Source: Anaerolineaceae bacterium
GTDB lineage: Bacteria > Chloroflexota > Anaerolineae > Anaerolineales > Anaerolineaceae
Assembly: GCA_020845515.1 (NCBI GenBank)
Contig: JADLFQ010000042.1
Span: forward strand, 1-64,000
Direction of reading: 5' to 3'
Length of the DNA: 64,000 nucleotides
Shown: one piece after another, positions 1 to 64,000 of the stretch
How the letters are laid out: the number at the start of each line of letters is the position of its first letter
Numbering within the stretch: position 1 is the first letter of the stretch
Notes under the pieces: generated by a model
What the model was told of the DNA's origin: nothing
Databases searched by the model: none
The model's input: only the letters and a program-made list of their open reading frames with translations
Position numbers and translations under genes: made by a program

Positions 1-70
1 AAGCAAGTAAGATGTAATTTCGTACGGTGCGCTCTTAACCACCGCTTCACCTATCCCGCGCCATACCCCT

Positions 71-428
71 CGCCGTGCGAACGGTGATCGGTGAGCAGGA
101 CACGCTCCACTGGATCCTCTCCGACCACCTGGGCAGCGCCAATGTCACCGCAAACGCGGACGGCGCCTGGAAAAGCGAGATCCGCTATAGTGCCTTTGGA
201 GAAGTACGCTGGAAGGACGGGATCACGCCGACGAAGTACCGTTTTACAGGCCAACTCGAGCAGACCGAGGTGGGGTTATATTACTATGTGGCGAGGTTCT
301 ATGACCCTTATCTTAACCATTTTATCCAGGCCGATACGATCGTGCCGCAGCCGGGAAATCCTGTCACGTATGACCGATATGCCTACACTCGAAACAACCC
401 CATCCGATTTAATGATCCCTCCGGCCAT
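71..428 (+). repeat. direct repeat copy A: end of RHS core
   Basis: This stretch is closely similar at nucleotide level to 3553-3949, from CGCCGTGCG to the DPSGH/DPSEH boundary. After removal of the 36-base insertion in the other copy the lengths differ by 3 bases. The homology ends where the toxin tips begin, as expected for cassette exchange by recombination between RHS cores. Confidence 0.8.
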
Positions 429-1145
429 GACGTTGGTTGCGCGGGAATGGATGCTTCGAAATGTCGGCAGGGTTATGGGGTTACCAAAGCGGTGCTCACG
501 CAAGTATGGAAGGAAGAAGCGGTTGAAACTGCCAACAAATACCTTGAAAAAAGAAAAGAAGGGACAACTGTCAATTGGAATGGATTACCTTCGCAGGAGA
601 AATCCATCCTTGAAAGAGGCGGTTATAACGAGGAGATTTATAATGATCATGTTCAGACCGCACTTTCAAAGGCAGATCCTTGGCATGATCCACTTACATA
701 CATCACATTATTAGCCGGTGGAGCTTCATTAGGCAAATCAGCCATTAAAACGATAATAGGTTACGAAGTTACTGATTGTAGTATTGATGGTCAATGTCTT
801 GCTACTCATTGGGGAAATAATAGGGGGGCAACCGGAAATCTCGGTGAACAGATCCTTCATCTGGCGGGGGGAGATTCTCAAGTCTACTTTAAAACTACCC
901 AAGGTGGAAGGTACATTGATCAATTAATTAACAGGATGGCCTATGAATCAAAAGTGGGTTATGTACCATTAACTCAAAACATCTCTTTGCAGGTTTCGAA
1001 AGATGTAGAACTATTGAATATAGGTCTAGTGGATCAGGTCACTTGGGTTTTCTTTAAAAGTCCCATCACAGGTTTAAGTGGTCCAAGTGAACCTTTGTAC
1101 CAACTACTAACGCAAAATGGTATCTCAGTTATGTTTGGACAATAA
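75..1145 (+). CDS. RHS repeat-associated core, C-terminal part, with nuclease-like toxin tip
   Basis: This is the 3' end of an RHS polymorphic toxin gene. Residues 1-118 match the end of an RHS core: a DHLGS motif, a YYYVARFYDP segment, then the NPIRFNDPSGH boundary after which variable toxin tips begin. The remaining ~238 residues form the tip. Near its end Glu258, Asp282 and Glu291-Ser-Lys293 (YID...YESKVGY) form a pattern typical of PD-(D/E)XK nuclease toxins, so DNA or RNA cleavage is the likely activity. An in-frame TAA lies at 36-38 and the core upstream of PLAVRT is absent in this frame. The ORF is therefore a 5'-truncated cassette or a displaced tip rather than a full RHS gene; the GTG start is formal. 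A probable immunity gene follows 10 bases later. Confident on RHS, moderate on the nuclease assignment. Confidence 0.8.
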   Translation: MRTVIGEQDTLHWILSDHLGSANVTANADGAWKSEIRYSAFGEVRWKDGITPTKYRFTGQLEQTEVGLYYYVARFYDPYLNHFIQADTIVPQPGNPVTYDRYAYTRNNPIRFNDPSGHDVGCAGMDASKCRQGYGVTKAVLTQVWKEEAVETANKYLEKRKEGTTVNWNGLPSQEKSILERGGYNEEIYNDHVQTALSKADPWHDPLTYITLLAGGASLGKSAIKTIIGYEVTDCSIDGQCLATHWGNNRGATGNLGEQILHLAGGDSQVYFKTTQGGRYIDQLINRMAYESKVGYVPLTQNISLQVSKDVELLNIGLVDQVTWVFFKSPITGLSGPSEPLYQLLTQNGISVMFGQ

Positions 1146-1155
1146 AAGGATTCCC

Positions 1156-1743
1156 ATGAAGAAAGAATATAAAATTATTCAGCTACCCTTTCCACTAAGA
1201 TTTAAGGAGATGGATCGATCTGAGGCTGAGTATTACTATAAATGGTTTCAAAATCAAATCCAAAACAGAATATGTGAACTTACTCACTACATTCAATCGA
1301 CTTCTGGCTTTGAAAGCTGGGACAGTGATTATACACCTACATCTTTAGATAAACTTGGTGTCTGGCTCTATGAGCACGTAACGACTAGGGAAAGGAGTAA
1401 GATAGAAATAGAAAATATTTATTCAAAATCACCTGATTGGTTTAGAGCCATTCAAATACCAGATTATGACATTAGTTTCTTAACGGTTTCTTTATCGATA
1501 GATATTGCTATGTATTTGAGTCAAGTTATGCAAAAAAATATTGCCGGATTGCGTTGGAAAATGGTAACAAAGCCAAGAAGTAGCGATAACTATCAACAAC
1601 CAGTTTTATATGGAAAAGGGAAAATGGTTTTTAATCCTGTTAATATAATTATAACCTATGCTTATGGTATAGCCCGGGGATCAAAAGGTCCAGAAAGGTT
1701 AAGAGAATTATACGATATATGGGCAAATATTCTTGTTGAATGA
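1156..1743 (+). CDS. probable immunity protein for the adjacent RHS toxin tip
   Basis: This gene encodes a 195-residue soluble, acidic/aromatic-rich protein without signal peptide or membrane segment. The ATG at 1156 is chosen over the longer ORF because AAAGGA lies just upstream and the longer version would overlap the toxin. It starts 10 bases after the toxin stop, is AT-rich like the toxin tip, and has the usual size of immunity proteins. The second half (DISFLTVSLSIDIAMYLSQV, then LRWKMVTKP, then NQP-like and YGIARG segments) recalls a family I associate with RHS/REase-type toxins, but I cannot name the family securely. The role, neutralising the cognate nuclease tip in the cytoplasm, is inferred mainly from position. 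Confidence 0.6.
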   Translation: MKKEYKIIQLPFPLRFKEMDRSEAEYYYKWFQNQIQNRICELTHYIQSTSGFESWDSDYTPTSLDKLGVWLYEHVTTRERSKIEIENIYSKSPDWFRAIQIPDYDISFLTVSLSIDIAMYLSQVMQKNIAGLRWKMVTKPRSSDNYQQPVLYGKGKMVFNPVNIIITYAYGIARGSKGPERLRELYDIWANILVE

Positions 1744-1865
1744 CATAGAAGGGTATGTAATAAATTTTCGGGGAAGCGGACAACACTACCTAGACGGTGT
1801 GCGGCTAGACTTAAATTTTGTTCTTTGAGGTTGCAATCGTTATACAAGCATTTTGTACAACTGAT

Positions 1866-2282
1866 ATGGAATCTTCTACCCCCATTTTCAGATATATAGC
1901 AATTGGTATTGCGATGGTTATCATCATCTGTTGTCTTGCCGTCGGCATTTACAAGAATGCTGAATGGAATGAAGCTAAAAAATGTTATGCGGCTCTAGCA
2001 GAGGAATACCATGCTGAACCCGACTATGTTTCCATTGGAAATGCCATATTGGTTCATCTACAACCTGAATTGTCCCTGGGCATCAGCCAGAGCGAAACCC
2101 ATTCCTTACTTTCAAAAATAGCGCCGATTTCGATCGAATCTTGGGGATATGTAGATGATAATGCATTAAAAGAATTTATATATCTAAAAACATGTAAATT
2201 TTCAGAAAATAGCCTGGTTTATCTGACCAAATATTCAAATGATGGTCGACTAATAACTATCAGGATTTATGTAAATGATTAA
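1866..2282 (+). CDS. small single-pass membrane protein, unknown function
   Basis: This is a hypothetical protein of 138 residues if started at the ATG at 1866; the ORF track uses a TTG 48 bases earlier. Neither start has a convincing ribosome binding site. Residues ~8-30 are a strongly hydrophobic helix (IAIGIAMVIIICCLAVGIY), followed by a soluble ~105-residue domain that would lie outside the membrane. No family was recognised. It is AT-rich like the immunity gene before it and lies between two RHS fragments, so it may be cargo acquired with the RHS locus, perhaps another immunity or orphan gene. Reality as a gene is likely but not certain. Confidence 0.45.
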   Translation: MESSTPIFRYIAIGIAMVIIICCLAVGIYKNAEWNEAKKCYAALAEEYHAEPDYVSIGNAILVHLQPELSLGISQSETHSLLSKIAPISIESWGYVDDNALKEFIYLKTCKFSENSLVYLTKYSNDGRLITIRIYVND

Positions 2283-2503
2283 TGATGTTAATTGGAATTT
2301 AGAAACAAACCGGTTTACGTTTAGTTTACTTTTCAATAAATGGAGTTTCCTATATACAGGCAATCCGTTCAACCTTGCTGGCGGTTATTGATGCATAGGA
2401 GAAGCGGTTTGCATTTGGACTGGATTCGATGATCACCGTCCCGGATCCACGGATGAAAAACCTTGCTAAGGAAAAATATAAATAAAGAAAGGCCATAGAA
2501 GCT

Positions 2504-3043
2504 ATGCACGCTCGTTTGGATATCGTACTCCTGATTGTTTTGATTCTTTCCGGATGTTCGCTGGCATCCCCTCCTCAATCTTCTACGAAAACCCCACAAC
2601 CTTCGATCACTCCTACCTTGACAGATTTACCTGCAACATCGACAGCTATGCCCACGCGCACAGAACTGCCGCAGACGCCAACACCTGACCGGCAAGATCT
2701 ATCCACACATGCACCCACAGGCGAGACAAGTTCTGGTATGGGAACGCCCATTCCCGAATGGGAAGGCGTCCCTGTGATACCCGGAGCAAATGAAGGCACA
2801 CCGAGCGGACCTGGATATTTGTATTCGGTTGACATACCCATTGAGGAGGCGGAGCAGTTTTATCTGGAAAAAATGGGGAATGGAGGCTGGTCATTCACAA
2901 ATAGCCAACGAAGTGAAACAGGGCTTTTTGGGGGGCCAACCATAGTTATGAATTTTCAGCGGGGTAGTGAAGCCTACAATATTATGCTGGTTTTTAGCGC
3001 CAATGACAATTACACAATGGTTCTGTTAACCAAAGTTGAGTAG
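2504..3043 (+). CDS. lipoprotein with Ser/Thr/Pro linker, unknown function
   Basis: This encodes a 179-residue secreted lipoprotein. A short basic start, a hydrophobic stretch (IVLLIVLILSG) and the lipobox LSGC put the modified cysteine near residue 18. A ~70-residue Thr/Pro/Ser-rich spacer follows, typical of surface lipoproteins in this group. The C-terminal ~90 residues form a small globular domain (from GVPVIPGA to LLTKVE) that I do not recognise beyond a likely alpha/beta fold. AAAGAAAGG upstream serves as ribosome binding site. It is followed by an abrupt GC jump near 3110 where the second RHS fragment begins, so its neighbours say little about function. Confidence 0.65.
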   Translation: MHARLDIVLLIVLILSGCSLASPPQSSTKTPQPSITPTLTDLPATSTAMPTRTELPQTPTPDRQDLSTHAPTGETSSGMGTPIPEWEGVPVIPGANEGTPSGPGYLYSVDIPIEEAEQFYLEKMGNGGWSFTNSQRSETGLFGGPTIVMNFQRGSEAYNIMLVFSANDNYTMVLLTKVE

Positions 3044-3421
3044 TGGATATTATAGAATATAACGAAGTGAGTTCCCAAACTAAATTCACTTGTATATATG
3101 GTTGGGTTGAAGGAGGCCGCCCCCGCCGGGCGCCGGGCTGCCCAGGAAGAACCCACCTCGGCGCCGACGGAAACCCCCACCCCCACTTCCACCGGAACGG
3201 AGACGCCCACCGCGACGCCCACTTCGACTCCAACCCCGACCGTCAGCCCGGCCTCGCCCCTGATATTGATGGGTATAGATACCCCGACCCTGGAAAAGAG
3301 CATTCCAGGGCGCTTCGCGGCCGAGCCGCCCCCGGCTGCCCTGGTCAGCGCTCAGTATATCTACGATGGGGATGGAAATCTGGTGAAGGCCATCGTCAAC
3401 GGCGTGGTCACCTACTACCCG

Positions 3422-3454
3422 CCCTTACAGGATGCTGCGCTTCGCTCCGCGAGA
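3422..3454. repeat. short GC-rich in-frame insertion 1 in RHS core
   Basis: About 33 bases lie between the codons for YYP and RHYN, where RHS cores normally read YYPGRHYN. The added residues are PLQDAALRSAR. The sequence contains GCGCTTCGCTCCGCG, a word typical of small dispersed palindromic elements. Its reverse complement shares blocks (CGGAGC, AGCGAAGCG, GCATCC) with the insertion at 3785-3820. Boundaries are approximate. Confidence 0.5.
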
Positions 3455-3484
3455 CGGCATTATAATTTAGAAATAGACGGCGAA

Positions 3485-3511
3485 ATCGCGAAGCACTCCC
3501 GTAGGGGAGCC
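3485..3511. repeat. short GC-rich in-frame insertion 2 in RHS core
   Basis: About 27 bases are inserted between EIDGE and ETVKKFYALG and encode IAKHSRRGA. The stretch contains a hairpin, CTCCC-GTAG-GGGAG, and the word GCGAAGCACTCCCGTAGGGGAG, which resembles dispersed repeats I associate with cyanobacteria and Chloroflexota. Boundaries are approximate. Confidence 0.5.
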
Positions 3512-3552
3512 GAGACGGTCAAGAAGTTCTACGCGCTGGGCAGCCTGACCAT

Positions 3553-3949
3553 CGCCGTGCGCACCATTTCGGGTGAGAACGATACCCTGACGTGGGTGCT
3601 GAGCGATCACCTTGGCAGCCTGAACGTCGCCGCCAACGCGGATGGGAGCTGGAACAGCGAGATCCGCTATACGGCATTTGGAGAAGTGCGCTGGAAGGAC
3701 GGGGTCACGCCGACCGAGTACGGGTACACGGGGCAGCTCGAACAGGCCGAACTGGGGTTGTACTATTACGTGGCGAGGTTCTATCGCGCAGCGCAGCGGA
3801 GCATCCAGAGCGAAGCGTAGGACGACCATGAGCTGGTGTATTTCGTGCAGGCGGATACGATCATGCCGCAGCCGGGAAACCCCGTCACATATGACCGCTT
3901 CGCGTACGTGCGGAACAACCCCATCCGATTTAATGACCCGTCCGAGCAT
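3553..3949 (+). repeat. direct repeat copy B: end of RHS core
   Basis: This is the partner of 71-428 in the same orientation. Recombination between the two copies would delete or exchange the ~3.5 kb holding the first toxin tip, its immunity candidate, the small membrane protein and the lipoprotein. This copy carries an extra 36 bases at 3785-3820. Confidence 0.8.
3785..3820. repeat. short GC-rich insertion 3 in RHS core, brings a TAG stop
   Basis: Thirty-six bases sit inside the VARFYD motif: the first RHS copy reads TTCTATGACCCT where this copy has TTCTAT, the insert, then GACGACCATGAG. The insert encodes RAAQRSIQSEA followed by TAG. The length is a multiple of three, so only the stop codon, not the frame, breaks the gene. 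Confidence 0.65.
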
Positions 3950-4133
3950 TATGTCTTTCAAGACTCCCCGGTGGATTCTTACTTTCTCCCTGCTACATCT
4001 GGCATCATATCAGCGTATAGAGGTACCTCTGAAAATTGCTATACAAGTGATGAAAGGAGATAATTGATTAATCGTGAGCTAATACTTTTAATAAAGAGAA
4101 AGGGAACCTTCTAAAATTAACACCGCCTATATT

Positions 4134-4589
4134 TTGAAAATTATCGCGGGTACCAAAATAGATCCTGAAGATGTACGTACCTACACAGACCCCCAAATTG
4201 TCTCTTCTCAAAATTTGGACTTGACTTTGAGTTCATCCATGCAAACGGTGTTTTGGAAAATATCCCAAAGGGCGCATAACACCCTCGCTTTCCAAAAATT
4301 TCCAGAGTCGATGGATGTTTGCGGCGAGATCGTCCGCTTGGGCGTTGGCGCAAAATATATCCTCGGCGTCTATGAAGGAAAATATCAGCCGGGGGTCAAT
4401 ACCCACCCATTTTCAGGGTCAGGTTGGAACATTGACGATCAAAGAGTCAAGGAAATTGCCGGCGCAGTCGAAAGACAACTAAAAATTGCAAGAGCGTTAT
4501 TAAATAAAGAAAAAGTGAAATTTCCAAAGGATGAAATCGAGGCAATCCCCTTAATTATTGCGCTGTGCCGCTTGAAAATAGGGCATTAG
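4134..4589 (+). CDS. hypothetical protein, possible displaced RHS tip or immunity remnant
   Basis: This is an ORF of 151 residues starting at a TTG with no clear ribosome binding site. The frame is open from 4095, just downstream of the second RHS fragment, which ends at 4063 in another frame. The protein is soluble with no signal or membrane segment, and its last third is helical and basic (VERQLKIARALLNKEKVKF). No family was recognised. The lack of a proper start and its position after an RHS boundary suggest a toxin tip or immunity protein that lost its 5' end by frameshift or recombination. It converges with the glycosyltransferase gene ending 9 bases downstream. Confidence 0.4.
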   Translation: MKIIAGTKIDPEDVRTYTDPQIVSSQNLDLTLSSSMQTVFWKISQRAHNTLAFQKFPESMDVCGEIVRLGVGAKYILGVYEGKYQPGVNTHPFSGSGWNIDDQRVKEIAGAVERQLKIARALLNKEKVKFPKDEIEAIPLIIALCRLKIGH

Positions 4590-4598
4590 ACATTTTCC

Positions 4599-6209
4599 TT
4601 ACGGTCTCAGCCGGAAGATCGAAAAGATGCTGGCATTGCCGACCCGGATGGCATAAATCTCGTCGCTGTAGTCATAGGGCTGCGGATGCCAGCGGTAATT
4701 GGTGAGGAAATAGGTCGCCTCTTCGGGCTTGTCCATATAGGCCAGCCGCTTGCGCTGCTCCTCCGGTAAAATCTGGGCGTTGATCCGCCCCGGGCGGTTG
4801 AAAACATAGATCGGGATCGTCTCAGAATCGTCGTACGCCAACAGGTACTCCAGGCCCTGCTTGTAGGATAGCCCCCAGTAGTCTAACTCGTAATGGCGTT
4901 TGACGCGCGCCATGTCCTCCCCGCCCAGGCGGTTGAAGTACACATTTTCATGCGGGTGATTTTGCGCCATAAAGAGCAGCGGCTTGAACAAAGCCGCCGC
5001 CAGCAGCACGCCTGCCGCGCCGCGCGCCCACACCGGCCGGATTTGGGGGATGCGGATGGAAAAGAGCGCCTTCACCCCCAGAGCGGCAAAGATCACCACC
5101 GGCGGATAGACAAAAAACATCTGCCGCCAGCCATCGTACAGCACCGAGCGCAGCACGATTACGGTCAGGATAGGGATGACCAGCCAGGCGGTCAGGATCA
5201 GAAAGTTGCGCTTGTCCGGCGCGAGGATGCTGCCGGGACGGAAGAGGAAACTGAAGCCCGCCTTGATCCCCCCAATGGCAGCCAGCGCCAGGTACGGCAG
5301 GGGGATGGTGATCAGCATCCAGACCGGGATGTAGTGCCAGGGCAAGGCGGCCGCTTCCACGAACTGTCCCCGGTAAAGGACCGTCCCGCCCTCCCACGGG
5401 AACTTGCCCATCTGCCGCATGGCCTGAATAAACCCGCCCACCGGGTCATGCCACAAGACCGGCCAGAACAGCAGCGCCAGCCCGGCGGTGAGCAGCGCAT
5501 AGAAGACCCCCTGTACCAGCCAGCCGCGCCGGCCCTCGGTACCAGGTTGAAGGAGAAAGTGCAGCCCGAACAGCCCAAGCGTCAGGCCAAAGATCAGGAT
5601 GCCCGGCGCGCGCAGCGCGATCACCGCCGCTGATGCCAGCGCGTGCAAAACAGTATTACGGCAGGCAGGAACGTCCAGGCTTCGCATCAACGTCCAGGCA
5701 GCCACGATAAAAGCAGTCAGAAATGGAATATCCTTGGAGTTGTAAAAGGCGTGCGCAAAAATGAACGGAGTGGTCACCAGCAAAACACTCGCCAGCAATC
5801 CTGCCAGCCAACTGCCGGTGATCTTCTTCGCCAGAAAGTACAGGGCAGCCACGCCGGCATAGACAGAAGCAAAGGTGAGCAGGTGGCGCGGTAAGAAGAG
5901 CTGGCGGTCAGGCAGCCCCCGCGTAACGGCATACAGGAACATCTCGAAGAGCGGGCCGTAGTAACGGTTCTTCAGCGCGAACAGGGTGGGGTCGCCCTGA
6001 AAGGCATACTTGAAATTCAGCTCGCCGATCTCGATCTGCGCCAGGTCGTCCCAAGTCAGGCCGTAATCCTTATAGACCGCCAGCCCAACCGCCAGCAGCG
6101 TGAGGAAGAAGGCCAACACCGGCAGGTTCCCGGCGCTGAACAGCGCGGCGCAGCGCGGCGGCGAGGCCTTGCGTTTGGAACTGGTGTTCAGGGTTTCCGG
6201 TTTCATCAT
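4599..6209 (-). CDS. polytopic glycosyltransferase, GT-C / family 39-like
   Basis: This is a 536-residue integral membrane protein with about 10-12 hydrophobic helices and a soluble C-terminal ~120 residues. After the first helix comes LTWDD (Asp54-Asp55), the acidic motif in the first outer loop of lipid-phosphate-sugar-dependent GT-C enzymes such as the ArnT/PMT group. It probably moves a sugar from a polyprenyl-phosphate donor onto a glycan or protein on the outer side of the membrane; donor and acceptor cannot be told. It lies 46 bases downstream of another membrane protein on the same strand, with which it is probably co-transcribed. Two adjacent ATGs (6209 and 6206) are possible starts, and no strong ribosome binding site is seen. 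Confidence 0.75.
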   Translation of the reverse strand: MMKPETLNTSSKRKASPPRCAALFSAGNLPVLAFFLTLLAVGLAVYKDYGLTWDDLAQIEIGELNFKYAFQGDPTLFALKNRYYGPLFEMFLYAVTRGLPDRQLFLPRHLLTFASVYAGVAALYFLAKKITGSWLAGLLASVLLVTTPFIFAHAFYNSKDIPFLTAFIVAAWTLMRSLDVPACRNTVLHALASAAVIALRAPGILIFGLTLGLFGLHFLLQPGTEGRRGWLVQGVFYALLTAGLALLFWPVLWHDPVGGFIQAMRQMGKFPWEGGTVLYRGQFVEAAALPWHYIPVWMLITIPLPYLALAAIGGIKAGFSFLFRPGSILAPDKRNFLILTAWLVIPILTVIVLRSVLYDGWRQMFFVYPPVVIFAALGVKALFSIRIPQIRPVWARGAAGVLLAAALFKPLLFMAQNHPHENVYFNRLGGEDMARVKRHYELDYWGLSYKQGLEYLLAYDDSETIPIYVFNRPGRINAQILPEEQRKRLAYMDKPEEATYFLTNYRWHPQPYDYSDEIYAIRVGNASIFSIFRLRP

Positions 6210-6255
6210 GCGAAAGTCTTTAGGTTGCGGGGGCGGCGGTCCGGTGCGGCCGGCG

Positions 6256-8295
6256 CTAGGGTTGGCATCCCAGTTCTAATCCGGTTGCAGCCGCCCGGCT
6301 TTTTAACTCCTCCGCTGCGCCGTCCTGCCCGGCGGCGCGCGCCCACAGGCTGCACAGCGCGGGGTCGAGGTCTTTGTTGGTTTCGTGGACTTTTTGGGTC
6401 AGCTCGGCGGCGGGCGCGAGATTGCCGGTGCGGGCGTAGGCTTCGATGAAAGGCAGCCATTCCACCGGCGCGAGCGCACTCAAGCCGTTGGCGGCGGCTT
6501 CGTCGCCCAACACAGCGGCGGTTTGCCAGTCGCCCCTTTGGCGCGCCAGTTCGGCTTTCTCAAAATAATAACACCAGCCGTGCGCCGGTTCCTCGCCAAA
6601 CAAGTTTGCCGGGGGCACGGCCGGGGCGGCGTCTGCCCGGATTCGCGTGAGATTCGAGAGCGGAATGGCATCTGTCAGCATGTAAGTCAGGCCAGGCGTC
6701 GTTTCCTTTCCGGCATACACATCGTCCAGCACGCGTACACACCCCGGCACAGGGTGGTAGAACACAACCATATCCGAAGTGGAACCCTGGAAGGTCATCG
6801 TACGGTATTGCGCCTTGACCGGCAGTCCGGCTTGCACCTTGGGCAGCAGGTCGCTTCCCAGCCGGGCGCGGGTGTAGATCATCATGTATGACAGATCTTT
6901 GGACTCGATAACTGGCGAGTAGATCCAGTTGAGCGGAGCGGTCAGGTTGAAGTCACTCTCATAGACCAGCGGGAGTTCATGTGTCGCCAGTACTGTCCCG
7001 GGTTTAAGGCTTGGAATACGCCAGGCAAGCTGCCAGAAGAACTGGCGCTGGTTCTCCCAATCCCGCCGGAAGGTATTGGCTGTAGCGAACTGCCGCCCCA
7101 CCGCCAGCGCGATCAGCAGGCTGAACAGCATGGTCTTGCGCAAATCACTTTTGATAAAGAACTCGATCAAGCCCGCCAGCAGCAAACTGCCGCCTAACAT
7201 CGTCGAAAGCATGAAGCGATCCCAGCTAAATTCAATTGCCAGTGGCAGTCCGGCAAGCCACGAAGGGATGCGTCCGACCAGAATGCCCAGAACCCCCAAC
7301 AAGACCGCCTGCGCCGCCCAGGGCGTCTTTTGCTTGTCCGCCACCAGTTCTGGAAAATTCATCCTTCCTAGATACAAGAATAGCCCCATAAAACAGGCGC
7401 CAGCCAAAGCCAGCGGGAGCAGGTTGGAAAGCACTCCCAAAGGCTGCACCAGCAACTGGAAAGGCCGCGTCCATGCGGCAAAACCGGCAGTAGCCAGGGC
7501 TTGTATGCCTTCTTCAAGGATATTTAGGACAAGCTTGAGGGGTGGAAGTTGCAGCACATCAAAAGCCTGGATATCATAGGACTCATAAGCGCCGGAGCGC
7601 TGGTAGCTGTACAGCCATACAGCGTTTGCCAGCCACAGCGTCAGATACGGCGCCCAGTACCGGGTTGTTTGAACAAACCGCTTGCCCGCTCTTGGAACCA
7701 GCGGCTCCAGCATAAACCACAAGATAATCGGCCTGAGCAGTTCCAATCCAAAGAAATATTCGGTCGGGAAGAGCCCGATGAACATCAACGCCAGCGCGCC
7801 CAGCGTCAGCGGCCAGCAGCGGGAAACCGGCTGCAACGCCAGCGCCATGACACCAAACGAGAGCAGGTATGCCAGCAGCGAGATTAATTCCTGGTTGGAA
7901 TGTGTGAACGCCACCCACTGTGAGAGATAGCCGGGAAAAACCACAAAAGCAAGCGATAACAGCGCGACCTCGCGTTTACGTTGCGGCCAAATCTTGCCAA
8001 ACGACCACCAAACCGCAATCCCCGTCAGCGCCCGCAGGATGACCGCAAAGACCTGCCAGGCAAGCGGATTCTCCCCGAAGAGGCTGGTCGTTACCGTAAA
8101 AATTGGCCCGAGGAACGGTCGAAAAGGTTTAAAAGCCTCGATAAACTCACCCGGCCCGAGAAAGTGGGAGATCCAGGCAAAAGTCCAATCATCCCAATAG
8201 AAACCCATCCACGGGATCAGCAGCCCATACGCTGCTACGACGAGCAAACTGATGGCAATCGGAATGCTGGCGGTTTGGAATCGTCTTTTGATCAT
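6256..8295 (-). CDS. polytopic membrane protein, GT-C-like, with C-terminal helical repeat tail
   Basis: This is a 679-residue protein starting at an ATG preceded by GAGGGAGA. The first ~430 residues contain about 11 membrane helices; FYWDDW (Asp35-Asp36) directly after the first helix is the acidic loop motif of GT-C glycosyltransferases. A ~150-residue soluble part follows, then a C-terminal helical segment (KAELARQRGDWQTAAVLGDEAAANGL) resembling tetratricopeptide repeats. It is likely a glycosyltransferase or glycan-processing membrane enzyme of the surface polysaccharide system, transcribed divergently from the regulator at 8441. The exact reaction is unknown. Confidence 0.65.
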   Translation of the reverse strand: MIKRRFQTASIPIAISLLVVAAYGLLIPWMGFYWDDWTFAWISHFLGPGEFIEAFKPFRPFLGPIFTVTTSLFGENPLAWQVFAVILRALTGIAVWWSFGKIWPQRKREVALLSLAFVVFPGYLSQWVAFTHSNQELISLLAYLLSFGVMALALQPVSRCWPLTLGALALMFIGLFPTEYFFGLELLRPIILWFMLEPLVPRAGKRFVQTTRYWAPYLTLWLANAVWLYSYQRSGAYESYDIQAFDVLQLPPLKLVLNILEEGIQALATAGFAAWTRPFQLLVQPLGVLSNLLPLALAGACFMGLFLYLGRMNFPELVADKQKTPWAAQAVLLGVLGILVGRIPSWLAGLPLAIEFSWDRFMLSTMLGGSLLLAGLIEFFIKSDLRKTMLFSLLIALAVGRQFATANTFRRDWENQRQFFWQLAWRIPSLKPGTVLATHELPLVYESDFNLTAPLNWIYSPVIESKDLSYMMIYTRARLGSDLLPKVQAGLPVKAQYRTMTFQGSTSDMVVFYHPVPGCVRVLDDVYAGKETTPGLTYMLTDAIPLSNLTRIRADAAPAVPPANLFGEEPAHGWCYYFEKAELARQRGDWQTAAVLGDEAAANGLSALAPVEWLPFIEAYARTGNLAPAAELTQKVHETNKDLDPALCSLWARAAGQDGAAEELKSRAAATGLELGCQP

Positions 8296-8336
8296 AGTTC
8301 TCCCTCATCCTCGCGATTGAGCATTGCTATAGGAAG

Positions 8337-8365
8337 ATTATACCCGCGCCCTGTATGCCCTCCAA
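8337..8365 (-). promoter_or_regulatory. sigma-70-type promoter for the leftward membrane-protein pair
   Basis: On the minus strand TTGGAG (8365-8360) and TATAAT (8342-8337) are separated by 17 bases. The start codon at 8295 lies ~40 bases downstream with GAGGGAGA before it. Confidence 0.55.
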
Positions 8366-8404
8366 GCTCCGCCGCGTGCAAACCGATTCATGACAATCTC
8401 CCCC

Positions 8405-8433
8405 TTGACAGGATAATCCTTCCATGTGAGAAT
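8405..8433 (+). promoter_or_regulatory. possible promoter for the polysaccharide regulator, perhaps leaderless
   Basis: TTGACA at 8405-8410 is followed after 17 bases by GAGAAT, a weak -10. Transcription from this pair would begin close to the ATG at 8441, giving a leaderless or nearly leaderless message. The -35 is perfect, the -10 matches four of six. Confidence 0.35.
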
Positions 8434-8440
8434 TCAAAAA

Positions 8441-8926
8441 ATGAATTCTAAAAACTCCTCCGACGTCAAAAGTCAAGAATATGAGCTTCTCAATGCCATC
8501 TCTGAGGATTCGATGGTTACGCAGGCCGGCCTCTCGGCGCGGCTGGGCATAGCGGTGGGCAGCGTCAATTGGTACATCAAACGCCTTGTCAACCGCGGCT
8601 ACGTCAAAGTATCCCACCTCGACCGCACCCGCTTGCAGTACGACCTGACACCCGAAGGTATGTCTGTCCTCACCCAGCGTGCTTTGCAATACATGAAAAG
8701 CTCGCTCCAGGTTTATAATGACCTGCGCGCCAAAGCCAAAGCGCTGGCGGCTGAACTGCTTGCTCAGGGTATCCCAGCCGTCTACCTGGAAGGCGACGAT
8801 GAAGCCATGGATATCCTGCGGCTGACGTTGATCGAGGCAGGTATCGCGCTGCATGACAAACCGCGCCGTTGGATGCTGTGCACGCACGGTCAAAATTACC
8901 AGTTGTTGGAAGTAGAAAACTCATGA
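8441..8926 (+). CDS. winged-helix (MarR/EPS-associated type) transcriptional regulator
   Basis: This is a 161-residue cytoplasmic DNA-binding protein. Residues ~10-75 form a winged helix: SQEYELLNAISEDSMVTQAGLSARLGIAVGSVNWYIKRLVNRGYVKV contains the recognition helix and is followed by a wing-like LDRTRLQYDLTPEG. The rest is a long helix and a small alpha/beta domain. The form matches MarR-like regulators found at the head of exopolysaccharide clusters. The ATG at 8441 is preferred to the GTG at 8426 because the promoter candidate overlaps the GTG. Its stop overlaps the next ATG (ATGA), so it is translated with the sugar-nucleotide operon and probably regulates it. Confidence 0.75.
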   Translation: MNSKNSSDVKSQEYELLNAISEDSMVTQAGLSARLGIAVGSVNWYIKRLVNRGYVKVSHLDRTRLQYDLTPEGMSVLTQRALQYMKSSLQVYNDLRAKAKALAAELLAQGIPAVYLEGDDEAMDILRLTLIEAGIALHDKPRRWMLCTHGQNYQLLEVENS

Positions 8927-9981
8927 AAATCATCAGCCTTGTCGGAGCACGCCCCCAGTTTATCAAAGCTGCTATGGTTTCGCGAGCATTGCGGCCACAT
9001 TGTCAGGAGATCCTTGTGCACACCGGACAGCACTACGATGGAAACATGTCGCAAGTGTTCTTCGATGAATTGGAGTTGCCTGAACCCGATCTCTTCCTGG
9101 GTGTCGGCAGCGGCAGCCACGCCGTCCAAACCGGCCGGATGATGACAGGTGTCGAAGAAATCTTGCTAAAGGAAAAACCGGATTGGCTGGTGGTTTACGG
9201 CGACACCAACACCACCCTCGCCGGCGCACTGGCCGCCGCCAAGTTGCAAACTCCGATTGCCCATGTCGAAGCCGGGCTGCGCTCGTTCCAACGCGCCATG
9301 CCCGAAGAGATCAACCGTGTACTCGTTGACCATATCTCAACCGCGCTCTTCTGCCCCACCCAACCCGCTGTAGACAACCTCGCCAGGGAGGGTATCAGCC
9401 AGGGCGTTCACATCGTCGGAGACGTCATGGCTGATGCGCTGCTGCACTTCATCCAACTCGCGCCGCACAAGACAACGATCCTGGCAGACCTCAAGCTCGA
9501 ACCGGGTAAATACGCGCTTGCAACCATCCACCGGGCCGCCAACACCGACGATCCTCTCCGCCTCAAAGCCATCCTCAGAGCCTTCGAGGAAGCAGACCTT
9601 CCCGTCATTTTTCCAGTTCACCCGCGCACACGCAAAGTAATCCGTGATCTTGGCATCTTCACCAATAACAATGTGCACATGATTGATCCGGTGGGTTATC
9701 TGGCAATGTTGCAACTCGAAGCCAACGCCGATTGCATCCTGACCGATTCCGGCGGGGTGCAAAAAGAAGCCTACTGGGTGGGGGTGCGCTGCATCACCCT
9801 GCGGGATGAGACCGAATGGGTAGAGACGGTGGAATTGGGTTGGAACAAACTAACCGGCGCAGATACCGCTTCCATCGTAGCAGCTGTGCGTTACTGGCGG
9901 CCAACCACCAATCGCACGCCGGTCTATGGCAATGGGCATTCTGCTGAGAAGATCAGCGCAATCCTATTAGCGCAATCCTGA
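8923..9981 (+). CDS. wbpI: non-hydrolysing UDP-sugar 2-epimerase (WbpI/WecB family)
   Basis: This 352-residue cytoplasmic enzyme inverts C2 of a UDP-2-acetamido sugar. The start MKIISLVGARPQFIKAA, the VHTGQHYDGNMS segment, VYGDTNTTLAGALAA, HVEAGLRSF and DSGGVQKEA are family signatures. The GARPQFIKAA version and the neighbours favour WbpI (UDP-GlcNAc3NAcA to UDP-ManNAc3NAcA), although a WecB-type UDP-GlcNAc epimerase cannot be excluded. The ATG overlaps the regulator's stop; a longer upstream start in the ORF track would run inside that gene. It is first of five adjacent genes of the pathway and also fits upstream of the WecC-like dehydrogenase at 26.7 kb. Confidence 0.82.
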   Translation: MKIISLVGARPQFIKAAMVSRALRPHCQEILVHTGQHYDGNMSQVFFDELELPEPDLFLGVGSGSHAVQTGRMMTGVEEILLKEKPDWLVVYGDTNTTLAGALAAAKLQTPIAHVEAGLRSFQRAMPEEINRVLVDHISTALFCPTQPAVDNLAREGISQGVHIVGDVMADALLHFIQLAPHKTTILADLKLEPGKYALATIHRAANTDDPLRLKAILRAFEEADLPVIFPVHPRTRKVIRDLGIFTNNNVHMIDPVGYLAMLQLEANADCILTDSGGVQKEAYWVGVRCITLRDETEWVETVELGWNKLTGADTASIVAAVRYWRPTTNRTPVYGNGHSAEKISAILLAQS

Positions 9982-9995
9982 AATCGGAGAAACCA

Positions 9996-10601
9996 ATGGC
10001 AGTTCGAATTCACCCTACGGCCGAAGTCGCAGAAAACGCCCAAATTGGCGAAGGAACCAGCATCTGGCATCAGTGCCAGATCCGCCCCGGCGCAAAGATC
10101 GGCCAAAATTGCAATCTCGGAAAAGGTGTCTATGTGGATGCGGACGTAAGCATCGGAGATAACGTCAAGATTCAGAACTACGTCTCGGTTTTTCACGGCG
10201 TTACGCTGGAAGATGGTGTTTTTATCGGCCCGCACGCCTGCTTCACCAATGAGAGGCGCCCGCGCGCCATCAATCGTGATGGAAGCCTCAAAGCCGCCGA
10301 TGACTGGCAAATCAGCGAAACGCTCGTCCGTCGGGGCGCAGCCATCGGAGCTAATTCCACGATCCGTTGCGGCGTCACGATTGGCGAATGGGCGATGATC
10401 GGCTCCGGCAGCGTAATCACTCGCAATGTGCCGGATTACGGCCTGGCTTACGGAAACCCTGCCCGGCTGCACGGATTTGTCTGCCCATGCGGGGCACAGT
10501 TGAAGAAAGAAAAAGTCACTGAGAGCAGCGTGATTACTCGCTGCCCGGAATGTAATCAAACGGTTGAAATTATCAAACAAAACTGGGAGATGATCCAATG
10601 A
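9996..10601 (+). CDS. wbpD: left-handed beta-helix N-acetyltransferase (WbpD/WlbB type)
   Basis: This is a 201-residue acetyltransferase with the hexapeptide-repeat beta-helix (IHPTAEVAENAQIGEGTSIWHQCQIRPGAKIG and onward). The loop around FTNERRPRA is characteristic of enzymes that acetylate the 3-amino group of UDP-2-acetamido-3-amino-2,3-dideoxyglucuronate with acetyl-CoA. The helix closes with YGLAYGNPARLHGFVC. A C-terminal zinc-ribbon-like pair (CPCG and CPEC) follows, as in some members. It sits between the epimerase and the aminotransferase, whose ATG overlaps its stop, placing it in the same pathway. Confidence 0.83.
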   Translation: MAVRIHPTAEVAENAQIGEGTSIWHQCQIRPGAKIGQNCNLGKGVYVDADVSIGDNVKIQNYVSVFHGVTLEDGVFIGPHACFTNERRPRAINRDGSLKAADDWQISETLVRRGAAIGANSTIRCGVTIGEWAMIGSGSVITRNVPDYGLAYGNPARLHGFVCPCGAQLKKEKVTESSVITRCPECNQTVEIIKQNWEMIQ

Positions 10602-11677
10602 TTAATATAGCGAAACCTGTCATCGGGCCTGAAGAAAAACAAGCTGTTATGGAAGTACTCGACTCTGGCATCATCGCGCAGGGCCCGCGCACCAAAGCGT
10701 TTGAAGAAGCCTTCGCATCAATGTGCGGCGTGCAGTATGCCATTGCCGCATCCTCAGGCACCACCGCCCTGCACACTGCCTTGTTGGCACACAAAATTGG
10801 CGCTGGGGATGAGGTGATCACCTCTTCCTTCACCTTTATTGCCTCAGCCAACAGTGTGCTCTATGCCGGCGCCCGCCCAGTTTTTGTGGATATTGACCCT
10901 CGCACGTTCAATATTGATGTCAACCACATTGAAGCTGTAATCAGCGAGCGCACCAAAGCGATTATGCCGGTACACCTGTTTGGCTTGCCCTGCGATATGG
11001 ACGCGATCATGAGTATCGCTCAGAAGTACCATCTCGCAGTCATCGAAGACGCCTGTCAGAGTCATGCCGCAACTTTTTATGGCAGAAAAGCAGGCTCTTT
11101 CGGCACGGGCGTTTTCTCCCTTTACCCCACCAAGAACATCACCTCCGCCGAAGGCGGTATGATCACTACGAATGACCTTGCAGTAGATGAGAGTTGCCGG
11201 GTAATCCGCAATCACGGCATGCGCGTGCGCTATTATCACGACGAGCTGGGTTACAACTTCCGCATGACTGATGTTCATGCCGCGATCGGGCTGGCACAGA
11301 TGGGGAAATTGGAACGCTTTAACGCCGCGCGCCAGGCAAATGCCCGCTTCTATAACGAAAATCTGCGCGGCGTTGTAACCCCATACACTCCCACAGACTA
11401 CGGTCATGTCTTTCATCAGTACACCATCCGCGTACCAGACGGTCAGCGCGATGCCTTGCGTGAGGCGCTCAAAGAAAACGGCATCGGCTCCGAAATCTAT
11501 TACCCCGTACCCATCCACAAGCAAAGCTTTTATGTCAACGAGTTGGGCTACGACCTGACCCTGCCCGAAACCGAAAATGCCGCCCGGGAAGTGCTCTCGC
11601 TGCCGGTGCACCCTTCCCTCAGCCGGGAAGACCTGGAGACCGTTGTCAACGCGGTCAACCATTTTATGGGAGGCTGA
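10598..11677 (+). CDS. wbpE: DegT/DnrJ/EryC1/StrS aminotransferase (WbpE/WlbC type)
   Basis: This is a 359-residue PLP-dependent sugar aminotransferase. Family marks are the N-terminal VIGPEEKQAVMEVLDSGIIAQG, ASSGTTALHTALLA, the VIEDACQSHAA aspartate and FSLYPTKNITSAEGG with the PLP lysine in PTKN. In this context it would aminate C3 of UDP-2-acetamido-3-keto-glucuronate before acetylation by the preceding gene product. The ATG overlaps the stop of the acetyltransferase gene. Substrate is inferred from neighbours. Confidence 0.83.
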   Translation: MINIAKPVIGPEEKQAVMEVLDSGIIAQGPRTKAFEEAFASMCGVQYAIAASSGTTALHTALLAHKIGAGDEVITSSFTFIASANSVLYAGARPVFVDIDPRTFNIDVNHIEAVISERTKAIMPVHLFGLPCDMDAIMSIAQKYHLAVIEDACQSHAATFYGRKAGSFGTGVFSLYPTKNITSAEGGMITTNDLAVDESCRVIRNHGMRVRYYHDELGYNFRMTDVHAAIGLAQMGKLERFNAARQANARFYNENLRGVVTPYTPTDYGHVFHQYTIRVPDGQRDALREALKENGIGSEIYYPVPIHKQSFYVNELGYDLTLPETENAAREVLSLPVHPSLSREDLETVVNAVNHFMGG

Positions 11678-11681
11678 ATCA

Positions 11682-12680
11682 ATGGCAACCCGGGTAGCTG
11701 TCATAGGAGTTGGCTCAATGGGGCGAAACCACGCCCGTGTGTATAACGAACTGCCGGAAGCCGAATTGGTGGCAGTTTGCGATGAGAACGAAGCAGCAGC
11801 TTCCGGTGTGGGGAAGCAGTTTGGCGTACGCACCTATTCCAATTACCATACCATGCTGGCCGCTGAAAAACCGGAAGCGGTCACTATTGCCGTGCCCACT
11901 GCATTGCATGAAGAAGTCGCCTTGGCGGTTCTGGAGGCCGGCGTCCATACTCTGATCGAAAAACCCATCGCCGCAACCGTGGAAGAAGGGCATCGCATCA
12001 TCCGGAAAGCTGCCGAAGCACAGCGTGTTTTGATGATCGGACATATCGTCCGCTTCAACCCGGCCATGCAGGCCCTCAAACAAAAACTGCAAGACGGCGA
12101 GCTCGGCAAGATCTTTCAGGTCTTTTGCCGCCGCGCCGGGCCCTTCCCTGCCCGCATCCGCGATGTGGGTGTTGTGGTGGATCTGGCTCCACACGATGTT
12201 GACATCATGCGCTTCCTGACCGGCGCGGAGCCCGTGCGTGTTTTTACCGAAACCGAACAGCGCATCCATACCGACCACGAAGACCTGCTCTTCGGTTTGC
12301 TGCGCTTTCCAGACGGCATCATCGGCGCACTGGAGATCAACTGGCTGACGCCCACCAAACTGCGCGAGGTGTTGGTTCTGGGCGAACTCGGTATGTTCCG
12401 GGTGGATGACCTCACACAAGACCTGTACTTTTATGAGAACGCTCAAGCCAATCGCGCCGTCTGGCCTGGACTGGCCATGCTCAAGGGGGTCAGTGAGGGC
12501 AGTATGCTGCGTTTTGCCTTGCAGCGCTATGAACCGCTCAAGGCCGAATTGCAATCCTTTCTCAAGGCAGTGCGCGGTGAAGCGCCTGTTGCTGTAACCG
12601 GCGAGGACGGTCTGGCCGCGCTGCGCCTGGCGCTCGCGCTGGTCGAATCGGGTGAAAAGCACCAGGTCATCGAAGTCTAA
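11682..12680 (+). CDS. wbpB: Gfo/Idh/MocA-family oxidoreductase (WbpB/WlbA-like)
   Basis: This is a 332-residue NAD(P)-dependent sugar-nucleotide oxidoreductase. The N-terminal Rossmann motif VIGVGSMGRNHARVY, the EKP motif (LIEKPIAATVEEG) and GHIVRFNPA mark the family. In the pathway it would oxidise C3 of UDP-GlcNAcA to give the keto substrate of the aminotransferase. Start at 11682, 4 bases after the previous stop; AGGAGG-like sequence precedes it (GGGAGGC). The ORF track's earlier start lies within the aminotransferase gene and is rejected. Confidence 0.78.
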   Translation: MATRVAVIGVGSMGRNHARVYNELPEAELVAVCDENEAAASGVGKQFGVRTYSNYHTMLAAEKPEAVTIAVPTALHEEVALAVLEAGVHTLIEKPIAATVEEGHRIIRKAAEAQRVLMIGHIVRFNPAMQALKQKLQDGELGKIFQVFCRRAGPFPARIRDVGVVVDLAPHDVDIMRFLTGAEPVRVFTETEQRIHTDHEDLLFGLLRFPDGIIGALEINWLTPTKLREVLVLGELGMFRVDDLTQDLYFYENAQANRAVWPGLAMLKGVSEGSMLRFALQRYEPLKAELQSFLKAVRGEAPVAVTGEDGLAALRLALALVESGEKHQVIEV

Positions 12681-12708
12681 CTTATCCATTGTAGTTTTTT
12701 GAGGAATT

Positions 12709-14037
<1,329 letters not shown>

Positions 14038-14063
14038 TCCATGCTGCCAGACAAGGTGTCTTC

Positions 14064-15572
14064 TTGAGAGCTCAATTTAAACGGCTCAGCAAAGGTACAG
14101 TCATCTACGGCTTGGGCGGCATCCTGAACCGGTTTATTGGTTTACTCATGCTCCCCCTCTTTACGTCCTACCTCACCCCGGCCGACTACGGCGTGAGTTC
14201 CATCCTGGGGCTGGTGTCCTTTATCATGACCTCCGTCTTCACATTGGGATTCGGCGTTAGTATCGGGGTCAGCTATTATGAAGGGGACAACCCTCAGCGC
14301 AAGACCGCCGCCATTTGGACAGCCTCCTTTTTCTTGTTGTTGAGCGTTCTCCTCATGCTGGGGCTGGGAATTGGCTTTGCGCAGCCGATCAGCCGCCTTG
14401 CCTTTCAATTGGATGGCTATTCAAAATTTATCACACCGACAACGATTGGCGCCGCCTTCACCATCCTGACCACCCCGTTCATCCTGCGCTTGCAATTCGA
14501 GGAACGCGCCAAACTATTTGTGCTTTTAACGGCAGTCTCTACCGTTATCTCTATTTCAATTAACATCATATTTGTGGTGGCCTTAAAATGGGGGGTATGG
14601 GGTGTGGTTCTGGGGGGGATGATTGGACAAATCATCTCTTTCCTTTTCTACTTCGCAGCAGCCGCGAGGAAGCTGCCCGTCAAAATTGAACTGGCCGTTG
14701 CAAAGGAGTTGCTTAGATTAGGCTTGCCGATGGTGCCGAGCTTTACTTTCGTATTTGTGATCCAACAAGGCAACAAGTACATCCTCCAGATGCTGCGGGG
14801 TTTGGAGGAAAGCGGATTATATACTGTTGGTTTCAATTTGGGGCTGGCGCTTAATTACATCGTTTCGGCTTTTCAAACCGCATGGTACCCTTTCTTTATG
14901 TCGTTTTTTGAAAAGCGCGAAGAGGCCCGCGCTTTGTTTGGCAGGGTTGCAACATATTACTGCATCGGGTTTGGCACTCTCAACCTTATGTTCTACCTCG
15001 CCGCCCGTCCTGTAGTGATGATTTTAACTCGGGCGGCATTCCACGAGGCTTACCAGGTCGTCGGTCTGTCGGCCACCTCCAGTTTCTTCTTCGGCTTATT
15101 CTCCCTAATCCTGCCAGGGATGTATTTTGCCAAGGAAGTAAAATTCGTCGCGCTCATCCAGGGCGCTTCCGCGCTGATTTCCGTCGGTGTCAACCTTCTT
15201 TTGATCCCGCGGCTGGGTTTTGTGGGGGCGGCTCTGGGGTTGGCAATCGGGTCTTTTTCGATGGTGGTATTTACTTTTCTGTTCAGCCGTTTGCGCAATT
15301 ACCTCAATGTCGCTTATGAGTGGCCGCGCCTGTTCAGTTTTTCAGTGATCTATTTGACCCTTGCAGCCGTTTCTTTTGTTCGCCCCTCAGATGCCTTGCC
15401 CTTTGTTATTCTCCAAAGTGCACTTCTGACTTTAATGTTGATCGGCGCGATTTTTTTCCTGTTGACAAAAGAGGAAAAACTGTTCATCAAAGAAATAAAA
15501 GAAACCTACCTCAACTGGAACACCCTGCGCACTTTGATTGGATCAACCCGGAATGTCTTCAATAATTTATAA
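14064..15572 (+). CDS. wzx: polysaccharide repeat-unit flippase, Wzx/MVF family
   Basis: This is a 502-residue inner-membrane protein with about 14 hydrophobic helices and few soluble loops. The N-terminus FKRLSKGTVIYGLGGILNRFIGLLMLPLFTSYLTPADYG is the hallmark of Wzx-type exporters that flip undecaprenyl-linked oligosaccharide units to the outer face. The TTG start is accepted because AAGGTG lies 7 bases upstream and the nearby ATG at 14041 is in another frame. Downstream gene overlaps its end by 20 bases. Family certain, symbol by role. Confidence 0.82.
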   Translation: MRAQFKRLSKGTVIYGLGGILNRFIGLLMLPLFTSYLTPADYGVSSILGLVSFIMTSVFTLGFGVSIGVSYYEGDNPQRKTAAIWTASFFLLLSVLLMLGLGIGFAQPISRLAFQLDGYSKFITPTTIGAAFTILTTPFILRLQFEERAKLFVLLTAVSTVISISINIIFVVALKWGVWGVVLGGMIGQIISFLFYFAAAARKLPVKIELAVAKELLRLGLPMVPSFTFVFVIQQGNKYILQMLRGLEESGLYTVGFNLGLALNYIVSAFQTAWYPFFMSFFEKREEARALFGRVATYYCIGFGTLNLMFYLAARPVVMILTRAAFHEAYQVVGLSATSSFFFGLFSLILPGMYFAKEVKFVALIQGASALISVGVNLLLIPRLGFVGAALGLAIGSFSMVVFTFLFSRLRNYLNVAYEWPRLFSFSVIYLTLAAVSFVRPSDALPFVILQSALLTLMLIGAIFFLLTKEEKLFIKEIKETYLNWNTLRTLIGSTRNVFNNL

Positions 15573-17571
15573 AGCCTTCCCCTTAATACTCTGGATCGGA
15601 ATATGGACAACCGGCGGTTGGCTGCTGGTGCGGCGCTCGTTCAACTTGCGCCGCAACGAGTTTATGCTGGCTGGCTTTGGGCTTGGCTTGGTGCTTCAAA
15701 ACTGGCTCGCCAACCTGATCGGGCATTTCCTGCCGGCGCCGCTTTCCTTTTGGCTGGCTGCGCTGGCTGTGCTGCTGGCGGGCGTGTTGTTCTGGCTGCC
15801 CTTTTCCCGCCAGACGCCCCGCGAGATGTTCGATTTTTCCTTCTCCCCTCTGCAAACCCTGGGACTCCTCGCACTGGTGTACGTCCTCTACACCTCAAGC
15901 CGCGGCCTGGCCATTCTGGATGATTATCAGAACCTGCCGATGACATCTCTGCTGGCGGTTGGGACGATCCCGCCGCGCTTTGCGCTCGACCCGGCCATCA
16001 CCTTTAACTATCATTATTTCGAGCTGCTCTTCGCCGGGCAGATCATGCGCATCGGCCATTTACAGCCCTGGAACTCGCTCGATCTCGCCCGCGCCCTCGG
16101 TTTCAGCCTGACTTTGATGCTCTCCGGGCTGTTTATACAGCGCGTCACCCGCAGCGTCTTCGCCGCCTTCGTTCTAATCCTCGTTACCGCGTTTGGCGGC
16201 GGCACACGTTGGCTCATGCTGCTCTTGCCCCAATCCATTCTCCAACGCATCTCCCCCAGCCTTCAGATGATCGGCTCCGGTTATTCCAGCGGGCCCGACT
16301 TTCTTACCGCACTGACCGGACCCTGGATGATCGAAGGCGGCGGGCCCATGCCCTTCCCCTTCGCCTATATGAACGGGATGAACACTACCGCCATCCTGGT
16401 TTACCTCGCCGGCGCGGGCGCGCTGGGGGGTGTTATCAGCGGAGTCGTAGCTCTGAGCTTCAACCGCTGGTACGGCTGGCGCGCCCTCGCCCTCACCACC
16501 GCCCTGCTTGCCGCTTTGGCGCTCAGCAACGAATTTAGCTACGCGGGCATCGCCTTTGGCTTCATTTTGGTGACGGCTTTTTATGCCATCCGCCGCCGCA
16601 CCCGGAAGCTGCCCAACTACCTCAAGAATTGGTTGGCGGCAGTCGTCCTGGCTGGTCTGGTGGTGGTCGTGCAGGGCGGCGTCCTGACCGGCGTTTTCAC
16701 AGACCAACTGGCAAAACTGCTGCCCGGCGAGGTCAGTCCGGCTTCTTATTTTTCCGGCCAGTTCGCCCTGCAATGGCCCCCCGCACTGCTCTCCAGTCAC
16801 CTGGGCTGGCTCTCATTTGGCAACCCCTACCAGATTCTGACAGCTCTCTTTGAAATCGGTCCGATTATCGTCCTCCTGCCGTTAAGCTTTGCAGCCTGGT
16901 TCAAGAGCTACCGCTACGGCCGCTGGTTCGAGACTGCGGCAACTGCCTATGTTGTCTCCACCGTTGTGCTGGCCTTCTTTCAATATTCCGGCCCCGCCGG
17001 CCCCACCGCGCTCACCCGCGTCCAGACGGGCCTTGTCGCCCTGGCAAAAGGCTCGGTGATCTGGCTGTGGCTGTGGGCACGCCACCGTTCAGAACTGACC
17101 AAACTGCTCTCGGCGCTGCTCATCTTCATTTACATCTTCGGCGGGTTGATGATCTTTGGCGTCCAACTGCTCGCGGGGCCTAAGCCCGTCCTCTCCACGT
17201 TCATAAGTGAATTGGACGCCAAAATGCAGGCGCAGCACTGGAACCGCCTGGAAGCGGGCGCGCTGGTCTTCGACCCCATCGTCTACCGCGCCCCCACCAT
17301 CTTTGGCAGGTACACCAACTCCAGCCTCACCTGGTACGCCAGCAAGCCGGAATTTGATCAATTGGTCGAAGCCCCCGATCCAGCCACCCTGCGCGCCGCC
17401 GGTTTTGATTATGCCTACCTCGATTCAGGCTACTGGGATCAGATCGGTCCCCGCTATCAGGAGCTGTTTAGCAATTCGTGCCCCCGCCTGGTGGACGAAG
17501 TCACAGCCAAACGCACACCGGAATTCCGCCGTTTATACGATATCCGGCCCTGCACCCAAAACCTACAGTAA
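15553..17571 (+). CDS. large polytopic membrane protein of the polysaccharide cluster
   Basis: This is a 672-residue protein with about 13 membrane helices and a C-terminal soluble segment of ~120 residues. An outer-loop acidic patch (LAILDDYQNLP) follows early helices, and FNYHYFELLFAGQI recalls the aromatic motif of DUF2298/GT-C-like proteins, so a glycosyltransferase or polymerase role is plausible but not proven. The ATG at 15553 overlaps the flippase gene by 20 bases; the ORF track's start 5 codons earlier is less likely. In this cluster it is one of the candidates for the missing Wzy polymerase. Confidence 0.6.
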   Translation: MSSIIYKAFPLILWIGIWTTGGWLLVRRSFNLRRNEFMLAGFGLGLVLQNWLANLIGHFLPAPLSFWLAALAVLLAGVLFWLPFSRQTPREMFDFSFSPLQTLGLLALVYVLYTSSRGLAILDDYQNLPMTSLLAVGTIPPRFALDPAITFNYHYFELLFAGQIMRIGHLQPWNSLDLARALGFSLTLMLSGLFIQRVTRSVFAAFVLILVTAFGGGTRWLMLLLPQSILQRISPSLQMIGSGYSSGPDFLTALTGPWMIEGGGPMPFPFAYMNGMNTTAILVYLAGAGALGGVISGVVALSFNRWYGWRALALTTALLAALALSNEFSYAGIAFGFILVTAFYAIRRRTRKLPNYLKNWLAAVVLAGLVVVVQGGVLTGVFTDQLAKLLPGEVSPASYFSGQFALQWPPALLSSHLGWLSFGNPYQILTALFEIGPIIVLLPLSFAAWFKSYRYGRWFETAATAYVVSTVVLAFFQYSGPAGPTALTRVQTGLVALAKGSVIWLWLWARHRSELTKLLSALLIFIYIFGGLMIFGVQLLAGPKPVLSTFISELDAKMQAQHWNRLEAGALVFDPIVYRAPTIFGRYTNSSLTWYASKPEFDQLVEAPDPATLRAAGFDYAYLDSGYWDQIGPRYQELFSNSCPRLVDEVTAKRTPEFRRLYDIRPCTQNLQ

Positions 17572-17586
17572 AAAGGAATCCTTTCA

Positions 17587-18405
17587 TTGAATATCTCTAA
17601 CCCTTACCGCAAAGAACCGCTGGGCGAACGCCAGGGTATTCCCTATTTTTCTGAGGCTGATTTCTACACTAAAAACTATGAAAAAATCTCCCAGGATCAT
17701 CTGGCTGTTTTTGAGAAAGAAGGCAGAAACCCCAACATCGAAGAAGGTCTGTGGGTGGAACTGGAAGATTCAACCGCCACGCTGCTTGATAAATATGCCC
17801 AACCGGGAGATAAAATCCTCGACGTCGGCGTTGGCCTTGGCAGGCTTCTCTCGCGCTTTGGCCGGCTGGAACGCTACGGCATGGATATCAGTTGGGAGTA
17901 TCTGGAATACACCCGTAAAACCGGTATCGAGGTTTGCTTTTCGCGTATCGAAGACATGCCTTATCGCAAAGATTACTTTGATCTGATCACCTGTACCGAT
18001 GTCTTGGAGCATGTGCTGGATTTAAACCTCGCTTTGACCCGAATATTGGAAGTGCTGAAACCTGGCGGAACACTCATCGTCCGTGTGCCTTACCGCGAAA
18101 ACCTGGCACTCTACCTGGAAGCTGACTATCCTTACCGTTACGTTCACCTTCGCAATTTCGACGAGTACGGTTTGGAATTATTATTCACGCGGGTCTTTGA
18201 CTGCCGGTTTCTCGAGTCACAGACGGCCGGATATCTGGCAAGTCCCAGGACTCTAAGGGTTATACTACCCCTTTCGCGCTGGAACCGCATAACTGAGATA
18301 TTAAGTTCCTTTTCCAAAACATTCTTAAAACCTTTTTACAAGCACGTACTGCACGCGCTTTACTATCCCATTGATATTAATGTGGTGATCCAGAAACCAG
18401 GTTGA
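17587..18405 (+). CDS. class I SAM-dependent methyltransferase
   Basis: This is a 272-residue cytoplasmic protein. Residues ~70-175 form a Rossmann-type methyltransferase domain: GDKILDVGVGLGRLLSRFG binds SAM, followed by YGMDISWEYLEY, CTDVLEHVLDLN and LKPGGTLIVRVPYRE. A TTG start is used, with AAAGGA about 10 bases upstream. The acceptor is probably a sugar residue or lipid-linked glycan of the polysaccharide, inferred from context only. It is tightly linked to another methyltransferase downstream. Confidence 0.75.
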   Translation: MNISNPYRKEPLGERQGIPYFSEADFYTKNYEKISQDHLAVFEKEGRNPNIEEGLWVELEDSTATLLDKYAQPGDKILDVGVGLGRLLSRFGRLERYGMDISWEYLEYTRKTGIEVCFSRIEDMPYRKDYFDLITCTDVLEHVLDLNLALTRILEVLKPGGTLIVRVPYRENLALYLEADYPYRYVHLRNFDEYGLELLFTRVFDCRFLESQTAGYLASPRTLRVILPLSRWNRITEILSSFSKTFLKPFYKHVLHALYYPIDINVVIQKPG

Positions 18406-18422
18406 TATTAGAGGAAACGGGT

Positions 18423-19349
18423 ATGTCCCAATCAGAAATAGATCAATTGAACGCCTCCTTCTGGAATGAACTGTGCGGATCGGCTTTTGCGCAAAGCCTG
18501 GGCATAACCGACCGGACGCCGGCTTCTTTAAAGCGTTTTGATGCGGCTTATCTGGGCTATTACTCCTACTTGTTAGGCTATATCCGCCCTGGCGAATGGA
18601 CTGGCAAGCAGGTGCTTGAAGTAGGATTGGGGTATGGAACGGTTGGTCAGACATTATTAAGTTCCGGGACAAATTATTTCGGAGTGGATATCGCGGCCAA
18701 CCCGGTGAAAATGATCCAATACCGCCAGGTTTTAATGAATCAACCTTCCACTTGCAGCCAGGCTTCGGTATTGGCCTTGCCGTTTGCACCAGAGTCTTTT
18801 GATGGCGTCATCTCCATCGGCGTTTTCCACCACACCGGCGATGTACAAAAGGCGATTGACGAAACCCATCGCGTGCTTAAACCCGGCGGTAAAGCGGTTT
18901 TAATGCTTTATAACCAGTATTCCTATCGTCAGTGGGTCAGTTGGCCTGCTGCCACATTTAAAGCCTGGCTAAAGGAGTTCATCTTCACGCGCTCCGGAGG
19001 GAAAAATCAAGTTTCCGAAAAACAGCGCAAAGCTTATGACGCCAGCCTGGACGGCACAAGCGCGCCTGAAATCGTCTTCGTCTCAAGGCGGGAATTTCGC
19101 AAAATGATGCGGAAATTTAACATCCTCCATCTGACAAAAGAAAATAATGGTCCTTTTTTCTATATAGATAAAAAGTGGTTTTACAACCCCGCCAAAAAGC
19201 TGCTGGGGATCAAGTTGTTCAAGAAGCCCACGGGAGGCATGTTTTTGGTGCAGAGACCCTGGCTGTTATCCACACTGGGACGCTGGGCGGGGCTCGATCT
19301 TTACATCGAAGCCGAAAAAAAAGTCAACGAGGTGCCGCATGAAAAATAA
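18423..19349 (+). CDS. class I SAM-dependent methyltransferase
   Basis: This is a 308-residue protein. VLEVGLGYGTVGQTL is the SAM-binding loop, FGVDIAANPVKM the acidic strand end, and SFDGVISIGVFHHTGDVQKAI plus LKPGGKAVLMLYN complete the Methyltransf_11-type core. The C-terminal ~110 residues are an extra basic domain. The ATG at 18423 is preferred to the ORF track start because AGAGGAAAC precedes it. Substrate unknown; it probably decorates a sugar of the surface glycan. Confidence 0.75.
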   Translation: MSQSEIDQLNASFWNELCGSAFAQSLGITDRTPASLKRFDAAYLGYYSYLLGYIRPGEWTGKQVLEVGLGYGTVGQTLLSSGTNYFGVDIAANPVKMIQYRQVLMNQPSTCSQASVLALPFAPESFDGVISIGVFHHTGDVQKAIDETHRVLKPGGKAVLMLYNQYSYRQWVSWPAATFKAWLKEFIFTRSGGKNQVSEKQRKAYDASLDGTSAPEIVFVSRREFRKMMRKFNILHLTKENNGPFFYIDKKWFYNPAKKLLGIKLFKKPTGGMFLVQRPWLLSTLGRWAGLDLYIEAEKKVNEVPHEK

Positions 19350-19384
19350 AAAAACGCCGGCAATCCGGTTTCAAAGAGGCCCCC

Positions 19385-20695
19385 ATGACAATTCGTAATA
19401 TTAACGGCATCCTTCTGCTCTACCACCATTACCTGAAAGCCAACGCGCCGACGATCATGGAGTACGTCAATGCCTTTCCGCGCCATACCCGCTTTCCGAT
19501 TTGGACGTTGAACACCGAGTTGGGGTTTCCAAAAGAGCTGGAAAATCTGCGCTTCTCCGCTGTGATTTTTCATTACGCTTTATTTGGCATGTGGCCCTAC
19601 AAATTCAACAGAAAGTTTGAAAACTATATTGCCCGGGACCAATCAAGCTTCAAAGTGGCTATCTTTCAAGATGAGTATCACTACTGCCAGCCACGCTTTA
19701 AGTTCGTGAATACTTCCGGGATCGATCTGATCTATTCGTGTTACGATCCGAAATATTATGACCAGATCTATTACAAGTACACCCAGGTACCAAAGGTCGT
19801 TCCAGCACTGACGGGCTACGTCAGCGAGGAAATGATAGACCTCGGACAGCGTTTGACGGTGCCTTTTGAGCAGCGCAGTATTGACATCAGCTATCGCGGG
19901 CGGGATTTGCCGTTTCACATGGGCAGGGGAAGCCAGGAGAAAACCGAGATCGCGCGCGGTTTTCTGGCGCGCAGCCAGAATTTGGATTTGAAGCTCGATA
20001 TCCAGATCGGCGAGGATAACCGCATCTATGGCGAAAACTGGTACCGTTTTCTCGCCAACAGCAAAGCTGTATTGGGAGTCGAGTCAGGCGTCTCCCTCTC
20101 CGATTTTGAAGACGTCATCCGCCTGCCGGTTGAAGAAGCCGTGCGCAAGAACCCCAACTTGACCTTTGAGGAAGTCTACGAAAAATATCTCAAGCCGCTG
20201 GATGAAAAAATTCCAGTTCGTACCATCAGCCCGCGCCACTTTGAAGCGGCGGCACTGCGGGTTTGCCAGGTGCTATTCGAGGGCGAGTACGCGGGCGTGC
20301 TGCAGCCGATGCGGCATTATATCCCGCTCAAGAAGGACTTTTCCAATTTCGATCAGGTAATCACTCTGCTGAAGGACCAGGATTTCTGCCACCAGATGGT
20401 GGAAACCGCCTACAAAGAGCTGATTGCCAGCGGCAGATATTCTTTCAAACAGTTCATCAAAGAGTTTGACGACCGCCTGCTGGAATCAGGCGCGCGCTTG
20501 GAACCTGCACAGCCCGGCCAGCCCGATGAGGTCACCACACTCTTCAAAGCCGATCTTCCTCTCCGCAAAAGGCAATGGGCTCTACACCAGGCAATCCATC
20601 GCATATACCAGCCGCTGGGCAAGCTGCCCGGCTACAGACACATCAAACCCTATTTAAAAAAAGTGCTGCCCTGGCGGCTAAACCCGTGGAATTAG
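19385..20695 (+). CDS. CgeB-like glycosyltransferase (first of two related genes)
   Basis: This is a 436-residue soluble protein. The C-terminal half carries features of CgeB/GT-B-like glycosyltransferases: NWYRFLANSKAVLGVESG, then ISPRHFEAAALRVCQVLFEGEYAGVL and HYIPLKKDFSNFDQVI. The same block recurs in the protein at 24267 with ~35-40 percent visible similarity. The N-terminal half is not recognised beyond an alpha/beta fold. It probably transfers a sugar during repeat-unit assembly on the cytoplasmic face. Donor and linkage cannot be predicted. About 35 bases separate it from the preceding methyltransferase gene. Confidence 0.65.
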   Translation: MTIRNINGILLLYHHYLKANAPTIMEYVNAFPRHTRFPIWTLNTELGFPKELENLRFSAVIFHYALFGMWPYKFNRKFENYIARDQSSFKVAIFQDEYHYCQPRFKFVNTSGIDLIYSCYDPKYYDQIYYKYTQVPKVVPALTGYVSEEMIDLGQRLTVPFEQRSIDISYRGRDLPFHMGRGSQEKTEIARGFLARSQNLDLKLDIQIGEDNRIYGENWYRFLANSKAVLGVESGVSLSDFEDVIRLPVEEAVRKNPNLTFEEVYEKYLKPLDEKIPVRTISPRHFEAAALRVCQVLFEGEYAGVLQPMRHYIPLKKDFSNFDQVITLLKDQDFCHQMVETAYKELIASGRYSFKQFIKEFDDRLLESGARLEPAQPGQPDEVTTLFKADLPLRKRQWALHQAIHRIYQPLGKLPGYRHIKPYLKKVLPWRLNPWN

Positions 20696-20754
20696 AATGT
20701 CCTTCTCGATAGAACATCCAAACCATTTAACGTGAGGAAAGTGAGGAAAGTCTT

Positions 20755-22239
20755 ATGGCTGAAAAACTGAAAGAAATCCGCAAAGTAATCGCGCTCGATT
20801 CTGTTCCTTTTGAAGAGAGCCAGGTGATCGGCATCTCCAACCTCAGCGCGCTTGAAACCATCCGCAAGGAAGACATCCTGACCTCGCGCGGCGAGTTTGC
20901 CGGATATTTCTGCCAGGATGGGGAAGTCGTCGTCTTTCGCGACCGCATTGGGGCACGCAGCATCTACTATGCTTCGGACGGCAAGTCGGCATCCGTCTCC
21001 ACCGATCTGGGCTGGCTGGCAAAACAGGTGGACACCGCCCCCAACTGGGACTACATCCTCTCGGACTACATGACCTTTCAGATACCTTTCTCAGACGAGA
21101 CCTTTTTCAAGAACATCAAGCGTGTCATGCCCGGCGAGTGGGTGCAGATCAGCAAAACAGGTACCAAGCGGGAGACCTACTGGAAAGTTAAATTTGGCGA
21201 TGAGAAATTTAACGTTCGCCATTTGCGCGATCTGATCTACGACGCGGTTGATTACCGCCTGGGATTGATTGGCAGTTCCTACACCAGCTACCTGAGTGGC
21301 GGGATCGATTCCAGTTCCGCCACCATGCTGGCGCGGCCCGAGGTCAGCTTCTCCGGCTTCTATACCGAAGAAGGCTACTCCGAGATGGACTACATCGAAG
21401 CGGTCATCAAAAAGACAGACAGACCAGAGAAGTACATCCCTGTGCAGATTACTGAACAGAACTTTCAAGCCAACATGTCCTGCCTGCCCGAGATTCTGCC
21501 AAATCCGTGCGCCGGGCTGGGCTTGATTCCGCAGGTCATTGTGTCGCGTGAAGCCGCCAGCCAGGGCTACCAGTACGCGTTCACCGGCGAGGGCGGGGAT
21601 GAGATCTTTCTCGGCTACAATTGGAATACGATTGTGTTAACATTGGCCGAATCGGCGCGGGGGTTGAAGCGCGACCGTTACATGGTGCGTTATGAACCGA
21701 TGATTGACAAAGTCTTAAGCGATGGGTTTGCCACCTTTGCCGGCGGCTTGCTGGCACGCGGCGAGGATATGTTGTACGCCACCCGGCGCATTCTGGATAT
21801 CTGGGATCATGACGACGCAGTGGAGAACAACATTCACACTATCAACCTCAAGATCGGTCTGCCCGCCATCCTATCGCTGGATGAGTGTGTCGGTAAATAT
21901 ACAGGCGTTGAACCGGTCAGCCCGCTGATGGATCATCACATTGTCGAATATGCCTGTTCGATCCGTCCGCAGGAGCGCGCCCCCATCCCCAAATACATGC
22001 TGCGCGAAGCCATGGCAGGCATTCTGCCGGAGAAGGTACGTATGCGCTATGATAAAATGGGTTTTCCGGTACCGCATGAAAAGTGGAATTGGGATGCCCT
22101 CAAACCTGTAATGCAATCCCTGGCAGATCAAAAGGTCATGGACGTCAATCCTGCAAAACACACCACCATGAACCGGGAAACATGGGCGCTGTACTCCATC
22201 GAAACGTGGCGCCAGTATTATTTTGGAAATGGATCTTAA
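20755..22239 (+). CDS. asparagine-synthetase-like ATP-dependent ligase without glutaminase nucleophile
   Basis: This is a 494-residue protein. Residues ~180-430 are an asparagine synthetase C-terminal domain with the ATP pyrophosphatase loop YLSGGIDSSS (181-187) and GEGGDEIFLGYNWN. The N-terminal ~150 residues match only the second half of a class II glutaminase domain (GEFAGYFCQDG, FRDRIGARSIYYA); the catalytic Cys2 with the first half is missing. It therefore cannot hydrolyse glutamine itself and may use ammonia or another amine to amidate a carboxyl, for example a uronic acid of the glycan. GTGAGGAAAG repeats twice before the ATG as ribosome binding site. A canonical AsnB lies 8 kb downstream. 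Confidence 0.75.
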   Translation: MAEKLKEIRKVIALDSVPFEESQVIGISNLSALETIRKEDILTSRGEFAGYFCQDGEVVVFRDRIGARSIYYASDGKSASVSTDLGWLAKQVDTAPNWDYILSDYMTFQIPFSDETFFKNIKRVMPGEWVQISKTGTKRETYWKVKFGDEKFNVRHLRDLIYDAVDYRLGLIGSSYTSYLSGGIDSSSATMLARPEVSFSGFYTEEGYSEMDYIEAVIKKTDRPEKYIPVQITEQNFQANMSCLPEILPNPCAGLGLIPQVIVSREAASQGYQYAFTGEGGDEIFLGYNWNTIVLTLAESARGLKRDRYMVRYEPMIDKVLSDGFATFAGGLLARGEDMLYATRRILDIWDHDDAVENNIHTINLKIGLPAILSLDECVGKYTGVEPVSPLMDHHIVEYACSIRPQERAPIPKYMLREAMAGILPEKVRMRYDKMGFPVPHEKWNWDALKPVMQSLADQKVMDVNPAKHTTMNRETWALYSIETWRQYYFGNGS

Positions 22240-22260
22240 ATCGTTTAAGGAGATTGTGAA

Positions 22261-23202
22261 ATGAAAATTTTGATCACTGGAGGAGCCGGTTTTATCGGTT
22301 CCCATCTGGCAGACCGCCTGCTGGCTCGCCGCGATGAGGTTTTGGTAATTGATAATTACGCCACCGGCCGGCACGACAACCTCTCAGCACAGCCCGGACT
22401 GAAAATCGTCGAAGGTACTATTGCGGATGAAGCGCTTGTCAATCGTGTTTTCGACGAGTTTGCCCCCGATGTCGTGATTCACGCTGCGGCTTCTTACAAG
22501 GACCCCCACAACTGGGTGGAAGATGCCCGCACCAACGCGCTTGGCACAGCCGTTATCGTCAAAGCCAGCGAGCGTTTGAATATCAAACGCATGGTGTACT
22601 TTCAAACCGCCCTGTGCTACGGCCTGCACCCCGTCGAGCAGCCCATCACGCTCAGCCACCCGCTCCGTCCCTTCGAGAGCAGCTATGCCATCAGCAAGAC
22701 CGCCGGCGAGAACTACATTTTCCTGAGCAGTCTGGATGCCATTTCCTTCCGCCTGGCAAATGCCTACGGCCCCCGCAATGTTAGCGGTCCCCTGCCAACT
22801 TTTTTCCACCGCCTCACCAATAACAAAGCTTGCTTCGTCATGGATACCCGCCGGGACTTCATCTATGTCCAGGACCTCATTAACGTCGTTCTCAAGGCAA
22901 TTGACGGCCAGGGTTCGCGCGGCGCGTACCATGTCTCTTCCGGCAGCGATTATGCCATCAAGGAACTGTACGACGCCACCCTCAAAGCCATGACAATCCA
23001 GCCCGAACAGGATGTGGAAGTCCGTCCGCGCAACCCGGATGACGCTTTCACTATCCTGCTTGACCCTTCCAAAACCAACAGCGATTTTAACTGGAAAGTT
23101 ACAACTCCGCTGGAACAAGGCGTCAAAGATGCAATCGAATGGTACCGCACCCACGATCTCGTAGAAACCTATACGCACCTCAAGGCGATAGACACAAAAT
23201 AG
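22261..23202 (+). CDS. extended SDR sugar-nucleotide epimerase/dehydratase
   Basis: This is a 313-residue enzyme of the NAD-dependent epimerase/dehydratase family. ILITGGAGFIGSHLADRLL binds NAD, SSYAISKTAGE supplies the catalytic Tyr-x3-Lys, and AYGPRNVSGPLPTFFHRL plus DTRRDFIYVQDL are typical of UDP-glucose 4-epimerase relatives. It acts on an NDP-sugar precursor of the surface glycan; which one is not visible. AAGGAGATTG precedes the ATG. The next gene encodes a related but clearly distinct SDR, so the two may act in succession. Confidence 0.78.
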   Translation: MKILITGGAGFIGSHLADRLLARRDEVLVIDNYATGRHDNLSAQPGLKIVEGTIADEALVNRVFDEFAPDVVIHAAASYKDPHNWVEDARTNALGTAVIVKASERLNIKRMVYFQTALCYGLHPVEQPITLSHPLRPFESSYAISKTAGENYIFLSSLDAISFRLANAYGPRNVSGPLPTFFHRLTNNKACFVMDTRRDFIYVQDLINVVLKAIDGQGSRGAYHVSSGSDYAIKELYDATLKAMTIQPEQDVEVRPRNPDDAFTILLDPSKTNSDFNWKVTTPLEQGVKDAIEWYRTHDLVETYTHLKAIDTK

Positions 23203-23220
23203 CACCGGAGAAGCTCATCA

Positions 23221-24270
23221 ATGCCCAATGTATTTGCCGAAAAAACAATTTTAATCACAGGCGGAGCCGGTTTTGTTGGCAGTAATCTGGTGCGCTCTCT
23301 CCTCGGTTTGGATGCCGGCGACATCCACGTGGTGGACAACCTGCTCTCTTCCGAGCGCGCCAATTTACCTGCAGACCCACGGGTGCATTTTACGAAGGAC
23401 TCAATTGCATCGGACCAAGTGCTCAACCATCTTCAGGATGAGTACGACTTTATCTTTCACCTAAGCACCTACCACGGCAACCAGAGCTCGATGCACAACC
23501 CGCTGGCCGACCATGAGAACAACCTGCTCACCACTCTCAAACTGCTGGAACGCGTCAAAAGCTTCAAACATCTCAAGAAACTGGTTTATTCCGGCGCGGG
23601 CTGCGCTGTAGCAGAAAAGACATACGACGACGCCCAGGCCACCCTGGAAGACGCCCCCATTTCAGTGAACTTCGACAGCCCCTATTCAATCTCAAAAATC
23701 GTCGGCGAATTTTACCTGGTGTATTATCATAACCAACACGGCGTTCCCGCTGTGCGCGCCCGCTTTCAAAACGTCTATGGACCCGGGGAAATTCTGGGCG
23801 CTGGTGAGTGGCGCGGCACCCCCGCCACCGTATGGCGCAACGTCACCCCCACTTTCATCTATAAAGCCCTGAAGGGCGAACCGTTGCCGCTGGAAGGAGA
23901 AGGCCTGACCAGCCGCGACTTCATTTTCGTCGAAGATATCGTACGCGGCCTGCTGGCTTGTGCCGAAAACGGCGCACCCGGCGACGCGTACAACCTCGCC
24001 AGCGGCATCGAAACCAGCATCCGCCAACTGGCCGATACGATCAATGAACTCACCGGCAACCCTGCACCGCTGCGCCTCCTGCCGCGCCGCACATGGGACC
24101 ATTCCGGCCGCCGCTTTGGCAGTACCAAAAAATCAAAAGAGAAGCTCGGTTTTGCCGCTCAAGTCAGTCTGCGCCAAGGGCTGGAGCGCACCGTAGATTG
24201 GACACGCCAGAACCTGAAATTGATCGAAAGCTGTATTCAAAAACACGCCAGTCATATGCCGCCCGCATGA
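23221..24270 (+). CDS. extended SDR sugar-nucleotide epimerase/dehydratase
   Basis: This is a 349-residue NAD-dependent epimerase family protein. ILITGGAGFVGSNLVRSLL is the nucleotide-binding loop, SPYSISKIVGE gives Tyr-x3-Lys, and NVYGPGE and SRDFIFVEDI are the usual sugar-binding motifs. It is 17 bases downstream of another SDR gene and overlaps the next gene by ATGA. The substrate is a nucleotide sugar, not further resolvable. Similarity to the preceding gene suggests ancient duplication within the family rather than a recent copy. Confidence 0.78.
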   Translation: MPNVFAEKTILITGGAGFVGSNLVRSLLGLDAGDIHVVDNLLSSERANLPADPRVHFTKDSIASDQVLNHLQDEYDFIFHLSTYHGNQSSMHNPLADHENNLLTTLKLLERVKSFKHLKKLVYSGAGCAVAEKTYDDAQATLEDAPISVNFDSPYSISKIVGEFYLVYYHNQHGVPAVRARFQNVYGPGEILGAGEWRGTPATVWRNVTPTFIYKALKGEPLPLEGEGLTSRDFIFVEDIVRGLLACAENGAPGDAYNLASGIETSIRQLADTINELTGNPAPLRLLPRRTWDHSGRRFGSTKKSKEKLGFAAQVSLRQGLERTVDWTRQNLKLIESCIQKHASHMPPA

Positions 24271-25454
24271 AAGACCGTATTAAAACCCTGGTGCTGGACG
24301 CCAATGGGTTCGGCTGGAAGCCCGTGGTTGCAGACACCCTGCTTCAAGGGGTCTTGCATATTCACGATTCGTCGAAACTGCCCCCATGGGTGCCCAAAAT
24401 CTCGCTGCTCCAGCGCGCTCTCAACCGGCATTATGAGGCGCTTTCGTACGTCATGGATTGGCGTGAAGAACTGGAGCGCGCCCCGGAGTTGGATGTTGAA
24501 GTGTGCAATATCAACAATTTGCTGGCGTTTACAAAAGCCCAGCGCGCGCTTGTAGAATATCCGCTTGTGATCATTTTGCACGCAGCCGCTGGCGACAGCA
24601 TGGTGCTGCTCTTGCGAGCTATTCGCTGGTTCCAAAAACGGCGCGGCAAGACCATATTGTTTATCGGCAATGAGTATGATCTTTTAGATCAAAAGATTCA
24701 TTTTATTCAGGAAGCAGGCGTTGAATATATCGGCAGCCAGCTTCCTGAAGCAACAGCGCGTTGGTTGTACGCCGAATGCGTCAACAGCAAAGTACTGCCG
24801 ATGCCGCATGCGCTCAACCCCCGCTTGTACCACCCCGGCGATGGACAAAAACGCCCCATCGAGCTCGGTTTTCGCGGCGCGCGTTACCCCTTATTCATCG
24901 GAGACACTGAGCGCAACGACCTGCTGGACGATTTTGAGCGCGGCGCCTCTGCCTGGGGGTTGAACATTGATTTTGGTTACAAGACCATCCGGCGGGGCAA
25001 TTGGGCTGAATTTTTGCGAAGCTGCAAGGCAGTGATCGGCGCCGAAGCAGGTACTTATTATCTCGATAAGCGCGGTCATGCCATTACTTCCGCCCGGCGC
25101 TACCAACACAACCACCCGCGGGCGCGCCTTAAAGAAATTAAGGAGCAATTTTTTAACCCCTTAACCAATTACATTTCCGGAAAATGTATCTCCTCGCGGC
25201 ACTTCGAGCCAATCGGCGCCAAGGCCTGCCAGGTCTTGCTGGAGGGGAATTACAACGGCATCCTCAACGCCGATGAGCACTACATCAAAATAAACAAGGA
25301 TAAATCAAACATCGAGGACGTCATCCGGCGATTGCGGGATGAAGAGTATCGCAGACAAATTGTCGAACGCGCCTATGAGCACATCCTGCAAAACCATACT
25401 TACGCCCACCGCGTGCTCAAACTCGTGCAAACACTGGAAGAGGATGGTCTATAG
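24267..25454 (+). CDS. CgeB-like glycosyltransferase (second of two related genes)
   Basis: This is a 395-residue soluble protein. The ATG at 24267 overlaps the SDR stop and is chosen over the track's upstream start, which lies in the SDR gene. The C-terminal half parallels the protein at 19385: NWAEFLRSCKAVIGAEAG, ISSRHFEPIGAKACQVLLEGNYNGIL, HYIKINKDKSNIEDVI. The N-terminal half includes VIILHAAAGDSM and ILFIGNEYDL strands of a Rossmann-like domain. It is probably a GT-B-type glycosyltransferase assembling the glycan. The next gene begins 2 bases downstream. Confidence 0.65.
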   Translation: MKDRIKTLVLDANGFGWKPVVADTLLQGVLHIHDSSKLPPWVPKISLLQRALNRHYEALSYVMDWREELERAPELDVEVCNINNLLAFTKAQRALVEYPLVIILHAAAGDSMVLLLRAIRWFQKRRGKTILFIGNEYDLLDQKIHFIQEAGVEYIGSQLPEATARWLYAECVNSKVLPMPHALNPRLYHPGDGQKRPIELGFRGARYPLFIGDTERNDLLDDFERGASAWGLNIDFGYKTIRRGNWAEFLRSCKAVIGAEAGTYYLDKRGHAITSARRYQHNHPRARLKEIKEQFFNPLTNYISGKCISSRHFEPIGAKACQVLLEGNYNGILNADEHYIKINKDKSNIEDVIRRLRDEEYRRQIVERAYEHILQNHTYAHRVLKLVQTLEEDGL

Positions 25455-25455
25455 G

Positions 25456-26634
25456 ATGGCAGCGGCGCAAGGCGTAAAAACCCGGGTTGCTTTTCTGGTG
25501 CGCTCGCTTGAATACGGCGGCGCCGAGCGCCAGTTAGCCGCGCTTGTCACCCGCATGGACCGGCAGCGTTTCGAGCCTGCCGTGCTGTGCTTCTATCCGG
25601 GTGGTGAATTTGAGGCCGAAATACAAGGTGCAGGTGTCCCCGTGATTCATATAGGCAAAACCGGCCGCTGGGACTGGCTGCGTTTCTTTGTCCGCCTGGT
25701 GCGCAAACTCAAAGAACTGCGCCCGCATATCCTGCACGGCTACCTGGAAACCCCCAACATCCTCAGCGTCCTGCTCAAGCCATTCTTACCCGGTGTGCGG
25801 GTGGTCTTCGGCCTGCGTGCTTCCAACATGAACATGATACTGCATCGCTATCCCTGGGTGATCCGTCTGCCTTACGCCGTCCAGCCTTTTTTCGCGCGGG
25901 GAGCCAGTCTGTGCATTGCCAACTCGCAAGCGGGTAAGGCTTTCTGGTGCAGTAAAGGCATACCGGAAGAAAAGACTCTCGTCATTCCAAACGGCTTCAA
26001 CACACAAAAATTCATCCCCAATCTTGCTCTGGCGGCTCCGCTGCGTGACCTGTGCGGCGTACCGGGTCATACTCCGCTCATCGGTGCAGTCGGCCGCCTG
26101 GATCCGCCAAAAGGCTGCGAGGTCTTCCTTAAAGCAGCTGCTCTTTTGATCTCCGCCAAACCGGAAGTTCGCTTCCTCTGGGTAGGAGATGGCCCACCGG
26201 CCTATCGCGCCGAACTGGTCCAACTGGCAGCTTCGCTGGGGGTCTCACCACAGGTTGTGTGGTTGGGTGCACGCCCGGATGTTGCCAGGTTATACAACGC
26301 CTTCGATATTTTTTGCTCCTCATCTCTTGGAGGAGAGGGTTTTCCCAACGTGCTTGCGGAGGCAATGGCTTGTGGAATCTTCTGCGTCGCGACGTCGGTT
26401 GGCGATACCGCCAGCATCCTGAACGGAGAGGGCTTCATCGTCCCACCAGGTGACCCGCAGGCGCTCGCGGCTGCATTGCAGCGCGCCCTCGACCTTCCGC
26501 CGGAGGTCAGGCAACAGAGCGGCGAGCGCTCCCGCCGGCGCATCATGGAGGAATACTCGATGGACAAGATGGTCAACCGCACCCAAGACGCCCTGGTCAG
26601 GCTGACCTCTCATCCCAAACAGGTAATAAAATGA
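25456..26634 (+). CDS. glycosyltransferase family 4 (GT-B)
   Basis: This is a 392-residue retaining glycosyltransferase. Its N-terminal domain starts VAFLVRSLEYGGAERQLAAL, and the C-terminal GT1-type domain has VIPNGFNTQKF, AVGRLDPPKGCEVFLKAA, VGDGP and EGFPNVLAEAMACG with the EX7E motif that binds the donor nucleotide sugar. It acts on the cytoplasmic face, adding a sugar to the lipid-linked unit. The ATG at 25456 gives the family's normal N-terminus; the longer ORF start overlaps the previous gene. Confidence 0.83.
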   Translation: MAAAQGVKTRVAFLVRSLEYGGAERQLAALVTRMDRQRFEPAVLCFYPGGEFEAEIQGAGVPVIHIGKTGRWDWLRFFVRLVRKLKELRPHILHGYLETPNILSVLLKPFLPGVRVVFGLRASNMNMILHRYPWVIRLPYAVQPFFARGASLCIANSQAGKAFWCSKGIPEEKTLVIPNGFNTQKFIPNLALAAPLRDLCGVPGHTPLIGAVGRLDPPKGCEVFLKAAALLISAKPEVRFLWVGDGPPAYRAELVQLAASLGVSPQVVWLGARPDVARLYNAFDIFCSSSLGGEGFPNVLAEAMACGIFCVATSVGDTASILNGEGFIVPPGDPQALAAALQRALDLPPEVRQQSGERSRRRIMEEYSMDKMVNRTQDALVRLTSHPKQVIK

Positions 26635-26700
26635 AAACGCTGCAAACAAATTCCCTCGCTCGCACACGGTTGTACACAAAATGATGGAAAATGAGGCTGC

Positions 26701-27981
26701 ATGAATTTTGAGAAAGTTTGTGTCATCGGGTTAGGCTATATCGGTCTGCCGACCGCCGCGACGCTTGCCGCGCACAGTCTGCAAGTTACCGGCGTGGACA
26801 CCAACGCCCATGTGGTCAGCAATCTACAAAATGGGCAGGTGCATATCCGCGAAGGTGGTTTGAACGCGCTGGTACAATCGGTATTGGAAGCGGGGCGGCT
26901 GACCATCCGCAGCGCGCCTGAAAAAGCCGACGCCTTTATCATTGCCGTCCCCACACCATTCTATGAGGATAAGCGCGCTGACTTGAGCGCCGTCATGCGC
27001 GCCACCGAAGCGATTGCGCCGGTTCTTGCCCCCGGCAACCTCGTCGTCCTCGAATCGACCTCCCCTCCCGGAACCACCCGTAATCTGGTTGTCCCTATTC
27101 TGGAACGTTCCGGCCTGAAAGCTGGCCGCGATTTTTATGTCGCCTATTCTCCCGAACGCGTCCTGCCAGGTCAGATTTTGCGGGAGTTGGTGGAAAATGC
27201 CCGTGTAATCGGGGGAATTGACGCCGCATCTGCCGAGGCGGGTTGTGACCTCTATCGCATATTTGTCAAAGGGGAGATCATCCTAACCGATTGCACCACC
27301 GCGGAGATGGTCAAGCTTATGGAGAACACCTCCCGCGACATTAATATCGCCATTGCCAACGAATTCTCGCGCCTGGCAGACCATCTTGGCATTGATATAT
27401 GGGAGGCGGTGAAGATTGCCAACCTGCACCCGCGCGTCAATATTCTCCAGCCCGGCCCCGGAGTGGGCGGACATTGCATCAGTGTTGATCCCTGGTTCCT
27501 GGTGGAAGCCGCACCCCACCTCACACCGCTTATTCGGACAGCCCGCCAGGTTAATGACGCCCAGCCACGCTTTGTCCTACAGATCATCGAACGCGCCGCC
27601 GGCGGTTCACTGGCAGGGATGCGCATCGGCATTCTTGGCTTATCCTACAAACCCAATGTGGATGACCTGCGTGAAAGCCCCGCCATTCAGATTGCATATT
27701 TGCTGAAAGAAGCAGGTGCTGTGATAACCGCTTACGAACCCAACTGCCCCGCCGCTGTATTGGAAGGATTGAACACCGTTAGCGCTCTTCAACCGGCCGT
27801 GCAGAATGCGGAACTGTTGGTTTTACTGGTTGCTCATGAAACCTTCCGGCAGTTACAGCCGCAAGAACTGGTGCAACTCACCCCGGCGCGGGCAGTAGTG
27901 GATTGCGTTCACCTATGGAATCACCCGTCCTGGCAGCAAGCCGGGTTCACTGTACACTTTTTGGGAGTGCGAAAGGAGTAG
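26701..27981 (+). CDS. wecC: UDP-N-acetyl-D-mannosamine dehydrogenase-like (WecC)
   Basis: This is a 426-residue NAD-dependent nucleotide-sugar dehydrogenase. VIGLGYIGLPTAATLA is the Rossmann loop, ESTSPPGTT and YSPERVLPG are family motifs, and the catalytic cysteine sits in GPGVGGHCISVDPWFLVE, the form seen in WecC enzymes making UDP-ManNAcA. It differs clearly from the dehydrogenase at 12.7 kb. UDP-ManNAc could come from the epimerase at 8.9 kb. A 66-base spacer precedes it. Confidence 0.8.
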   Translation: MNFEKVCVIGLGYIGLPTAATLAAHSLQVTGVDTNAHVVSNLQNGQVHIREGGLNALVQSVLEAGRLTIRSAPEKADAFIIAVPTPFYEDKRADLSAVMRATEAIAPVLAPGNLVVLESTSPPGTTRNLVVPILERSGLKAGRDFYVAYSPERVLPGQILRELVENARVIGGIDAASAEAGCDLYRIFVKGEIILTDCTTAEMVKLMENTSRDINIAIANEFSRLADHLGIDIWEAVKIANLHPRVNILQPGPGVGGHCISVDPWFLVEAAPHLTPLIRTARQVNDAQPRFVLQIIERAAGGSLAGMRIGILGLSYKPNVDDLRESPAIQIAYLLKEAGAVITAYEPNCPAAVLEGLNTVSALQPAVQNAELLVLLVAHETFRQLQPQELVQLTPARAVVDCVHLWNHPSWQQAGFTVHFLGVRKE

Positions 27982-28013
27982 CCGGCCGGTCGCTTTGACC
28001 ACCGGATGGTGCC

Positions 28014-29117
28014 ATGCCTGAAAACAGCTCCGCCAGGGTTGCCCTTTTCTTACCGGACCTCCGCCCCGGCGGCGCCGAGCGTGTAATGTTACAGCTTGCC
28101 GGGGGGTTTTACGAGGCCGGCTACCCGGTTGACCTGGTCGTCGTCCATGCCGTGGGCGCACTATACGATGAAATTCCACCTGGCGTGCGGTTGATTGATC
28201 TTAAGGCGAGCAGTGAATACACCTGCCTTCCTGCTTTGCTGCGCTATTTGCGCCAGAACAAGCCGCGCACCTTGCTTTCCACCATGATTCTTGCCAATTG
28301 GTTGGTGCTCCTGGCGGTCAAACTCATCGGCTTAAAGACGCGGGTCATTTTGAGGGCAGCCACCACCGTTTCCCGCCAATGGCGCTCATCGGCTTTCAAG
28401 AAATGGCTGGAACGCCTCCTCGTTCATTTGCTCTACCCGCACTCCGATGGCATTGTCGCCGTCTCACAGGGTGTTGCGCGAGACCTGATCTCGTATGCGC
28501 ATGTGCCCCCCGGCCATATCCAGGTGATCCCCAACCCAATCATCTCCGAAGCGATGCTCCAAAAATCTCTCCAGCCTCTGCCATCCAGCTTTGAGCTTTC
28601 CAGCCAAGTCCCGCTGATCCTTTCTGCAGGGCGGTTGGAGCCCGAAAAAGACTTCCCAACCCTGCTGCGGGCTTTTGCGCTCGTCCGGCGCGAGAGGCCA
28701 GCGCAGTTGCTCATCTTGGGCGAAGGGAAGGAGCGCCGCTCCCTTTCCGCCTTGATCGAAGCACTCAACATTTCAACAGACGTGCAGATGCCCGGATACG
28801 CACAAAACCCATTGGCGTACATGCGTAATGCCGGTGCTTTTGTGCTTTCTTCAGCCTGGGAGGGACTCCCCAACGTTCTGATCGAAGCAATGGCTTGCGA
28901 TTGCCCGGTGATCAGCACCGATTGTTCCAGCGGACCGGCTGAAATTCTCAACGGGGGAAAATACGGCTACCTGGCGCCCGTAGGTGATTATGAAGCAATT
29001 GCAGCCGCGATCCACTCGGTGCTGGACGGTGAGAAGCGTCTGCCCCCGCCGGAATGGCTGGAGCAATACCGTGTGGAGCGGGTAGTGGCGCAGTATCTTG
29101 CTATCCTGGGCTTTTAG
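28014..29117 (+). CDS. glycosyltransferase family 4 (GT-B)
   Basis: This is a 367-residue GT-B glycosyltransferase. VALFLPDLRPGGAERVMLQLAGG begins the acceptor domain; VIPNPI, SAGRLEPEKDFPTLLRAF, ILGEGKERRSL and WEGLPNVLIEAMACDCPVI with EX7E form the donor domain. It probably extends the lipid-linked oligosaccharide. It lies 32 bases after the dehydrogenase and is followed 23 bases later by an AsnB-type amidotransferase, an association common in exopolysaccharide clusters. Confidence 0.83.
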   Translation: MPENSSARVALFLPDLRPGGAERVMLQLAGGFYEAGYPVDLVVVHAVGALYDEIPPGVRLIDLKASSEYTCLPALLRYLRQNKPRTLLSTMILANWLVLLAVKLIGLKTRVILRAATTVSRQWRSSAFKKWLERLLVHLLYPHSDGIVAVSQGVARDLISYAHVPPGHIQVIPNPIISEAMLQKSLQPLPSSFELSSQVPLILSAGRLEPEKDFPTLLRAFALVRRERPAQLLILGEGKERRSLSALIEALNISTDVQMPGYAQNPLAYMRNAGAFVLSSAWEGLPNVLIEAMACDCPVISTDCSSGPAEILNGGKYGYLAPVGDYEAIAAAIHSVLDGEKRLPPPEWLEQYRVERVVAQYLAILGF

Positions 29118-29140
29118 GCGATGAGCCAGAGAGGAACACC

Positions 29141-31057
29141 ATGTGCGGCATAACAGGATTTCTGGAACCAGCGCACCATATGAATGCTGCTGAGCTTCAC
29201 GCGCGTGCTGTCCGCCTGGCAGATGCCATTCAACACCGCGGGCCCGATGACAGCGGTGCCTGGGTGGACGAAAACACTGGCCTTGCGATGGGCTTTCGCC
29301 GCCTGGAGGTTCACAATCTCTCCCCTCTCGACCGCCAGCCGATGTTTTCTGCAGATGAACGCTATATCATTGTCTTCGACGGCGAAATCTATAACCGCGT
29401 CAAGTTGCGTGAACAGCTTCGTACACAGGGGCGATTTCTCCGCGGGCGTTCGGATGCCGGGATCATTCTGGCGGGAATGGTACAGTGGGGTCTGCTGCCA
29501 ACACTCGAACGGCTGAACGGCATGTTCGCCTTTGCCTTATGGGATTGCCGTGAGCGGCGGCTCTTTTTAGCGCGCGATCGCATGGGAGTCAAACCGCTTT
29601 ACTATGGCTGGTCGGGCGGGGTGTTTTTGTTCGCTTCCGAACTGAAAGCCATGCGGAAGCACCCTGCTTTCCACGCCAGCGTCAACCCGGACGCCCTCAC
29701 GCTATTGCTGCGCTACGGCTACATCCCCGCTCCGCATACCATCTATCATGGTATTCATAAACTCCAGCCGGGCACGGCGCTGGAAGTTGCACCCGATGGC
29801 TCAGCAGGCACACCTCAAGTCTTTTGGTCAGCCCGGCAAACCGCCGTACAGGGGGTTCTGCACCCCTTTAATGGCAGCGAAAGAGATGCCGTTGACCAAT
29901 TGGATACCCTCCTGCGCGACAGCATTGGCTTGCGCATGGCCGCCGATGTACCTTTGGGAGCATTTCTCTCCGGGGGCATCGATTCCTCAACCATCGTAGC
30001 GCAAATGCAGGTGCAAAGCAGCCGCCCGGTCAAAACGTTTACTCTCGGGTTTTCCGAAGCCGGTTTCAACGAGGCGGAGCACGCGCGCGCGATTGCCCGC
30101 CATTTGCAAACCGAACACACAGAACTGGTCGTCACCTCACAAGACGCCCTGGGAGTTATCCCACTGCTGCCGGAAATATACGACGAACCGTTTGCCGACT
30201 CCTCCCAGATCCCCACCTACCTGGTCTCCCGTCTGGCACGCCAACAGGTGGCGGTCGTCCTGTCCGGCGATGGAGGCGACGAGCTCTTCGCCGGCTACAA
30301 CCGCTATCGAGGCTTAAGCCGGTTGTGGAAGGATGTGGGTTGGGTTCCGCAACCGTTACGCCTGCTGGCAAAAGACACGCTGGATCTTCTATCAGCCAGC
30401 GGATTGAATCAAGCCCGCTTGCCGCTCTTCCTGCAAAAAGCGCTGCGCGACCGGCATATATTGCCTGCCCCAACTCCGCAGTCACTCTACCATCGGTTTA
30501 TTTCTTTATGGCAGCAGCCGGCTGCCGCCCTACGAAACGGAATGGAGCCACCCACAAACCTGACAGACCCAAACCAGTGGCCTTCCGAACTCGACTTTGA
30601 CCACTGGATGATGTATATGGACCTGAGTACTTCCCTGCCGGATGATAGTCTGGTCAAGACCGACCGCGCCGGCATGGCTGTCAGCCTGGAAACTCGCGCT
30701 CCCCTGCTGGATGATCATCGTCTGATCGAGTTCGCCTGGCGCATCCCGCTTGGCATGAAAATTCGAAACGGGCATGGCAAATGGCTGCTGCGCCAGGCGC
30801 TTTGTCGCTATGTCCCCCCCGTGTTGGTGGAGCGCCCCAAGCAAGGCTTCATGATCCCGCTGGCGGACTGGCTGCGCGGCCCCCTGCGCCCGTGGGCGGA
30901 GGCACAATTCGTCCCCACGCGTCTGGCGCAGGAAGGGTTCTTCAAACCTGCCATGATCCGGGAGAAGTGGCAGCAATTCCTGGAGGGAAAGAACGCCGCC
31001 TCCATGGAACTGTGGACAGTGCTGATGTTCCAAGCCTGGCTGGCACACAACAGATAA
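29141..31057 (+). CDS. asnB: asparagine synthase (glutamine-hydrolysing), AsnB type
   Basis: This is a 638-residue two-domain amidotransferase. It begins MCGITGF with the Cys2 nucleophile of class II glutaminases, followed by HRGPDDSG, RLEVHNLSP and DGEIYN. The synthetase domain has FLSGGIDSSTIVAQ and SGDGGDELFAGYNRY. The length matches AsnB. Inside a polysaccharide cluster such enzymes may amidate a uronic acid rather than make free asparagine; this is inference. The ATG is preceded by GAGAGGAA. It is the complete counterpart of the shortened homologue at 20755. Confidence 0.85.
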   Translation: MCGITGFLEPAHHMNAAELHARAVRLADAIQHRGPDDSGAWVDENTGLAMGFRRLEVHNLSPLDRQPMFSADERYIIVFDGEIYNRVKLREQLRTQGRFLRGRSDAGIILAGMVQWGLLPTLERLNGMFAFALWDCRERRLFLARDRMGVKPLYYGWSGGVFLFASELKAMRKHPAFHASVNPDALTLLLRYGYIPAPHTIYHGIHKLQPGTALEVAPDGSAGTPQVFWSARQTAVQGVLHPFNGSERDAVDQLDTLLRDSIGLRMAADVPLGAFLSGGIDSSTIVAQMQVQSSRPVKTFTLGFSEAGFNEAEHARAIARHLQTEHTELVVTSQDALGVIPLLPEIYDEPFADSSQIPTYLVSRLARQQVAVVLSGDGGDELFAGYNRYRGLSRLWKDVGWVPQPLRLLAKDTLDLLSASGLNQARLPLFLQKALRDRHILPAPTPQSLYHRFISLWQQPAAALRNGMEPPTNLTDPNQWPSELDFDHWMMYMDLSTSLPDDSLVKTDRAGMAVSLETRAPLLDDHRLIEFAWRIPLGMKIRNGHGKWLLRQALCRYVPPVLVERPKQGFMIPLADWLRGPLRPWAEAQFVPTRLAQEGFFKPAMIREKWQQFLEGKNAASMELWTVLMFQAWLAHNR

Positions 31058-31131
31058 ATTCCCCATTTTTTCGGTTTAACCTTTGCCCCCGTCTCCCCGA
31101 CCCTGCTGCGCCTCAGGGGAGAGATCGGAGA

Positions 31132-31140
31132 TGGTATAAT
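31132..31140 (+). promoter_or_regulatory. extended -10 promoter element before the 31194 glycosyltransferase
   Basis: TGGTATAAT is a perfect extended -10 box in the 136-base gap after asnB. The start codon lies 54 bases downstream. No good -35 is seen, as is usual for extended -10 promoters. It suggests a second transcription unit for the last part of the cluster. Confidence 0.5.
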
Positions 31141-31193
31141 TTCAGACGACTACACTACGTGAAAGGCTCATTATTTCCATTCTGAATGCTCCT

Positions 31194-32357
31194 GTGACAA
31201 AACCGCAAGCAATCCTGTTCGTCGGAACACAAATGGCGGTGGGTGGCGCGCAAAAATTGCTCTTGCAGCTTGCAAGCTGGTTCCACCAGCGCGGCTGTCG
31301 GGTTACCGCAGCCTTTTTTTATGACCGCGACAACCTGGCGCAGGAATGGCAGGACCGCTACCCTTTTCCGGTGCTCGCACTCGGCCGCTGGAAAAAGAAC
31401 GTTTCCGCAGTGTTCCAAGCCTGGCGTGTACTCCAAAGCCTCTCACGGCTCTTTGTTTTAATGAAAAAGGAACGCTTTTCTTCCATGTTGGTTTTCACCC
31501 ACCACAGCAGTTTGCTCGCGCTGCCGCTGGCCTGGCTGGCAGGGATTCCCGTGCGGGTGGCGTCTCACCGCGGCCGTATTCTTGGCCTGCCCTGCTGGCA
31601 GGAGCATCTGCACGCATGGATGATCAATGTGGGACTCTCGACAGCGCTGGTTGCAGTCTCCGAGCAAGTACGCCAGCAGTCCGTTGAAGAAGGCATCCGG
31701 CCCGAAAAAATTGTCGTCATTCCCAACGGCGTTGATCAGCCGGATATCCCGTCGGAACGAGCAGCCGCGGTGCGGGAGGGGCTTGCTCTGCAGGAGAATG
31801 GCTTTTTGATCCTCAGCGCGGGCCGCCTGTGGGCGGAAAAAGGGCACGTTCATCTGGTCAATGCGATGCCCGAAATATTACGCGCTGCGCCCAACGCTAT
31901 TTTGGCGCTGGCAGGTGAAGGCGCACTGCGCACGGAACTGGAAGCACAGGCGCGCAGCCTTGAGATTGCGGAGCATGTCCGCTTTTTAGGAACCCGCCTG
32001 GACGTTCTGGACTGGATGGCGGCCGCCGATGTGTTCGTTCTCCCTTCCAATTCGGAGGGGATGCCCAACGCACTGCTTGAAGCAATGGCATTGGGGCGGG
32101 CTGTAGTCGCTACCCGCGTGGGCGGCGTGCCGGAAGTAGTCAAAGACGGACAAAACGGCCTGCTCGTCCCGCCACAGAACCCCTCCGCTCTGGCATCTGC
32201 CATCCTCCACCTTCTCCTCACACCACAAGAGCGGCAGCGCCTTGGTCAAAACGCCCGGCTGATGATTCAGCAAAATTTCGAAATTGAAAAAATGCGCCAA
32301 CAATACGCGGCGTTGCTTGAACCCCGCTTCCACAAGAGGTGCCATGTACAAGATTAG
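31194..32357 (+). CDS. glycosyltransferase family 4 (GT-B)
   Basis: This is a 387-residue glycosyltransferase starting at GTG. ILFVGTQMAVGGAQKLLLQLA opens the N-terminal domain; VVIPNGVDQPD, SAGRLWAEKGHVHLVNAM, LAGEGALRTEL and SEGMPNALLEAMALGRAVV with EX7E form the nucleotide-sugar domain. It is the third GT4-like enzyme of the cluster and overlaps the next gene slightly. No strong ribosome binding site is seen before the GTG, so the start is less certain than the family. Confidence 0.82.
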   Translation: MTKPQAILFVGTQMAVGGAQKLLLQLASWFHQRGCRVTAAFFYDRDNLAQEWQDRYPFPVLALGRWKKNVSAVFQAWRVLQSLSRLFVLMKKERFSSMLVFTHHSSLLALPLAWLAGIPVRVASHRGRILGLPCWQEHLHAWMINVGLSTALVAVSEQVRQQSVEEGIRPEKIVVIPNGVDQPDIPSERAAAVREGLALQENGFLILSAGRLWAEKGHVHLVNAMPEILRAAPNAILALAGEGALRTELEAQARSLEIAEHVRFLGTRLDVLDWMAAADVFVLPSNSEGMPNALLEAMALGRAVVATRVGGVPEVVKDGQNGLLVPPQNPSALASAILHLLLTPQERQRLGQNARLMIQQNFEIEKMRQQYAALLEPRFHKRCHVQD

Positions 32358-34356
32358 AAAACATGTCCCGCTCTTTCTACGCGTAACAGTCACCGCTTTG
32401 TGGGTCGCTCTGCTGGTTGGCTTCTACGGAGATTTGCGCGCTCGGTTCCTGCCGATCATTCAAAAAGGCACGGCGTTTCCGCGTTCTCTGGCGGCTGCGT
32501 TGGTACTCTTTCTAATTTTTAGCGCCCTGATCTTACTGCAAACCTGGCGGGCAGAAGCATTCAGCGGTTTAAACCGCCTGCGCGCCGCGCTCGGTTGGCT
32601 GCGCTGGGTGCTTGTTCTAATTACCGGCGCGTTCACCAGTTGGTTTTTTCTGTTTACCAAGTGGAGCGAGGTTTTCAGTGGACCCTACCTGCGCCTGACA
32701 TTTCTTCTGCTAACGCTGTGGGGCATGGCGTGGCTGGCAACCAGCGCCTGGCGCGAGGTGATCAACTGGCATGCCTTTTTAGCCTCGATGATCCTGTTCG
32801 GCAGCATTTTCGTCCTTACAGACGCCCTGACAGGGGTGGTGTCTTACCCGTTTGGCCTTTTTTGGTCTGAAGGCAATCGGATATGGGATTATTCCGTCCT
32901 GTACGGGCACAGACTCTATAACTATCCAGCCGACAAGCTCATCCCGGCCTACATTGATCTGGGACGTCAAAGCCTGTGGGGAATGCCCTTCCTGTTTTTC
33001 GACGCCTCGATTGTGACAATTCGCCTGTGGAGCGCACTCCTCTTCACGATCCCGTATATCTTATTCGGCTTGTTTGCTTTTTATAAGATGAAAAATCACC
33101 GTGTGTTATGGCTTCTGGCAGCCTTGTGGACGATGATCTTTCTCAATCAGGGGCCGATCTACACCCCCCTGATCTGGATCGCAATTTTGGTTACCGCCAC
33201 ACGACGGATGCCGGTGTGGCTGGGCGCGCTCGTGGTTGTGCTTGCCAGTTATTACGCCATCTTCTCACGTTCAACCTGGATGTTTGCCCCCGGTATATGG
33301 GCGGCATTGATCGCCTTTGTGGAAAACAACCCGTATGGCGTGCAGAAAACATTCCAGCGCTGGGTAAGGGCAATTATTTTTGGTCTGGCTGGAATTTTCG
33401 GCAGCAACCTGATTCAGCCAATACAGGTGTTGATCAAAACCTGGCAGGAAGGGGGAGTCCCCACCAGTTCGCAGCTCGGTGCTGCTGTAGGGGCGGTAGG
33501 CCGCCAACCCCTTCTATGGGACCGTTTGCTTCCCAACCCCACCTTTCCAGCCGGGGTGTTGTTTGCACTCTTCTCGGCAGCGGGTCCCTTAATTATCCTC
33601 CTCATCATCTGCGGCTTGCGCAGCCGTTGGGTTTTGAACATCTGGCAAAAACTGGCGCTTTGGGGGAGCGCATTGGCATTTTTGGCGGTTGGCGTCATCG
33701 TCAGCGTGAAAATTGGCGGCGGAAACAACCTGCACAATCTTGATATGTTCCTCATCACTATCATCTTTATCACTGCATTGGCGTGGGAAGCCGGTATCTT
33801 CGCCTGGATGCTCAAACCAGCCCGCTACGCGTATGTGCTGCACATCCTGTTGTTCCTGGTGATCCTCGCGGCAGCTTCCAAAAATATGATGGGAGCTCTG
33901 CCGCGCGCGCTTCCCTCGCAGGAAAAAGCAGAAGAGGTGATCGGCGTCATCAACGAAGCCATTGCCAACGTGGGAGATACAGGAGAAATTCTTTTCATAG
34001 ACCAGCGCCAGCTCCTCACCTTTGGCAATGTCCCCCGCATTCCCTTGGTTGCAGAATACGAAAAAAAATGGATGATGGATGAGGCAATGGCAAATAGCGC
34101 CGCTTATTTCGCACCGTTTTTCCGCGACCTGTCCACTCATCGTTTCGCCCTAATCGTCAGCGAGCCGTTGTGGATTAAGTTTCAGGGTGGTGGCTATAAC
34201 TTCGGCAACGAAAATGACGCCTGGGTCAAGTGGGTTTCCGTACCAGTTCTGTGTTCTTACCAGCCTATTGAGACTTATTTGGACGTTGGCATCCAACTGC
34301 TTGTCCCGCGCACCGAGCCGCTCGAAGAACCGGGAATCGTTTGCCCGCAGCCCTAA
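32344..34356 (+). CDS. large polytopic membrane protein of the polysaccharide cluster
   Basis: This is a 670-residue protein with 12-13 hydrophobic helices spanning residues ~10-530 and a soluble C-terminal domain of ~130 residues. Acidic and aromatic residues between helices (FGLFWSEGNRIWDYSVLYG) recall the loop of membrane glycan enzymes. No family was recognised. The ATG at 32344 has AGAGGTG upstream; the ORF track's start lies inside the preceding gene. It could be a GT-C glycosyltransferase or a Wzy-like polymerase, like the protein at 15553. Confidence 0.58.
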   Translation: MYKIRKHVPLFLRVTVTALWVALLVGFYGDLRARFLPIIQKGTAFPRSLAAALVLFLIFSALILLQTWRAEAFSGLNRLRAALGWLRWVLVLITGAFTSWFFLFTKWSEVFSGPYLRLTFLLLTLWGMAWLATSAWREVINWHAFLASMILFGSIFVLTDALTGVVSYPFGLFWSEGNRIWDYSVLYGHRLYNYPADKLIPAYIDLGRQSLWGMPFLFFDASIVTIRLWSALLFTIPYILFGLFAFYKMKNHRVLWLLAALWTMIFLNQGPIYTPLIWIAILVTATRRMPVWLGALVVVLASYYAIFSRSTWMFAPGIWAALIAFVENNPYGVQKTFQRWVRAIIFGLAGIFGSNLIQPIQVLIKTWQEGGVPTSSQLGAAVGAVGRQPLLWDRLLPNPTFPAGVLFALFSAAGPLIILLIICGLRSRWVLNIWQKLALWGSALAFLAVGVIVSVKIGGGNNLHNLDMFLITIIFITALAWEAGIFAWMLKPARYAYVLHILLFLVILAAASKNMMGALPRALPSQEKAEEVIGVINEAIANVGDTGEILFIDQRQLLTFGNVPRIPLVAEYEKKWMMDEAMANSAAYFAPFFRDLSTHRFALIVSEPLWIKFQGGGYNFGNENDAWVKWVSVPVLCSYQPIETYLDVGIQLLVPRTEPLEEPGIVCPQP

Positions 34357-34367
34357 AAGGAAACGGC

Positions 34368-35192
34368 ATGGCCAAACTTGCTTATCTCCTGCCCCGCTTC
34401 ATCCGTCACATCCTTCCGGAATCTTCCGCCCGCTTCCTGCTCCAACACGGCTGGGTCATCCGTCCCGGGCTGGAAACCCGCGCCCCGTTGGAAGCCGCCC
34501 AACGCTACCAAAAAGTCCTGAGTGCGGCAGGCCGTTCATTCAACAGCGCACATATTCTGATCCTGGGGTATGGCGGCAAGTTTACACTTGCCTGTGAACT
34601 GCTGCAACTCGGCGCGGCGCATATCCTTCTGGCAGAAAAGGAAGTCTTTTTGGATCACTCCGGCAATCTTGCACTATCAGCCAGATTTGGAGATTACCTG
34701 ACGGTAAAAAACAACCAGGTTACACCCAACCCGCAGTACATCACGCTGCTGCACGGGGATATCCGCCGGACGGCAGATGCCGGGGATGTTGCGCCGGCAG
34801 ATTTTGTGTTTTCCAATTCAGTCTATGAGCATCTTGATGATGTAGAGGGCATCACCGCTGCGCTGGTGCGTCTTTCCCGGCCCGAAGCATTGCACGTCCA
34901 TTTTGTTGATCTACGGGATCACTTTTTCAAGTACCCCTTTGAAATGCTGTGCTACTCGCAGGAAACCTGGCTGCGCTGGTTGAACCCCTCCAGCCACCAC
35001 AACCGCTGGCGGATTGGTGATTACCGCCGCACCTTCGAGCGCATCTTCAATCAGGTGGAAATCACCCTCCTGGGAAGCGAGCCTGCCGCCTTTGCCCGGG
35101 AAAAAGCGCGCATCCGGTCGGAATTTCTCACCGGCAATGATGAAATGGACGCCGTTACACTCATCAGAATTGTAGCGAGCGGCGTCAAGTGA
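34368..35192 (+). CDS. methyltransferase-like protein
   Basis: This is a 274-residue protein. A nucleotide-binding-like loop (ILILGYGGKFTLACELLQLGA), then LLAEKEVFLDHSG and ADFVFSNSVYEHLDDVEGITAALVRLSRPEALHVHFVDLRDHF follow the layout of class I SAM methyltransferases, with the acidic residue after strand 2 and a strand-4 motif. The glycine loop is atypical (GYGGKF), so SAM binding is not assured. AAAAGGAAAC precedes the ATG at 34368. It is probably the last gene of the polysaccharide cluster. Confidence 0.6.
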   Translation: MAKLAYLLPRFIRHILPESSARFLLQHGWVIRPGLETRAPLEAAQRYQKVLSAAGRSFNSAHILILGYGGKFTLACELLQLGAAHILLAEKEVFLDHSGNLALSARFGDYLTVKNNQVTPNPQYITLLHGDIRRTADAGDVAPADFVFSNSVYEHLDDVEGITAALVRLSRPEALHVHFVDLRDHFFKYPFEMLCYSQETWLRWLNPSSHHNRWRIGDYRRTFERIFNQVEITLLGSEPAAFAREKARIRSEFLTGNDEMDAVTLIRIVASGVK

Positions 35193-35201
35193 TGTGGACT
35201 G

Positions 35202-36926
35202 ATGGATAATACCGAACTTGCCGAAATTTTTGACCGTATCGCCAGCCTGCTGGAGATTAAAGGGGAAATTCCCTTCAAGACGCTGGCTTACCGCCGGGCT
35301 GCCGAGAGCTTGCGTAATTTGGGGGAGGACATCCACCAGTTTCAGAGTCACAGCCCCCTGAGCACCATCCCTGGCGTCGGTAAAGCCATTGCCCAAAAAA
35401 TTGAGGAACTGTTAAACACCGGGCAGTTGGCTTTTCTACACCGGCTCGAGGAAGAAATTCCACCCTCCCTGCTCGAAATTCTAGATATCTCCGATGTAGG
35501 TCCTAAAAAAGCTGCCTTGTTCTGGCAAACAGCCGGTATTGCCAACGTAGATGATCTCGAAGAAGCCGCTCGCGAAGGGCGGCTGCGAGACTTGTCCGGG
35601 ATAGGGATAAAAACAGAAGCACACCTGCTGGAGGGGATTAGAACCTACCGCCACAGTAAACGGCGCGTGCCCTTACGGATCGCTCACAAGCTTGTGGAGC
35701 CCTGGCTGAAGTGGCTGAAGGAACAGCCCAATGTGAGCCAGGTGCAAATTGCTGGTAGTATGCGCCGTTGGAAATCGCATATAGATGAGCTGCATGTCGT
35801 CTTTGCCTGTGAAAATAGCAAGCCGGTAATAGAATCTCTCTCTACACGAAAAGGAATCCGCCGCGTCCTTGCACAGGGAGTGCATCGCGCGGCCTTTGAA
35901 CTGGAAGATGGGCTTCGCTTACAAGTCTGGAGCCAGCCGCAGGAGCGCTTCGGCTCCTTGCTGCAATTTGCAACCGGATCGAACATGCACAACGTCCGGC
36001 TGCGCGAATTTGCACAACACGCGGGTTTTTCTCTTTCCGAACGCGGGCTGTTGGGCCGCGATGGGGTGGAATATCTGTGCGCCGGAGAAAACGAAGTATA
36101 CGAAAAGCTCGGTTTGCCTTGTATTCCGCCGGAACTGCGCGAAGATCACGGGGAAATCCAGGCAGCCGCGGCAAACGCCCTGCCTGATCTCATCCGCTTC
36201 GAAGACTTGACCGCAGACCTGCACATGCACACCAGCAGGAGTGACGGGGAAGACAGCATGGAAGAAATGGCGCTGGCTGCCCGGGCGGCTGGCCGGCGCT
36301 TAATTGCCATCACCGACCACTCCTTTATTTTGAAAATGGGGAAAAAGCTCCTGTTCGACCTCTTGGAAGAACAACGCGCCGAGATGGTGCAACTTGGCAA
36401 CAAGTTCGGAGATCAACTCACCTTGCTGCACGGCGTTGAAGTTGATATTCTTTCAGATGGCACGCTGGATCTGCCGGACGAAATGCTTCAAAAGCTCGAT
36501 ATTGTTGTGGCTTCGCTGCATTTCGATTTAAAACAACCCCGCCATGTCATCACGCAGCGACTCGTGCGCGCCATACGCAACCCATACGTGGATATCATCG
36601 GCCACCCCAGCGGGCGTTTTTTGCCCGATTTTGAAGGCGCAGACCTCGATTGGGAAACCGTCTTTTCGGCGGCGCGCGAATGCAACGTCGCTCTTGAAAT
36701 CAACGCCAATCCCAGCCATCTCGATCTGGACGAGCGCCAGGCCCGGCGGGCAGCACACCGGGGCGTTCTGCTCTCCATCAACACCGATTCTCATGCCCCG
36801 CGACAATTGGGGCGCGAGCAGGGCGTTGCCGTCGCGCGCCGCGCCTGGATCGAAAGCCGCCAGGTGATCAACGCCTGGAGCCTGCAAGAGATCCTGTCAT
36901 GGTTAAAAACTCGCAAGAATAAATAA
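35202..36926 (+). CDS. polX: PolX family protein: degenerate polymerase domain plus intact PHP phosphoesterase domain
   Basis: This is a 574-residue protein with the full PolX layout: helix-hairpin-helix repeats (IPGVGKAIAQKIEEL ~56-70; ISDVGPKKAALF), a Pol beta-like core (~150-315) and a C-terminal PHP domain (~335-570). The PHP metal site is complete: DLHMHTSRSDG (339-349), TDHS, GVEVDIL, SLHF, GHPSG and NTDSHA. The polymerase site is not. The usual GDxD after GSxRR aligns with D195-E-L-H198, and the palm aspartate of xQVDLR aligns with Gln241. All three carboxylates in their normal places appear lost, so it should act only as a 3'-5' exonuclease or phosphoesterase in base-excision-type repair. 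The gene follows the cluster by 9 bases. Confidence 0.85.
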   Translation: MDNTELAEIFDRIASLLEIKGEIPFKTLAYRRAAESLRNLGEDIHQFQSHSPLSTIPGVGKAIAQKIEELLNTGQLAFLHRLEEEIPPSLLEILDISDVGPKKAALFWQTAGIANVDDLEEAAREGRLRDLSGIGIKTEAHLLEGIRTYRHSKRRVPLRIAHKLVEPWLKWLKEQPNVSQVQIAGSMRRWKSHIDELHVVFACENSKPVIESLSTRKGIRRVLAQGVHRAAFELEDGLRLQVWSQPQERFGSLLQFATGSNMHNVRLREFAQHAGFSLSERGLLGRDGVEYLCAGENEVYEKLGLPCIPPELREDHGEIQAAAANALPDLIRFEDLTADLHMHTSRSDGEDSMEEMALAARAAGRRLIAITDHSFILKMGKKLLFDLLEEQRAEMVQLGNKFGDQLTLLHGVEVDILSDGTLDLPDEMLQKLDIVVASLHFDLKQPRHVITQRLVRAIRNPYVDIIGHPSGRFLPDFEGADLDWETVFSAARECNVALEINANPSHLDLDERQARRAAHRGVLLSINTDSHAPRQLGREQGVAVARRAWIESRQVINAWSLQEILSWLKTRKNK

Positions 36927-36945
36927 TCCCAAAAAGGATATTCAA

Positions 36946-37497
36946 TTGAAAATGAAGATGAAATTGAAACCGCTGTATTTGTTGCTTATTGCCATCATTT
37001 GGGTTGCCTCGGCTTGTTCGCTCATACCCCCGCTTTCTACACTTACAGCCGAACCCGAGGTACAGGCCACCTCAGCCGCGCCGGAACTCCCCGGCAGCGC
37101 CCAGCCGCCCGTGCAGTCTGCTGGCGCAGTTGCCGCGCCTGACATTGCAGGCGGTGCGCCCGGTGTCGGCGGTGGCGGAGATGTCTATCCGCAAAGTCCG
37201 GAGATGGTTGTCAATTCCTTCTTGGCTGCTTACCAGGACAACCAGGCAGAGATGTTTCCCTTCCTCAGTGCAAGTCGCCTGCTCGCGATGCCCGAAGGCG
37301 GCATGCAAGCCATGCTCGGAATCACAGGGAATTTGGAGGGCTTCGCCATACAGTCAGCCGCGGTCAGCACACAGCCTCCGGCAGCCAGCCTGGATGTGGG
37401 CATGGTAGTAGACGGAACTGAAATACTCCGTCGCTTCCAACTTATATTTGAAGAAGATCGCTGGGTAATTGACGCCGTCGAAAATCCCGCTCCCTGA
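36946..37497 (+). CDS. lipoprotein with low-complexity spacer, unknown function
   Basis: This encodes a 183-residue exported lipoprotein. A basic KMKMKLK start, the hydrophobic core YLLLIAIIWVAS and the lipobox ASAC place the acylated cysteine near residue 24. An Ala/Pro/Gly-rich spacer precedes a ~100-residue domain (VVNSFLAAYQDNQAEMFPFLSASRL...RRFQLIFEEDRWVIDAV) whose pattern suggests an NTF2-like/DUF-type cone fold, not confirmed. The TTG at 36946 has AAGGA 7 bases upstream; an ATG two codons later is the alternative. Confidence 0.68.
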   Translation: MKMKMKLKPLYLLLIAIIWVASACSLIPPLSTLTAEPEVQATSAAPELPGSAQPPVQSAGAVAAPDIAGGAPGVGGGGDVYPQSPEMVVNSFLAAYQDNQAEMFPFLSASRLLAMPEGGMQAMLGITGNLEGFAIQSAAVSTQPPAASLDVGMVVDGTEILRRFQLIFEEDRWVIDAVENPAP

Positions 37498-37535
37498 AGA
37501 AGAAGTGTGGTTGTGATATTTCTTCAAACCTTTTT
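37495..37535 (+). terminator. possible rho-independent terminator after the lipoprotein
   Basis: TGAAGAA (overlapping the stop codon) pairs with TTCTTCA at 37520-37526, and a run CTTTTT follows. The loop is long (18 bases), so the strength is doubtful. Confidence 0.4.
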
Positions 37536-37856
37536 AATAAGCCCATGCCGTGCCCCGGCATAGTGATCCTTCCAGATTGGGCACGAGAAGAATAGGCAGA
37601 TTGCTCATCACCTTCCGTATCCAAAGGCCTCGCGGAACATTCGGGCATGGAGAATTTAGCACCGCCCGCATTTCAGCACACAAATATACATCCTTACAGC
37701 CATTCAATCGCGCCTCATTCCGGTTCAGAACGATCACCAGCTTGGGTGTTTTTCTATGGTATACTCACGCCTTGCTCTACACACTCCCTTGTTTTCACAA
37801 ATCAGGCAAAATAAAATATTCTATAACCTGCTTTGTGATGAATTGGATGTTGACAA
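37498..37856. other. intergenic region of 359 bases before the glucan phosphorylase gene
   Basis: The gap holds the possible terminator, a small hairpin ATGCCG-TGCCC-CGGCAT at 37545-37561, and the extended -10 box at 37757. The ORFs predicted here on both strands (for example 37534-37737 minus) have no recognisable similarity or ribosome binding site, and I treat them as non-coding. Confidence 0.4.
37757..37765 (+). promoter_or_regulatory. extended -10 promoter element of the glucan phosphorylase operon
   Basis: TGGTATACT matches an extended -10 box, in the same ATGGTATANT form as the box at 31132. The phosphorylase ATG is ~90 bases downstream. No convincing -35 is visible. Confidence 0.5.
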
Positions 37857-40037
37857 ATGCAAAAATATAAACGAGACCTCCCGAATAATTTCAGCCTGCC
37901 GCGTCGTATCATCCGGTTGGGCGAACTGCCTTATAACCTGTGGTGGGCTTGGAACCCTGAGGCACAGCGCCTGTTTTCGCATATTAATAAAACACTCTGG
38001 GAAGAGCTTAACCACAATCCGGTCCTCTTCCTTAAAACTGTTGACCGCTACTTGCTCAATGCGATGACCAATGATCGCTTCTACCTCGAGTTGTATGACC
38101 GCGTCTTTGCAAAATTTGATGCTTATTTGAAATCAGAAAACACCTGGTTTGGAGTCGCGTATCCCGCGCACAAAAACAATTTGGCAGCTTATTTTTCGTT
38201 CGAATTTGGTTTGCACGAATCCCTGCCGGTCTACGCCGGCGGTTTGGGTGTGCTTTCCGGCGATCATCTCAAAGAGGCCAGTGATCTGGGTATCCCGTTA
38301 GTCGGCGTCGGTTTCATCTATACGGAAGGATATTTCACTCAGCATATCACTGAGGACGGCTGGCAGGAAACCCGCACTACTCATTTGGCTCTCAACAATA
38401 TGCCCGTCATACCGGTTTTGGACGAATCCAACCAGCCGGCGCGCATTCATGTAGAACTTCCAGGCCGCCAGGTTGTGGCGCGCATCTGGCAAATCCAGGT
38501 CGGGCGGGTTCCGCTCTATTTGCTGGATACCAATATCGAAGACAATTCTGAAGGAGACCGGCAGCTCACCGCCCGCCTCTACAGCAACGACCCCGAAGTA
38601 CGCATTTCTCAGGAAATTCTTCTGGGCGTTGGCGGTGTCCGCGCTCTACGCCTGCTTGGTTACAACCCTGATATCTGGCACATGAACGAGGGACATTCCG
38701 CGTTTCTTCTTTTGGAGCGGGCACGCGAACTGGTAGCGGAAGGATTGGCCTTCCAGGAAGCCACAGAACGTATCCGCTCAGACAGCATCTTTACCACTCA
38801 TACACCTGTCCCTGCCGGTAACGATCAGTTCCCCTTATGGCTGGTGGAGAAATACTTCTCACAATTTTGGCCGCAGCTAAAGCTCAACCGCGATGAGTTT
38901 ATTGCGCTGGCGCTGCACACCCAATCCTGGGGGGATATGTTCAGCATGCCCGTTTTGGCGTTGCGGCTTTCGAATCACCGCAATGCCGTATCCGAGCTCC
39001 ATGGTCAGGTCTCCCGCAAGATGTGGCAATTTCTCTGGCCTGGCCTCGAAGTGGAGAACGTCCCAATCACGCATGTTACCAATGGCGTTCACACCACCAC
39101 TTGGATGGCGCACCGGCTTGGGTTATTGTTTGACCGCCACCTCGGTGCTGACTGGTTGGAGCGTCTGGATAACCCTGATCTCTGGACCGGTATTGATCAA
39201 ATCCCCGATGGAGAGCTCTGGGCTGTGCGTCAGCACCTCAAGCAAAAACTGTTCAACTTTGCCAATGAACGCGCCCGAAAACAATGGCTCATGGGCGATA
39301 CTCATCCGGTACAGATCGTCGCCAGTGGCGTGTTGCTTGAACCCGAATCACTTACCATCGGGTTCGCCCGCCGCTTTGCCACGTACAAACGCGGCAACCT
39401 GATTTTGAGCGACCTTGAACGTCTTCTGCGGATCATTAACAACCCCCAGATGCCGGTTCAGATTATTTTTGCCGGCAAATCGCACCCAGCCGACGAACCT
39501 GGCAAGCTCATTATCCAACAGGTCTACCGGCTGGTGAAGGATCATAACTCAGGCGGACGGCTGGTATTTATTGAAGATTACGATATGAACATGGCGCGCT
39601 ACCTTGTGCAAGGCGTGGATGTCTGGCTGAATACCCCTCGCCGCCCCAACGAAGCTTCTGGCACCTCCGGCATGAAAGCCGCAATCAACGGCGTTTTGAA
39701 CTTCTCCATCCTCGACGGTTGGTGGCATGAGGCATACAACGGCCGCAACGGCTGGGCAATTGGCAGCGACAAGGACTATGAAAACAGCTCGCAGCAGGAT
39801 GCTGCAGATGCCGCCAGCCTGTATGATACGCTGGAGAAAGAAATCATCCCGCTATATTATTACGAACGCAGCAGCTCCGGGTTGCCCACCGAATGGATCG
39901 CCCGCATGAAAGAGAGCATCCGCACACTGGCGCCGCAATTCAGTACACGGCGCATGGTGAAAGAATATATAAGCCAGCTCTACGTACCGGCTTTTCTGGG
40001 CTCTGAAGCGGGCAACAAGTCAGAGCCGAAAGGATAG
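37857..40037 (+). CDS. glgP: alpha-glucan (glycogen) phosphorylase
   Basis: This is a 726-residue cytoplasmic enzyme that releases glucose-1-phosphate from alpha-1,4-glucans. It belongs to the shorter bacterial alpha-glucan phosphorylase subfamily: an N-terminal LPYNLWWAWNPEAQRLF domain, FSFEFGLHESLPVYAGGLGVLSGDHLK, HMNEGHSAF, THTPVPAGND, and a C-terminal EASGTSGMKAAINGVLNFSILDGWW segment containing the PLP-binding lysine. The ATG is close to an AAATG context without a strong ribosome binding site. The next gene starts 1 base after its stop, so both are co-transcribed. Confidence 0.9.
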   Translation: MQKYKRDLPNNFSLPRRIIRLGELPYNLWWAWNPEAQRLFSHINKTLWEELNHNPVLFLKTVDRYLLNAMTNDRFYLELYDRVFAKFDAYLKSENTWFGVAYPAHKNNLAAYFSFEFGLHESLPVYAGGLGVLSGDHLKEASDLGIPLVGVGFIYTEGYFTQHITEDGWQETRTTHLALNNMPVIPVLDESNQPARIHVELPGRQVVARIWQIQVGRVPLYLLDTNIEDNSEGDRQLTARLYSNDPEVRISQEILLGVGGVRALRLLGYNPDIWHMNEGHSAFLLLERARELVAEGLAFQEATERIRSDSIFTTHTPVPAGNDQFPLWLVEKYFSQFWPQLKLNRDEFIALALHTQSWGDMFSMPVLALRLSNHRNAVSELHGQVSRKMWQFLWPGLEVENVPITHVTNGVHTTTWMAHRLGLLFDRHLGADWLERLDNPDLWTGIDQIPDGELWAVRQHLKQKLFNFANERARKQWLMGDTHPVQIVASGVLLEPESLTIGFARRFATYKRGNLILSDLERLLRIINNPQMPVQIIFAGKSHPADEPGKLIIQQVYRLVKDHNSGGRLVFIEDYDMNMARYLVQGVDVWLNTPRRPNEASGTSGMKAAINGVLNFSILDGWWHEAYNGRNGWAIGSDKDYENSSQQDAADAASLYDTLEKEIIPLYYYERSSSGLPTEWIARMKESIRTLAPQFSTRRMVKEYISQLYVPAFLGSEAGNKSEPKG

Positions 40038-40038
40038 A

Positions 40039-40566
40039 ATGGACATATTCCTCAGTCCTCAGGCGTGGCTTTCCGCGCTGATCATCTTCTCTTTGCGCAT
40101 TGCCGATATGGCACTGGATACCATCCGGGTGCTTTTTGTGGTGCGTGGCCGCAAGGGTCTGGTTTGGATGCTTGGCGTTTTCCAGGCTCTGGTTTTTGTG
40201 CTTGCCATCACACGTGTTCTTTCAAACCTGGATAATCCGGTCAATATCATTGGCTACGCGCTGGGATTCGCAACCGGAAATTATATCGGTATGTTAATTG
40301 AAGAACGCCTGGCAATCGGGCATACGCATCTGACGGTTATTTCTTCATCGCGCGGCGCAGCCGTATCGGACGCGCTGCGTGCGGATGGTTTTGCCGTTAC
40401 CGAAATTCCGGCACGCGGTAAAAACGGTATGGTTTCAGTGCTTCACTGCAATGTGGTGCGCAAAGATGTAGCGCGTGTCGAAGCGCTGATCCTCGAAACA
40501 GACCCGGAAGCCTTTGTAACCGCCGAAGATGTGCGGCCAATGCGCCGCGGCTTTTGGCGGGCTTAA
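40039..40566 (+). CDS. UPF0316/DUF2179-type membrane protein
   Basis: This is a 175-residue protein with three N-terminal membrane helices (residues ~8-95) and a C-terminal ~75-residue cytoplasmic DUF2179-like domain (THLTVISSSRGAAVSDALRADGFAVTEIPARGKNGMVSVL). The segment RIADMALDTIRVLFVVRGRKG is the family signature. Function of the family is unknown; the domain may bind a small ligand. It is coupled to glgP by a 1-base gap. It ends 5 bases from the convergent substrate-binding protein gene with no terminator visible between them. Confidence 0.8.
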   Translation: MDIFLSPQAWLSALIIFSLRIADMALDTIRVLFVVRGRKGLVWMLGVFQALVFVLAITRVLSNLDNPVNIIGYALGFATGNYIGMLIEERLAIGHTHLTVISSSRGAAVSDALRADGFAVTEIPARGKNGMVSVLHCNVVRKDVARVEALILETDPEAFVTAEDVRPMRRGFWRA

Positions 40567-40571
40567 TCACT

Positions 40572-41720
40572 TTACGGTTCGAGGATGACCTTGTGCGTCA
40601 CCCATTTTCCGCCCTGCACCTGAACCAGATACAAAGGGCGGATCCCATCCCCATAGGAATCAATCGAAATTTCCCCGCTTAACCCCTCAAAATCTCGAAT
40701 GCCGGAGAGTGTGCCCGGCAAGCCCTTTGGGTCGCCATCTGCACGTCTCAGCGCCTCGATCAATACCTGAGCAGTCTCGTATCCCTGAACAGCACCAAAA
40801 TTCGGCTCAGTACCGAAAGTATCCTGATACTCCTTGCGAAAACGTTCCAAGGCAGGGATGGGAGTATCCCCGTTGAAAGAGGTGATTATCTCCACACCTT
40901 CGATTGCCTGTCCCCCATTTTGCAGGAATACTTCAGAATATGCCCAATCACCGGCAAAAACAGGGGCTTCCCAGTTCATCAAGCGGGCTTTTTGTACCAA
41001 AAAAGCGGCATTGATCGCGGAGGTTATGAGCAGCAACCCTTGTGGATTTGAGGCAAATACCCGCTCTACGAGCATGGTGAAATCCGGTTGGCCTGCGCCG
41101 GAAAAATCAACGACCTCGAGGACCTGCCCCCCTAACTCTTTATAGAACACCTCAAAGGTCTCTGCATATGTCCTGGAGTAGGAAGCATTATCTTCATCGT
41201 AGATGATCGCGGCAGAGAAAATCCCGCGTTCCACCATACGCTCAGCCAGGGCACGGGTATAGCGTTCATTATCACTTACAATGCGAAAAAAAAGGTCTTC
41301 TTTCCCGGTCAATTCCGTACTGGTGGCGGTCGCGCTAATTAAAACAACCCCTGCCGGCTGCGTAACTGCCAGCCCGGCCAGGCTTTGCTGGCTGGTAACA
41401 TGTCCGATAATCGCAGCCACCCCTGCTCCGATTAATTCTCGGTCAACCTGTTGTGCAATGTCCGGTTTACCCTGATCATCTCTTACGATCATCGCAATCG
41501 GTCGCCCTTGGATGCCGCCTTCCCGGTTTACCGAATCGACCGCAAGCCGGACGCCGTTCCGAATCTGCACACCCAGGTCGGCTTGCCGGCCGCTCAATTC
41601 CAATGCAACCCCTATGAAGATAGTCTCTTTCTCTACCTGGCAGCCGGTGGTGAATGTCCCCAAGGTAACGAACAGGCAAAGGACGCCTTCAATAATGCGG
41701 ACAAAGGTACGAAACATCAC
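40572..41720 (-). CDS. ABC-type substrate-binding lipoprotein, branched-chain amino acid family
   Basis: This is a 382-residue exported solute-binding protein with the type I periplasmic fold. The N-terminus has a hydrophobic segment and a lipobox-like FTTGC (Cys ~27). Then IGVALELSGRQADLGVQIRNGVRLAVDSVNREGGIQGRPI and VAAIIGHVTSQQSLA match LivJ-type receptors. The ligand may be amino acids, amides or another small molecule. No permease or ATPase genes are adjacent; instead it overlaps the stop of an upstream NfeD-type protease gene (ATGA), so it may act with that protein or as a sensor. Confidence 0.78.
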   Translation of the reverse strand: MMFRTFVRIIEGVLCLFVTLGTFTTGCQVEKETIFIGVALELSGRQADLGVQIRNGVRLAVDSVNREGGIQGRPIAMIVRDDQGKPDIAQQVDRELIGAGVAAIIGHVTSQQSLAGLAVTQPAGVVLISATATSTELTGKEDLFFRIVSDNERYTRALAERMVERGIFSAAIIYDEDNASYSRTYAETFEVFYKELGGQVLEVVDFSGAGQPDFTMLVERVFASNPQGLLLITSAINAAFLVQKARLMNWEAPVFAGDWAYSEVFLQNGGQAIEGVEIITSFNGDTPIPALERFRKEYQDTFGTEPNFGAVQGYETAQVLIEALRRADGDPKGLPGTLSGIRDFEGLSGEISIDSYGDGIRPLYLVQVQGGKWVTHKVILEP

Positions 41721-43042
41721 ACCTTCCGTACCCGCAGTCTTAACCCCTCAACCTCGGTTACCACAACACGGGCACCTTCTTCAATAAACGCCCCCTCCGG
41801 GTCTGCCTCCACAACCCAAAGCTCACCCGCCACCAGTGCTGTACCGCGCGGGTTGATCTCACTGCGGGCTATTCCCACCTGTCCCGGCAGCGACTCCCTG
41901 CCGGTGCGAACCGGGGCATGCCTGACACGGATCGCAAAGGTGATAATAGCAAAAAAGCTGGCAGCCAATATCAGCCCGGTTGCCACAACAAGCGGCACAG
42001 AAACCGGCGGAAAGCCAGGCATGCGCACCGAATTAAACAACACCAGCGCGCCAGCAATAAAAGACACCGCGCCCGCGATGGTAAGCGCCCCAAAAGCAGG
42101 GGCTTTAATCTCAAGAATGAAAAGCACAAAAGCTATCAGCATAAACAGGATGCCAAACCAGTTAACCGGCAGAATTCCCAGTCCGTAAATTGCCAGCATC
42201 AAACAAATTATGCCAATAAACCCGGCCACCCAACCGCCAGGGCTGGAAAGTTCAATCAAGATAGCCTGGACACCAATCGAAAGCAGTAAAAACACCAGGT
42301 TGGGATTGACCAGGAGTTGAAGGATTCGCTCAATAAAAGTATTTTCAACAGGAAGCAGAACGGCGTTACGCGTTTGCAGGATTAACTCCTCCCCATTTAC
42401 TTCAACCACACGTCCATCTAACTGCACAAGCAGGTCTTTCACATCCACGGCAATAATATCCACCAAACCCGTCTCCAGCGCCTCATCGGCTGTAACCGCC
42501 CGCGCACTTTCAATGGTTTCTTCAGCCAGGCTGGTGGCTTCCTTCCCCCGGCTGCGGGTCAGTGTGCGAGCTTCGGCTCTCAAGATCTCCTTGACCTTAC
42601 TTTCCATCGTATCGCCGATATCTTCTCCCTGAGAACCCACCGGGCTGGCCGCGCCAATGGTGGTTTCCGGCGCCATCGCAGCCACATGCCCTGCCAGTGT
42701 GATAATCGTCCCGGCGCTCGCAGCCATCGCGTTGCGCGGAGCAACGTATACAACGACCGGGATCGGACTGCTGCGTATGCTTTTAATGATCGTGTTCATC
42801 ACATCAATGCTGCCACCGGGTGTATCCAACTCAAGAATGGCAACAGCAGCATCCTGCTTTAAGGCAAGCTCCAGGCCGCGGGAAATATAATCAGCCATGA
42901 TGGGCGTTACCGCGCCTTCAGCGGTCAAAACGACAACTTCAGGGGTGTCCTCTGTGCCTTGTGCAGCCGATTGCCCGGCAAAAAAGCCCAAGGTCAAGAA
43001 CAAAATGATCCCAAGAATCGCACCCCTGTAAGCTTGTTTCAT
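41717..43042 (-). CDS. NfeD-family membrane serine protease
   Basis: This is a 441-residue protein. A signal peptide (ending about AQG) is followed by a ClpP/crotonase-like protease domain with ELDTPGGSIDVMNTI and the catalytic serine in RNAMAASAGTIITLAG. Five membrane helices come next, then a C-terminal NfeD OB-fold domain (LPGQVGIARSEINPRGTALV). The family cleaves membrane-associated proteins, often near stomatin-like proteins, none of which is seen here. The ATG at 43042 is chosen because GGAGG lies 5 bases before it; the ORF track start at 43081 is 13 codons longer without one. Confidence 0.85.
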   Translation of the reverse strand: MKQAYRGAILGIILFLTLGFFAGQSAAQGTEDTPEVVVLTAEGAVTPIMADYISRGLELALKQDAAVAILELDTPGGSIDVMNTIIKSIRSSPIPVVVYVAPRNAMAASAGTIITLAGHVAAMAPETTIGAASPVGSQGEDIGDTMESKVKEILRAEARTLTRSRGKEATSLAEETIESARAVTADEALETGLVDIIAVDVKDLLVQLDGRVVEVNGEELILQTRNAVLLPVENTFIERILQLLVNPNLVFLLLSIGVQAILIELSSPGGWVAGFIGIICLMLAIYGLGILPVNWFGILFMLIAFVLFILEIKAPAFGALTIAGAVSFIAGALVLFNSVRMPGFPPVSVPLVVATGLILAASFFAIITFAIRVRHAPVRTGRESLPGQVGIARSEINPRGTALVAGELWVVEADPEGAFIEEGARVVVTEVEGLRLRVRKV

Positions 43043-43195
43043 CACTGCCTCCATATTAACGCCGGTCTTCCCGCCGTCCACACGTGTATTATAGCCTCTT
43101 TTAACGAAGGTTTTACAGCAGCAGGGGTAAATACAGCGGCGATTCGGCGGCGCCTTCCCGAGCTAAACATCTTTCGATATATTTCCAATATTTCG

Positions 43196-43251
43196 TTAAC
43201 AGTATTCTTGCATTCTTTTATTATCCTAAAGGCAAATTAAAGTGAATTTGC
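43196..43251 (+). promoter_or_regulatory. promoter and palindromic operator of the stand-alone dnaK
   Basis: TTAACA (43196-43201), a 17-base spacer and TATTAT (43219-43224) make a good sigma-70 promoter. The expected start site is followed at once by a perfect inverted repeat GCAAATT-AAAGTG-AATTTGC (43232-43251). This is not a CIRCE, HAIR or ROSE element. Its position, like that of CIRCE before hrcA, suggests a repressor operator. Confidence 0.55.
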
Positions 43252-43284
43252 ATTTGGTATCGTTTTACGTAAAGGAGATAAAAC

Positions 43285-45171
43285 ATGGCTAATAAAATTA
43301 TCGGTATCGATTTGGGAACAACCAACTCCGTCGTTGCCGTCATGGAAGGCGGAGACCCGGTCGTGATTACAAGCGCAGAAGGAGCACGACTGGTTCCTTC
43401 CGTCGTCGCATTCAACAAAAACGGAGAGCGCCTGGTTGGTCAAACCGCTAAACGACAGGCTGTCACCAATTCCGAAAATACCATTTCCTCGATTAAGCGC
43501 TTTATCGGTCGTTATTACAATGAAATCAATCAGGAGCGCGCGACAGTGCCTTTCAAAGTGGTCAAAGGGCCTGCCGGAGATGCCCGCGTGTTTGTTCCAG
43601 CAACCAATAAGGAATACTCGCCACAAGAGATCTCAGCTATGATCCTGGGAAAACTCAAAGCGGATGCGGAAGCCTACCTTGGCGAACCCGTTTCCAAAGC
43701 TGTAATCACGGTTCCGGCCTACTTTAACGACAGCCAGCGTCAGGCCACAAAAGATGCGGGCAAAATTGCCGGGTTGGAAGTGCTTCGTATTATTAATGAA
43801 CCGACTGCATCCGCTTTGGCGTATGGCCTGGATAAAAAGAAGAACGAAAAAATTCTAGTGTTCGATTTAGGTGGTGGCACATTTGATGTCAGCATCTTGG
43901 AGGTGGGGGAAGGTGTTTTTGAAGTGAAATCCACCAGCGGTGATACCCACCTGGGCGGCGACGACTGGGATGAGCGTATTGTCAACTGGATCGCGGACGA
44001 ATACAAAAAAGAGCAAGGTATTGATCTGAGAGCAGACAAACAGGCTTTGCAGCGCTTGCGCGAGACCGCGGAGAAAGCCAAGATCGAACTTTCTTCCATG
44101 GTGGAAACAGACATCAATTTGCCCTACATCACAGCGGATGCCAACGGACCAAAACATTTACAAATGCGGCTGTCACGTTCCCGCTTTGAGCAGATGACCT
44201 CCGAGCTTTTGGAGCGCACTCGCGGCCCATTTGAAGCCGCGCTCAGGGACGCAAACTTGAAAGCCACCGATATTGATGAAGTTGTCTTGGTGGGCGGGCC
44301 CACTCGTATGCCGATGGTTCAGGCACTGGTGCGCAAGATTACCAACAAGGAACCGAATAAAGGTGTCAATCCCGATGAGGTGGTCGCGGTGGGTGCTGCC
44401 ATTCAGGGCGGTGTTCTAGCCGGTGAAGTGCAAGATGTCCTTTTACTCGATGTCACCCCGCTTTCACTGGGCGTCGAAACTCTTGGCGGTGTAATGACCA
44501 AACTGATCGAACGGAACACCACAGTTCCGGCACGCAAATCGGAGACTTTCTCCACTGCGGAAGATAACCAGAGCGCAGTTGATATTCACGTACTGCAAGG
44601 CGAGCGCCCCATGGCCGCCGATAATATGAGCCTGGGCCGTTTCCGGCTGGAAGGCCTTCCCATGGCGCAGCGCGGTATCCCGCAAGTTGAGGTTGTTTTC
44701 GATATTGATGCAAATGGCATTTTGAACGTCTCTGCGACGGACAAAGCCAGCGGTCGGGAGCAGCGTGTCACTATCACTGCCTCAACTAACCTCAACAAAG
44801 GAGAGATTGACCGTCTTATAAAGGAATCGAAAGAACACCAGGCAGAGGACGAGAAACGCAAAGAAAACGCCGAAGCTCGTAATCAGGCAGACACAGTCAT
44901 CTACCAAGCTGAAAACCTGCTCAAAGAACAAAGCGGCAGCGTCTCCGAAAGCGCCCGTGCCGGCATAGAAAGTAACTTAAACACCCTGCGTCAGGCTGTT
45001 GAAACACAAGGCACCGCTCAAATCCGCCGCTTGACGGAAGAATTGCAGCAAGCTCTCACCCAGGCGGCGCAAACAGCACAGACCCCGCCTTCCCCTGGTG
45101 AGAACGGTCACAGTAAACCAGGCAACTCGAGCGAGGGCGAAGTTGTAGAAGGAGAATTCAAAGAAGCATAA
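43285..45171 (+). CDS. dnaK: Hsp70 chaperone DnaK, stand-alone copy
   Basis: This is a 628-residue ATP-dependent protein-folding chaperone. The ATPase domain begins [20 protein letters not shown] and has [39 protein letters not shown] and [10 protein letters not shown]. The linker [19 protein letters not shown] leads to the peptide-binding domain and a helical lid, ending EGEFKEA. AAAGGAG lies 8 bases before the ATG. It is a full-length paralogue of the dnaK at 55918 but stands alone without grpE, dnaJ or CIRCE, with its own palindrome-bearing promoter and terminator, so it is probably controlled differently. Confidence 0.92.
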
Positions 45172-45202
45172 AGACCTCTACAAACACAGCACAAACTGAC
45201 AC

Positions 45203-45252
45203 AACCGTTTTTCCCTTTCTGAATTAAAATGGAGAGGGAAGAACGGTTTTCT
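45203..45252 (+). terminator. rho-independent terminator after the stand-alone dnaK
   Basis: AACCGTTTTTCCCT pairs imperfectly with AGGGAAGAACGGTT across a ~20-base loop, and the stem is followed by TTTTC. It lies 32 bases after the dnaK stop. Confidence 0.65.
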
Positions 45253-45319
45253 CGATCCGTGGAACATTGCGGAATGTAGCAGCGTCATTAATGAAAGGTT
45301 ACAAATGAAGGAGGGTAGA

Positions 45320-46549
45320 ATGCCTTTCAAAAAGTCTCAAATTTTAATCATTGCATTCTTGTTCTTGATAATAACAGCCGCATGTACGATTCTCTCATCT
45401 GCCCCGCAGGTTGCACCAGGACAGGCTGAAACAGCAGTGATGTACACAGCCGAAGCGGAGTTGACGCAGATATCAGTAAACACGCTAATTGCACAACTCA
45501 CCCAGTTGGCACAGGCCTCTCCAACATCCCCGCCGCCTACAGAAACTCTCGTGCCGCCCACGCTGACAGCCACCGCAACCACTACGGCAACGCCGCTGCC
45601 CCCCACACTGACGCCTATCATCGCCAGTGTAACACCTTTCCCCACCAGCACCCCGCTTAACACTCCTGTCCCGTGCCTTTCAGTGCTGTTTGTCACCGAT
45701 GTCAGCGTTCCAGATAACACCGTCATGAATCCCAACCAGGCTTTTGTCAAGACCTGGCGGCTGAAAAATAACGGAAGCTGCGCCTGGACACCCGATTTTG
45801 ATATAGTCTTCGTAGGCGGCAGCGTTTTGAGCGCGCCCGGCACACAGAAATTAAACACAACCATCAACCCCGGTCAGACTATTGACATCTCAATTTCCAT
45901 GATCGCGCCAGCAGGTGAAGGCGTCTATAAAGGAGATTGGAAGCTGCGGAGTTCCACAGGTATTGTTTTTGGGCTGGGACAAACTGGCTCGGTACCTTTC
46001 TGGGTAAAAATTCAGGTAAAACCCGTAGTGGTCTTCACCCCTGCGCCCGGCACAGCATTAGATTTCGCATCCAGCTACTGTCAGGCCTCGTGGTCCAGTT
46101 CAACCGGGAATTTAAGCTGTCCAAGCCCAGGTGAAGATTTCACCAATGGCGCGATACGTTATACAACCACACCCAAATTAGAGGGGGGTTACCAGGATGA
46201 TGAGCCAACTCTCATCCTAATTCCCAACAATGGCAGCGGTGGATTTATCAGTGGGCAATATCCGGCTATTACCGTGCAAGCAGGTGACCGTTTTCAGGCT
46301 TTGATCGGCTGTCTCTACAACAGTCCCAACTGCAACGTCATGTTTCAGTTGAATTACAGCATAGGCGGTGGCGCCATTCAGAATCTGGGAACCTGGACGG
46401 AGGTGTCGGATGGAAACTACACACGCATTGATGTGCCCGTCGGTGGTTTAGCCGGACAGTCAGTTCAATTTATCCTGTATGCAAATAATAACAATGGTGT
46501 TTCCACTGATGACCGGCTCTTCGTAATGGTGCCTCGCATTAAACGCTAA
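45320..46549 (+). CDS. lipoprotein with NBR1-type Ig-like domain
   Basis: This encodes a 409-residue exported lipoprotein. A hydrophobic start with lipobox TAAC (Cys ~22) is followed by a Thr/Pro-rich stalk to residue ~120. Then comes an Ig-like domain of the NBR1 central-domain family: SVPDNTVMNPNQAFVKTWRLKNNGSCAWTPDFDIVFVGG to KGDWKLRSSTGIVFG. The C-terminal ~160 residues form a second beta-rich domain that I do not recognise. The ATG at 45320 is chosen over 45305 because GGAGGG stands at ideal distance. It is likely a surface protein binding polymers or other surface proteins. Confidence 0.78.
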   Translation: MPFKKSQILIIAFLFLIITAACTILSSAPQVAPGQAETAVMYTAEAELTQISVNTLIAQLTQLAQASPTSPPPTETLVPPTLTATATTTATPLPPTLTPIIASVTPFPTSTPLNTPVPCLSVLFVTDVSVPDNTVMNPNQAFVKTWRLKNNGSCAWTPDFDIVFVGGSVLSAPGTQKLNTTINPGQTIDISISMIAPAGEGVYKGDWKLRSSTGIVFGLGQTGSVPFWVKIQVKPVVVFTPAPGTALDFASSYCQASWSSSTGNLSCPSPGEDFTNGAIRYTTTPKLEGGYQDDEPTLILIPNNGSGGFISGQYPAITVQAGDRFQALIGCLYNSPNCNVMFQLNYSIGGGAIQNLGTWTEVSDGNYTRIDVPVGGLAGQSVQFILYANNNNGVSTDDRLFVMVPRIKR

Positions 46550-46568
46550 GTAGAGCTGCAAAAGGAAA

Positions 46569-46626
46569 AGTGAGAGGACCATGTCAGATAACTTGCGCCC
46601 CGGTGGAGCAACCATGACCTCTCACT
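46569..46626. promoter_or_regulatory. long imperfect stem-loop between two exported-protein genes
   Basis: AGTGAGAGG-A-CCATG at the left pairs with CATG-A-CCTCTCACT at the right, one base bulged, around a ~30-base GC-rich loop. It begins 20 bases after the lipoprotein stop. No U-run follows, so a classic terminator is unlikely; an RNA processing or stabilising element, or a small dispersed repeat, is possible. Confidence 0.45.
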
Positions 46627-46663
46627 ATGCCTGGAGGTGCAATTCGCTTGCCAGATTCTGTCC

Positions 46664-46713
46664 ATTTCAATATTGAAATATCGCTTTGCAAAGCACAAAA
46701 AAATTACTATACT
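46664..46713 (+). promoter_or_regulatory. promoter with two perfect palindromes before the tandem-repeat protein
   Basis: ATTTCAATATTGAAAT (46664-46679) and GCTTTGCAAAGC (46683-46694) are perfect palindromes three bases apart. The second contains the -35 TTGCAA (46686-46691), which is 16 bases from the -10 TATACT (46708-46713). The arrangement suggests regulator binding that blocks or guides RNA polymerase. The gene starts ~50 bases downstream with AGGAGG. Confidence 0.6.
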
Positions 46714-46762
46714 AATAGGACAAATCTTTCGTATTTCAGTCAATAATTGCAGGAGGCGGGTT

Positions 46763-48103
46763 ATGAAAACAATTTTTTCTACAGTCTTTAGGGCAAATCG
46801 CACCGCACGGTTCGCCATTCAAGGGACAATTGTGGCTCTGTTGGTGCTCTCGCTCATGCTGCCTATAGCCCGGCCAGTTCAAGCTGCCATTCCAACCTTC
46901 TCCATTGTCTCTGTAGTAACAGATAGTACAGTGACCATCCAGACCTATAATTTCCCTGCCGGGCAGGAATTCACCGTCCGGATGGGCGCATTCGGCACCC
47001 TGGCAATTGGCGGTGTGGTGGTGGGGACGGTTAATTCAGGCGCGGGCGGTTCTTTCAGTGCCACCTATGCCATTCCGGCTTCCCTGGCAGGCAGCGCCCA
47101 AATAGCCATCCGTATGGACAGCCCGGCAGGATATTATGCTTACAACTGGTTCTACAACAACACAGCCTCCGGCGGGACGGGCGGTCCGGTTTACACCGGC
47201 ATTCCAACCTTCAATATCGTCAGTGTAATGCAGGATGATAAAGTAACCATCAAGACCAACAACGTCCCTGCAGGGCTGAACTTTACAGTTCGCATGGGCG
47301 CCTATGGAACCCTGGCTCTGGGGGGTGTTGTTGTGGGAACCACAAATTCGGGCGGAGGCGGCTCATTTGAAGCAACGTACAGCATCCCAGATTCCCTGAA
47401 AGGCAGTTACCGTATCGCCATCCGCATGGACAGTACCGCCGGCCACTATGCGTACAACTGGTTTTACAACAATACCAGCAGCGGAACAGGCGGCCCGGCG
47501 TATAGCGGAGTCCCAACTTTTAGCATCCTCTCCGTCGTACAGGATAGTACGGTAACCATCAAGGCCAACAACTTCCCTGCAGGATTGGATTTTAAAGTGC
47601 GCATGGGCGCGTACGGCACCCTCGGTATCGGCGGCATCGAAGTTGCCACTACCAACTCAGGCGCAGGTGGCTCTTTTGAAGCAACCTACACCATTCCGGC
47701 TTCCCTGGCAGGCAGCTACCAGATTGCCATCCGCCTGGAAAGCAGCGCCGGTTATTACGCCTACAATTGGTTCTACAATAACACAACCTCCGGCGGAACA
47801 GGCGGTCCTGTGTATACGGGTATTCCCACTTTCAGCATCGTCAGCGTCGTGAACAACAGTCACGTGACCGTACAGACTTCCAACCTCCCCCCCAGCCAGA
47901 ATTTTACCGTGCGTATGGGCCCCTATGGCTCTTTGGGGATCGGCGGGATCGAGGTGGCCACCATCAATTCCGGCGCGGGCGGGTCACAAACGTTCACCTT
48001 CACCATCCCTGCAGCGCTTTATGGCAGTTCTCAGATTGCAATCCGCATGGACAGCCCGATAGGGTATTACGCTTTCAACTGGTTCTATAATACGACCACT
48101 TAA
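46763..48103 (+). CDS. secreted protein of four ~104-residue tandem repeats
   Basis: This encodes a 446-residue exported protein. A twin-Arg-free signal peptide (hydrophobic GTIVALLVLSLMLP, cleavage near VQAA) precedes four tandem repeats starting IPTFSIVSVV. Each contains FTVRMGAYGTL, GGV/IVxxTxNSGAGGSF, IPASLAGSxQIAIRMDSxAGYYAYNWFYNNT and a GGTGGPVYTG linker; the last lacks the linker. The repeats are probably small beta-sandwich domains, and the mature protein is made of nothing else. AGGAGG lies before the ATG at 46763; the ORF track start 42 codons upstream crosses the promoter. It is likely an abundant surface or extracellular protein, but no family is recognised. Confidence 0.8.
   Translation: MKTIFSTVFRANRTARFAIQGTIVALLVLSLMLPIARPVQAAIPTFSIVSVVTDSTVTIQTYNFPAGQEFTVRMGAFGTLAIGGVVVGTVNSGAGGSFSATYAIPASLAGSAQIAIRMDSPAGYYAYNWFYNNTASGGTGGPVYTGIPTFNIVSVMQDDKVTIKTNNVPAGLNFTVRMGAYGTLALGGVVVGTTNSGGGGSFEATYSIPDSLKGSYRIAIRMDSTAGHYAYNWFYNNTSSGTGGPAYSGVPTFSILSVVQDSTVTIKANNFPAGLDFKVRMGAYGTLGIGGIEVATTNSGAGGSFEATYTIPASLAGSYQIAIRLESSAGYYAYNWFYNNTTSGGTGGPVYTGIPTFSIVSVVNNSHVTVQTSNLPPSQNFTVRMGPYGSLGIGGIEVATINSGAGGSQTFTFTIPAALYGSSQIAIRMDSPIGYYAFNWFYNTTT
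46889..48103 (+). repeat. four in-frame tandem repeats of 309-312 bases
   Basis: Units lie at 46889-47200, 47201-47509, 47510-47821 and 47822-48103. Units 1 and 3 are 104 codons, unit 2 is 103, and unit 4 is shorter by the linker and the most divergent in sequence. Divergence between units argues against a very recent expansion. Confidence 0.88.
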
Positions 48104-48123
48104 TAAGCTCTTCATTCTCATCA

Positions 48124-48162
48124 AAAAAATCTCCGGTGGAATTAATTGCCGGAGATTTTTTC
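48124..48162. terminator. bidirectional-looking rho-independent terminator
   Basis: AAAAATCTCCGG pairs with CCGGAGATTTTTT around a 12-base loop, and a T-run follows on the plus strand; on the minus strand the A-run gives a matching T-run. It lies 20 bases after the repeat-protein gene and before the end of the convergent gene at 48228. Confidence 0.82.
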
Positions 48163-48227
48163 TCTTACGGTTGTAATCCGTCCTGCTTTGCCTGGCAGGC
48201 TGAACCTTCTATTTGCCCTCTACAGGG

Positions 48228-50780
48228 TTAGGGCAATACCGTGGTGTAGATCTCGTTGCCAAATGCCAGGATTCCTGTTCTCCCAGGCGCAATAGCAAAT
48301 GCACTCATTGGCCGCTTGGGGGTGATACTTCCATCCTCAAATTGAGGACGCAGCAAATATTGCAGGTTTAATTTGAGGCTGAAGAGATAAATGCTGGATT
48401 CCCCTTGTTCTACGATGTAAAGGGCCGGGTCAGGGGGTTCCGAAGCAAGTAATTTTATAAATTTGGCGTCCGGGAAGAGCACTACGTCCGAAGCGCGGTT
48501 GGGACGGGCATCACCAAAAGCCGCCGGGTCTTTGCAATCCACCGTCGAATAGGTGTAATTGCGCTGGGTACACCACCCAACCCGGCTGTTGGCGTAGAGA
48601 ATAAATAAGTCCTCATTGAAGGCAATATCCACCGTTTGATCCAGTGTCGAAGGGATATAGTTATCAAAGGCATTGTGCGCTTCGGTATCATAAATACCTC
48701 GTTCGCCGTCGAAGTAAACGATCTGTTTCAGCCCGGTATCAGCCACGTACAGGCTGTCTGCTTGGATATCGCGCGCGATAGCAGTAATATTACTCCAACC
48801 CTCCCTGTCAGTTTTGGGCAATTCCCGGGCAAACGGTTCATCACCTGGAACGCAATAAAGCAAATGTCCATGGGCATCCGCCGCCAGAATCGAAGCGTTG
48901 TATTTATTGGAAAATTCAAGCGCAACCACATCCACCACCGGGCCGATCTGTAAAGCCCCTACAACGCCGGGACCGCATTTGAAAGCCGCATCCACCTCAT
49001 ATCCTTGCGCCGTCATAAACATCCGCAAAATGCGTCCGTCGGTCTGGTTGAGCAAGTAAAGATCACCATTATCCGCCACGACAATATCCGTAATGTTGAC
49101 GTTGGCAGGGAAAGGCGTCAGCAGGGCTGGCAGGAGCAGCAGGCGCTGCACGCCTTCCAGCCGGTCAATAGACTGCTGCACCTGAGACCGCAGCGTGCGC
49201 GACTCATCCGTCTTTCCGTATCCTTCAGCCTTTTCCAGCCATGTCTCACTCTGTTTCCACAACGTTTCTTGTAAAGCCGGGTCGTTTTGTGCCATCGCCT
49301 GATTAGCGTACTTTTGAGCTTCTTGCAGGTAAAGGTAATGCGGTTCCTTCCATCCACTGCGGGAATAAATTGTCGTGGCAATCGCTACAATCACCAGTGG
49401 GACTGCAACTGCAATAAACAGCAAAGTAGAGGGCGGCAAACCTGCAGAGCGGCTTGCAGAGGAGGCAGGCATCAGGCGGCTGGTAAAGGTTTTTATGCGT
49501 GTCTGAATTTTCTCCAGCGTTGCTTTTCCCTGAAACCATCCGGACGCAATTTTCTTGCGAATCAGAATATCCGCGCCGGGTTGGCCGGAAGCTCTTGCCG
49601 CGGCGCGAGCTGGTATGCGGCCTGGTGTCGGTTCGCCGCCATACCGCTGCGGCCTGCTGCTTGTCTGCCCTGTTCGACTGGCTGATGGAGAAGATACACC
49701 CCCTGGTGCGGGTCTCCTTCGCGGCGCTGACTGACTGCCGCCAATATATATCCCTTCGCTGCCTGCTGCCGGTTCCGTGCTGGCATCGAACGGCGTGGCT
49801 TCTTTTACTACAGGAGGATGTGGGGGGACAAAGGATACCGATCCAACCGTTTCCACTGGTTCGGTATCCGGTTGTGTCTGTGCCAGAGATTCGTCCCTCT
49901 CCAGGCGATCGGGAGGTGCCGCTGAAAATGGCGTTTCTGCAAGTACTGAAGCTGCGGCGCCCTCTGTGCCCATTGCGGGGTCAAAGGGGGGCGGAGAGGG
50001 TGGCTGCATTTCCAGCTCATCGGGTAAGGCGGCCGGTTCCGGCGTCTTCTCCGGCTCAATTGTCTGCGGAGCAACCGGTACGAGGCGCGGCTTAAGGCGA
50101 TGGATAGCACCTTTCCCGGCCTGAAACTGTACCACCACCGCTTGCAGGTTCTCTCCGCTCTGGCTCAACAGCCGCCTGCGAAGTTGTTCAAAGGTGAGTT
50201 GTGGACTGCCTGTCAAAGTGGCCGCGTTCCAATTCTCCGGAGGCGCAGGCGAGAGCAGCAAAAGATCTTTGGCATGTAGAGCTGCCTGCGAAAACTGCAC
50301 ACTGACATTCCGGCCTACACCCAAAGCACGGCTGCCTGGAGCACTGTCTGGCTTAAAAAAGGTTACCTCATCAGCACTTAATAAAATTACGTGCGTCTGC
50401 CCGGCCTGTGCCAGATACAGGTTCTCCCGGCGGATGACGGCCAGATTAAGTGCGGCTGTAAGTGGGGCGCCCTGCGAGGCTTTTTGTAAATTATCCTTTA
50501 ACAGCAGGTTATTAAGTTCCTCTATCGCGGACCGTAGCCCGGCCGTAACCGAACCGCGTGCAGAAAAATAGGTCTCTGCACATTTTTTTAACAGAGCTTC
50601 GATCTGTTCATCCGCCGGAAGCACGCCGCTTCCCAGGCTGAAATACGCCAACAGCAGATCCGCCGCCCTGCTGCGCTCACATCCTCTGGATGCAGCCGCA
50701 GCCCACAAACCCGGCAGGCTGCTTTGTTCTTGCCCGCTGCTAATATTGAACGTCAACAGATAGAGATCGAAAATTCCCAA
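48228..50780 (-). CDS. membrane-anchored protein with PP2C-like N-terminus and C-terminal beta-propeller
   Basis: This is an 850-residue protein. Residues ~1-225 recall PPM/PP2C phosphatases (APLTAALNLAVIRRENLYLAQAGQTHVILL resembles the TAxxAxIxxxxLxxAxxGDSRxxLL core), but Gln-Thr stands where the GDSR aspartate should be and no N-terminal DG motif is seen, so it is probably catalytically inactive. A ~200-residue Pro/Ala/Ser-rich region follows, then one membrane helix (~447-472), a helical coiled segment, and from ~555 a beta-propeller-like NHL/YncE-type domain (ITDIVVADNGDLYLLNQTDGRILRMF) outside the membrane. The TTG start has GAGGGA upstream. It is probably a signalling or scaffold protein; homologues are frequent in Chloroflexota. 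Confidence 0.68.
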   Translation of the reverse strand: MGIFDLYLLTFNISSGQEQSSLPGLWAAAASRGCERSRAADLLLAYFSLGSGVLPADEQIEALLKKCAETYFSARGSVTAGLRSAIEELNNLLLKDNLQKASQGAPLTAALNLAVIRRENLYLAQAGQTHVILLSADEVTFFKPDSAPGSRALGVGRNVSVQFSQAALHAKDLLLLSPAPPENWNAATLTGSPQLTFEQLRRRLLSQSGENLQAVVVQFQAGKGAIHRLKPRLVPVAPQTIEPEKTPEPAALPDELEMQPPSPPPFDPAMGTEGAAASVLAETPFSAAPPDRLERDESLAQTQPDTEPVETVGSVSFVPPHPPVVKEATPFDASTEPAAGSEGIYIGGSQSAPRRRPAPGGVSSPSASRTGQTSSRPQRYGGEPTPGRIPARAAARASGQPGADILIRKKIASGWFQGKATLEKIQTRIKTFTSRLMPASSASRSAGLPPSTLLFIAVAVPLVIVAIATTIYSRSGWKEPHYLYLQEAQKYANQAMAQNDPALQETLWKQSETWLEKAEGYGKTDESRTLRSQVQQSIDRLEGVQRLLLLPALLTPFPANVNITDIVVADNGDLYLLNQTDGRILRMFMTAQGYEVDAAFKCGPGVVGALQIGPVVDVVALEFSNKYNASILAADAHGHLLYCVPGDEPFARELPKTDREGWSNITAIARDIQADSLYVADTGLKQIVYFDGERGIYDTEAHNAFDNYIPSTLDQTVDIAFNEDLFILYANSRVGWCTQRNYTYSTVDCKDPAAFGDARPNRASDVVLFPDAKFIKLLASEPPDPALYIVEQGESSIYLFSLKLNLQYLLRPQFEDGSITPKRPMSAFAIAPGRTGILAFGNEIYTTVLP

Positions 50781-50795
50781 GCTTAAATCCCTCAG

Positions 50796-50814
50796 GGATG
50801 ATTATACATCATCC
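50796..50814 (-). promoter_or_regulatory. palindrome overlapping the -10 box of the propeller-protein gene
   Basis: GGATGAT-TATAC-ATCATCC is a perfect 7-base inverted repeat. On the minus strand it contains TATAAT (50806-50801), ~21 bases before the TTG start, so a bound protein would cover the -10 box. No -35 stands out. Confidence 0.5.
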
Positions 50815-51168
50815 TGCTTGAACGCCCGACATGATGGGAAACATTCCAGGTTTGGAAAAGAAAAATACAAGGTTTTCCCCCGCCAATCTCCCGCATCCAA
50901 ACCCTCTCACCCCTGCTCGAGTTGATCACCACCATGACAGTCATTCGCCCCGGGTCTTTTCATCGCCGGACAGTCCAGCGTGGCATTGACCGCATTCAGC
51001 TTGGTTGGTAATATTGCAAAGCGAAAGTGATGTATCGGATTTGCAAAAATTGATACACTTATCCTGATTGTTGTTTATAGTAACAGCATATTTTTATTGC
51101 GTTCTCGAGGTCTGGACTTATAAAACCGGCAATAAAGGTCGGCGCATACCTGCTGCAAAGAGGTTTCC
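50815..51168. other. intergenic region of ~350 bases between divergent genes
   Basis: No gene is supported here. An imperfect inverted repeat AAGTG-AT-GTATC / GATACACTT spans 51025-51060, and TTGATA at 51050 followed by TATAGT with a long spacer may be a weak promoter for the rightward transporter gene. The small ORF at 51068 is a shadow of the transporter's start in another frame. Confidence 0.35.
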
Positions 51169-52059
51169 TTGTCTAAAAAAGATTGGATCCAATTTTCTGC
51201 CATTTCTCTCTTATGGGGTTCTCAATACTTGTGGGTTAAAATTGTCCTGCAGGAAACCGGCTCCATTACCATGACCGCAATCCGCCTGCTTGCCGCGACA
51301 GTCGGAATTATCATCTACCACCGCTTCACCCGGCCAAAATATCCATCAAAAATCCCCTGGGGCGCTTTTCTTTTCCTCGGCCTTTTTAACCTCTCGGTTC
51401 CACTCGCACTGGTTGCTTTGAGCGAGGTATATATCACCTCCGGCATGGCCTCCGTCCTTAACAGCACCTCCCCTTTGTTTACAATGATGTTTGGCTGGTT
51501 CTTATTGGACGATGAGCCCTTTTCCCTTGTCCGGCTGGTGGGGTTATCCATCGGTTTCGGCGGCGTCATCCTTCTGCTTTCAGAGAAATTAAACACTGGC
51601 GGCAACGGTTTTTTGCTTGGCGCAGGTGCGATGTTGCTCGCCGCGATCAGCTACGCCATCGCCGCGGTCTTCGCCCGGCGACACACCACCCACCTCCATT
51701 ACAGCGTACAAGCCTTGGGGCAGGTGATGGTGGGCGCGGCCGTGGCTTTGCCTGCAGCGATCATCATTGAAGCGCCATTCACCTTGCCACGCCAGCCCGC
51801 CACCTGGACCGGCATTCTGGTGTTAGGCTTACTGTTGACCACAATAGGCTCAAACCTGTTCTTCTCATTGCTCAATTCGATCGGCCCTACCCGTACCTTG
51901 ATGATCTCCTATCTCTATCCACTCGTTGGCATCGTCCTCGGAATTCTCTTCCTCAATGAAGAGATTTCCTTGCAGCTTCTGACAGGTGGTGCATTGATTA
52001 TCGGCGGCATTATCCTGGCAAACAGCCGCCTGCAATTTCCTCTCCGCGTTCAAAAGTAA
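51169..52059 (+). CDS. EamA/DMT-superfamily transporter
   Basis: This is a 296-residue inner-membrane protein of ten helices made of two EamA repeats (~10-135 and ~150-285): WIQFSAISLLWGSQYLWVKIVL, then the second repeat starting FLLGAGAMLLAAISYAIAAVFAR. Such proteins export amino acids, nucleosides or other metabolites; the substrate is not predictable. The TTG start is supported by AAAGAGG nearby. It ends 2 bases before era. Confidence 0.83.
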   Translation: MSKKDWIQFSAISLLWGSQYLWVKIVLQETGSITMTAIRLLAATVGIIIYHRFTRPKYPSKIPWGAFLFLGLFNLSVPLALVALSEVYITSGMASVLNSTSPLFTMMFGWFLLDDEPFSLVRLVGLSIGFGGVILLLSEKLNTGGNGFLLGAGAMLLAAISYAIAAVFARRHTTHLHYSVQALGQVMVGAAVALPAAIIIEAPFTLPRQPATWTGILVLGLLLTTIGSNLFFSLLNSIGPTRTLMISYLYPLVGIVLGILFLNEEISLQLLTGGALIIGGIILANSRLQFPLRVQK

Positions 52060-52061
52060 AC

Positions 52062-52982
52062 ATGAAAGCATCTCCTCCCTTTCGCACCGGATATGCCGCC
52101 GTAGTTGGCAAACCAAATGTGGGTAAATCCACGCTGGTCAACGCCCTGCTTGGGCAAAAAATCGCCGCAGTATCTCCCCGACCACAAACCACCCGCCGGC
52201 GGCAGCTTGGCATTCTCACATTGCCAAATGCACAAATCATCTTTGTGGATACCCCAGGTATCCATGAGCCGGTGCACAAACTCGGCGAGTTTATGAACAG
52301 CGAGACAGCAGCCACGCTCGAAGACGCCGATATAATTGTTTGGGTGGTGGATGTCAGCAGCTCTCCTACCGCAGAAGATGAACTCGCGGCTGGCAAGCTG
52401 ACCGCGATTGAACATCTCCCGCCTGTTATCCTGGCTTTGAACAAAGCAGACCTCACAGGCAAAGAAGCGCTTGTCCAAAACGGGAAGAAATATCAGGCGC
52501 TCGACCCGGGCGTGGGAACAATCTTGCCGCTGAGCGCGGTTTCCGGCTTCAATCAGGAAAAACTGCTTGCCATGTTAATAGAAAGCATGCCCGAAGGCGC
52601 CCCTTTCTTCGATGAAGATCAGGTGACCGACTTTTACGAGCGCGAGATTGCCGCCGACCTGATCCGTGAAGCAGCTCTGCACCACTTGCGCGATGAAATT
52701 CCGCACGCTGTGGCCGTCCGGATAGATGAATTTAAAGAAAGAGACAAGGAAAACGCCTACATCGCCGCCACGCTGATGGTGGACAAAGAGTCCCACAAGG
52801 GAATTATCATTGGCAAAGGCGGTGCAATGCTGAAGAAAATTGGCACAACCGCCCGCCTGGAGATTGAGAGAATGAGCGGGCGCAAAGTTTTTCTGGAATT
52901 ACGCGTAAAGGTCAACAAAAACTGGCGCAACGACGCCAACGCGCTCAAATGGTTGGGCTATAACCAGAACAACGGATTCTAA
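52062..52982 (+). CDS. era: GTPase Era
   Basis: This is a 306-residue GTPase needed for 16S rRNA maturation and 30S assembly. The G domain has GKPNVGKSTLVNALLGQ (G1), QTTRRRQLG (G2), DTPGIHEP (G3) and NKADL (G4); the C-terminal KH domain holds IIIGKGGAMLKKIGTTARLEIE, the RNA-binding loop. Length and order are those of Era. ATG at 52062 follows the transporter stop by 2 bases, so translation may be coupled. It converges with a minus-strand gene 15 bases away. Confidence 0.94.
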   Translation: MKASPPFRTGYAAVVGKPNVGKSTLVNALLGQKIAAVSPRPQTTRRRQLGILTLPNAQIIFVDTPGIHEPVHKLGEFMNSETAATLEDADIIVWVVDVSSSPTAEDELAAGKLTAIEHLPPVILALNKADLTGKEALVQNGKKYQALDPGVGTILPLSAVSGFNQEKLLAMLIESMPEGAPFFDEDQVTDFYEREIAADLIREAALHHLRDEIPHAVAVRIDEFKERDKENAYIAATLMVDKESHKGIIIGKGGAMLKKIGTTARLEIERMSGRKVFLELRVKVNKNWRNDANALKWLGYNQNNGF

Positions 52983-52997
52983 GTCTAACTACCAGGG

Positions 52998-53957
52998 TTA
53001 CTTATTTCGAAGTGCAGCACCACAAGCCCGGCAATATTGATCTCCTCCGCCGGCGCGCTTCCCACACTGTGAGCAGTACACTTCCCCACTTTCATCTCGT
53101 CCCGAACCTGTGACGACGGCTTCTTTTTGGCGGCGGGTTGGGCGGTTTTTCCTGTTCGGCGGAGTATCCTGTCCGGATTGCCAGTACCAAAACGCACCTC
53201 CAGCGATAAGCAATATGCCCAGCGCTCCCAGAAACCACGGCACCAACCCAGTGATCGTTGTGCGCCCTGCCGTTTGTGGAGTAATCGGCTGGCTGGGCTG
53301 CACCGGTTGAGACTGAAAGCTAAGCAGGTCATCCGGTTTCTCATAAGCTGCTGAGACAATTACCTTATCGCCTGCGGGAATTTCCCCAATAAGCGCATCA
53401 AAATACAATAAACCATCCCCGCCGGGGCGACCTGAACCCATGCCAGACGTTCGGGAATCCTCACCGCTGGCGAACACCTGTTGGATTTGAACGTCCATTG
53501 CCGATGCATTCACTGGTTGCTGCAACTGGATCTTCATCGAGTGCACCAGGTAATCCCCCGGCCAGGTATAGCTAAAAGAGCGCCGCCCCCCCTGAAGCGC
53601 CAGATCCGAATCGTAATACTCGATGCGTACTTCAGGTGATGGCGTTGTAAAGGTGATCCACAGCCAATCGCCGGCAATACGGGTGTCATACGTCATATTC
53701 GTCAAACCGCCGTCTGTGCCGCGCATCGCCACCGCATACGGCTCACCTGCTGCACTCGGGATGCGAAATTGAAAATTGGCCGGCAGCGAGAGTGTCGAAG
53801 AAAACTTCAGGTCGTACATCACCAGCACGTTCGGTTGATCATACTCCGGCCACAAGCTGACCTGCACACTATCCATCTCCACCGGTTGCTGTGCTTGCGC
53901 GGCCGTCGGGAAGAATAGAAAAAAACCAAGCATGAAAATCAAAATCATCTTATTCAT
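52998..53957 (-). CDS. exported membrane protein with C-terminal zinc ribbon
   Basis: This is a 319-residue protein. A signal peptide (ILIFMLGFFLFFPTAAQAQ) is followed by a ~200-residue beta-rich extracellular domain, one membrane helix (VPWFLGALGILLIAGGAFWYW, ~235-255), and a basic cytoplasmic tail ending in a zinc ribbon CSQCG...CRACGAAL. The layout suggests a cell-envelope protein with a cytoplasmic metal-binding tail. No function is recognised. The ribosome binding site is weak (AAAGCAGCGAAAA). A ~265-base AT-rich region separates it from the divergent hrcA operon. Confidence 0.7.
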   Translation of the reverse strand: MNKMILIFMLGFFLFFPTAAQAQQPVEMDSVQVSLWPEYDQPNVLVMYDLKFSSTLSLPANFQFRIPSAAGEPYAVAMRGTDGGLTNMTYDTRIAGDWLWITFTTPSPEVRIEYYDSDLALQGGRRSFSYTWPGDYLVHSMKIQLQQPVNASAMDVQIQQVFASGEDSRTSGMGSGRPGGDGLLYFDALIGEIPAGDKVIVSAAYEKPDDLLSFQSQPVQPSQPITPQTAGRTTITGLVPWFLGALGILLIAGGAFWYWQSGQDTPPNRKNRPTRRQKEAVVTGSGRDESGEVYCSQCGKRAGGGDQYCRACGAALRNK

Positions 53958-54180
53958 TTTTCGCTGCTTTAGAAGACAAAATTACCCACGTAGCCAGGGG
54001 CGTACATCGCTTATATTACCATAAATAAGTTCTGGATAGCTTGTATTGTTTTTGAACTTAATCAGTTGGCAAAATTAAAAAATTAAGGATTAGACTACCC
54101 TTCCCTCACTCATTTCTCTTCTCACTTCAAATCCCGATTTTCTAAAATATTAGATATTTATCAGAACTGTATCACACAGC

Positions 54181-54209
54181 TTGACGGCTTATTCCTGACA
54201 TGTTATCAT
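54181..54209 (+). promoter_or_regulatory. sigma-70 promoter of the hrcA heat-shock operon
   Basis: TTGACG (54181-54186) and TATCAT (54204-54209) are 17 bases apart. The predicted start site lies just before the CIRCE element, so a bound HrcA would block transcription. Confidence 0.78.
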
Positions 54210-54222
54210 AATTCACAATGTT

Positions 54223-54249
54223 TTAGCACTCAAACAAAGAGAGTGCTAA
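54223..54249 (+). promoter_or_regulatory. CIRCE operator
   Basis: TTAGCACTC-N9-GAGTGCTAA is an exact match to the CIRCE consensus that HrcA binds. It lies 14 bases before the hrcA ATG and overlaps the GTG start used in the ORF track, which excludes that start. Confidence 0.97.
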
Positions 54250-54263
54250 AACGAAGTAGAGAA

Positions 54264-55298
54264 ATGAGTGAACTGACCGACCGCCAAAAATTCATCTTGA
54301 CCTTGGTTGTGCACGAGCACATCCGTTCTGCCGCGCCGGTTGGTTCAGATCTCCTGGTCAAAAATTACCAACTGGATATCAGCTCCGCTACCGTGCGCAA
54401 TGAAATGTCCGCCCTGACAGAACTGGGCTATTTGCGCCAACCGCACACTTCGGCCGGACGTGTACCCACCGAGGAGGGTTACCGCTATTTCGTCAGCCAT
54501 CTGATGCGGGATACCGAGCTTCCGGAGACCACCCGGCGGATGATCAGTCACCAGTTCCATCAAACCCGTAACGACGCCGATGAGTGGATGCGCCTGGCTG
54601 CATCCGTCTTGGCGCGCCAGTCAAGCGTCGCCTCGCTGGTAACCGCCCCGCATCCGGACAAAGCTCGGCTTAAACATCTGGAATTGATCTCTACACGCGG
54701 GCGGCAGGCTCTGATGATCACCGTGACCATTGGTGGGGAGATTCACCAACGTATTGTCACGGTCAACGACCCCGTGACACAGGAGATGCTTACCATCACC
54801 TCCCAGCGCCTCACCGGCCTCTTCAGCGGCAAGGGTGCAGATGAAATACAGGCCTGGCAGGCACAGCTTCAGGGTTTGGACGCGGAAATCGCCGCCTGGC
54901 TGGTAGACGAAATGATCGAAGCCGATGCGCTTGGCTCCGGAGATATTTACCTTGATGGACTGAAAAATGTGCTGGCTGAGCCGGAGTTTTCCGGCTCGGA
55001 AGAAGCCCGCCGCGCTTTGCGTCTGCTGGAAGAACGTCCCTTGCTTTACGACCTGCTTTCCAACACCAAGGTTAGCAATGGGATTGGCGGTGTGCAAGTC
55101 TTGATCGGCGGTGAAGGCGCCTGGGATGAATTCCGGCAGTGGTCAATGGTCTTGGCGCCTTATGGTCAACCCGGGTTGGCAACTGGAACCTTGGGCGTAA
55201 TGGGCCCAATACGCATGCCCTACGGGCGGGCAATTTCAGCCGTGCGCTTTTTGGCCGGCATCCTCAGCGAGATGGTTACTGAATCGTTGGAAGAATAA
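54264..55298 (+). CDS. hrcA: heat-inducible transcription repressor HrcA
   Basis: This is a 344-residue repressor that binds CIRCE and is released under heat stress. The N-terminal winged helix (LTDRQKFILTLVVHEHIRSAAPVGSDLLVKNYQLDISSATVRNEMSALTELGYL) and the segment QPHTSAGRVPTEEGYRYFV are family signatures; the GAF-like middle and C-terminal parts follow. It heads hrcA-grpE-dnaK-dnaJ-prmA and represses its own operon through the CIRCE just upstream. ATG 54264 is chosen because it lies after the operator. Confidence 0.94.
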   Translation: MSELTDRQKFILTLVVHEHIRSAAPVGSDLLVKNYQLDISSATVRNEMSALTELGYLRQPHTSAGRVPTEEGYRYFVSHLMRDTELPETTRRMISHQFHQTRNDADEWMRLAASVLARQSSVASLVTAPHPDKARLKHLELISTRGRQALMITVTIGGEIHQRIVTVNDPVTQEMLTITSQRLTGLFSGKGADEIQAWQAQLQGLDAEIAAWLVDEMIEADALGSGDIYLDGLKNVLAEPEFSGSEEARRALRLLEERPLLYDLLSNTKVSNGIGGVQVLIGGEGAWDEFRQWSMVLAPYGQPGLATGTLGVMGPIRMPYGRAISAVRFLAGILSEMVTESLEE

Positions 55299-55320
55299 GC
55301 TATTTGGAGAGTACGAAGAT

Positions 55321-55905
55321 ATGGAAAAAGGCAGAAAACGAGCAGAACAGAAAGGGCAACCCTTGCAAGCGGAAAGCGCCGAAATCACTGCCGAAGGCAA
55401 ACAGGCCACTGGATCGGAATTAGAATCCGCCTGCCGCGAGGAACTGGGACAAATGCAAAAAGAATTAGAGCAAGCACAGCAGCAGTCGAGTGAATATTTT
55501 GAAGGCTGGCAGCGAGAACGGGCGGATTTCTCAAATTACAAGAAGCGTGTTGAGCGCGATCGGGTCGCGCTTTCTCACACGATCAGCGCAAATATTATCA
55601 AGAAATATCTTGTCATCCTGGATGACATGGAGCGGGCATTGAAACACCGCCCCCCCAACAATGAAGACGCACTGTGGGTGGAAGGGGTCGAACTAATTTA
55701 TAAAAAACTACAAAATATTCTCGAACAAGAAGGCGTCGAACGTATTCCCGCGGAAACAGAGGAATTTGACCCCAACCGGCATGAAGCTATTTCATATGAA
55801 GAAAGTCCCGATCACGAAAGCAATCAAGTTATCGAGGTCATGGAGCAAGGATACATGCACGGCGACCGGGTGCTTCGCCCGGCGCGCGTGCGAGTCGCAC
55901 GTTAG
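55321..55905 (+). CDS. grpE: nucleotide exchange factor GrpE
   Basis: This is a 194-residue co-chaperone that releases ADP from DnaK. A charged, helical N-terminal half (coiled coil of the dimer, QMQKELEQAQQQSSEYFEGWQRERADFSNYKKRVERDR) is followed by DDMERALKH and a small beta domain with GVERIP and FDPNRHEAIS. It sits 22 bases after hrcA and 12 before dnaK, in the CIRCE-controlled operon. Confidence 0.93.
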   Translation: MEKGRKRAEQKGQPLQAESAEITAEGKQATGSELESACREELGQMQKELEQAQQQSSEYFEGWQRERADFSNYKKRVERDRVALSHTISANIIKKYLVILDDMERALKHRPPNNEDALWVEGVELIYKKLQNILEQEGVERIPAETEEFDPNRHEAISYEESPDHESNQVIEVMEQGYMHGDRVLRPARVRVAR

Positions 55906-55917
55906 GAGAGGATTTAA

Positions 55918-57825
55918 ATGGGAAAAATCATAGGCATTGATCTTGGTACCACCAACTCTGTCGTGGCGGTGATGATGGGCGGCGAACCCGTTGTCATCCC
56001 TACCGCCGAAGGCGAACGGCTCTTACCCTCCGTTGTCGCCGTCAACAAAAACAAGGAAAGGCTGGTCGGCCGAACGGCTCGCAACCAGGCAATCACCAAT
56101 CCGGAGAATACAGTCTTCTCAATTAAGCGGTTCATGGGTCGAAAATATGATGACCCCGAGGTGTCCCACGCGCTGCCGCACATCCCCTACAGGGTCACCA
56201 AGTCTCAAAATGGCGATATCCGCGTAGTTCTGGATGAGAAGGAATATTCCGCCCCGGAAATTTCGGCCATGATTCTTTCAAAGCTCAAAGCGGATGCAGA
56301 GGCTTACCTGGGTGAGACGGTAACACAGGCGGTCATCACCGTCCCCGCTTACTTTAACGATGCACAGCGTAACGCCACCAAAGACGCAGGTAAAATCGCC
56401 GGCTTGGAAGTGCTGCGTATCATCAACGAACCTACAGCCTCCTCACTGGCTTATGGGCTGGACAAAAAGAAAAATGAGGTAATCGCTGTCTATGACTTGG
56501 GCGGCGGCACCTTTGATATTTCCATTTTAGACGTCGGTGACGGCGTCTTTCAGGTACGCTCCACCGCCGGCGACACCTACCTGGGTGGCGACGACTTCGA
56601 CCAGCGCATAATGGACTGGCTGGTGGATGAATTTAAGAAAGCCAATGGCATTGATTTGCGCAATGACCGCCAGGCGCTCCAGCGCTTGAAAGAAGCCGCC
56701 GAAAAGGCAAAGATTGAGCTTTCCAGTGTGCTGCAGACGGAAATCAACCTGCCTTATATCACCGCCGATGCGAGCGGCCCCAAACATCTGGTGATCACTC
56801 TGTCGCGCGCCAAGGTGGAGCAATTAACCAGTGATCTGGTAGAACGCACGCTTGAACCTGTCAAACGTGCCCTTGCTGATGCCAATCTCAAAACCGGCGA
56901 CATCAACGAAGTCGTTTTGGTCGGTGGAATGATACGTATGCCAGCCGTACAGGAAGCTGTGCGCAAATTATTCGGCAAGGAACCTCATAAGGGCGTCAAC
57001 CCGGATGAAGTTGTCGCCGTCGGCGCCGCCATTCAGGCTGGCGTGCTGGGCGGCGAAGTCAAAGACATTCTCCTGCTCGACGTTACCCCGCTGACGCTTT
57101 CTGTAGAAACGATGGGAGGCGTGGCCACACCGTTGATCGAGCGCAATACTACCGTACCAACACGCAAGAGCCAGATCTTCTCAACAGCCGCTGACAGTCA
57201 GACTCAAGTGGAAATCAACGTTCTACAAGGAGAGCGCCCGATGGCTTCCGACAATAAGTCACTGGGCAAGTTCACCCTGGATGGCATTCCCCCCGCCCCG
57301 CGCGGTGTGCCGCAAATTGACGTTACCTTTGATATTGATGCCAATGGCATTCTGAAGGTTACCGCACAGGATAAAGCCAGTGGGCGCAGCCAACACATCA
57401 CCATCACCGCTTCCTCCGGCTTAAGCGAAACCGAGGTCGAGCGTATGCGTAAGGAAGCCGAATTGCATGCCGATGAAGACCTCAAGCGCAAAGAACTAAT
57501 CGAAGCCCGCAACCATGCCGACAACACGATCTACAGCAGTGAGAAACTGATGAAAGATTACGGTGACAAGGTCGCTGCAGAGATGAAGACAAATATCGAG
57601 GAAAAAGCCAGCCAGTTAAAAGAACTGCTCAAAAGCGATGACCACGATGCAATTGTCCGGGCGACGGAAGAGCTTGGCCAGTTGATTCAGCAGGTCGGTG
57701 GCAGTATGTACCAGCAGCCTGGTGCCGAACACAGCAGCGAGGGTACTCCCCCACCCGACATGGGCGGTGAAGGCGGCTCTTCGGGCGGCGACGACGTAGT
57801 TGATGGAGAATTCAGGAACGCCTGA
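55918..57825 (+). CDS. dnaK: Hsp70 chaperone DnaK, operon copy
   Basis: This is a 635-residue chaperone. [21 protein letters not shown] opens the ATPase domain, [39 protein letters not shown] and [10 protein letters not shown] follow, the linker is [18 protein letters not shown], and the C-terminus is Gly-rich ending DGEFRNA. It works with GrpE and DnaJ encoded around it. Ribosome binding site AGGAGAGG. A second full copy lies at 43285; the two differ mainly in the lid and tail. Confidence 0.94.
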
Positions 57826-57846
57826 TTGGTAATCGTAACGATACAA

Positions 57847-57882
57847 GGAGACTTCCACACCACTTCAGGGGCGGAAGTCTCC
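57847..57882 (+). terminator. hairpin between dnaK and dnaJ, possible partial terminator
   Basis: GGAGACTTCC pairs perfectly over 10 bases with GGAAGTCTCC around a 16-base loop, followed by CTCTC rather than a T-run. It may attenuate read-through into dnaJ or stabilise the upstream message. TATAGAATATAA at ~57900 could add a local promoter. Confidence 0.55.
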
Positions 57883-57946
57883 CTCTCATGTTTACGGGTA
57901 TAGAATATAAAGCGAACTCGTTTAGAGGGGCAGGAAAAAAGGTTGC

Positions 57947-59059
57947 ATGGTTACACAACGTGATTATTATGAAGTTCTGGGGATAGGGCGCAACGCCTCA
58001 CCGGAGGACCTAAAAGGGGCTTTCCGAAATCTGGCGCGCCAGTACCACCCCGATGTTAATAAAGAACATAATGCCGAGGAACGCTTCAAGGAAATTAACG
58101 AAGCGTACGCCGTCCTATCTGACCCCGATAAACGTGCCGCTTATGACCGTTTCGGCCATGCTGGTGTAAACGGCATGGGTGGTATGCCGGATTTCACCAC
58201 AGTCAATGTTTCCGATATCTTCGAAGAAGTCTTTGGCTTTGGCACAAACCGCAGACAGCGTAAAGGTCCCCGTCGGGGCGCCGACCTGGCATATACAATT
58301 GATCTGACATTTGAAGAGGCCATCTTTGGTGTTGAGAAAGAGGTGGAAATCACACGGGATGAAACTTGCACCACCTGCAGTGGCAGCGGCGCGGAACCCG
58401 GCACCAGCCCCATCCGTTGTGCGAATTGCGGCGGGCATGGTGAAGTACAAACAATGCGGCAAACTTTTTTGGGCTCCATGGTACAGGTAACCACCTGTCC
58501 AACCTGTAACGGCAAGGGCGAGGTAATCAACACCCCCTGCAAAGTTTGCCGGGGGCGCGGTATCGAACGAAAGACAATCAAAAAAGTAGTCCAGGTGCCC
58601 GCAGGTGTTGATGGCGATATTCAAATTCGTCTGGCAGGTGAAGGGCAGCCCGGTGTAAACGGCGGGCCTAACGGCAACCTGTTCTTCAAGGTAAACGTCC
58701 GGCCTCACAAGTTCTTCCGCCGCCGCGACAACAACATCTTGATTGATTTGAGCGTCAATATTGCCCAGGCCGCGCTGGGTGCTGAGGTGGAAATTCCTAC
58801 CATGGACGGTCCCGCGAAACTCAAAATCCCTGCAGGCGTACAACCCGGTAAGGTGCTCACCATGAAAGGCAAAGGCGTTCCTTATCTGCGCGGCAATGGA
58901 CGCGGCGACCAGCTTGTCATCCTCAATATCGAGGTTCCCACCCGTCTGACAAGCGAGCAGCGCGACCTCTTTGAAAAACTCGCGCAGACCCTCGGGAGCG
59001 AGGTTTTACCCCAAGAAAAAGGCTTTATGGATCTCTTGAGGGATGTCTTCGGTGGATAG
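57947..59059 (+). CDS. dnaJ: co-chaperone DnaJ
   Basis: This is a 370-residue Hsp40. The J domain is at residues 5-70 with the HPD tripeptide (QYHPDVNKEH). A short Gly/Phe part is followed by four zinc-binding CxxCxGxG-type repeats (CTTCSGSG, CANCGGHG, CPTCNGKG, CKVCRGRG) and the C-terminal substrate-binding domains. It stimulates the DnaK ATPase and delivers substrates. It overlaps prmA by 17 bases. Confidence 0.94.
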   Translation: MVTQRDYYEVLGIGRNASPEDLKGAFRNLARQYHPDVNKEHNAEERFKEINEAYAVLSDPDKRAAYDRFGHAGVNGMGGMPDFTTVNVSDIFEEVFGFGTNRRQRKGPRRGADLAYTIDLTFEEAIFGVEKEVEITRDETCTTCSGSGAEPGTSPIRCANCGGHGEVQTMRQTFLGSMVQVTTCPTCNGKGEVINTPCKVCRGRGIERKTIKKVVQVPAGVDGDIQIRLAGEGQPGVNGGPNGNLFFKVNVRPHKFFRRRDNNILIDLSVNIAQAALGAEVEIPTMDGPAKLKIPAGVQPGKVLTMKGKGVPYLRGNGRGDQLVILNIEVPTRLTSEQRDLFEKLAQTLGSEVLPQEKGFMDLLRDVFGG

Positions 59060-59969
59060 CCCCGCGCGCTGGCTGGAAGTTTCCATGACGGTAAGCGGCG
59101 AACTGGCTGAAGCGGTCGCTGAAGTATTGGGACGGTTTGCCAATAACGGTGTGGTTATTGAGAGTGGTGTAGTCTATAAAGATGCTTCCGATGAAGGCAC
59201 ACCGGTGGATCCCGTGCGCATTTTTGGCTATTTGATTGCGGACGAAAAACTGGAAGAGACCCGCCAACGGCTCGCAGAAGCCCTGTGGCATTTAGGACAA
59301 ATTCAAGCACTGCCCGAAGTGCAATATCGCGCCATTGCAGATGAAGATTGGATGGCAGCATGGAAAAAACACTACCGGCCCATCCCCATTGGACAGCGGC
59401 TGCTCATCTTGCCCGCCTGGATCAAAAAAGAGCAAACCGGACGTATTGCCGTGCGCATTGACCCCAGCATGGCCTTCGGTACCGGTACTCATCCCACCAC
59501 GCAGTTATGTCTTGAGGTGGTCGAAGAATACACCCGACCCGGCATGGACGTCTTGGATGTGGGCTGCGGGTCAGGCATCCTCGCTATTGCGGCTCTGAAG
59601 CTCGGTGCACACCACGCCCTGGCGGTGGATACAGACCGTGCCGCAATCCGCGCCACACGCGAAAACGCTGTTGCAAATGGCGTAGAGGAAAAGATCAAGG
59701 TTGGTGTCGGCTCTGTAAGCGAGGTTCGGAACGGCGATTTCTCCCTGCGGCAGGCGCCCCTGGTGCTCGCCAACATCCTCGCTCCTGTAATTATTCGTCT
59801 CTTTGATTCTGGGTTGGCCGCCCTGGTCGAACCTGGTGGCTTGTTGGCACTCTCCGGCATTTTAGCTGAACAATCCCAGGAAGTGGAAGCAGCCGCCTCG
59901 CGTCAAGGTTTATCGTTTATAGAGCGCAAACAAAGCGGCGATTGGATTGCGTTGGTTTTTCGAAGGTAA
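59043..59969 (+). CDS. prmA: ribosomal protein L11 methyltransferase PrmA
   Basis: This is a 308-residue SAM-dependent enzyme trimethylating ribosomal protein L11. An N-terminal substrate-recognition domain is followed by MAFGTGTHPTTQLCLEVVEEY, the PrmA signature, VLDVGCGSGILAIAALKLG for SAM binding, and ANILAPVIIRL where NxxxP-type methyltransferases have their loop. The dnaJ-prmA link is common. The ATG lies within the end of dnaJ; the stop lies 5 bases from a convergent gene. Confidence 0.88.
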   Translation: MSSVDSPARWLEVSMTVSGELAEAVAEVLGRFANNGVVIESGVVYKDASDEGTPVDPVRIFGYLIADEKLEETRQRLAEALWHLGQIQALPEVQYRAIADEDWMAAWKKHYRPIPIGQRLLILPAWIKKEQTGRIAVRIDPSMAFGTGTHPTTQLCLEVVEEYTRPGMDVLDVGCGSGILAIAALKLGAHHALAVDTDRAAIRATRENAVANGVEEKIKVGVGSVSEVRNGDFSLRQAPLVLANILAPVIIRLFDSGLAALVEPGGLLALSGILAEQSQEVEAAASRQGLSFIERKQSGDWIALVFRR

Positions 59970-59974
59970 ACGGG

Positions 59975-61318
59975 CTACCAAACCCGTTCCAAGTCCGGGT
60001 TGTTGCTGGCTTTGCGTCCAACTTTTGCCATATTAACCCACTGTCCATCCACTTTAATGCGCACCACGTCCGCGGTGTAATCCGTGACAGTCGAACCATG
60101 GTTGTCAAACAACGATGAACCTACTGCGTAAATATCCACCGGAACATGCAGTTTCTCAAACTTTTGAATCTTCTCCGGGTTAAACCCGCCGGAGACAACA
60201 ATTTTAACATCCTGACAGTACTGCCGGGCGCGCTCCCGCCAGGCTGGCGGCAGATCCCAACTTTCCCATGCAGCATTTAACGCTTGCCGCACCAAAAATA
60301 CCAGGCGCGGGTTGACTCCTAAATCTAAAGCCGGGTCCCCTAAAGGTGGAACCGAAACATCCCGCAGCGAACCGCTCGTATCCAAGCGTACGCCATACAG
60401 ACGGTAGCGCTCTGCTTCTTCCAGGTTGCCGGAATCCACTAATTCACGGTAACGCTGAAACATCGAGCGGCAAACCAGCAAGGAGTCGTTGACAGAATCA
60501 TTATTGAAATCCACAAGCGCAATGCGAGGCACCTGTACCGGCAACACCTGAGCAAAAGCGCGCATCGCCTCGCAAGTATCTCCTAAAAAAGCGGCAATGG
60601 CCGCATGTGCCACCGTGCCTCCGCCTGCGCCTCCCCACCAGTCGCCCTGGGCATCGGTGGAAACAAAAGGCCCCAACGTACCGGCAAAGTCCACATTAAA
60701 TCGTTGCACGGCAATATTGTAAGCATACCCATCAGCAGCTTGCACCTCGTGCAAGTCAAAGCGCGCCGGGAAGAAGAGCATCGGTTTGCCGCGCGCCGCC
60801 TGCAGCGCCTGGTAGACATTGGTTGCCACCCGGCTGGCGCGGGTCAGGATTCCGAGTGTGGGGGTTTCGAGCAGGGCAAAGTCACGATAGCGTCCGTGTA
60901 CCCGCAAGACGGGTTGTACAGCGAGTGGGTCGCCATTGCTTTTCACCACACTACCGTCATGTACTGCCCAAACCCGCAAATGGTCTGCTGTATTGACAAA
61001 GCTCTCACCATCCCAATACCCGGTGCACTGCCGCAGCATGCTCAATGCTTTGTCTACGCCCACCACAATCGTTGTGTCGGGGCGGCGCGTAAACCATTGC
61101 ATCTCTACTTCCAAATCACCACACTCAATCCCCTCCGGCGAGATACCTTCGGGCAGATGGTTGTGCACACCCTGGTAACGGTACCCACCCGCGGCCAGTA
61201 CTTGCAGCATCAGGGCAATATTGGTGAAGTATTTGTCGGTGTACCAGCCTTTGCGCATACGCTCAAAATCAAGCTTAAAAGTTTCATCCGGCAACCGCTG
61301 TCCGTCAAAAATACTCAT
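59975..61318 (-). CDS. pncB: nicotinate phosphoribosyltransferase
   Basis: This is a 447-residue enzyme of NAD salvage joining nicotinate and PRPP. The N-terminal FKLDFERMRKGWYTDKYF, the middle GGGTVAHAAIAAFLG, LVDFNNDSVNDSL and the C-terminal VSGGFNPEKIQKFEKLHVPVDIYAVGSSLF are typical of the family barrel with its phosphate-binding loop. Substrate between nicotinate and nicotinamide is not decided by these motifs, but the family call favours nicotinate. Its promoter lies in the gap to hisE. Confidence 0.8.
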   Translation of the reverse strand: MSIFDGQRLPDETFKLDFERMRKGWYTDKYFTNIALMLQVLAAGGYRYQGVHNHLPEGISPEGIECGDLEVEMQWFTRRPDTTIVVGVDKALSMLRQCTGYWDGESFVNTADHLRVWAVHDGSVVKSNGDPLAVQPVLRVHGRYRDFALLETPTLGILTRASRVATNVYQALQAARGKPMLFFPARFDLHEVQAADGYAYNIAVQRFNVDFAGTLGPFVSTDAQGDWWGGAGGGTVAHAAIAAFLGDTCEAMRAFAQVLPVQVPRIALVDFNNDSVNDSLLVCRSMFQRYRELVDSGNLEEAERYRLYGVRLDTSGSLRDVSVPPLGDPALDLGVNPRLVFLVRQALNAAWESWDLPPAWRERARQYCQDVKIVVSGGFNPEKIQKFEKLHVPVDIYAVGSSLFDNHGSTVTDYTADVVRIKVDGQWVNMAKVGRKASNNPDLERVW

Positions 61319-61360
61319 GTGCGTCTCGCTCCCCGATTATATTGTGTCAATTATACACGA

Positions 61361-61388
61361 ATTATACTCCGCCAATATAAAAAGTCAA
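61361..61388 (-). promoter_or_regulatory. strong promoter of the nicotinate phosphoribosyltransferase gene
   Basis: On the minus strand TTGACT (61388-61383), 16 bases, then TATAAT (61366-61361). Two more TATAAT words follow at 61354-61349 and 61341-61336, with TTGACA between them, so several start sites or an AT-rich operator (GTGTATAATTGACAC) are possible. Confidence 0.68.
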
Positions 61389-61393
61389 GCGGT

Positions 61394-61669
61394 TTAGCGC
61401 CGCCGATTTTCCAACTCCGTTAGGATATCCGCGGGAGTTAAACCGCGTACCGCCAACAGCACCAGGATATGGTAGGTTAAATCTGCGAGTTCAGAGACCA
61501 GGCGCTGGTCACCCTGCCGGCCTGCCGCCAGTACAACTTCAATTGCCTCTTCACCGACCTTCTTGATGACCTCATCCTCGCCTTCAGCAGCCAGCCGCGC
61601 AGTATAGGATTCTTCCGGAGAAGCATGCAAACGCTCCTGAATGGTTGCAAACAATTCTTCAATTTCCAT
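61394..61669 (-). CDS. hisE: phosphoribosyl-ATP diphosphatase HisE
   Basis: This is a 91-residue enzyme of histidine synthesis hydrolysing PR-ATP to [34 protein letters not shown] is the family's metal-binding helix pair, and [17 protein letters not shown] follows. The ATG at 61669 has AGGAGG before it; the longer ORF is not used. It overlaps hisI by 11 bases and is the last gene of the leftward his operon. Confidence 0.92.
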
Positions 61670-61994
61670 CGCTGTCCTCCTGTGGCGCCGGATCAAAACA
61701 TGTGCGCGCGCCGGTATGACAAGCCGGTCCCGCCGGTTGCACGGCAATTAACAAGGTGTCTCGATCGCAATCGAGTCGCGCTTTCTTCAGAAACAAAAAA
61801 TTCCCGGAAGTCTCTCCCTTGAGCCACAAGCGCTTGCGAGAACGAGACCAGAAATGCACGCGCCCTGTTTCAAAGGTGAGCCGCAGCGCTTCAGGGTTCA
61901 TCCAGGCAAGCATCAACACCGCTCCATCCTCCACATCCTGAATTATCGCCGGAACCAACCCATTTTGATCATAGCATACTTCATCCAATTTCAT
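61659..61994 (-). CDS. hisI: phosphoribosyl-AMP cyclohydrolase HisI
   Basis: This is a 111-residue zinc enzyme opening the purine ring of [44 protein letters not shown] is the signature, followed by DCDRDTLL with metal ligands and [12 protein letters not shown] with the zinc cysteines. The ATG at 61994 follows GGAGGGG. HisI and HisE are separate proteins here, not fused. It overlaps hisF by 14 bases. Confidence 0.93.
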
Positions 61995-62769
61995 CGCTCC
62001 CCTCCAGCCGCACCGGAACCCCCGCAGCAGCAAGATACCGTTTTACCCCCCCAACGTTTAAAACGCCATCATGGAATAAAGACGCGGCCAGCGCGGCATC
62101 TGCCTTCCCTTTCTTGAAAATGTCCACAAAATCCTGGAGGCAGCCCGCCCCACCCGAGGCAATTACCGGCGTGGAAACTGCCTCAGCGATGGCACTCGTC
62201 AAGGGCAGGTCATAACCTGCCAGAGTTCCGTCACGGTCCATACTTGTCAACAGCAATTCACCCGCGCCCAATTCCACACCACGCACAGCCCATTCAACTG
62301 CATCCAGTCCGGTGGGGGTACGCCCGCCATCAATTACCACCTCCCATCGAGCCGGGTCATTACCGGGGATAAGGCGGGCATCTATCGCCAGCACCACACA
62401 CTGTGCGCCAAAGCGCGCGGCGCCTTCACTTAACAGCTGAGGGTTACGCACTGCGGATGAATTAATACTGATCTTGTCTGCGCCCGCCAGCAAAAGGCGG
62501 CGCATATCCTCCACGCTGGCAACACCACCGCCTACCGTAAAAGGCATACGTACTTGCTCAGCCACCTTACGCACAATCTCCACGACTGTTTTCCGCCCCT
62601 CCACAGTCGCCGAAATATCCAGAAAAACCAGTTCGTCTGCGCCAGCCCGATCATAGATCGCTGCCTGTTCCACCGGGTCTCCTGCATCTCGCAGCCCCAA
62701 AAAGCGAATACCTTTCACAACCCGGCCATCGCGGGTATCAAGGCAGGGGATAATTCGTTTTGCCAGCAT
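61981..62769 (-). CDS. hisF: imidazole glycerol phosphate synthase cyclase subunit HisF
   Basis: This is a 262-residue (beta/alpha)8 barrel. [22 protein letters not shown] carries the catalytic aspartate near the start, [14 protein letters not shown] and the second catalytic aspartate in [13 protein letters not shown] follow, and VIASGGAG binds the second phosphate. It uses ammonia from HisH. The ATG at 62769 is chosen over the longer ORF by AAAGGAG. It overlaps hisA by 32 bases. Confidence 0.94.
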
Positions 62770-63529
62770 TTTCTTCTCCTTTTGCAATCTCCAAGGCATC
62801 CTGAAGCAAGATGTGTTCTTCATAAAGTGCCCGGCCTAAAATGACACCCGCCAGCCCCAGTGTCCGTGCCTCTGTGACCTCCTCCAAACGATCAAAACCG
62901 CCGGAGGCAATCACTTGCAGGCCGCTTTGTTGTGCCAAAGCGGCAGTCTCAACCAGGTTCGCCCCGTATCCGGTGCCATCCCGAGAAATGTCCGTATAGA
63001 TTATCCAGCGCAAACCTTGTTCTGCCAGTTCTTGCGCAAGTGCCAGAGCACCGACACCGCCACCCTCAGCCCAACCACGCACCTGAACGATGCCTTTACG
63101 GGCGTCTATGCCCGCGACGATTTGTTCACCTCCCCAACGCCGCAAGCCCTCCCGCAACAGGCTGGGCTGTTCGACCAGCACTGTCCCCAAAATTACGCGG
63201 GTCACCCCCAGGTCAAAAGCAGCCTCCAAAGCTTCCTGTGAACGCAAGCCACCGCCGAATTGAACCCGCGCGCCGTACCGGGCGGCAGTGGTTACAATCC
63301 GGGCGGTTGCTTCGTGGTTGGCGTGGCTGGCTTCGCTAAAGGCGCCATCCAGATTGACAACATGCAGCCAGACAGCACCCTGCTCGCACCAGCGCCGCGC
63401 TGCCTCTTCCGGAAAAAGCGGGTAAGTGGTCTGCTGGCTGGGATCGCCGGTGCGCAAGCGCACTACCTGCCCCTGCCGCAGATCAATCGCTGGATAAATT
63501 TCAAATGTGGTTAAAGGTTTGTTTTTCAT
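62738..63529 (-). CDS. hisA: phosphoribosylformimino-5-aminoimidazole carboxamide ribotide isomerase HisA
   Basis: This is a 263-residue barrel homologous to His[16 protein letters not shown] has the general-base aspartate, [13 protein letters not shown] and [14 protein letters not shown] the second phosphate and catalytic regions, [13 protein letters not shown] the end loop. The ATG overlaps the end of hisH by one base. The C-terminal ~20 residues ([13 protein letters not shown]) extend beyond the barrel and overlap hisF. Confidence 0.93.
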
Positions 63530-64000
63530 TATCCAAGTTCCAAGAAGTTCGTCAAGATTTTCAGACCCACCCGCTGGCTCTTTTCAGGGTGAAACTGTAC
63601 ACCATAAAGGTTGCCGTGCTGCACCATGCTGGCAAAGTCTTGAATGTAATCTGTTTGTGCGCTGGTATCCCGCAGCTCAGCCTGACAGTAATAGGAATGG
63701 TTGAAATAGGCATACGCGCCCGCAGACAGGTTTTTTAGAAGCGCCCCGCCTCCATTTTGTGGCCAGAGTTGGTTCCAGCCAGTGTGAGGAACCTTGCCCT
63801 GCGGGGTCTCGATGAAACGCACGACACAACCCGGCAACAGACCTAATCCATCGAAGCCGCCGAACTCCTCGCTGCTCTCAAAGAAAGCCTGCATTCCCAC
63901 GCAAATCCCCAACAGCGGGTCACCGCGCGCTACGCAAGCTCGCAGCGGTTCCGCCAAACCGCGCGAGGAAAGTCCGGTGACAAACTGACCAAACGCCCCC
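63529..64000 (-). CDS. hisH: imidazole glycerol phosphate synthase glutaminase subunit HisH, 5' end missing
   Basis: This is the class I glutamine amidotransferase partner of HisF, cut by the window edge. Reading beyond the ORF track start, the frame stays open to base 64000 (GAFGQFVTGLSSRGL), so the TTG at 63957 is not the true start. LLGICVGMQAFFESSEE holds the nucleophilic cysteine and YGVQFHPEKSQ the histidine and glutamate of the triad. It is the first visible gene of the hisH-A-F-I-E operon. Confidence 0.93.
   Translation of the reverse strand, partial: GAFGQFVTGLSSRGLAEPLRACVARGDPLLGICVGMQAFFESSEEFGGFDGLGLLPGCVVRFIETPQGKVPHTGWNQLWPQNGGGALLKNLSAGAYAYFNHSYYCQAELRDTSAQTDYIQDFASMVQHGNLYGVQFHPEKSQRVGLKILTNFLELG

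Follow-up and report, generated by a model that had tools for sequence, protein, structure and literature searches.

The 64-kb window considered here (the whole stretch of DNA that was analysed, 64,000 nucleotides) contains a gene whose product, after a signal-peptide-like N-terminus, is made of repeats only, and two perfect palindromes lie within a span of 31 bases at its promoter. This arrangement raises two questions: what role such a protein could play for the cell, and whether the palindromes take part in regulating its gene. The answers depend on the architecture and predicted fold of the protein, on its distribution and gene neighbors, and on the conservation of the sequences that flank the gene.

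Architecture and predicted fold of the repeat protein

The gene occupies positions 46763–48103 on the + strand and is translated from an ATG at 46763 into a protein of 446 aa; it occurs once in its own genome. Residues 1–41 (46763–46885) read by eye as a signal peptide, with a charged N-terminus, a hydrophobic core and an AxA-type site at which cleavage is predicted between PVQA and AIPTF, and this putative signal supports the original prediction of a secreted protein. The mature protein has ~405 residues, a mass of 42 kDa, a pI of 6.1 and zero cysteine residues. Its repeats correspond to residues 43–146 (104 aa; 46889–47200), 147–249 (103 aa; 47201–47509), 250–353 (104 aa; 47510–47821) and 354–446 (93 aa; 47822–48103 including the stop codon), the last of which is without a linker and stops 11 residues sooner than the others, where the folded unit ends. 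Pairwise identities among the four are 59–79% in protein and 64–74% in DNA, far exceeding chance and confirming that the mature protein is composed of four repeats of ~104 residues. Each repeat closes with a conserved aromatic motif, YYAYNWFYNN.

Although the type of repeat had not been recognized in the original prediction, its fold now can be. An AlphaFold2 model of the whole protein (46 sequences in the input) contains four all-beta domains with a mean pLDDT of 87.7, linkers below 50 and a pTM of 0.41, so that the model leaves the positions of the domains relative to one another undefined. Repeat 3 modelled alone (50 sequences) has seven strands and a pLDDT of 97.4. We predict with confidence that each repeat is a seven-stranded Ig-like beta-sandwich with a flexible linker leading to the next, and both the models and Foldseek comparisons describe a series of such domains. 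With a single repeat, Foldseek returns many kinds of Ig-like beta-sandwiches, including complement MG domains, neocarzinostatin, the archaellum protein FlaG and an archaeal pilin, with TM-scores of up to 0.65 among the matches listed and none with an E-value below 0.001. With the whole model it returns multi-domain Ig-like proteins, the best being the macroglobulin (MG) domains of complement C3/C5 and alpha-2-macroglobulins. However, the whole-model TM-score to MG proteins is at most about 0.36 and the repeat protein is without a thioester or other features of that group; two of its relatives match MG2 weakly, and we take the MG likeness, judged from models, as generic fold similarity. The structural matches in general are generic, and Ig-like folds fill many roles.

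Also among the whole-model matches are a bacterial ice-binding adhesin (5irb) and the grappling-hook protein GhpA (9flw), which, together with GhlA, share with the repeat protein a serial, beads-on-a-string arrangement of Ig-like domains. GhlA of Litorilinea aerophila contains DUF11 repeats and has 6,596 residues (PMC13319060). These proteins differ from the repeat protein in three respects. First, they are giants (5,898 residues in GhpA, 6,596 in GhlA, and an adhesin titled 1.5 MDa) in comparison with the four domains here. Second, the identity of the repeat protein to the adhesin and GhpA in structural alignment is only 10–15%. Third, GhpA and GhlA have DUF11 domains, for which neither the repeat protein nor its relatives give a match.

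A repeat-profile search of the kind originally proposed does not produce a convincing named family. The best profile match is Pfam Gmad2 (PF10648), an Ig-like domain of bacterial spore germination, which the whole protein matches at 36.4 bits against a gathering cut-off of 25.7, but only when summed over its repeats; the profile is only partly matched, and a single repeat scores 19.2. Among relatives, Gmad2 is matched by 9 of 46 proteins (E≤0.01) and 3 of 50 repeats (E≤1), and others have weak, scattered matches to Ig-like or unrelated families instead. Because Gmad2 fails for the single repeat and few relatives match it, we refer to the repeat as Ig-like without a family name. Sequence searches gave no solved homologue, and a profile search for one yielded only E-values of 0.54 or greater. 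Searches of Pfam and NCBIfam identified no catalytic family in the repeat protein or its relatives, and no SLH or other anchor domain in the repeat protein.

Distribution and gene neighbors

The repeat protein is a common constituent of its bacterial family. Of 101 genomes sampled from this family, 87 contain a match at E≤1e-5, as do 52 of the 57 better ones; the named records are Anaerolineae or other Chloroflexota, and include Leptolinea, Longilinea and Thermanaerothrix, which makes Anaerolineaceae the most likely identity of the family. Beyond the family, a draw of 249 genomes from the class gave matches in two more families, the match in one of these being weak, and a draw of 301 genomes from the phylum added just one further match, also weak. 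A scan of 84,980 species gave only Chloroflexota, with peptide patterns that favor close relatives. There are between one and four repeats per open reading frame in the fetched loci, usually two to four, with some reading frames cut by contig ends. Given its presence in 87 genomes and this range in repeat number, the protein is a core trait of variable length, and it belongs to a family of secreted Ig-like repeat proteins that is widespread, lineage-specific and unnamed. The literature surveyed on their envelope proteins gave no name for this family.

Individual repeats correspond by position between the source genome, its congener L013 and, largely, the sister lineage L014. Those of L015 and part of L019 group within their own protein, which points to later duplications. 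Two loci contain tandem pairs of repeat genes (L051, 4341–7017; L055, 354–3181), and in both the first gene encodes ~490 residues and has two diverged N-terminal repeats with scores of 41–47, versus about 90–110 for the others.

Directly upstream and on the same strand is a gene (45305–46549, +) encoding a probable lipoprotein, as judged by eye from a lipobox-like cysteine, with an NBR1-type Ig domain at residues 135–238 (Pfam N_BRCA1_IG, E=1.1e-24; ILRUN chain, E=5.6e-17). The NBR1/ILRUN-type Ig domain is better known from eukaryotic proteins; although present in this neighbor (PF16158), it has no match in the repeat protein itself. The C-terminal ~170 residues of the lipoprotein are without a Pfam match. 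An NBR1-Ig lipoprotein gene occupies this same position in 17 of 71 eligible loci and is missing from the other 54, so the pairing is not obligatory, and the lipoprotein may be a partner of the repeat protein in part of the family. Several of the closest loci have dnaK and a gene for an NfeD-like protein close by; other lineages have other neighbors, and no single gene context therefore defines the repeat family.

Two other parts of the window deserve mention. Convergent with the repeat gene, and conserved beside it in several relatives, is a gene for an 850-residue protein (48228–50780, − strand) with no Pfam match at 1e-3 and no NCBIfam match at 0.01. Farther away, a same-strand run of genes at 12709–32357 (+) has matches to a sugar dehydrogenase, a polysaccharide export-type protein, an epimerase, an asparagine synthase-like protein and several glycosyltransferases, and is probably a surface polysaccharide cluster.

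Promoter, palindromes and expression signals

A sigma-70-like promoter, TTTGCA-17-TATACT, is located at 46685–46713 (+), with its −35 at 46685–46690 and its −10 at 46708–46713, separated by a 17-base spacer. It has 9 of 12 matches in a promoter scan that is itself at background (2 found, 1.4 expected), and its conservation is better evidence than the scan: the −35 (TTTTCA in L013, TTTCCA in L014), the 17-base spacer and the sequence CTATACT are all retained in the congener and the sister lineage. Among 77 upstream regions of the family, 19.5% have CTATACT in the 140 bases that precede the chosen start, compared with 0.2% of 543 regions upstream of neighboring open reading frames at the same loci; the 77 are related and so do not provide a count of independent events.

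The gene is also bounded by the strong ribosome binding site and terminator that were originally described. A perfect Shine-Dalgarno sequence, AGGAGG (46751–46756, +), is positioned 6 bases before the ATG at 46763 and is perfect in many relatives too. Downstream, a hairpin flanked by an A run and a T run (48124–48161) folds at −22.4 kcal/mol with a z-score of −4.28; it emerged from folding, whereas a terminator scan reported none there, and since it is located between two convergent genes it could serve both. Within the 64-kb window there is no Rfam match to an RNA element. The proposal that the gene is highly expressed fares less evenly. Its codon usage ranks 36th among the 54 open reading frames in the window, which is average, by a measure that is narrow here and spans only 0.96–1.08, so the proposal depends only on the conservation of the promoter, including its −10 motif, and of the ribosome binding site.

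Both palindromes are perfect and lie where they had been described, the 16-base ATTTCAATATTGAAAT at 46664–46679 and the 12-base GCTTTGCAAAGC at 46683–46694, overlapping the −35 TTTGCA (46685–46690). That they are operators of a dedicated regulator of the repeat gene is a reading favored by the presence of two such sequences so close together at a promoter, and both 7-base arms of ATTTCAATATTGAAAT survive in L013 because the single change sits at the centre. Several observations make this reading improbable. First, palindromes are no more frequent in the window than expected by chance at this composition: 16 perfect ones of at least 12 bases were found against ~16 expected, and one of at least 16 bases against ~1. 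Second, GCTTTGCAAAGC is not a perfect palindrome in L013, and both are gone in L014. Third, the genome search that had been suggested gave no second gene sharing either sequence. ATTTCAATATTGAAAT has no other perfect copy, and five places match it with up to two mismatches (none for the reversed control), of which three are inside open reading frames, a fourth lies close to where a gene read as mraZ begins, on the opposite strand, and the fifth falls in a stretch without a clear open reading frame; the only other genome copy of GCTTTGCAAAGC is inside an open reading frame. A palindrome regulon is thus rejected, and the original suggestion of regulation through these two sites is not supported. 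The palindromes are real but look mostly chance-like and are weak evidence of regulation, and a regulatory role for ATTTCAATATTGAAAT within a genus is, from its sequence, possible but not supported.

Alignment of three upstream regions reveals a different block upstream of the promoter, TGCAATTCGCTTGCCA (46638–46653, +), which the original prediction had missed and which is better conserved than the palindromes. Its fixed positions (TGCAANTCGNTTGCCA) have no mismatches in L013 and L014, the two nearest relatives, and at least three in all others, and the block is a candidate operator or activator site. It contains a short inverted repeat, GCAA-N5-TTGC. As the signature of a regulon TGCAANTCGNTTGCCA was rejected, its only other exact genome copy being inside coding sequence.

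Possible roles at the cell envelope

The explanation that we favor, with modest confidence, is that the repeat protein is non-enzymatic and extracellular and serves the cell envelope or the extracellular matrix as a scaffold or by binding. It would be exported by the Sec pathway as four rigid Ig-like domains strung on flexible linkers, would be retained at the envelope through contacts with other envelope components, not through an anchor of its own, and in part of the family could have the upstream lipoprotein as its partner. An extracellular structural role, as in the original proposal of a surface or matrix protein, fits the predicted fold, and the location of the protein is something that we infer. 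Codon usage unlike that of an abundant protein weighs against the scaffold or binding reading, though the measure is narrow. Our confidence in any specific ligand or structure is less than in this general reading.

Among more specific roles, the one that survives best, while still unlikely, is that these filamentous bacteria build an ordered structure in their envelope (an S-layer, sheath or fibril) and that the protein is its principal subunit. Near-universal presence in the family, conservation of the −10 motif and Shine-Dalgarno sequence, and a protein made solely of Ig-like repeats are all consistent with it, and there is a precedent in another member of the Chloroflexota, Ca. Viridilinea mediisalina, whose filaments carry a hexagonal S-layer at the tips and are covered elsewhere by a fibrillar layer (PMC7332563). 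However, the mature protein is only 42 kDa and has flexible linkers, an SLH or other anchor was not found, and codon usage is average; moreover, Viridilinea comes from another lineage, and the analysis made no match between its S-layer protein and the repeat family. We consider it improbable that the protein instead binds carbohydrate or another extracellular substrate, as a string of modules holding cells to polysaccharide. The aromatic motif that ends each repeat could suit this role, and there are matches to CBM53 in two relatives, to CBM60 in one, and to a porphyran-binding module among the structural matches, but all of these are weak and isolated, and the repeats are not fused to a glycoside hydrolase, nor does one recur beside them in the listed neighbor families. 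It is more doubtful again that the protein forms the main structural subunit of an undescribed, family-specific envelope or sheath layer in which repeat number would tune the thickness or reach of the surface. Least probable is that it is a true Gmad2 member with the function that the Ig-like domain has in GerM-type germination proteins, a reading which the summed whole-protein score favors and which the single-repeat score, the few matching relatives and the matches of other relatives to unrelated Ig-like families disfavor.

As the evidence stands, the repeat protein is an uncharacterized protein of an ordinary-looking kind. Its named relatives belong to the Anaerolineaceae, whose sources include anaerobic digesters, hot springs and sediments. 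A secreted domain family that nearly all of their genomes possess, and that is almost absent from the rest of the phylum, can reasonably serve as a marker. It is also a candidate for the protein component of a cell surface about which little is known and, if it is indeed a component of the envelope or matrix as the scaffold or binding reading proposes, it would offer a way to approach how these cells stay together.
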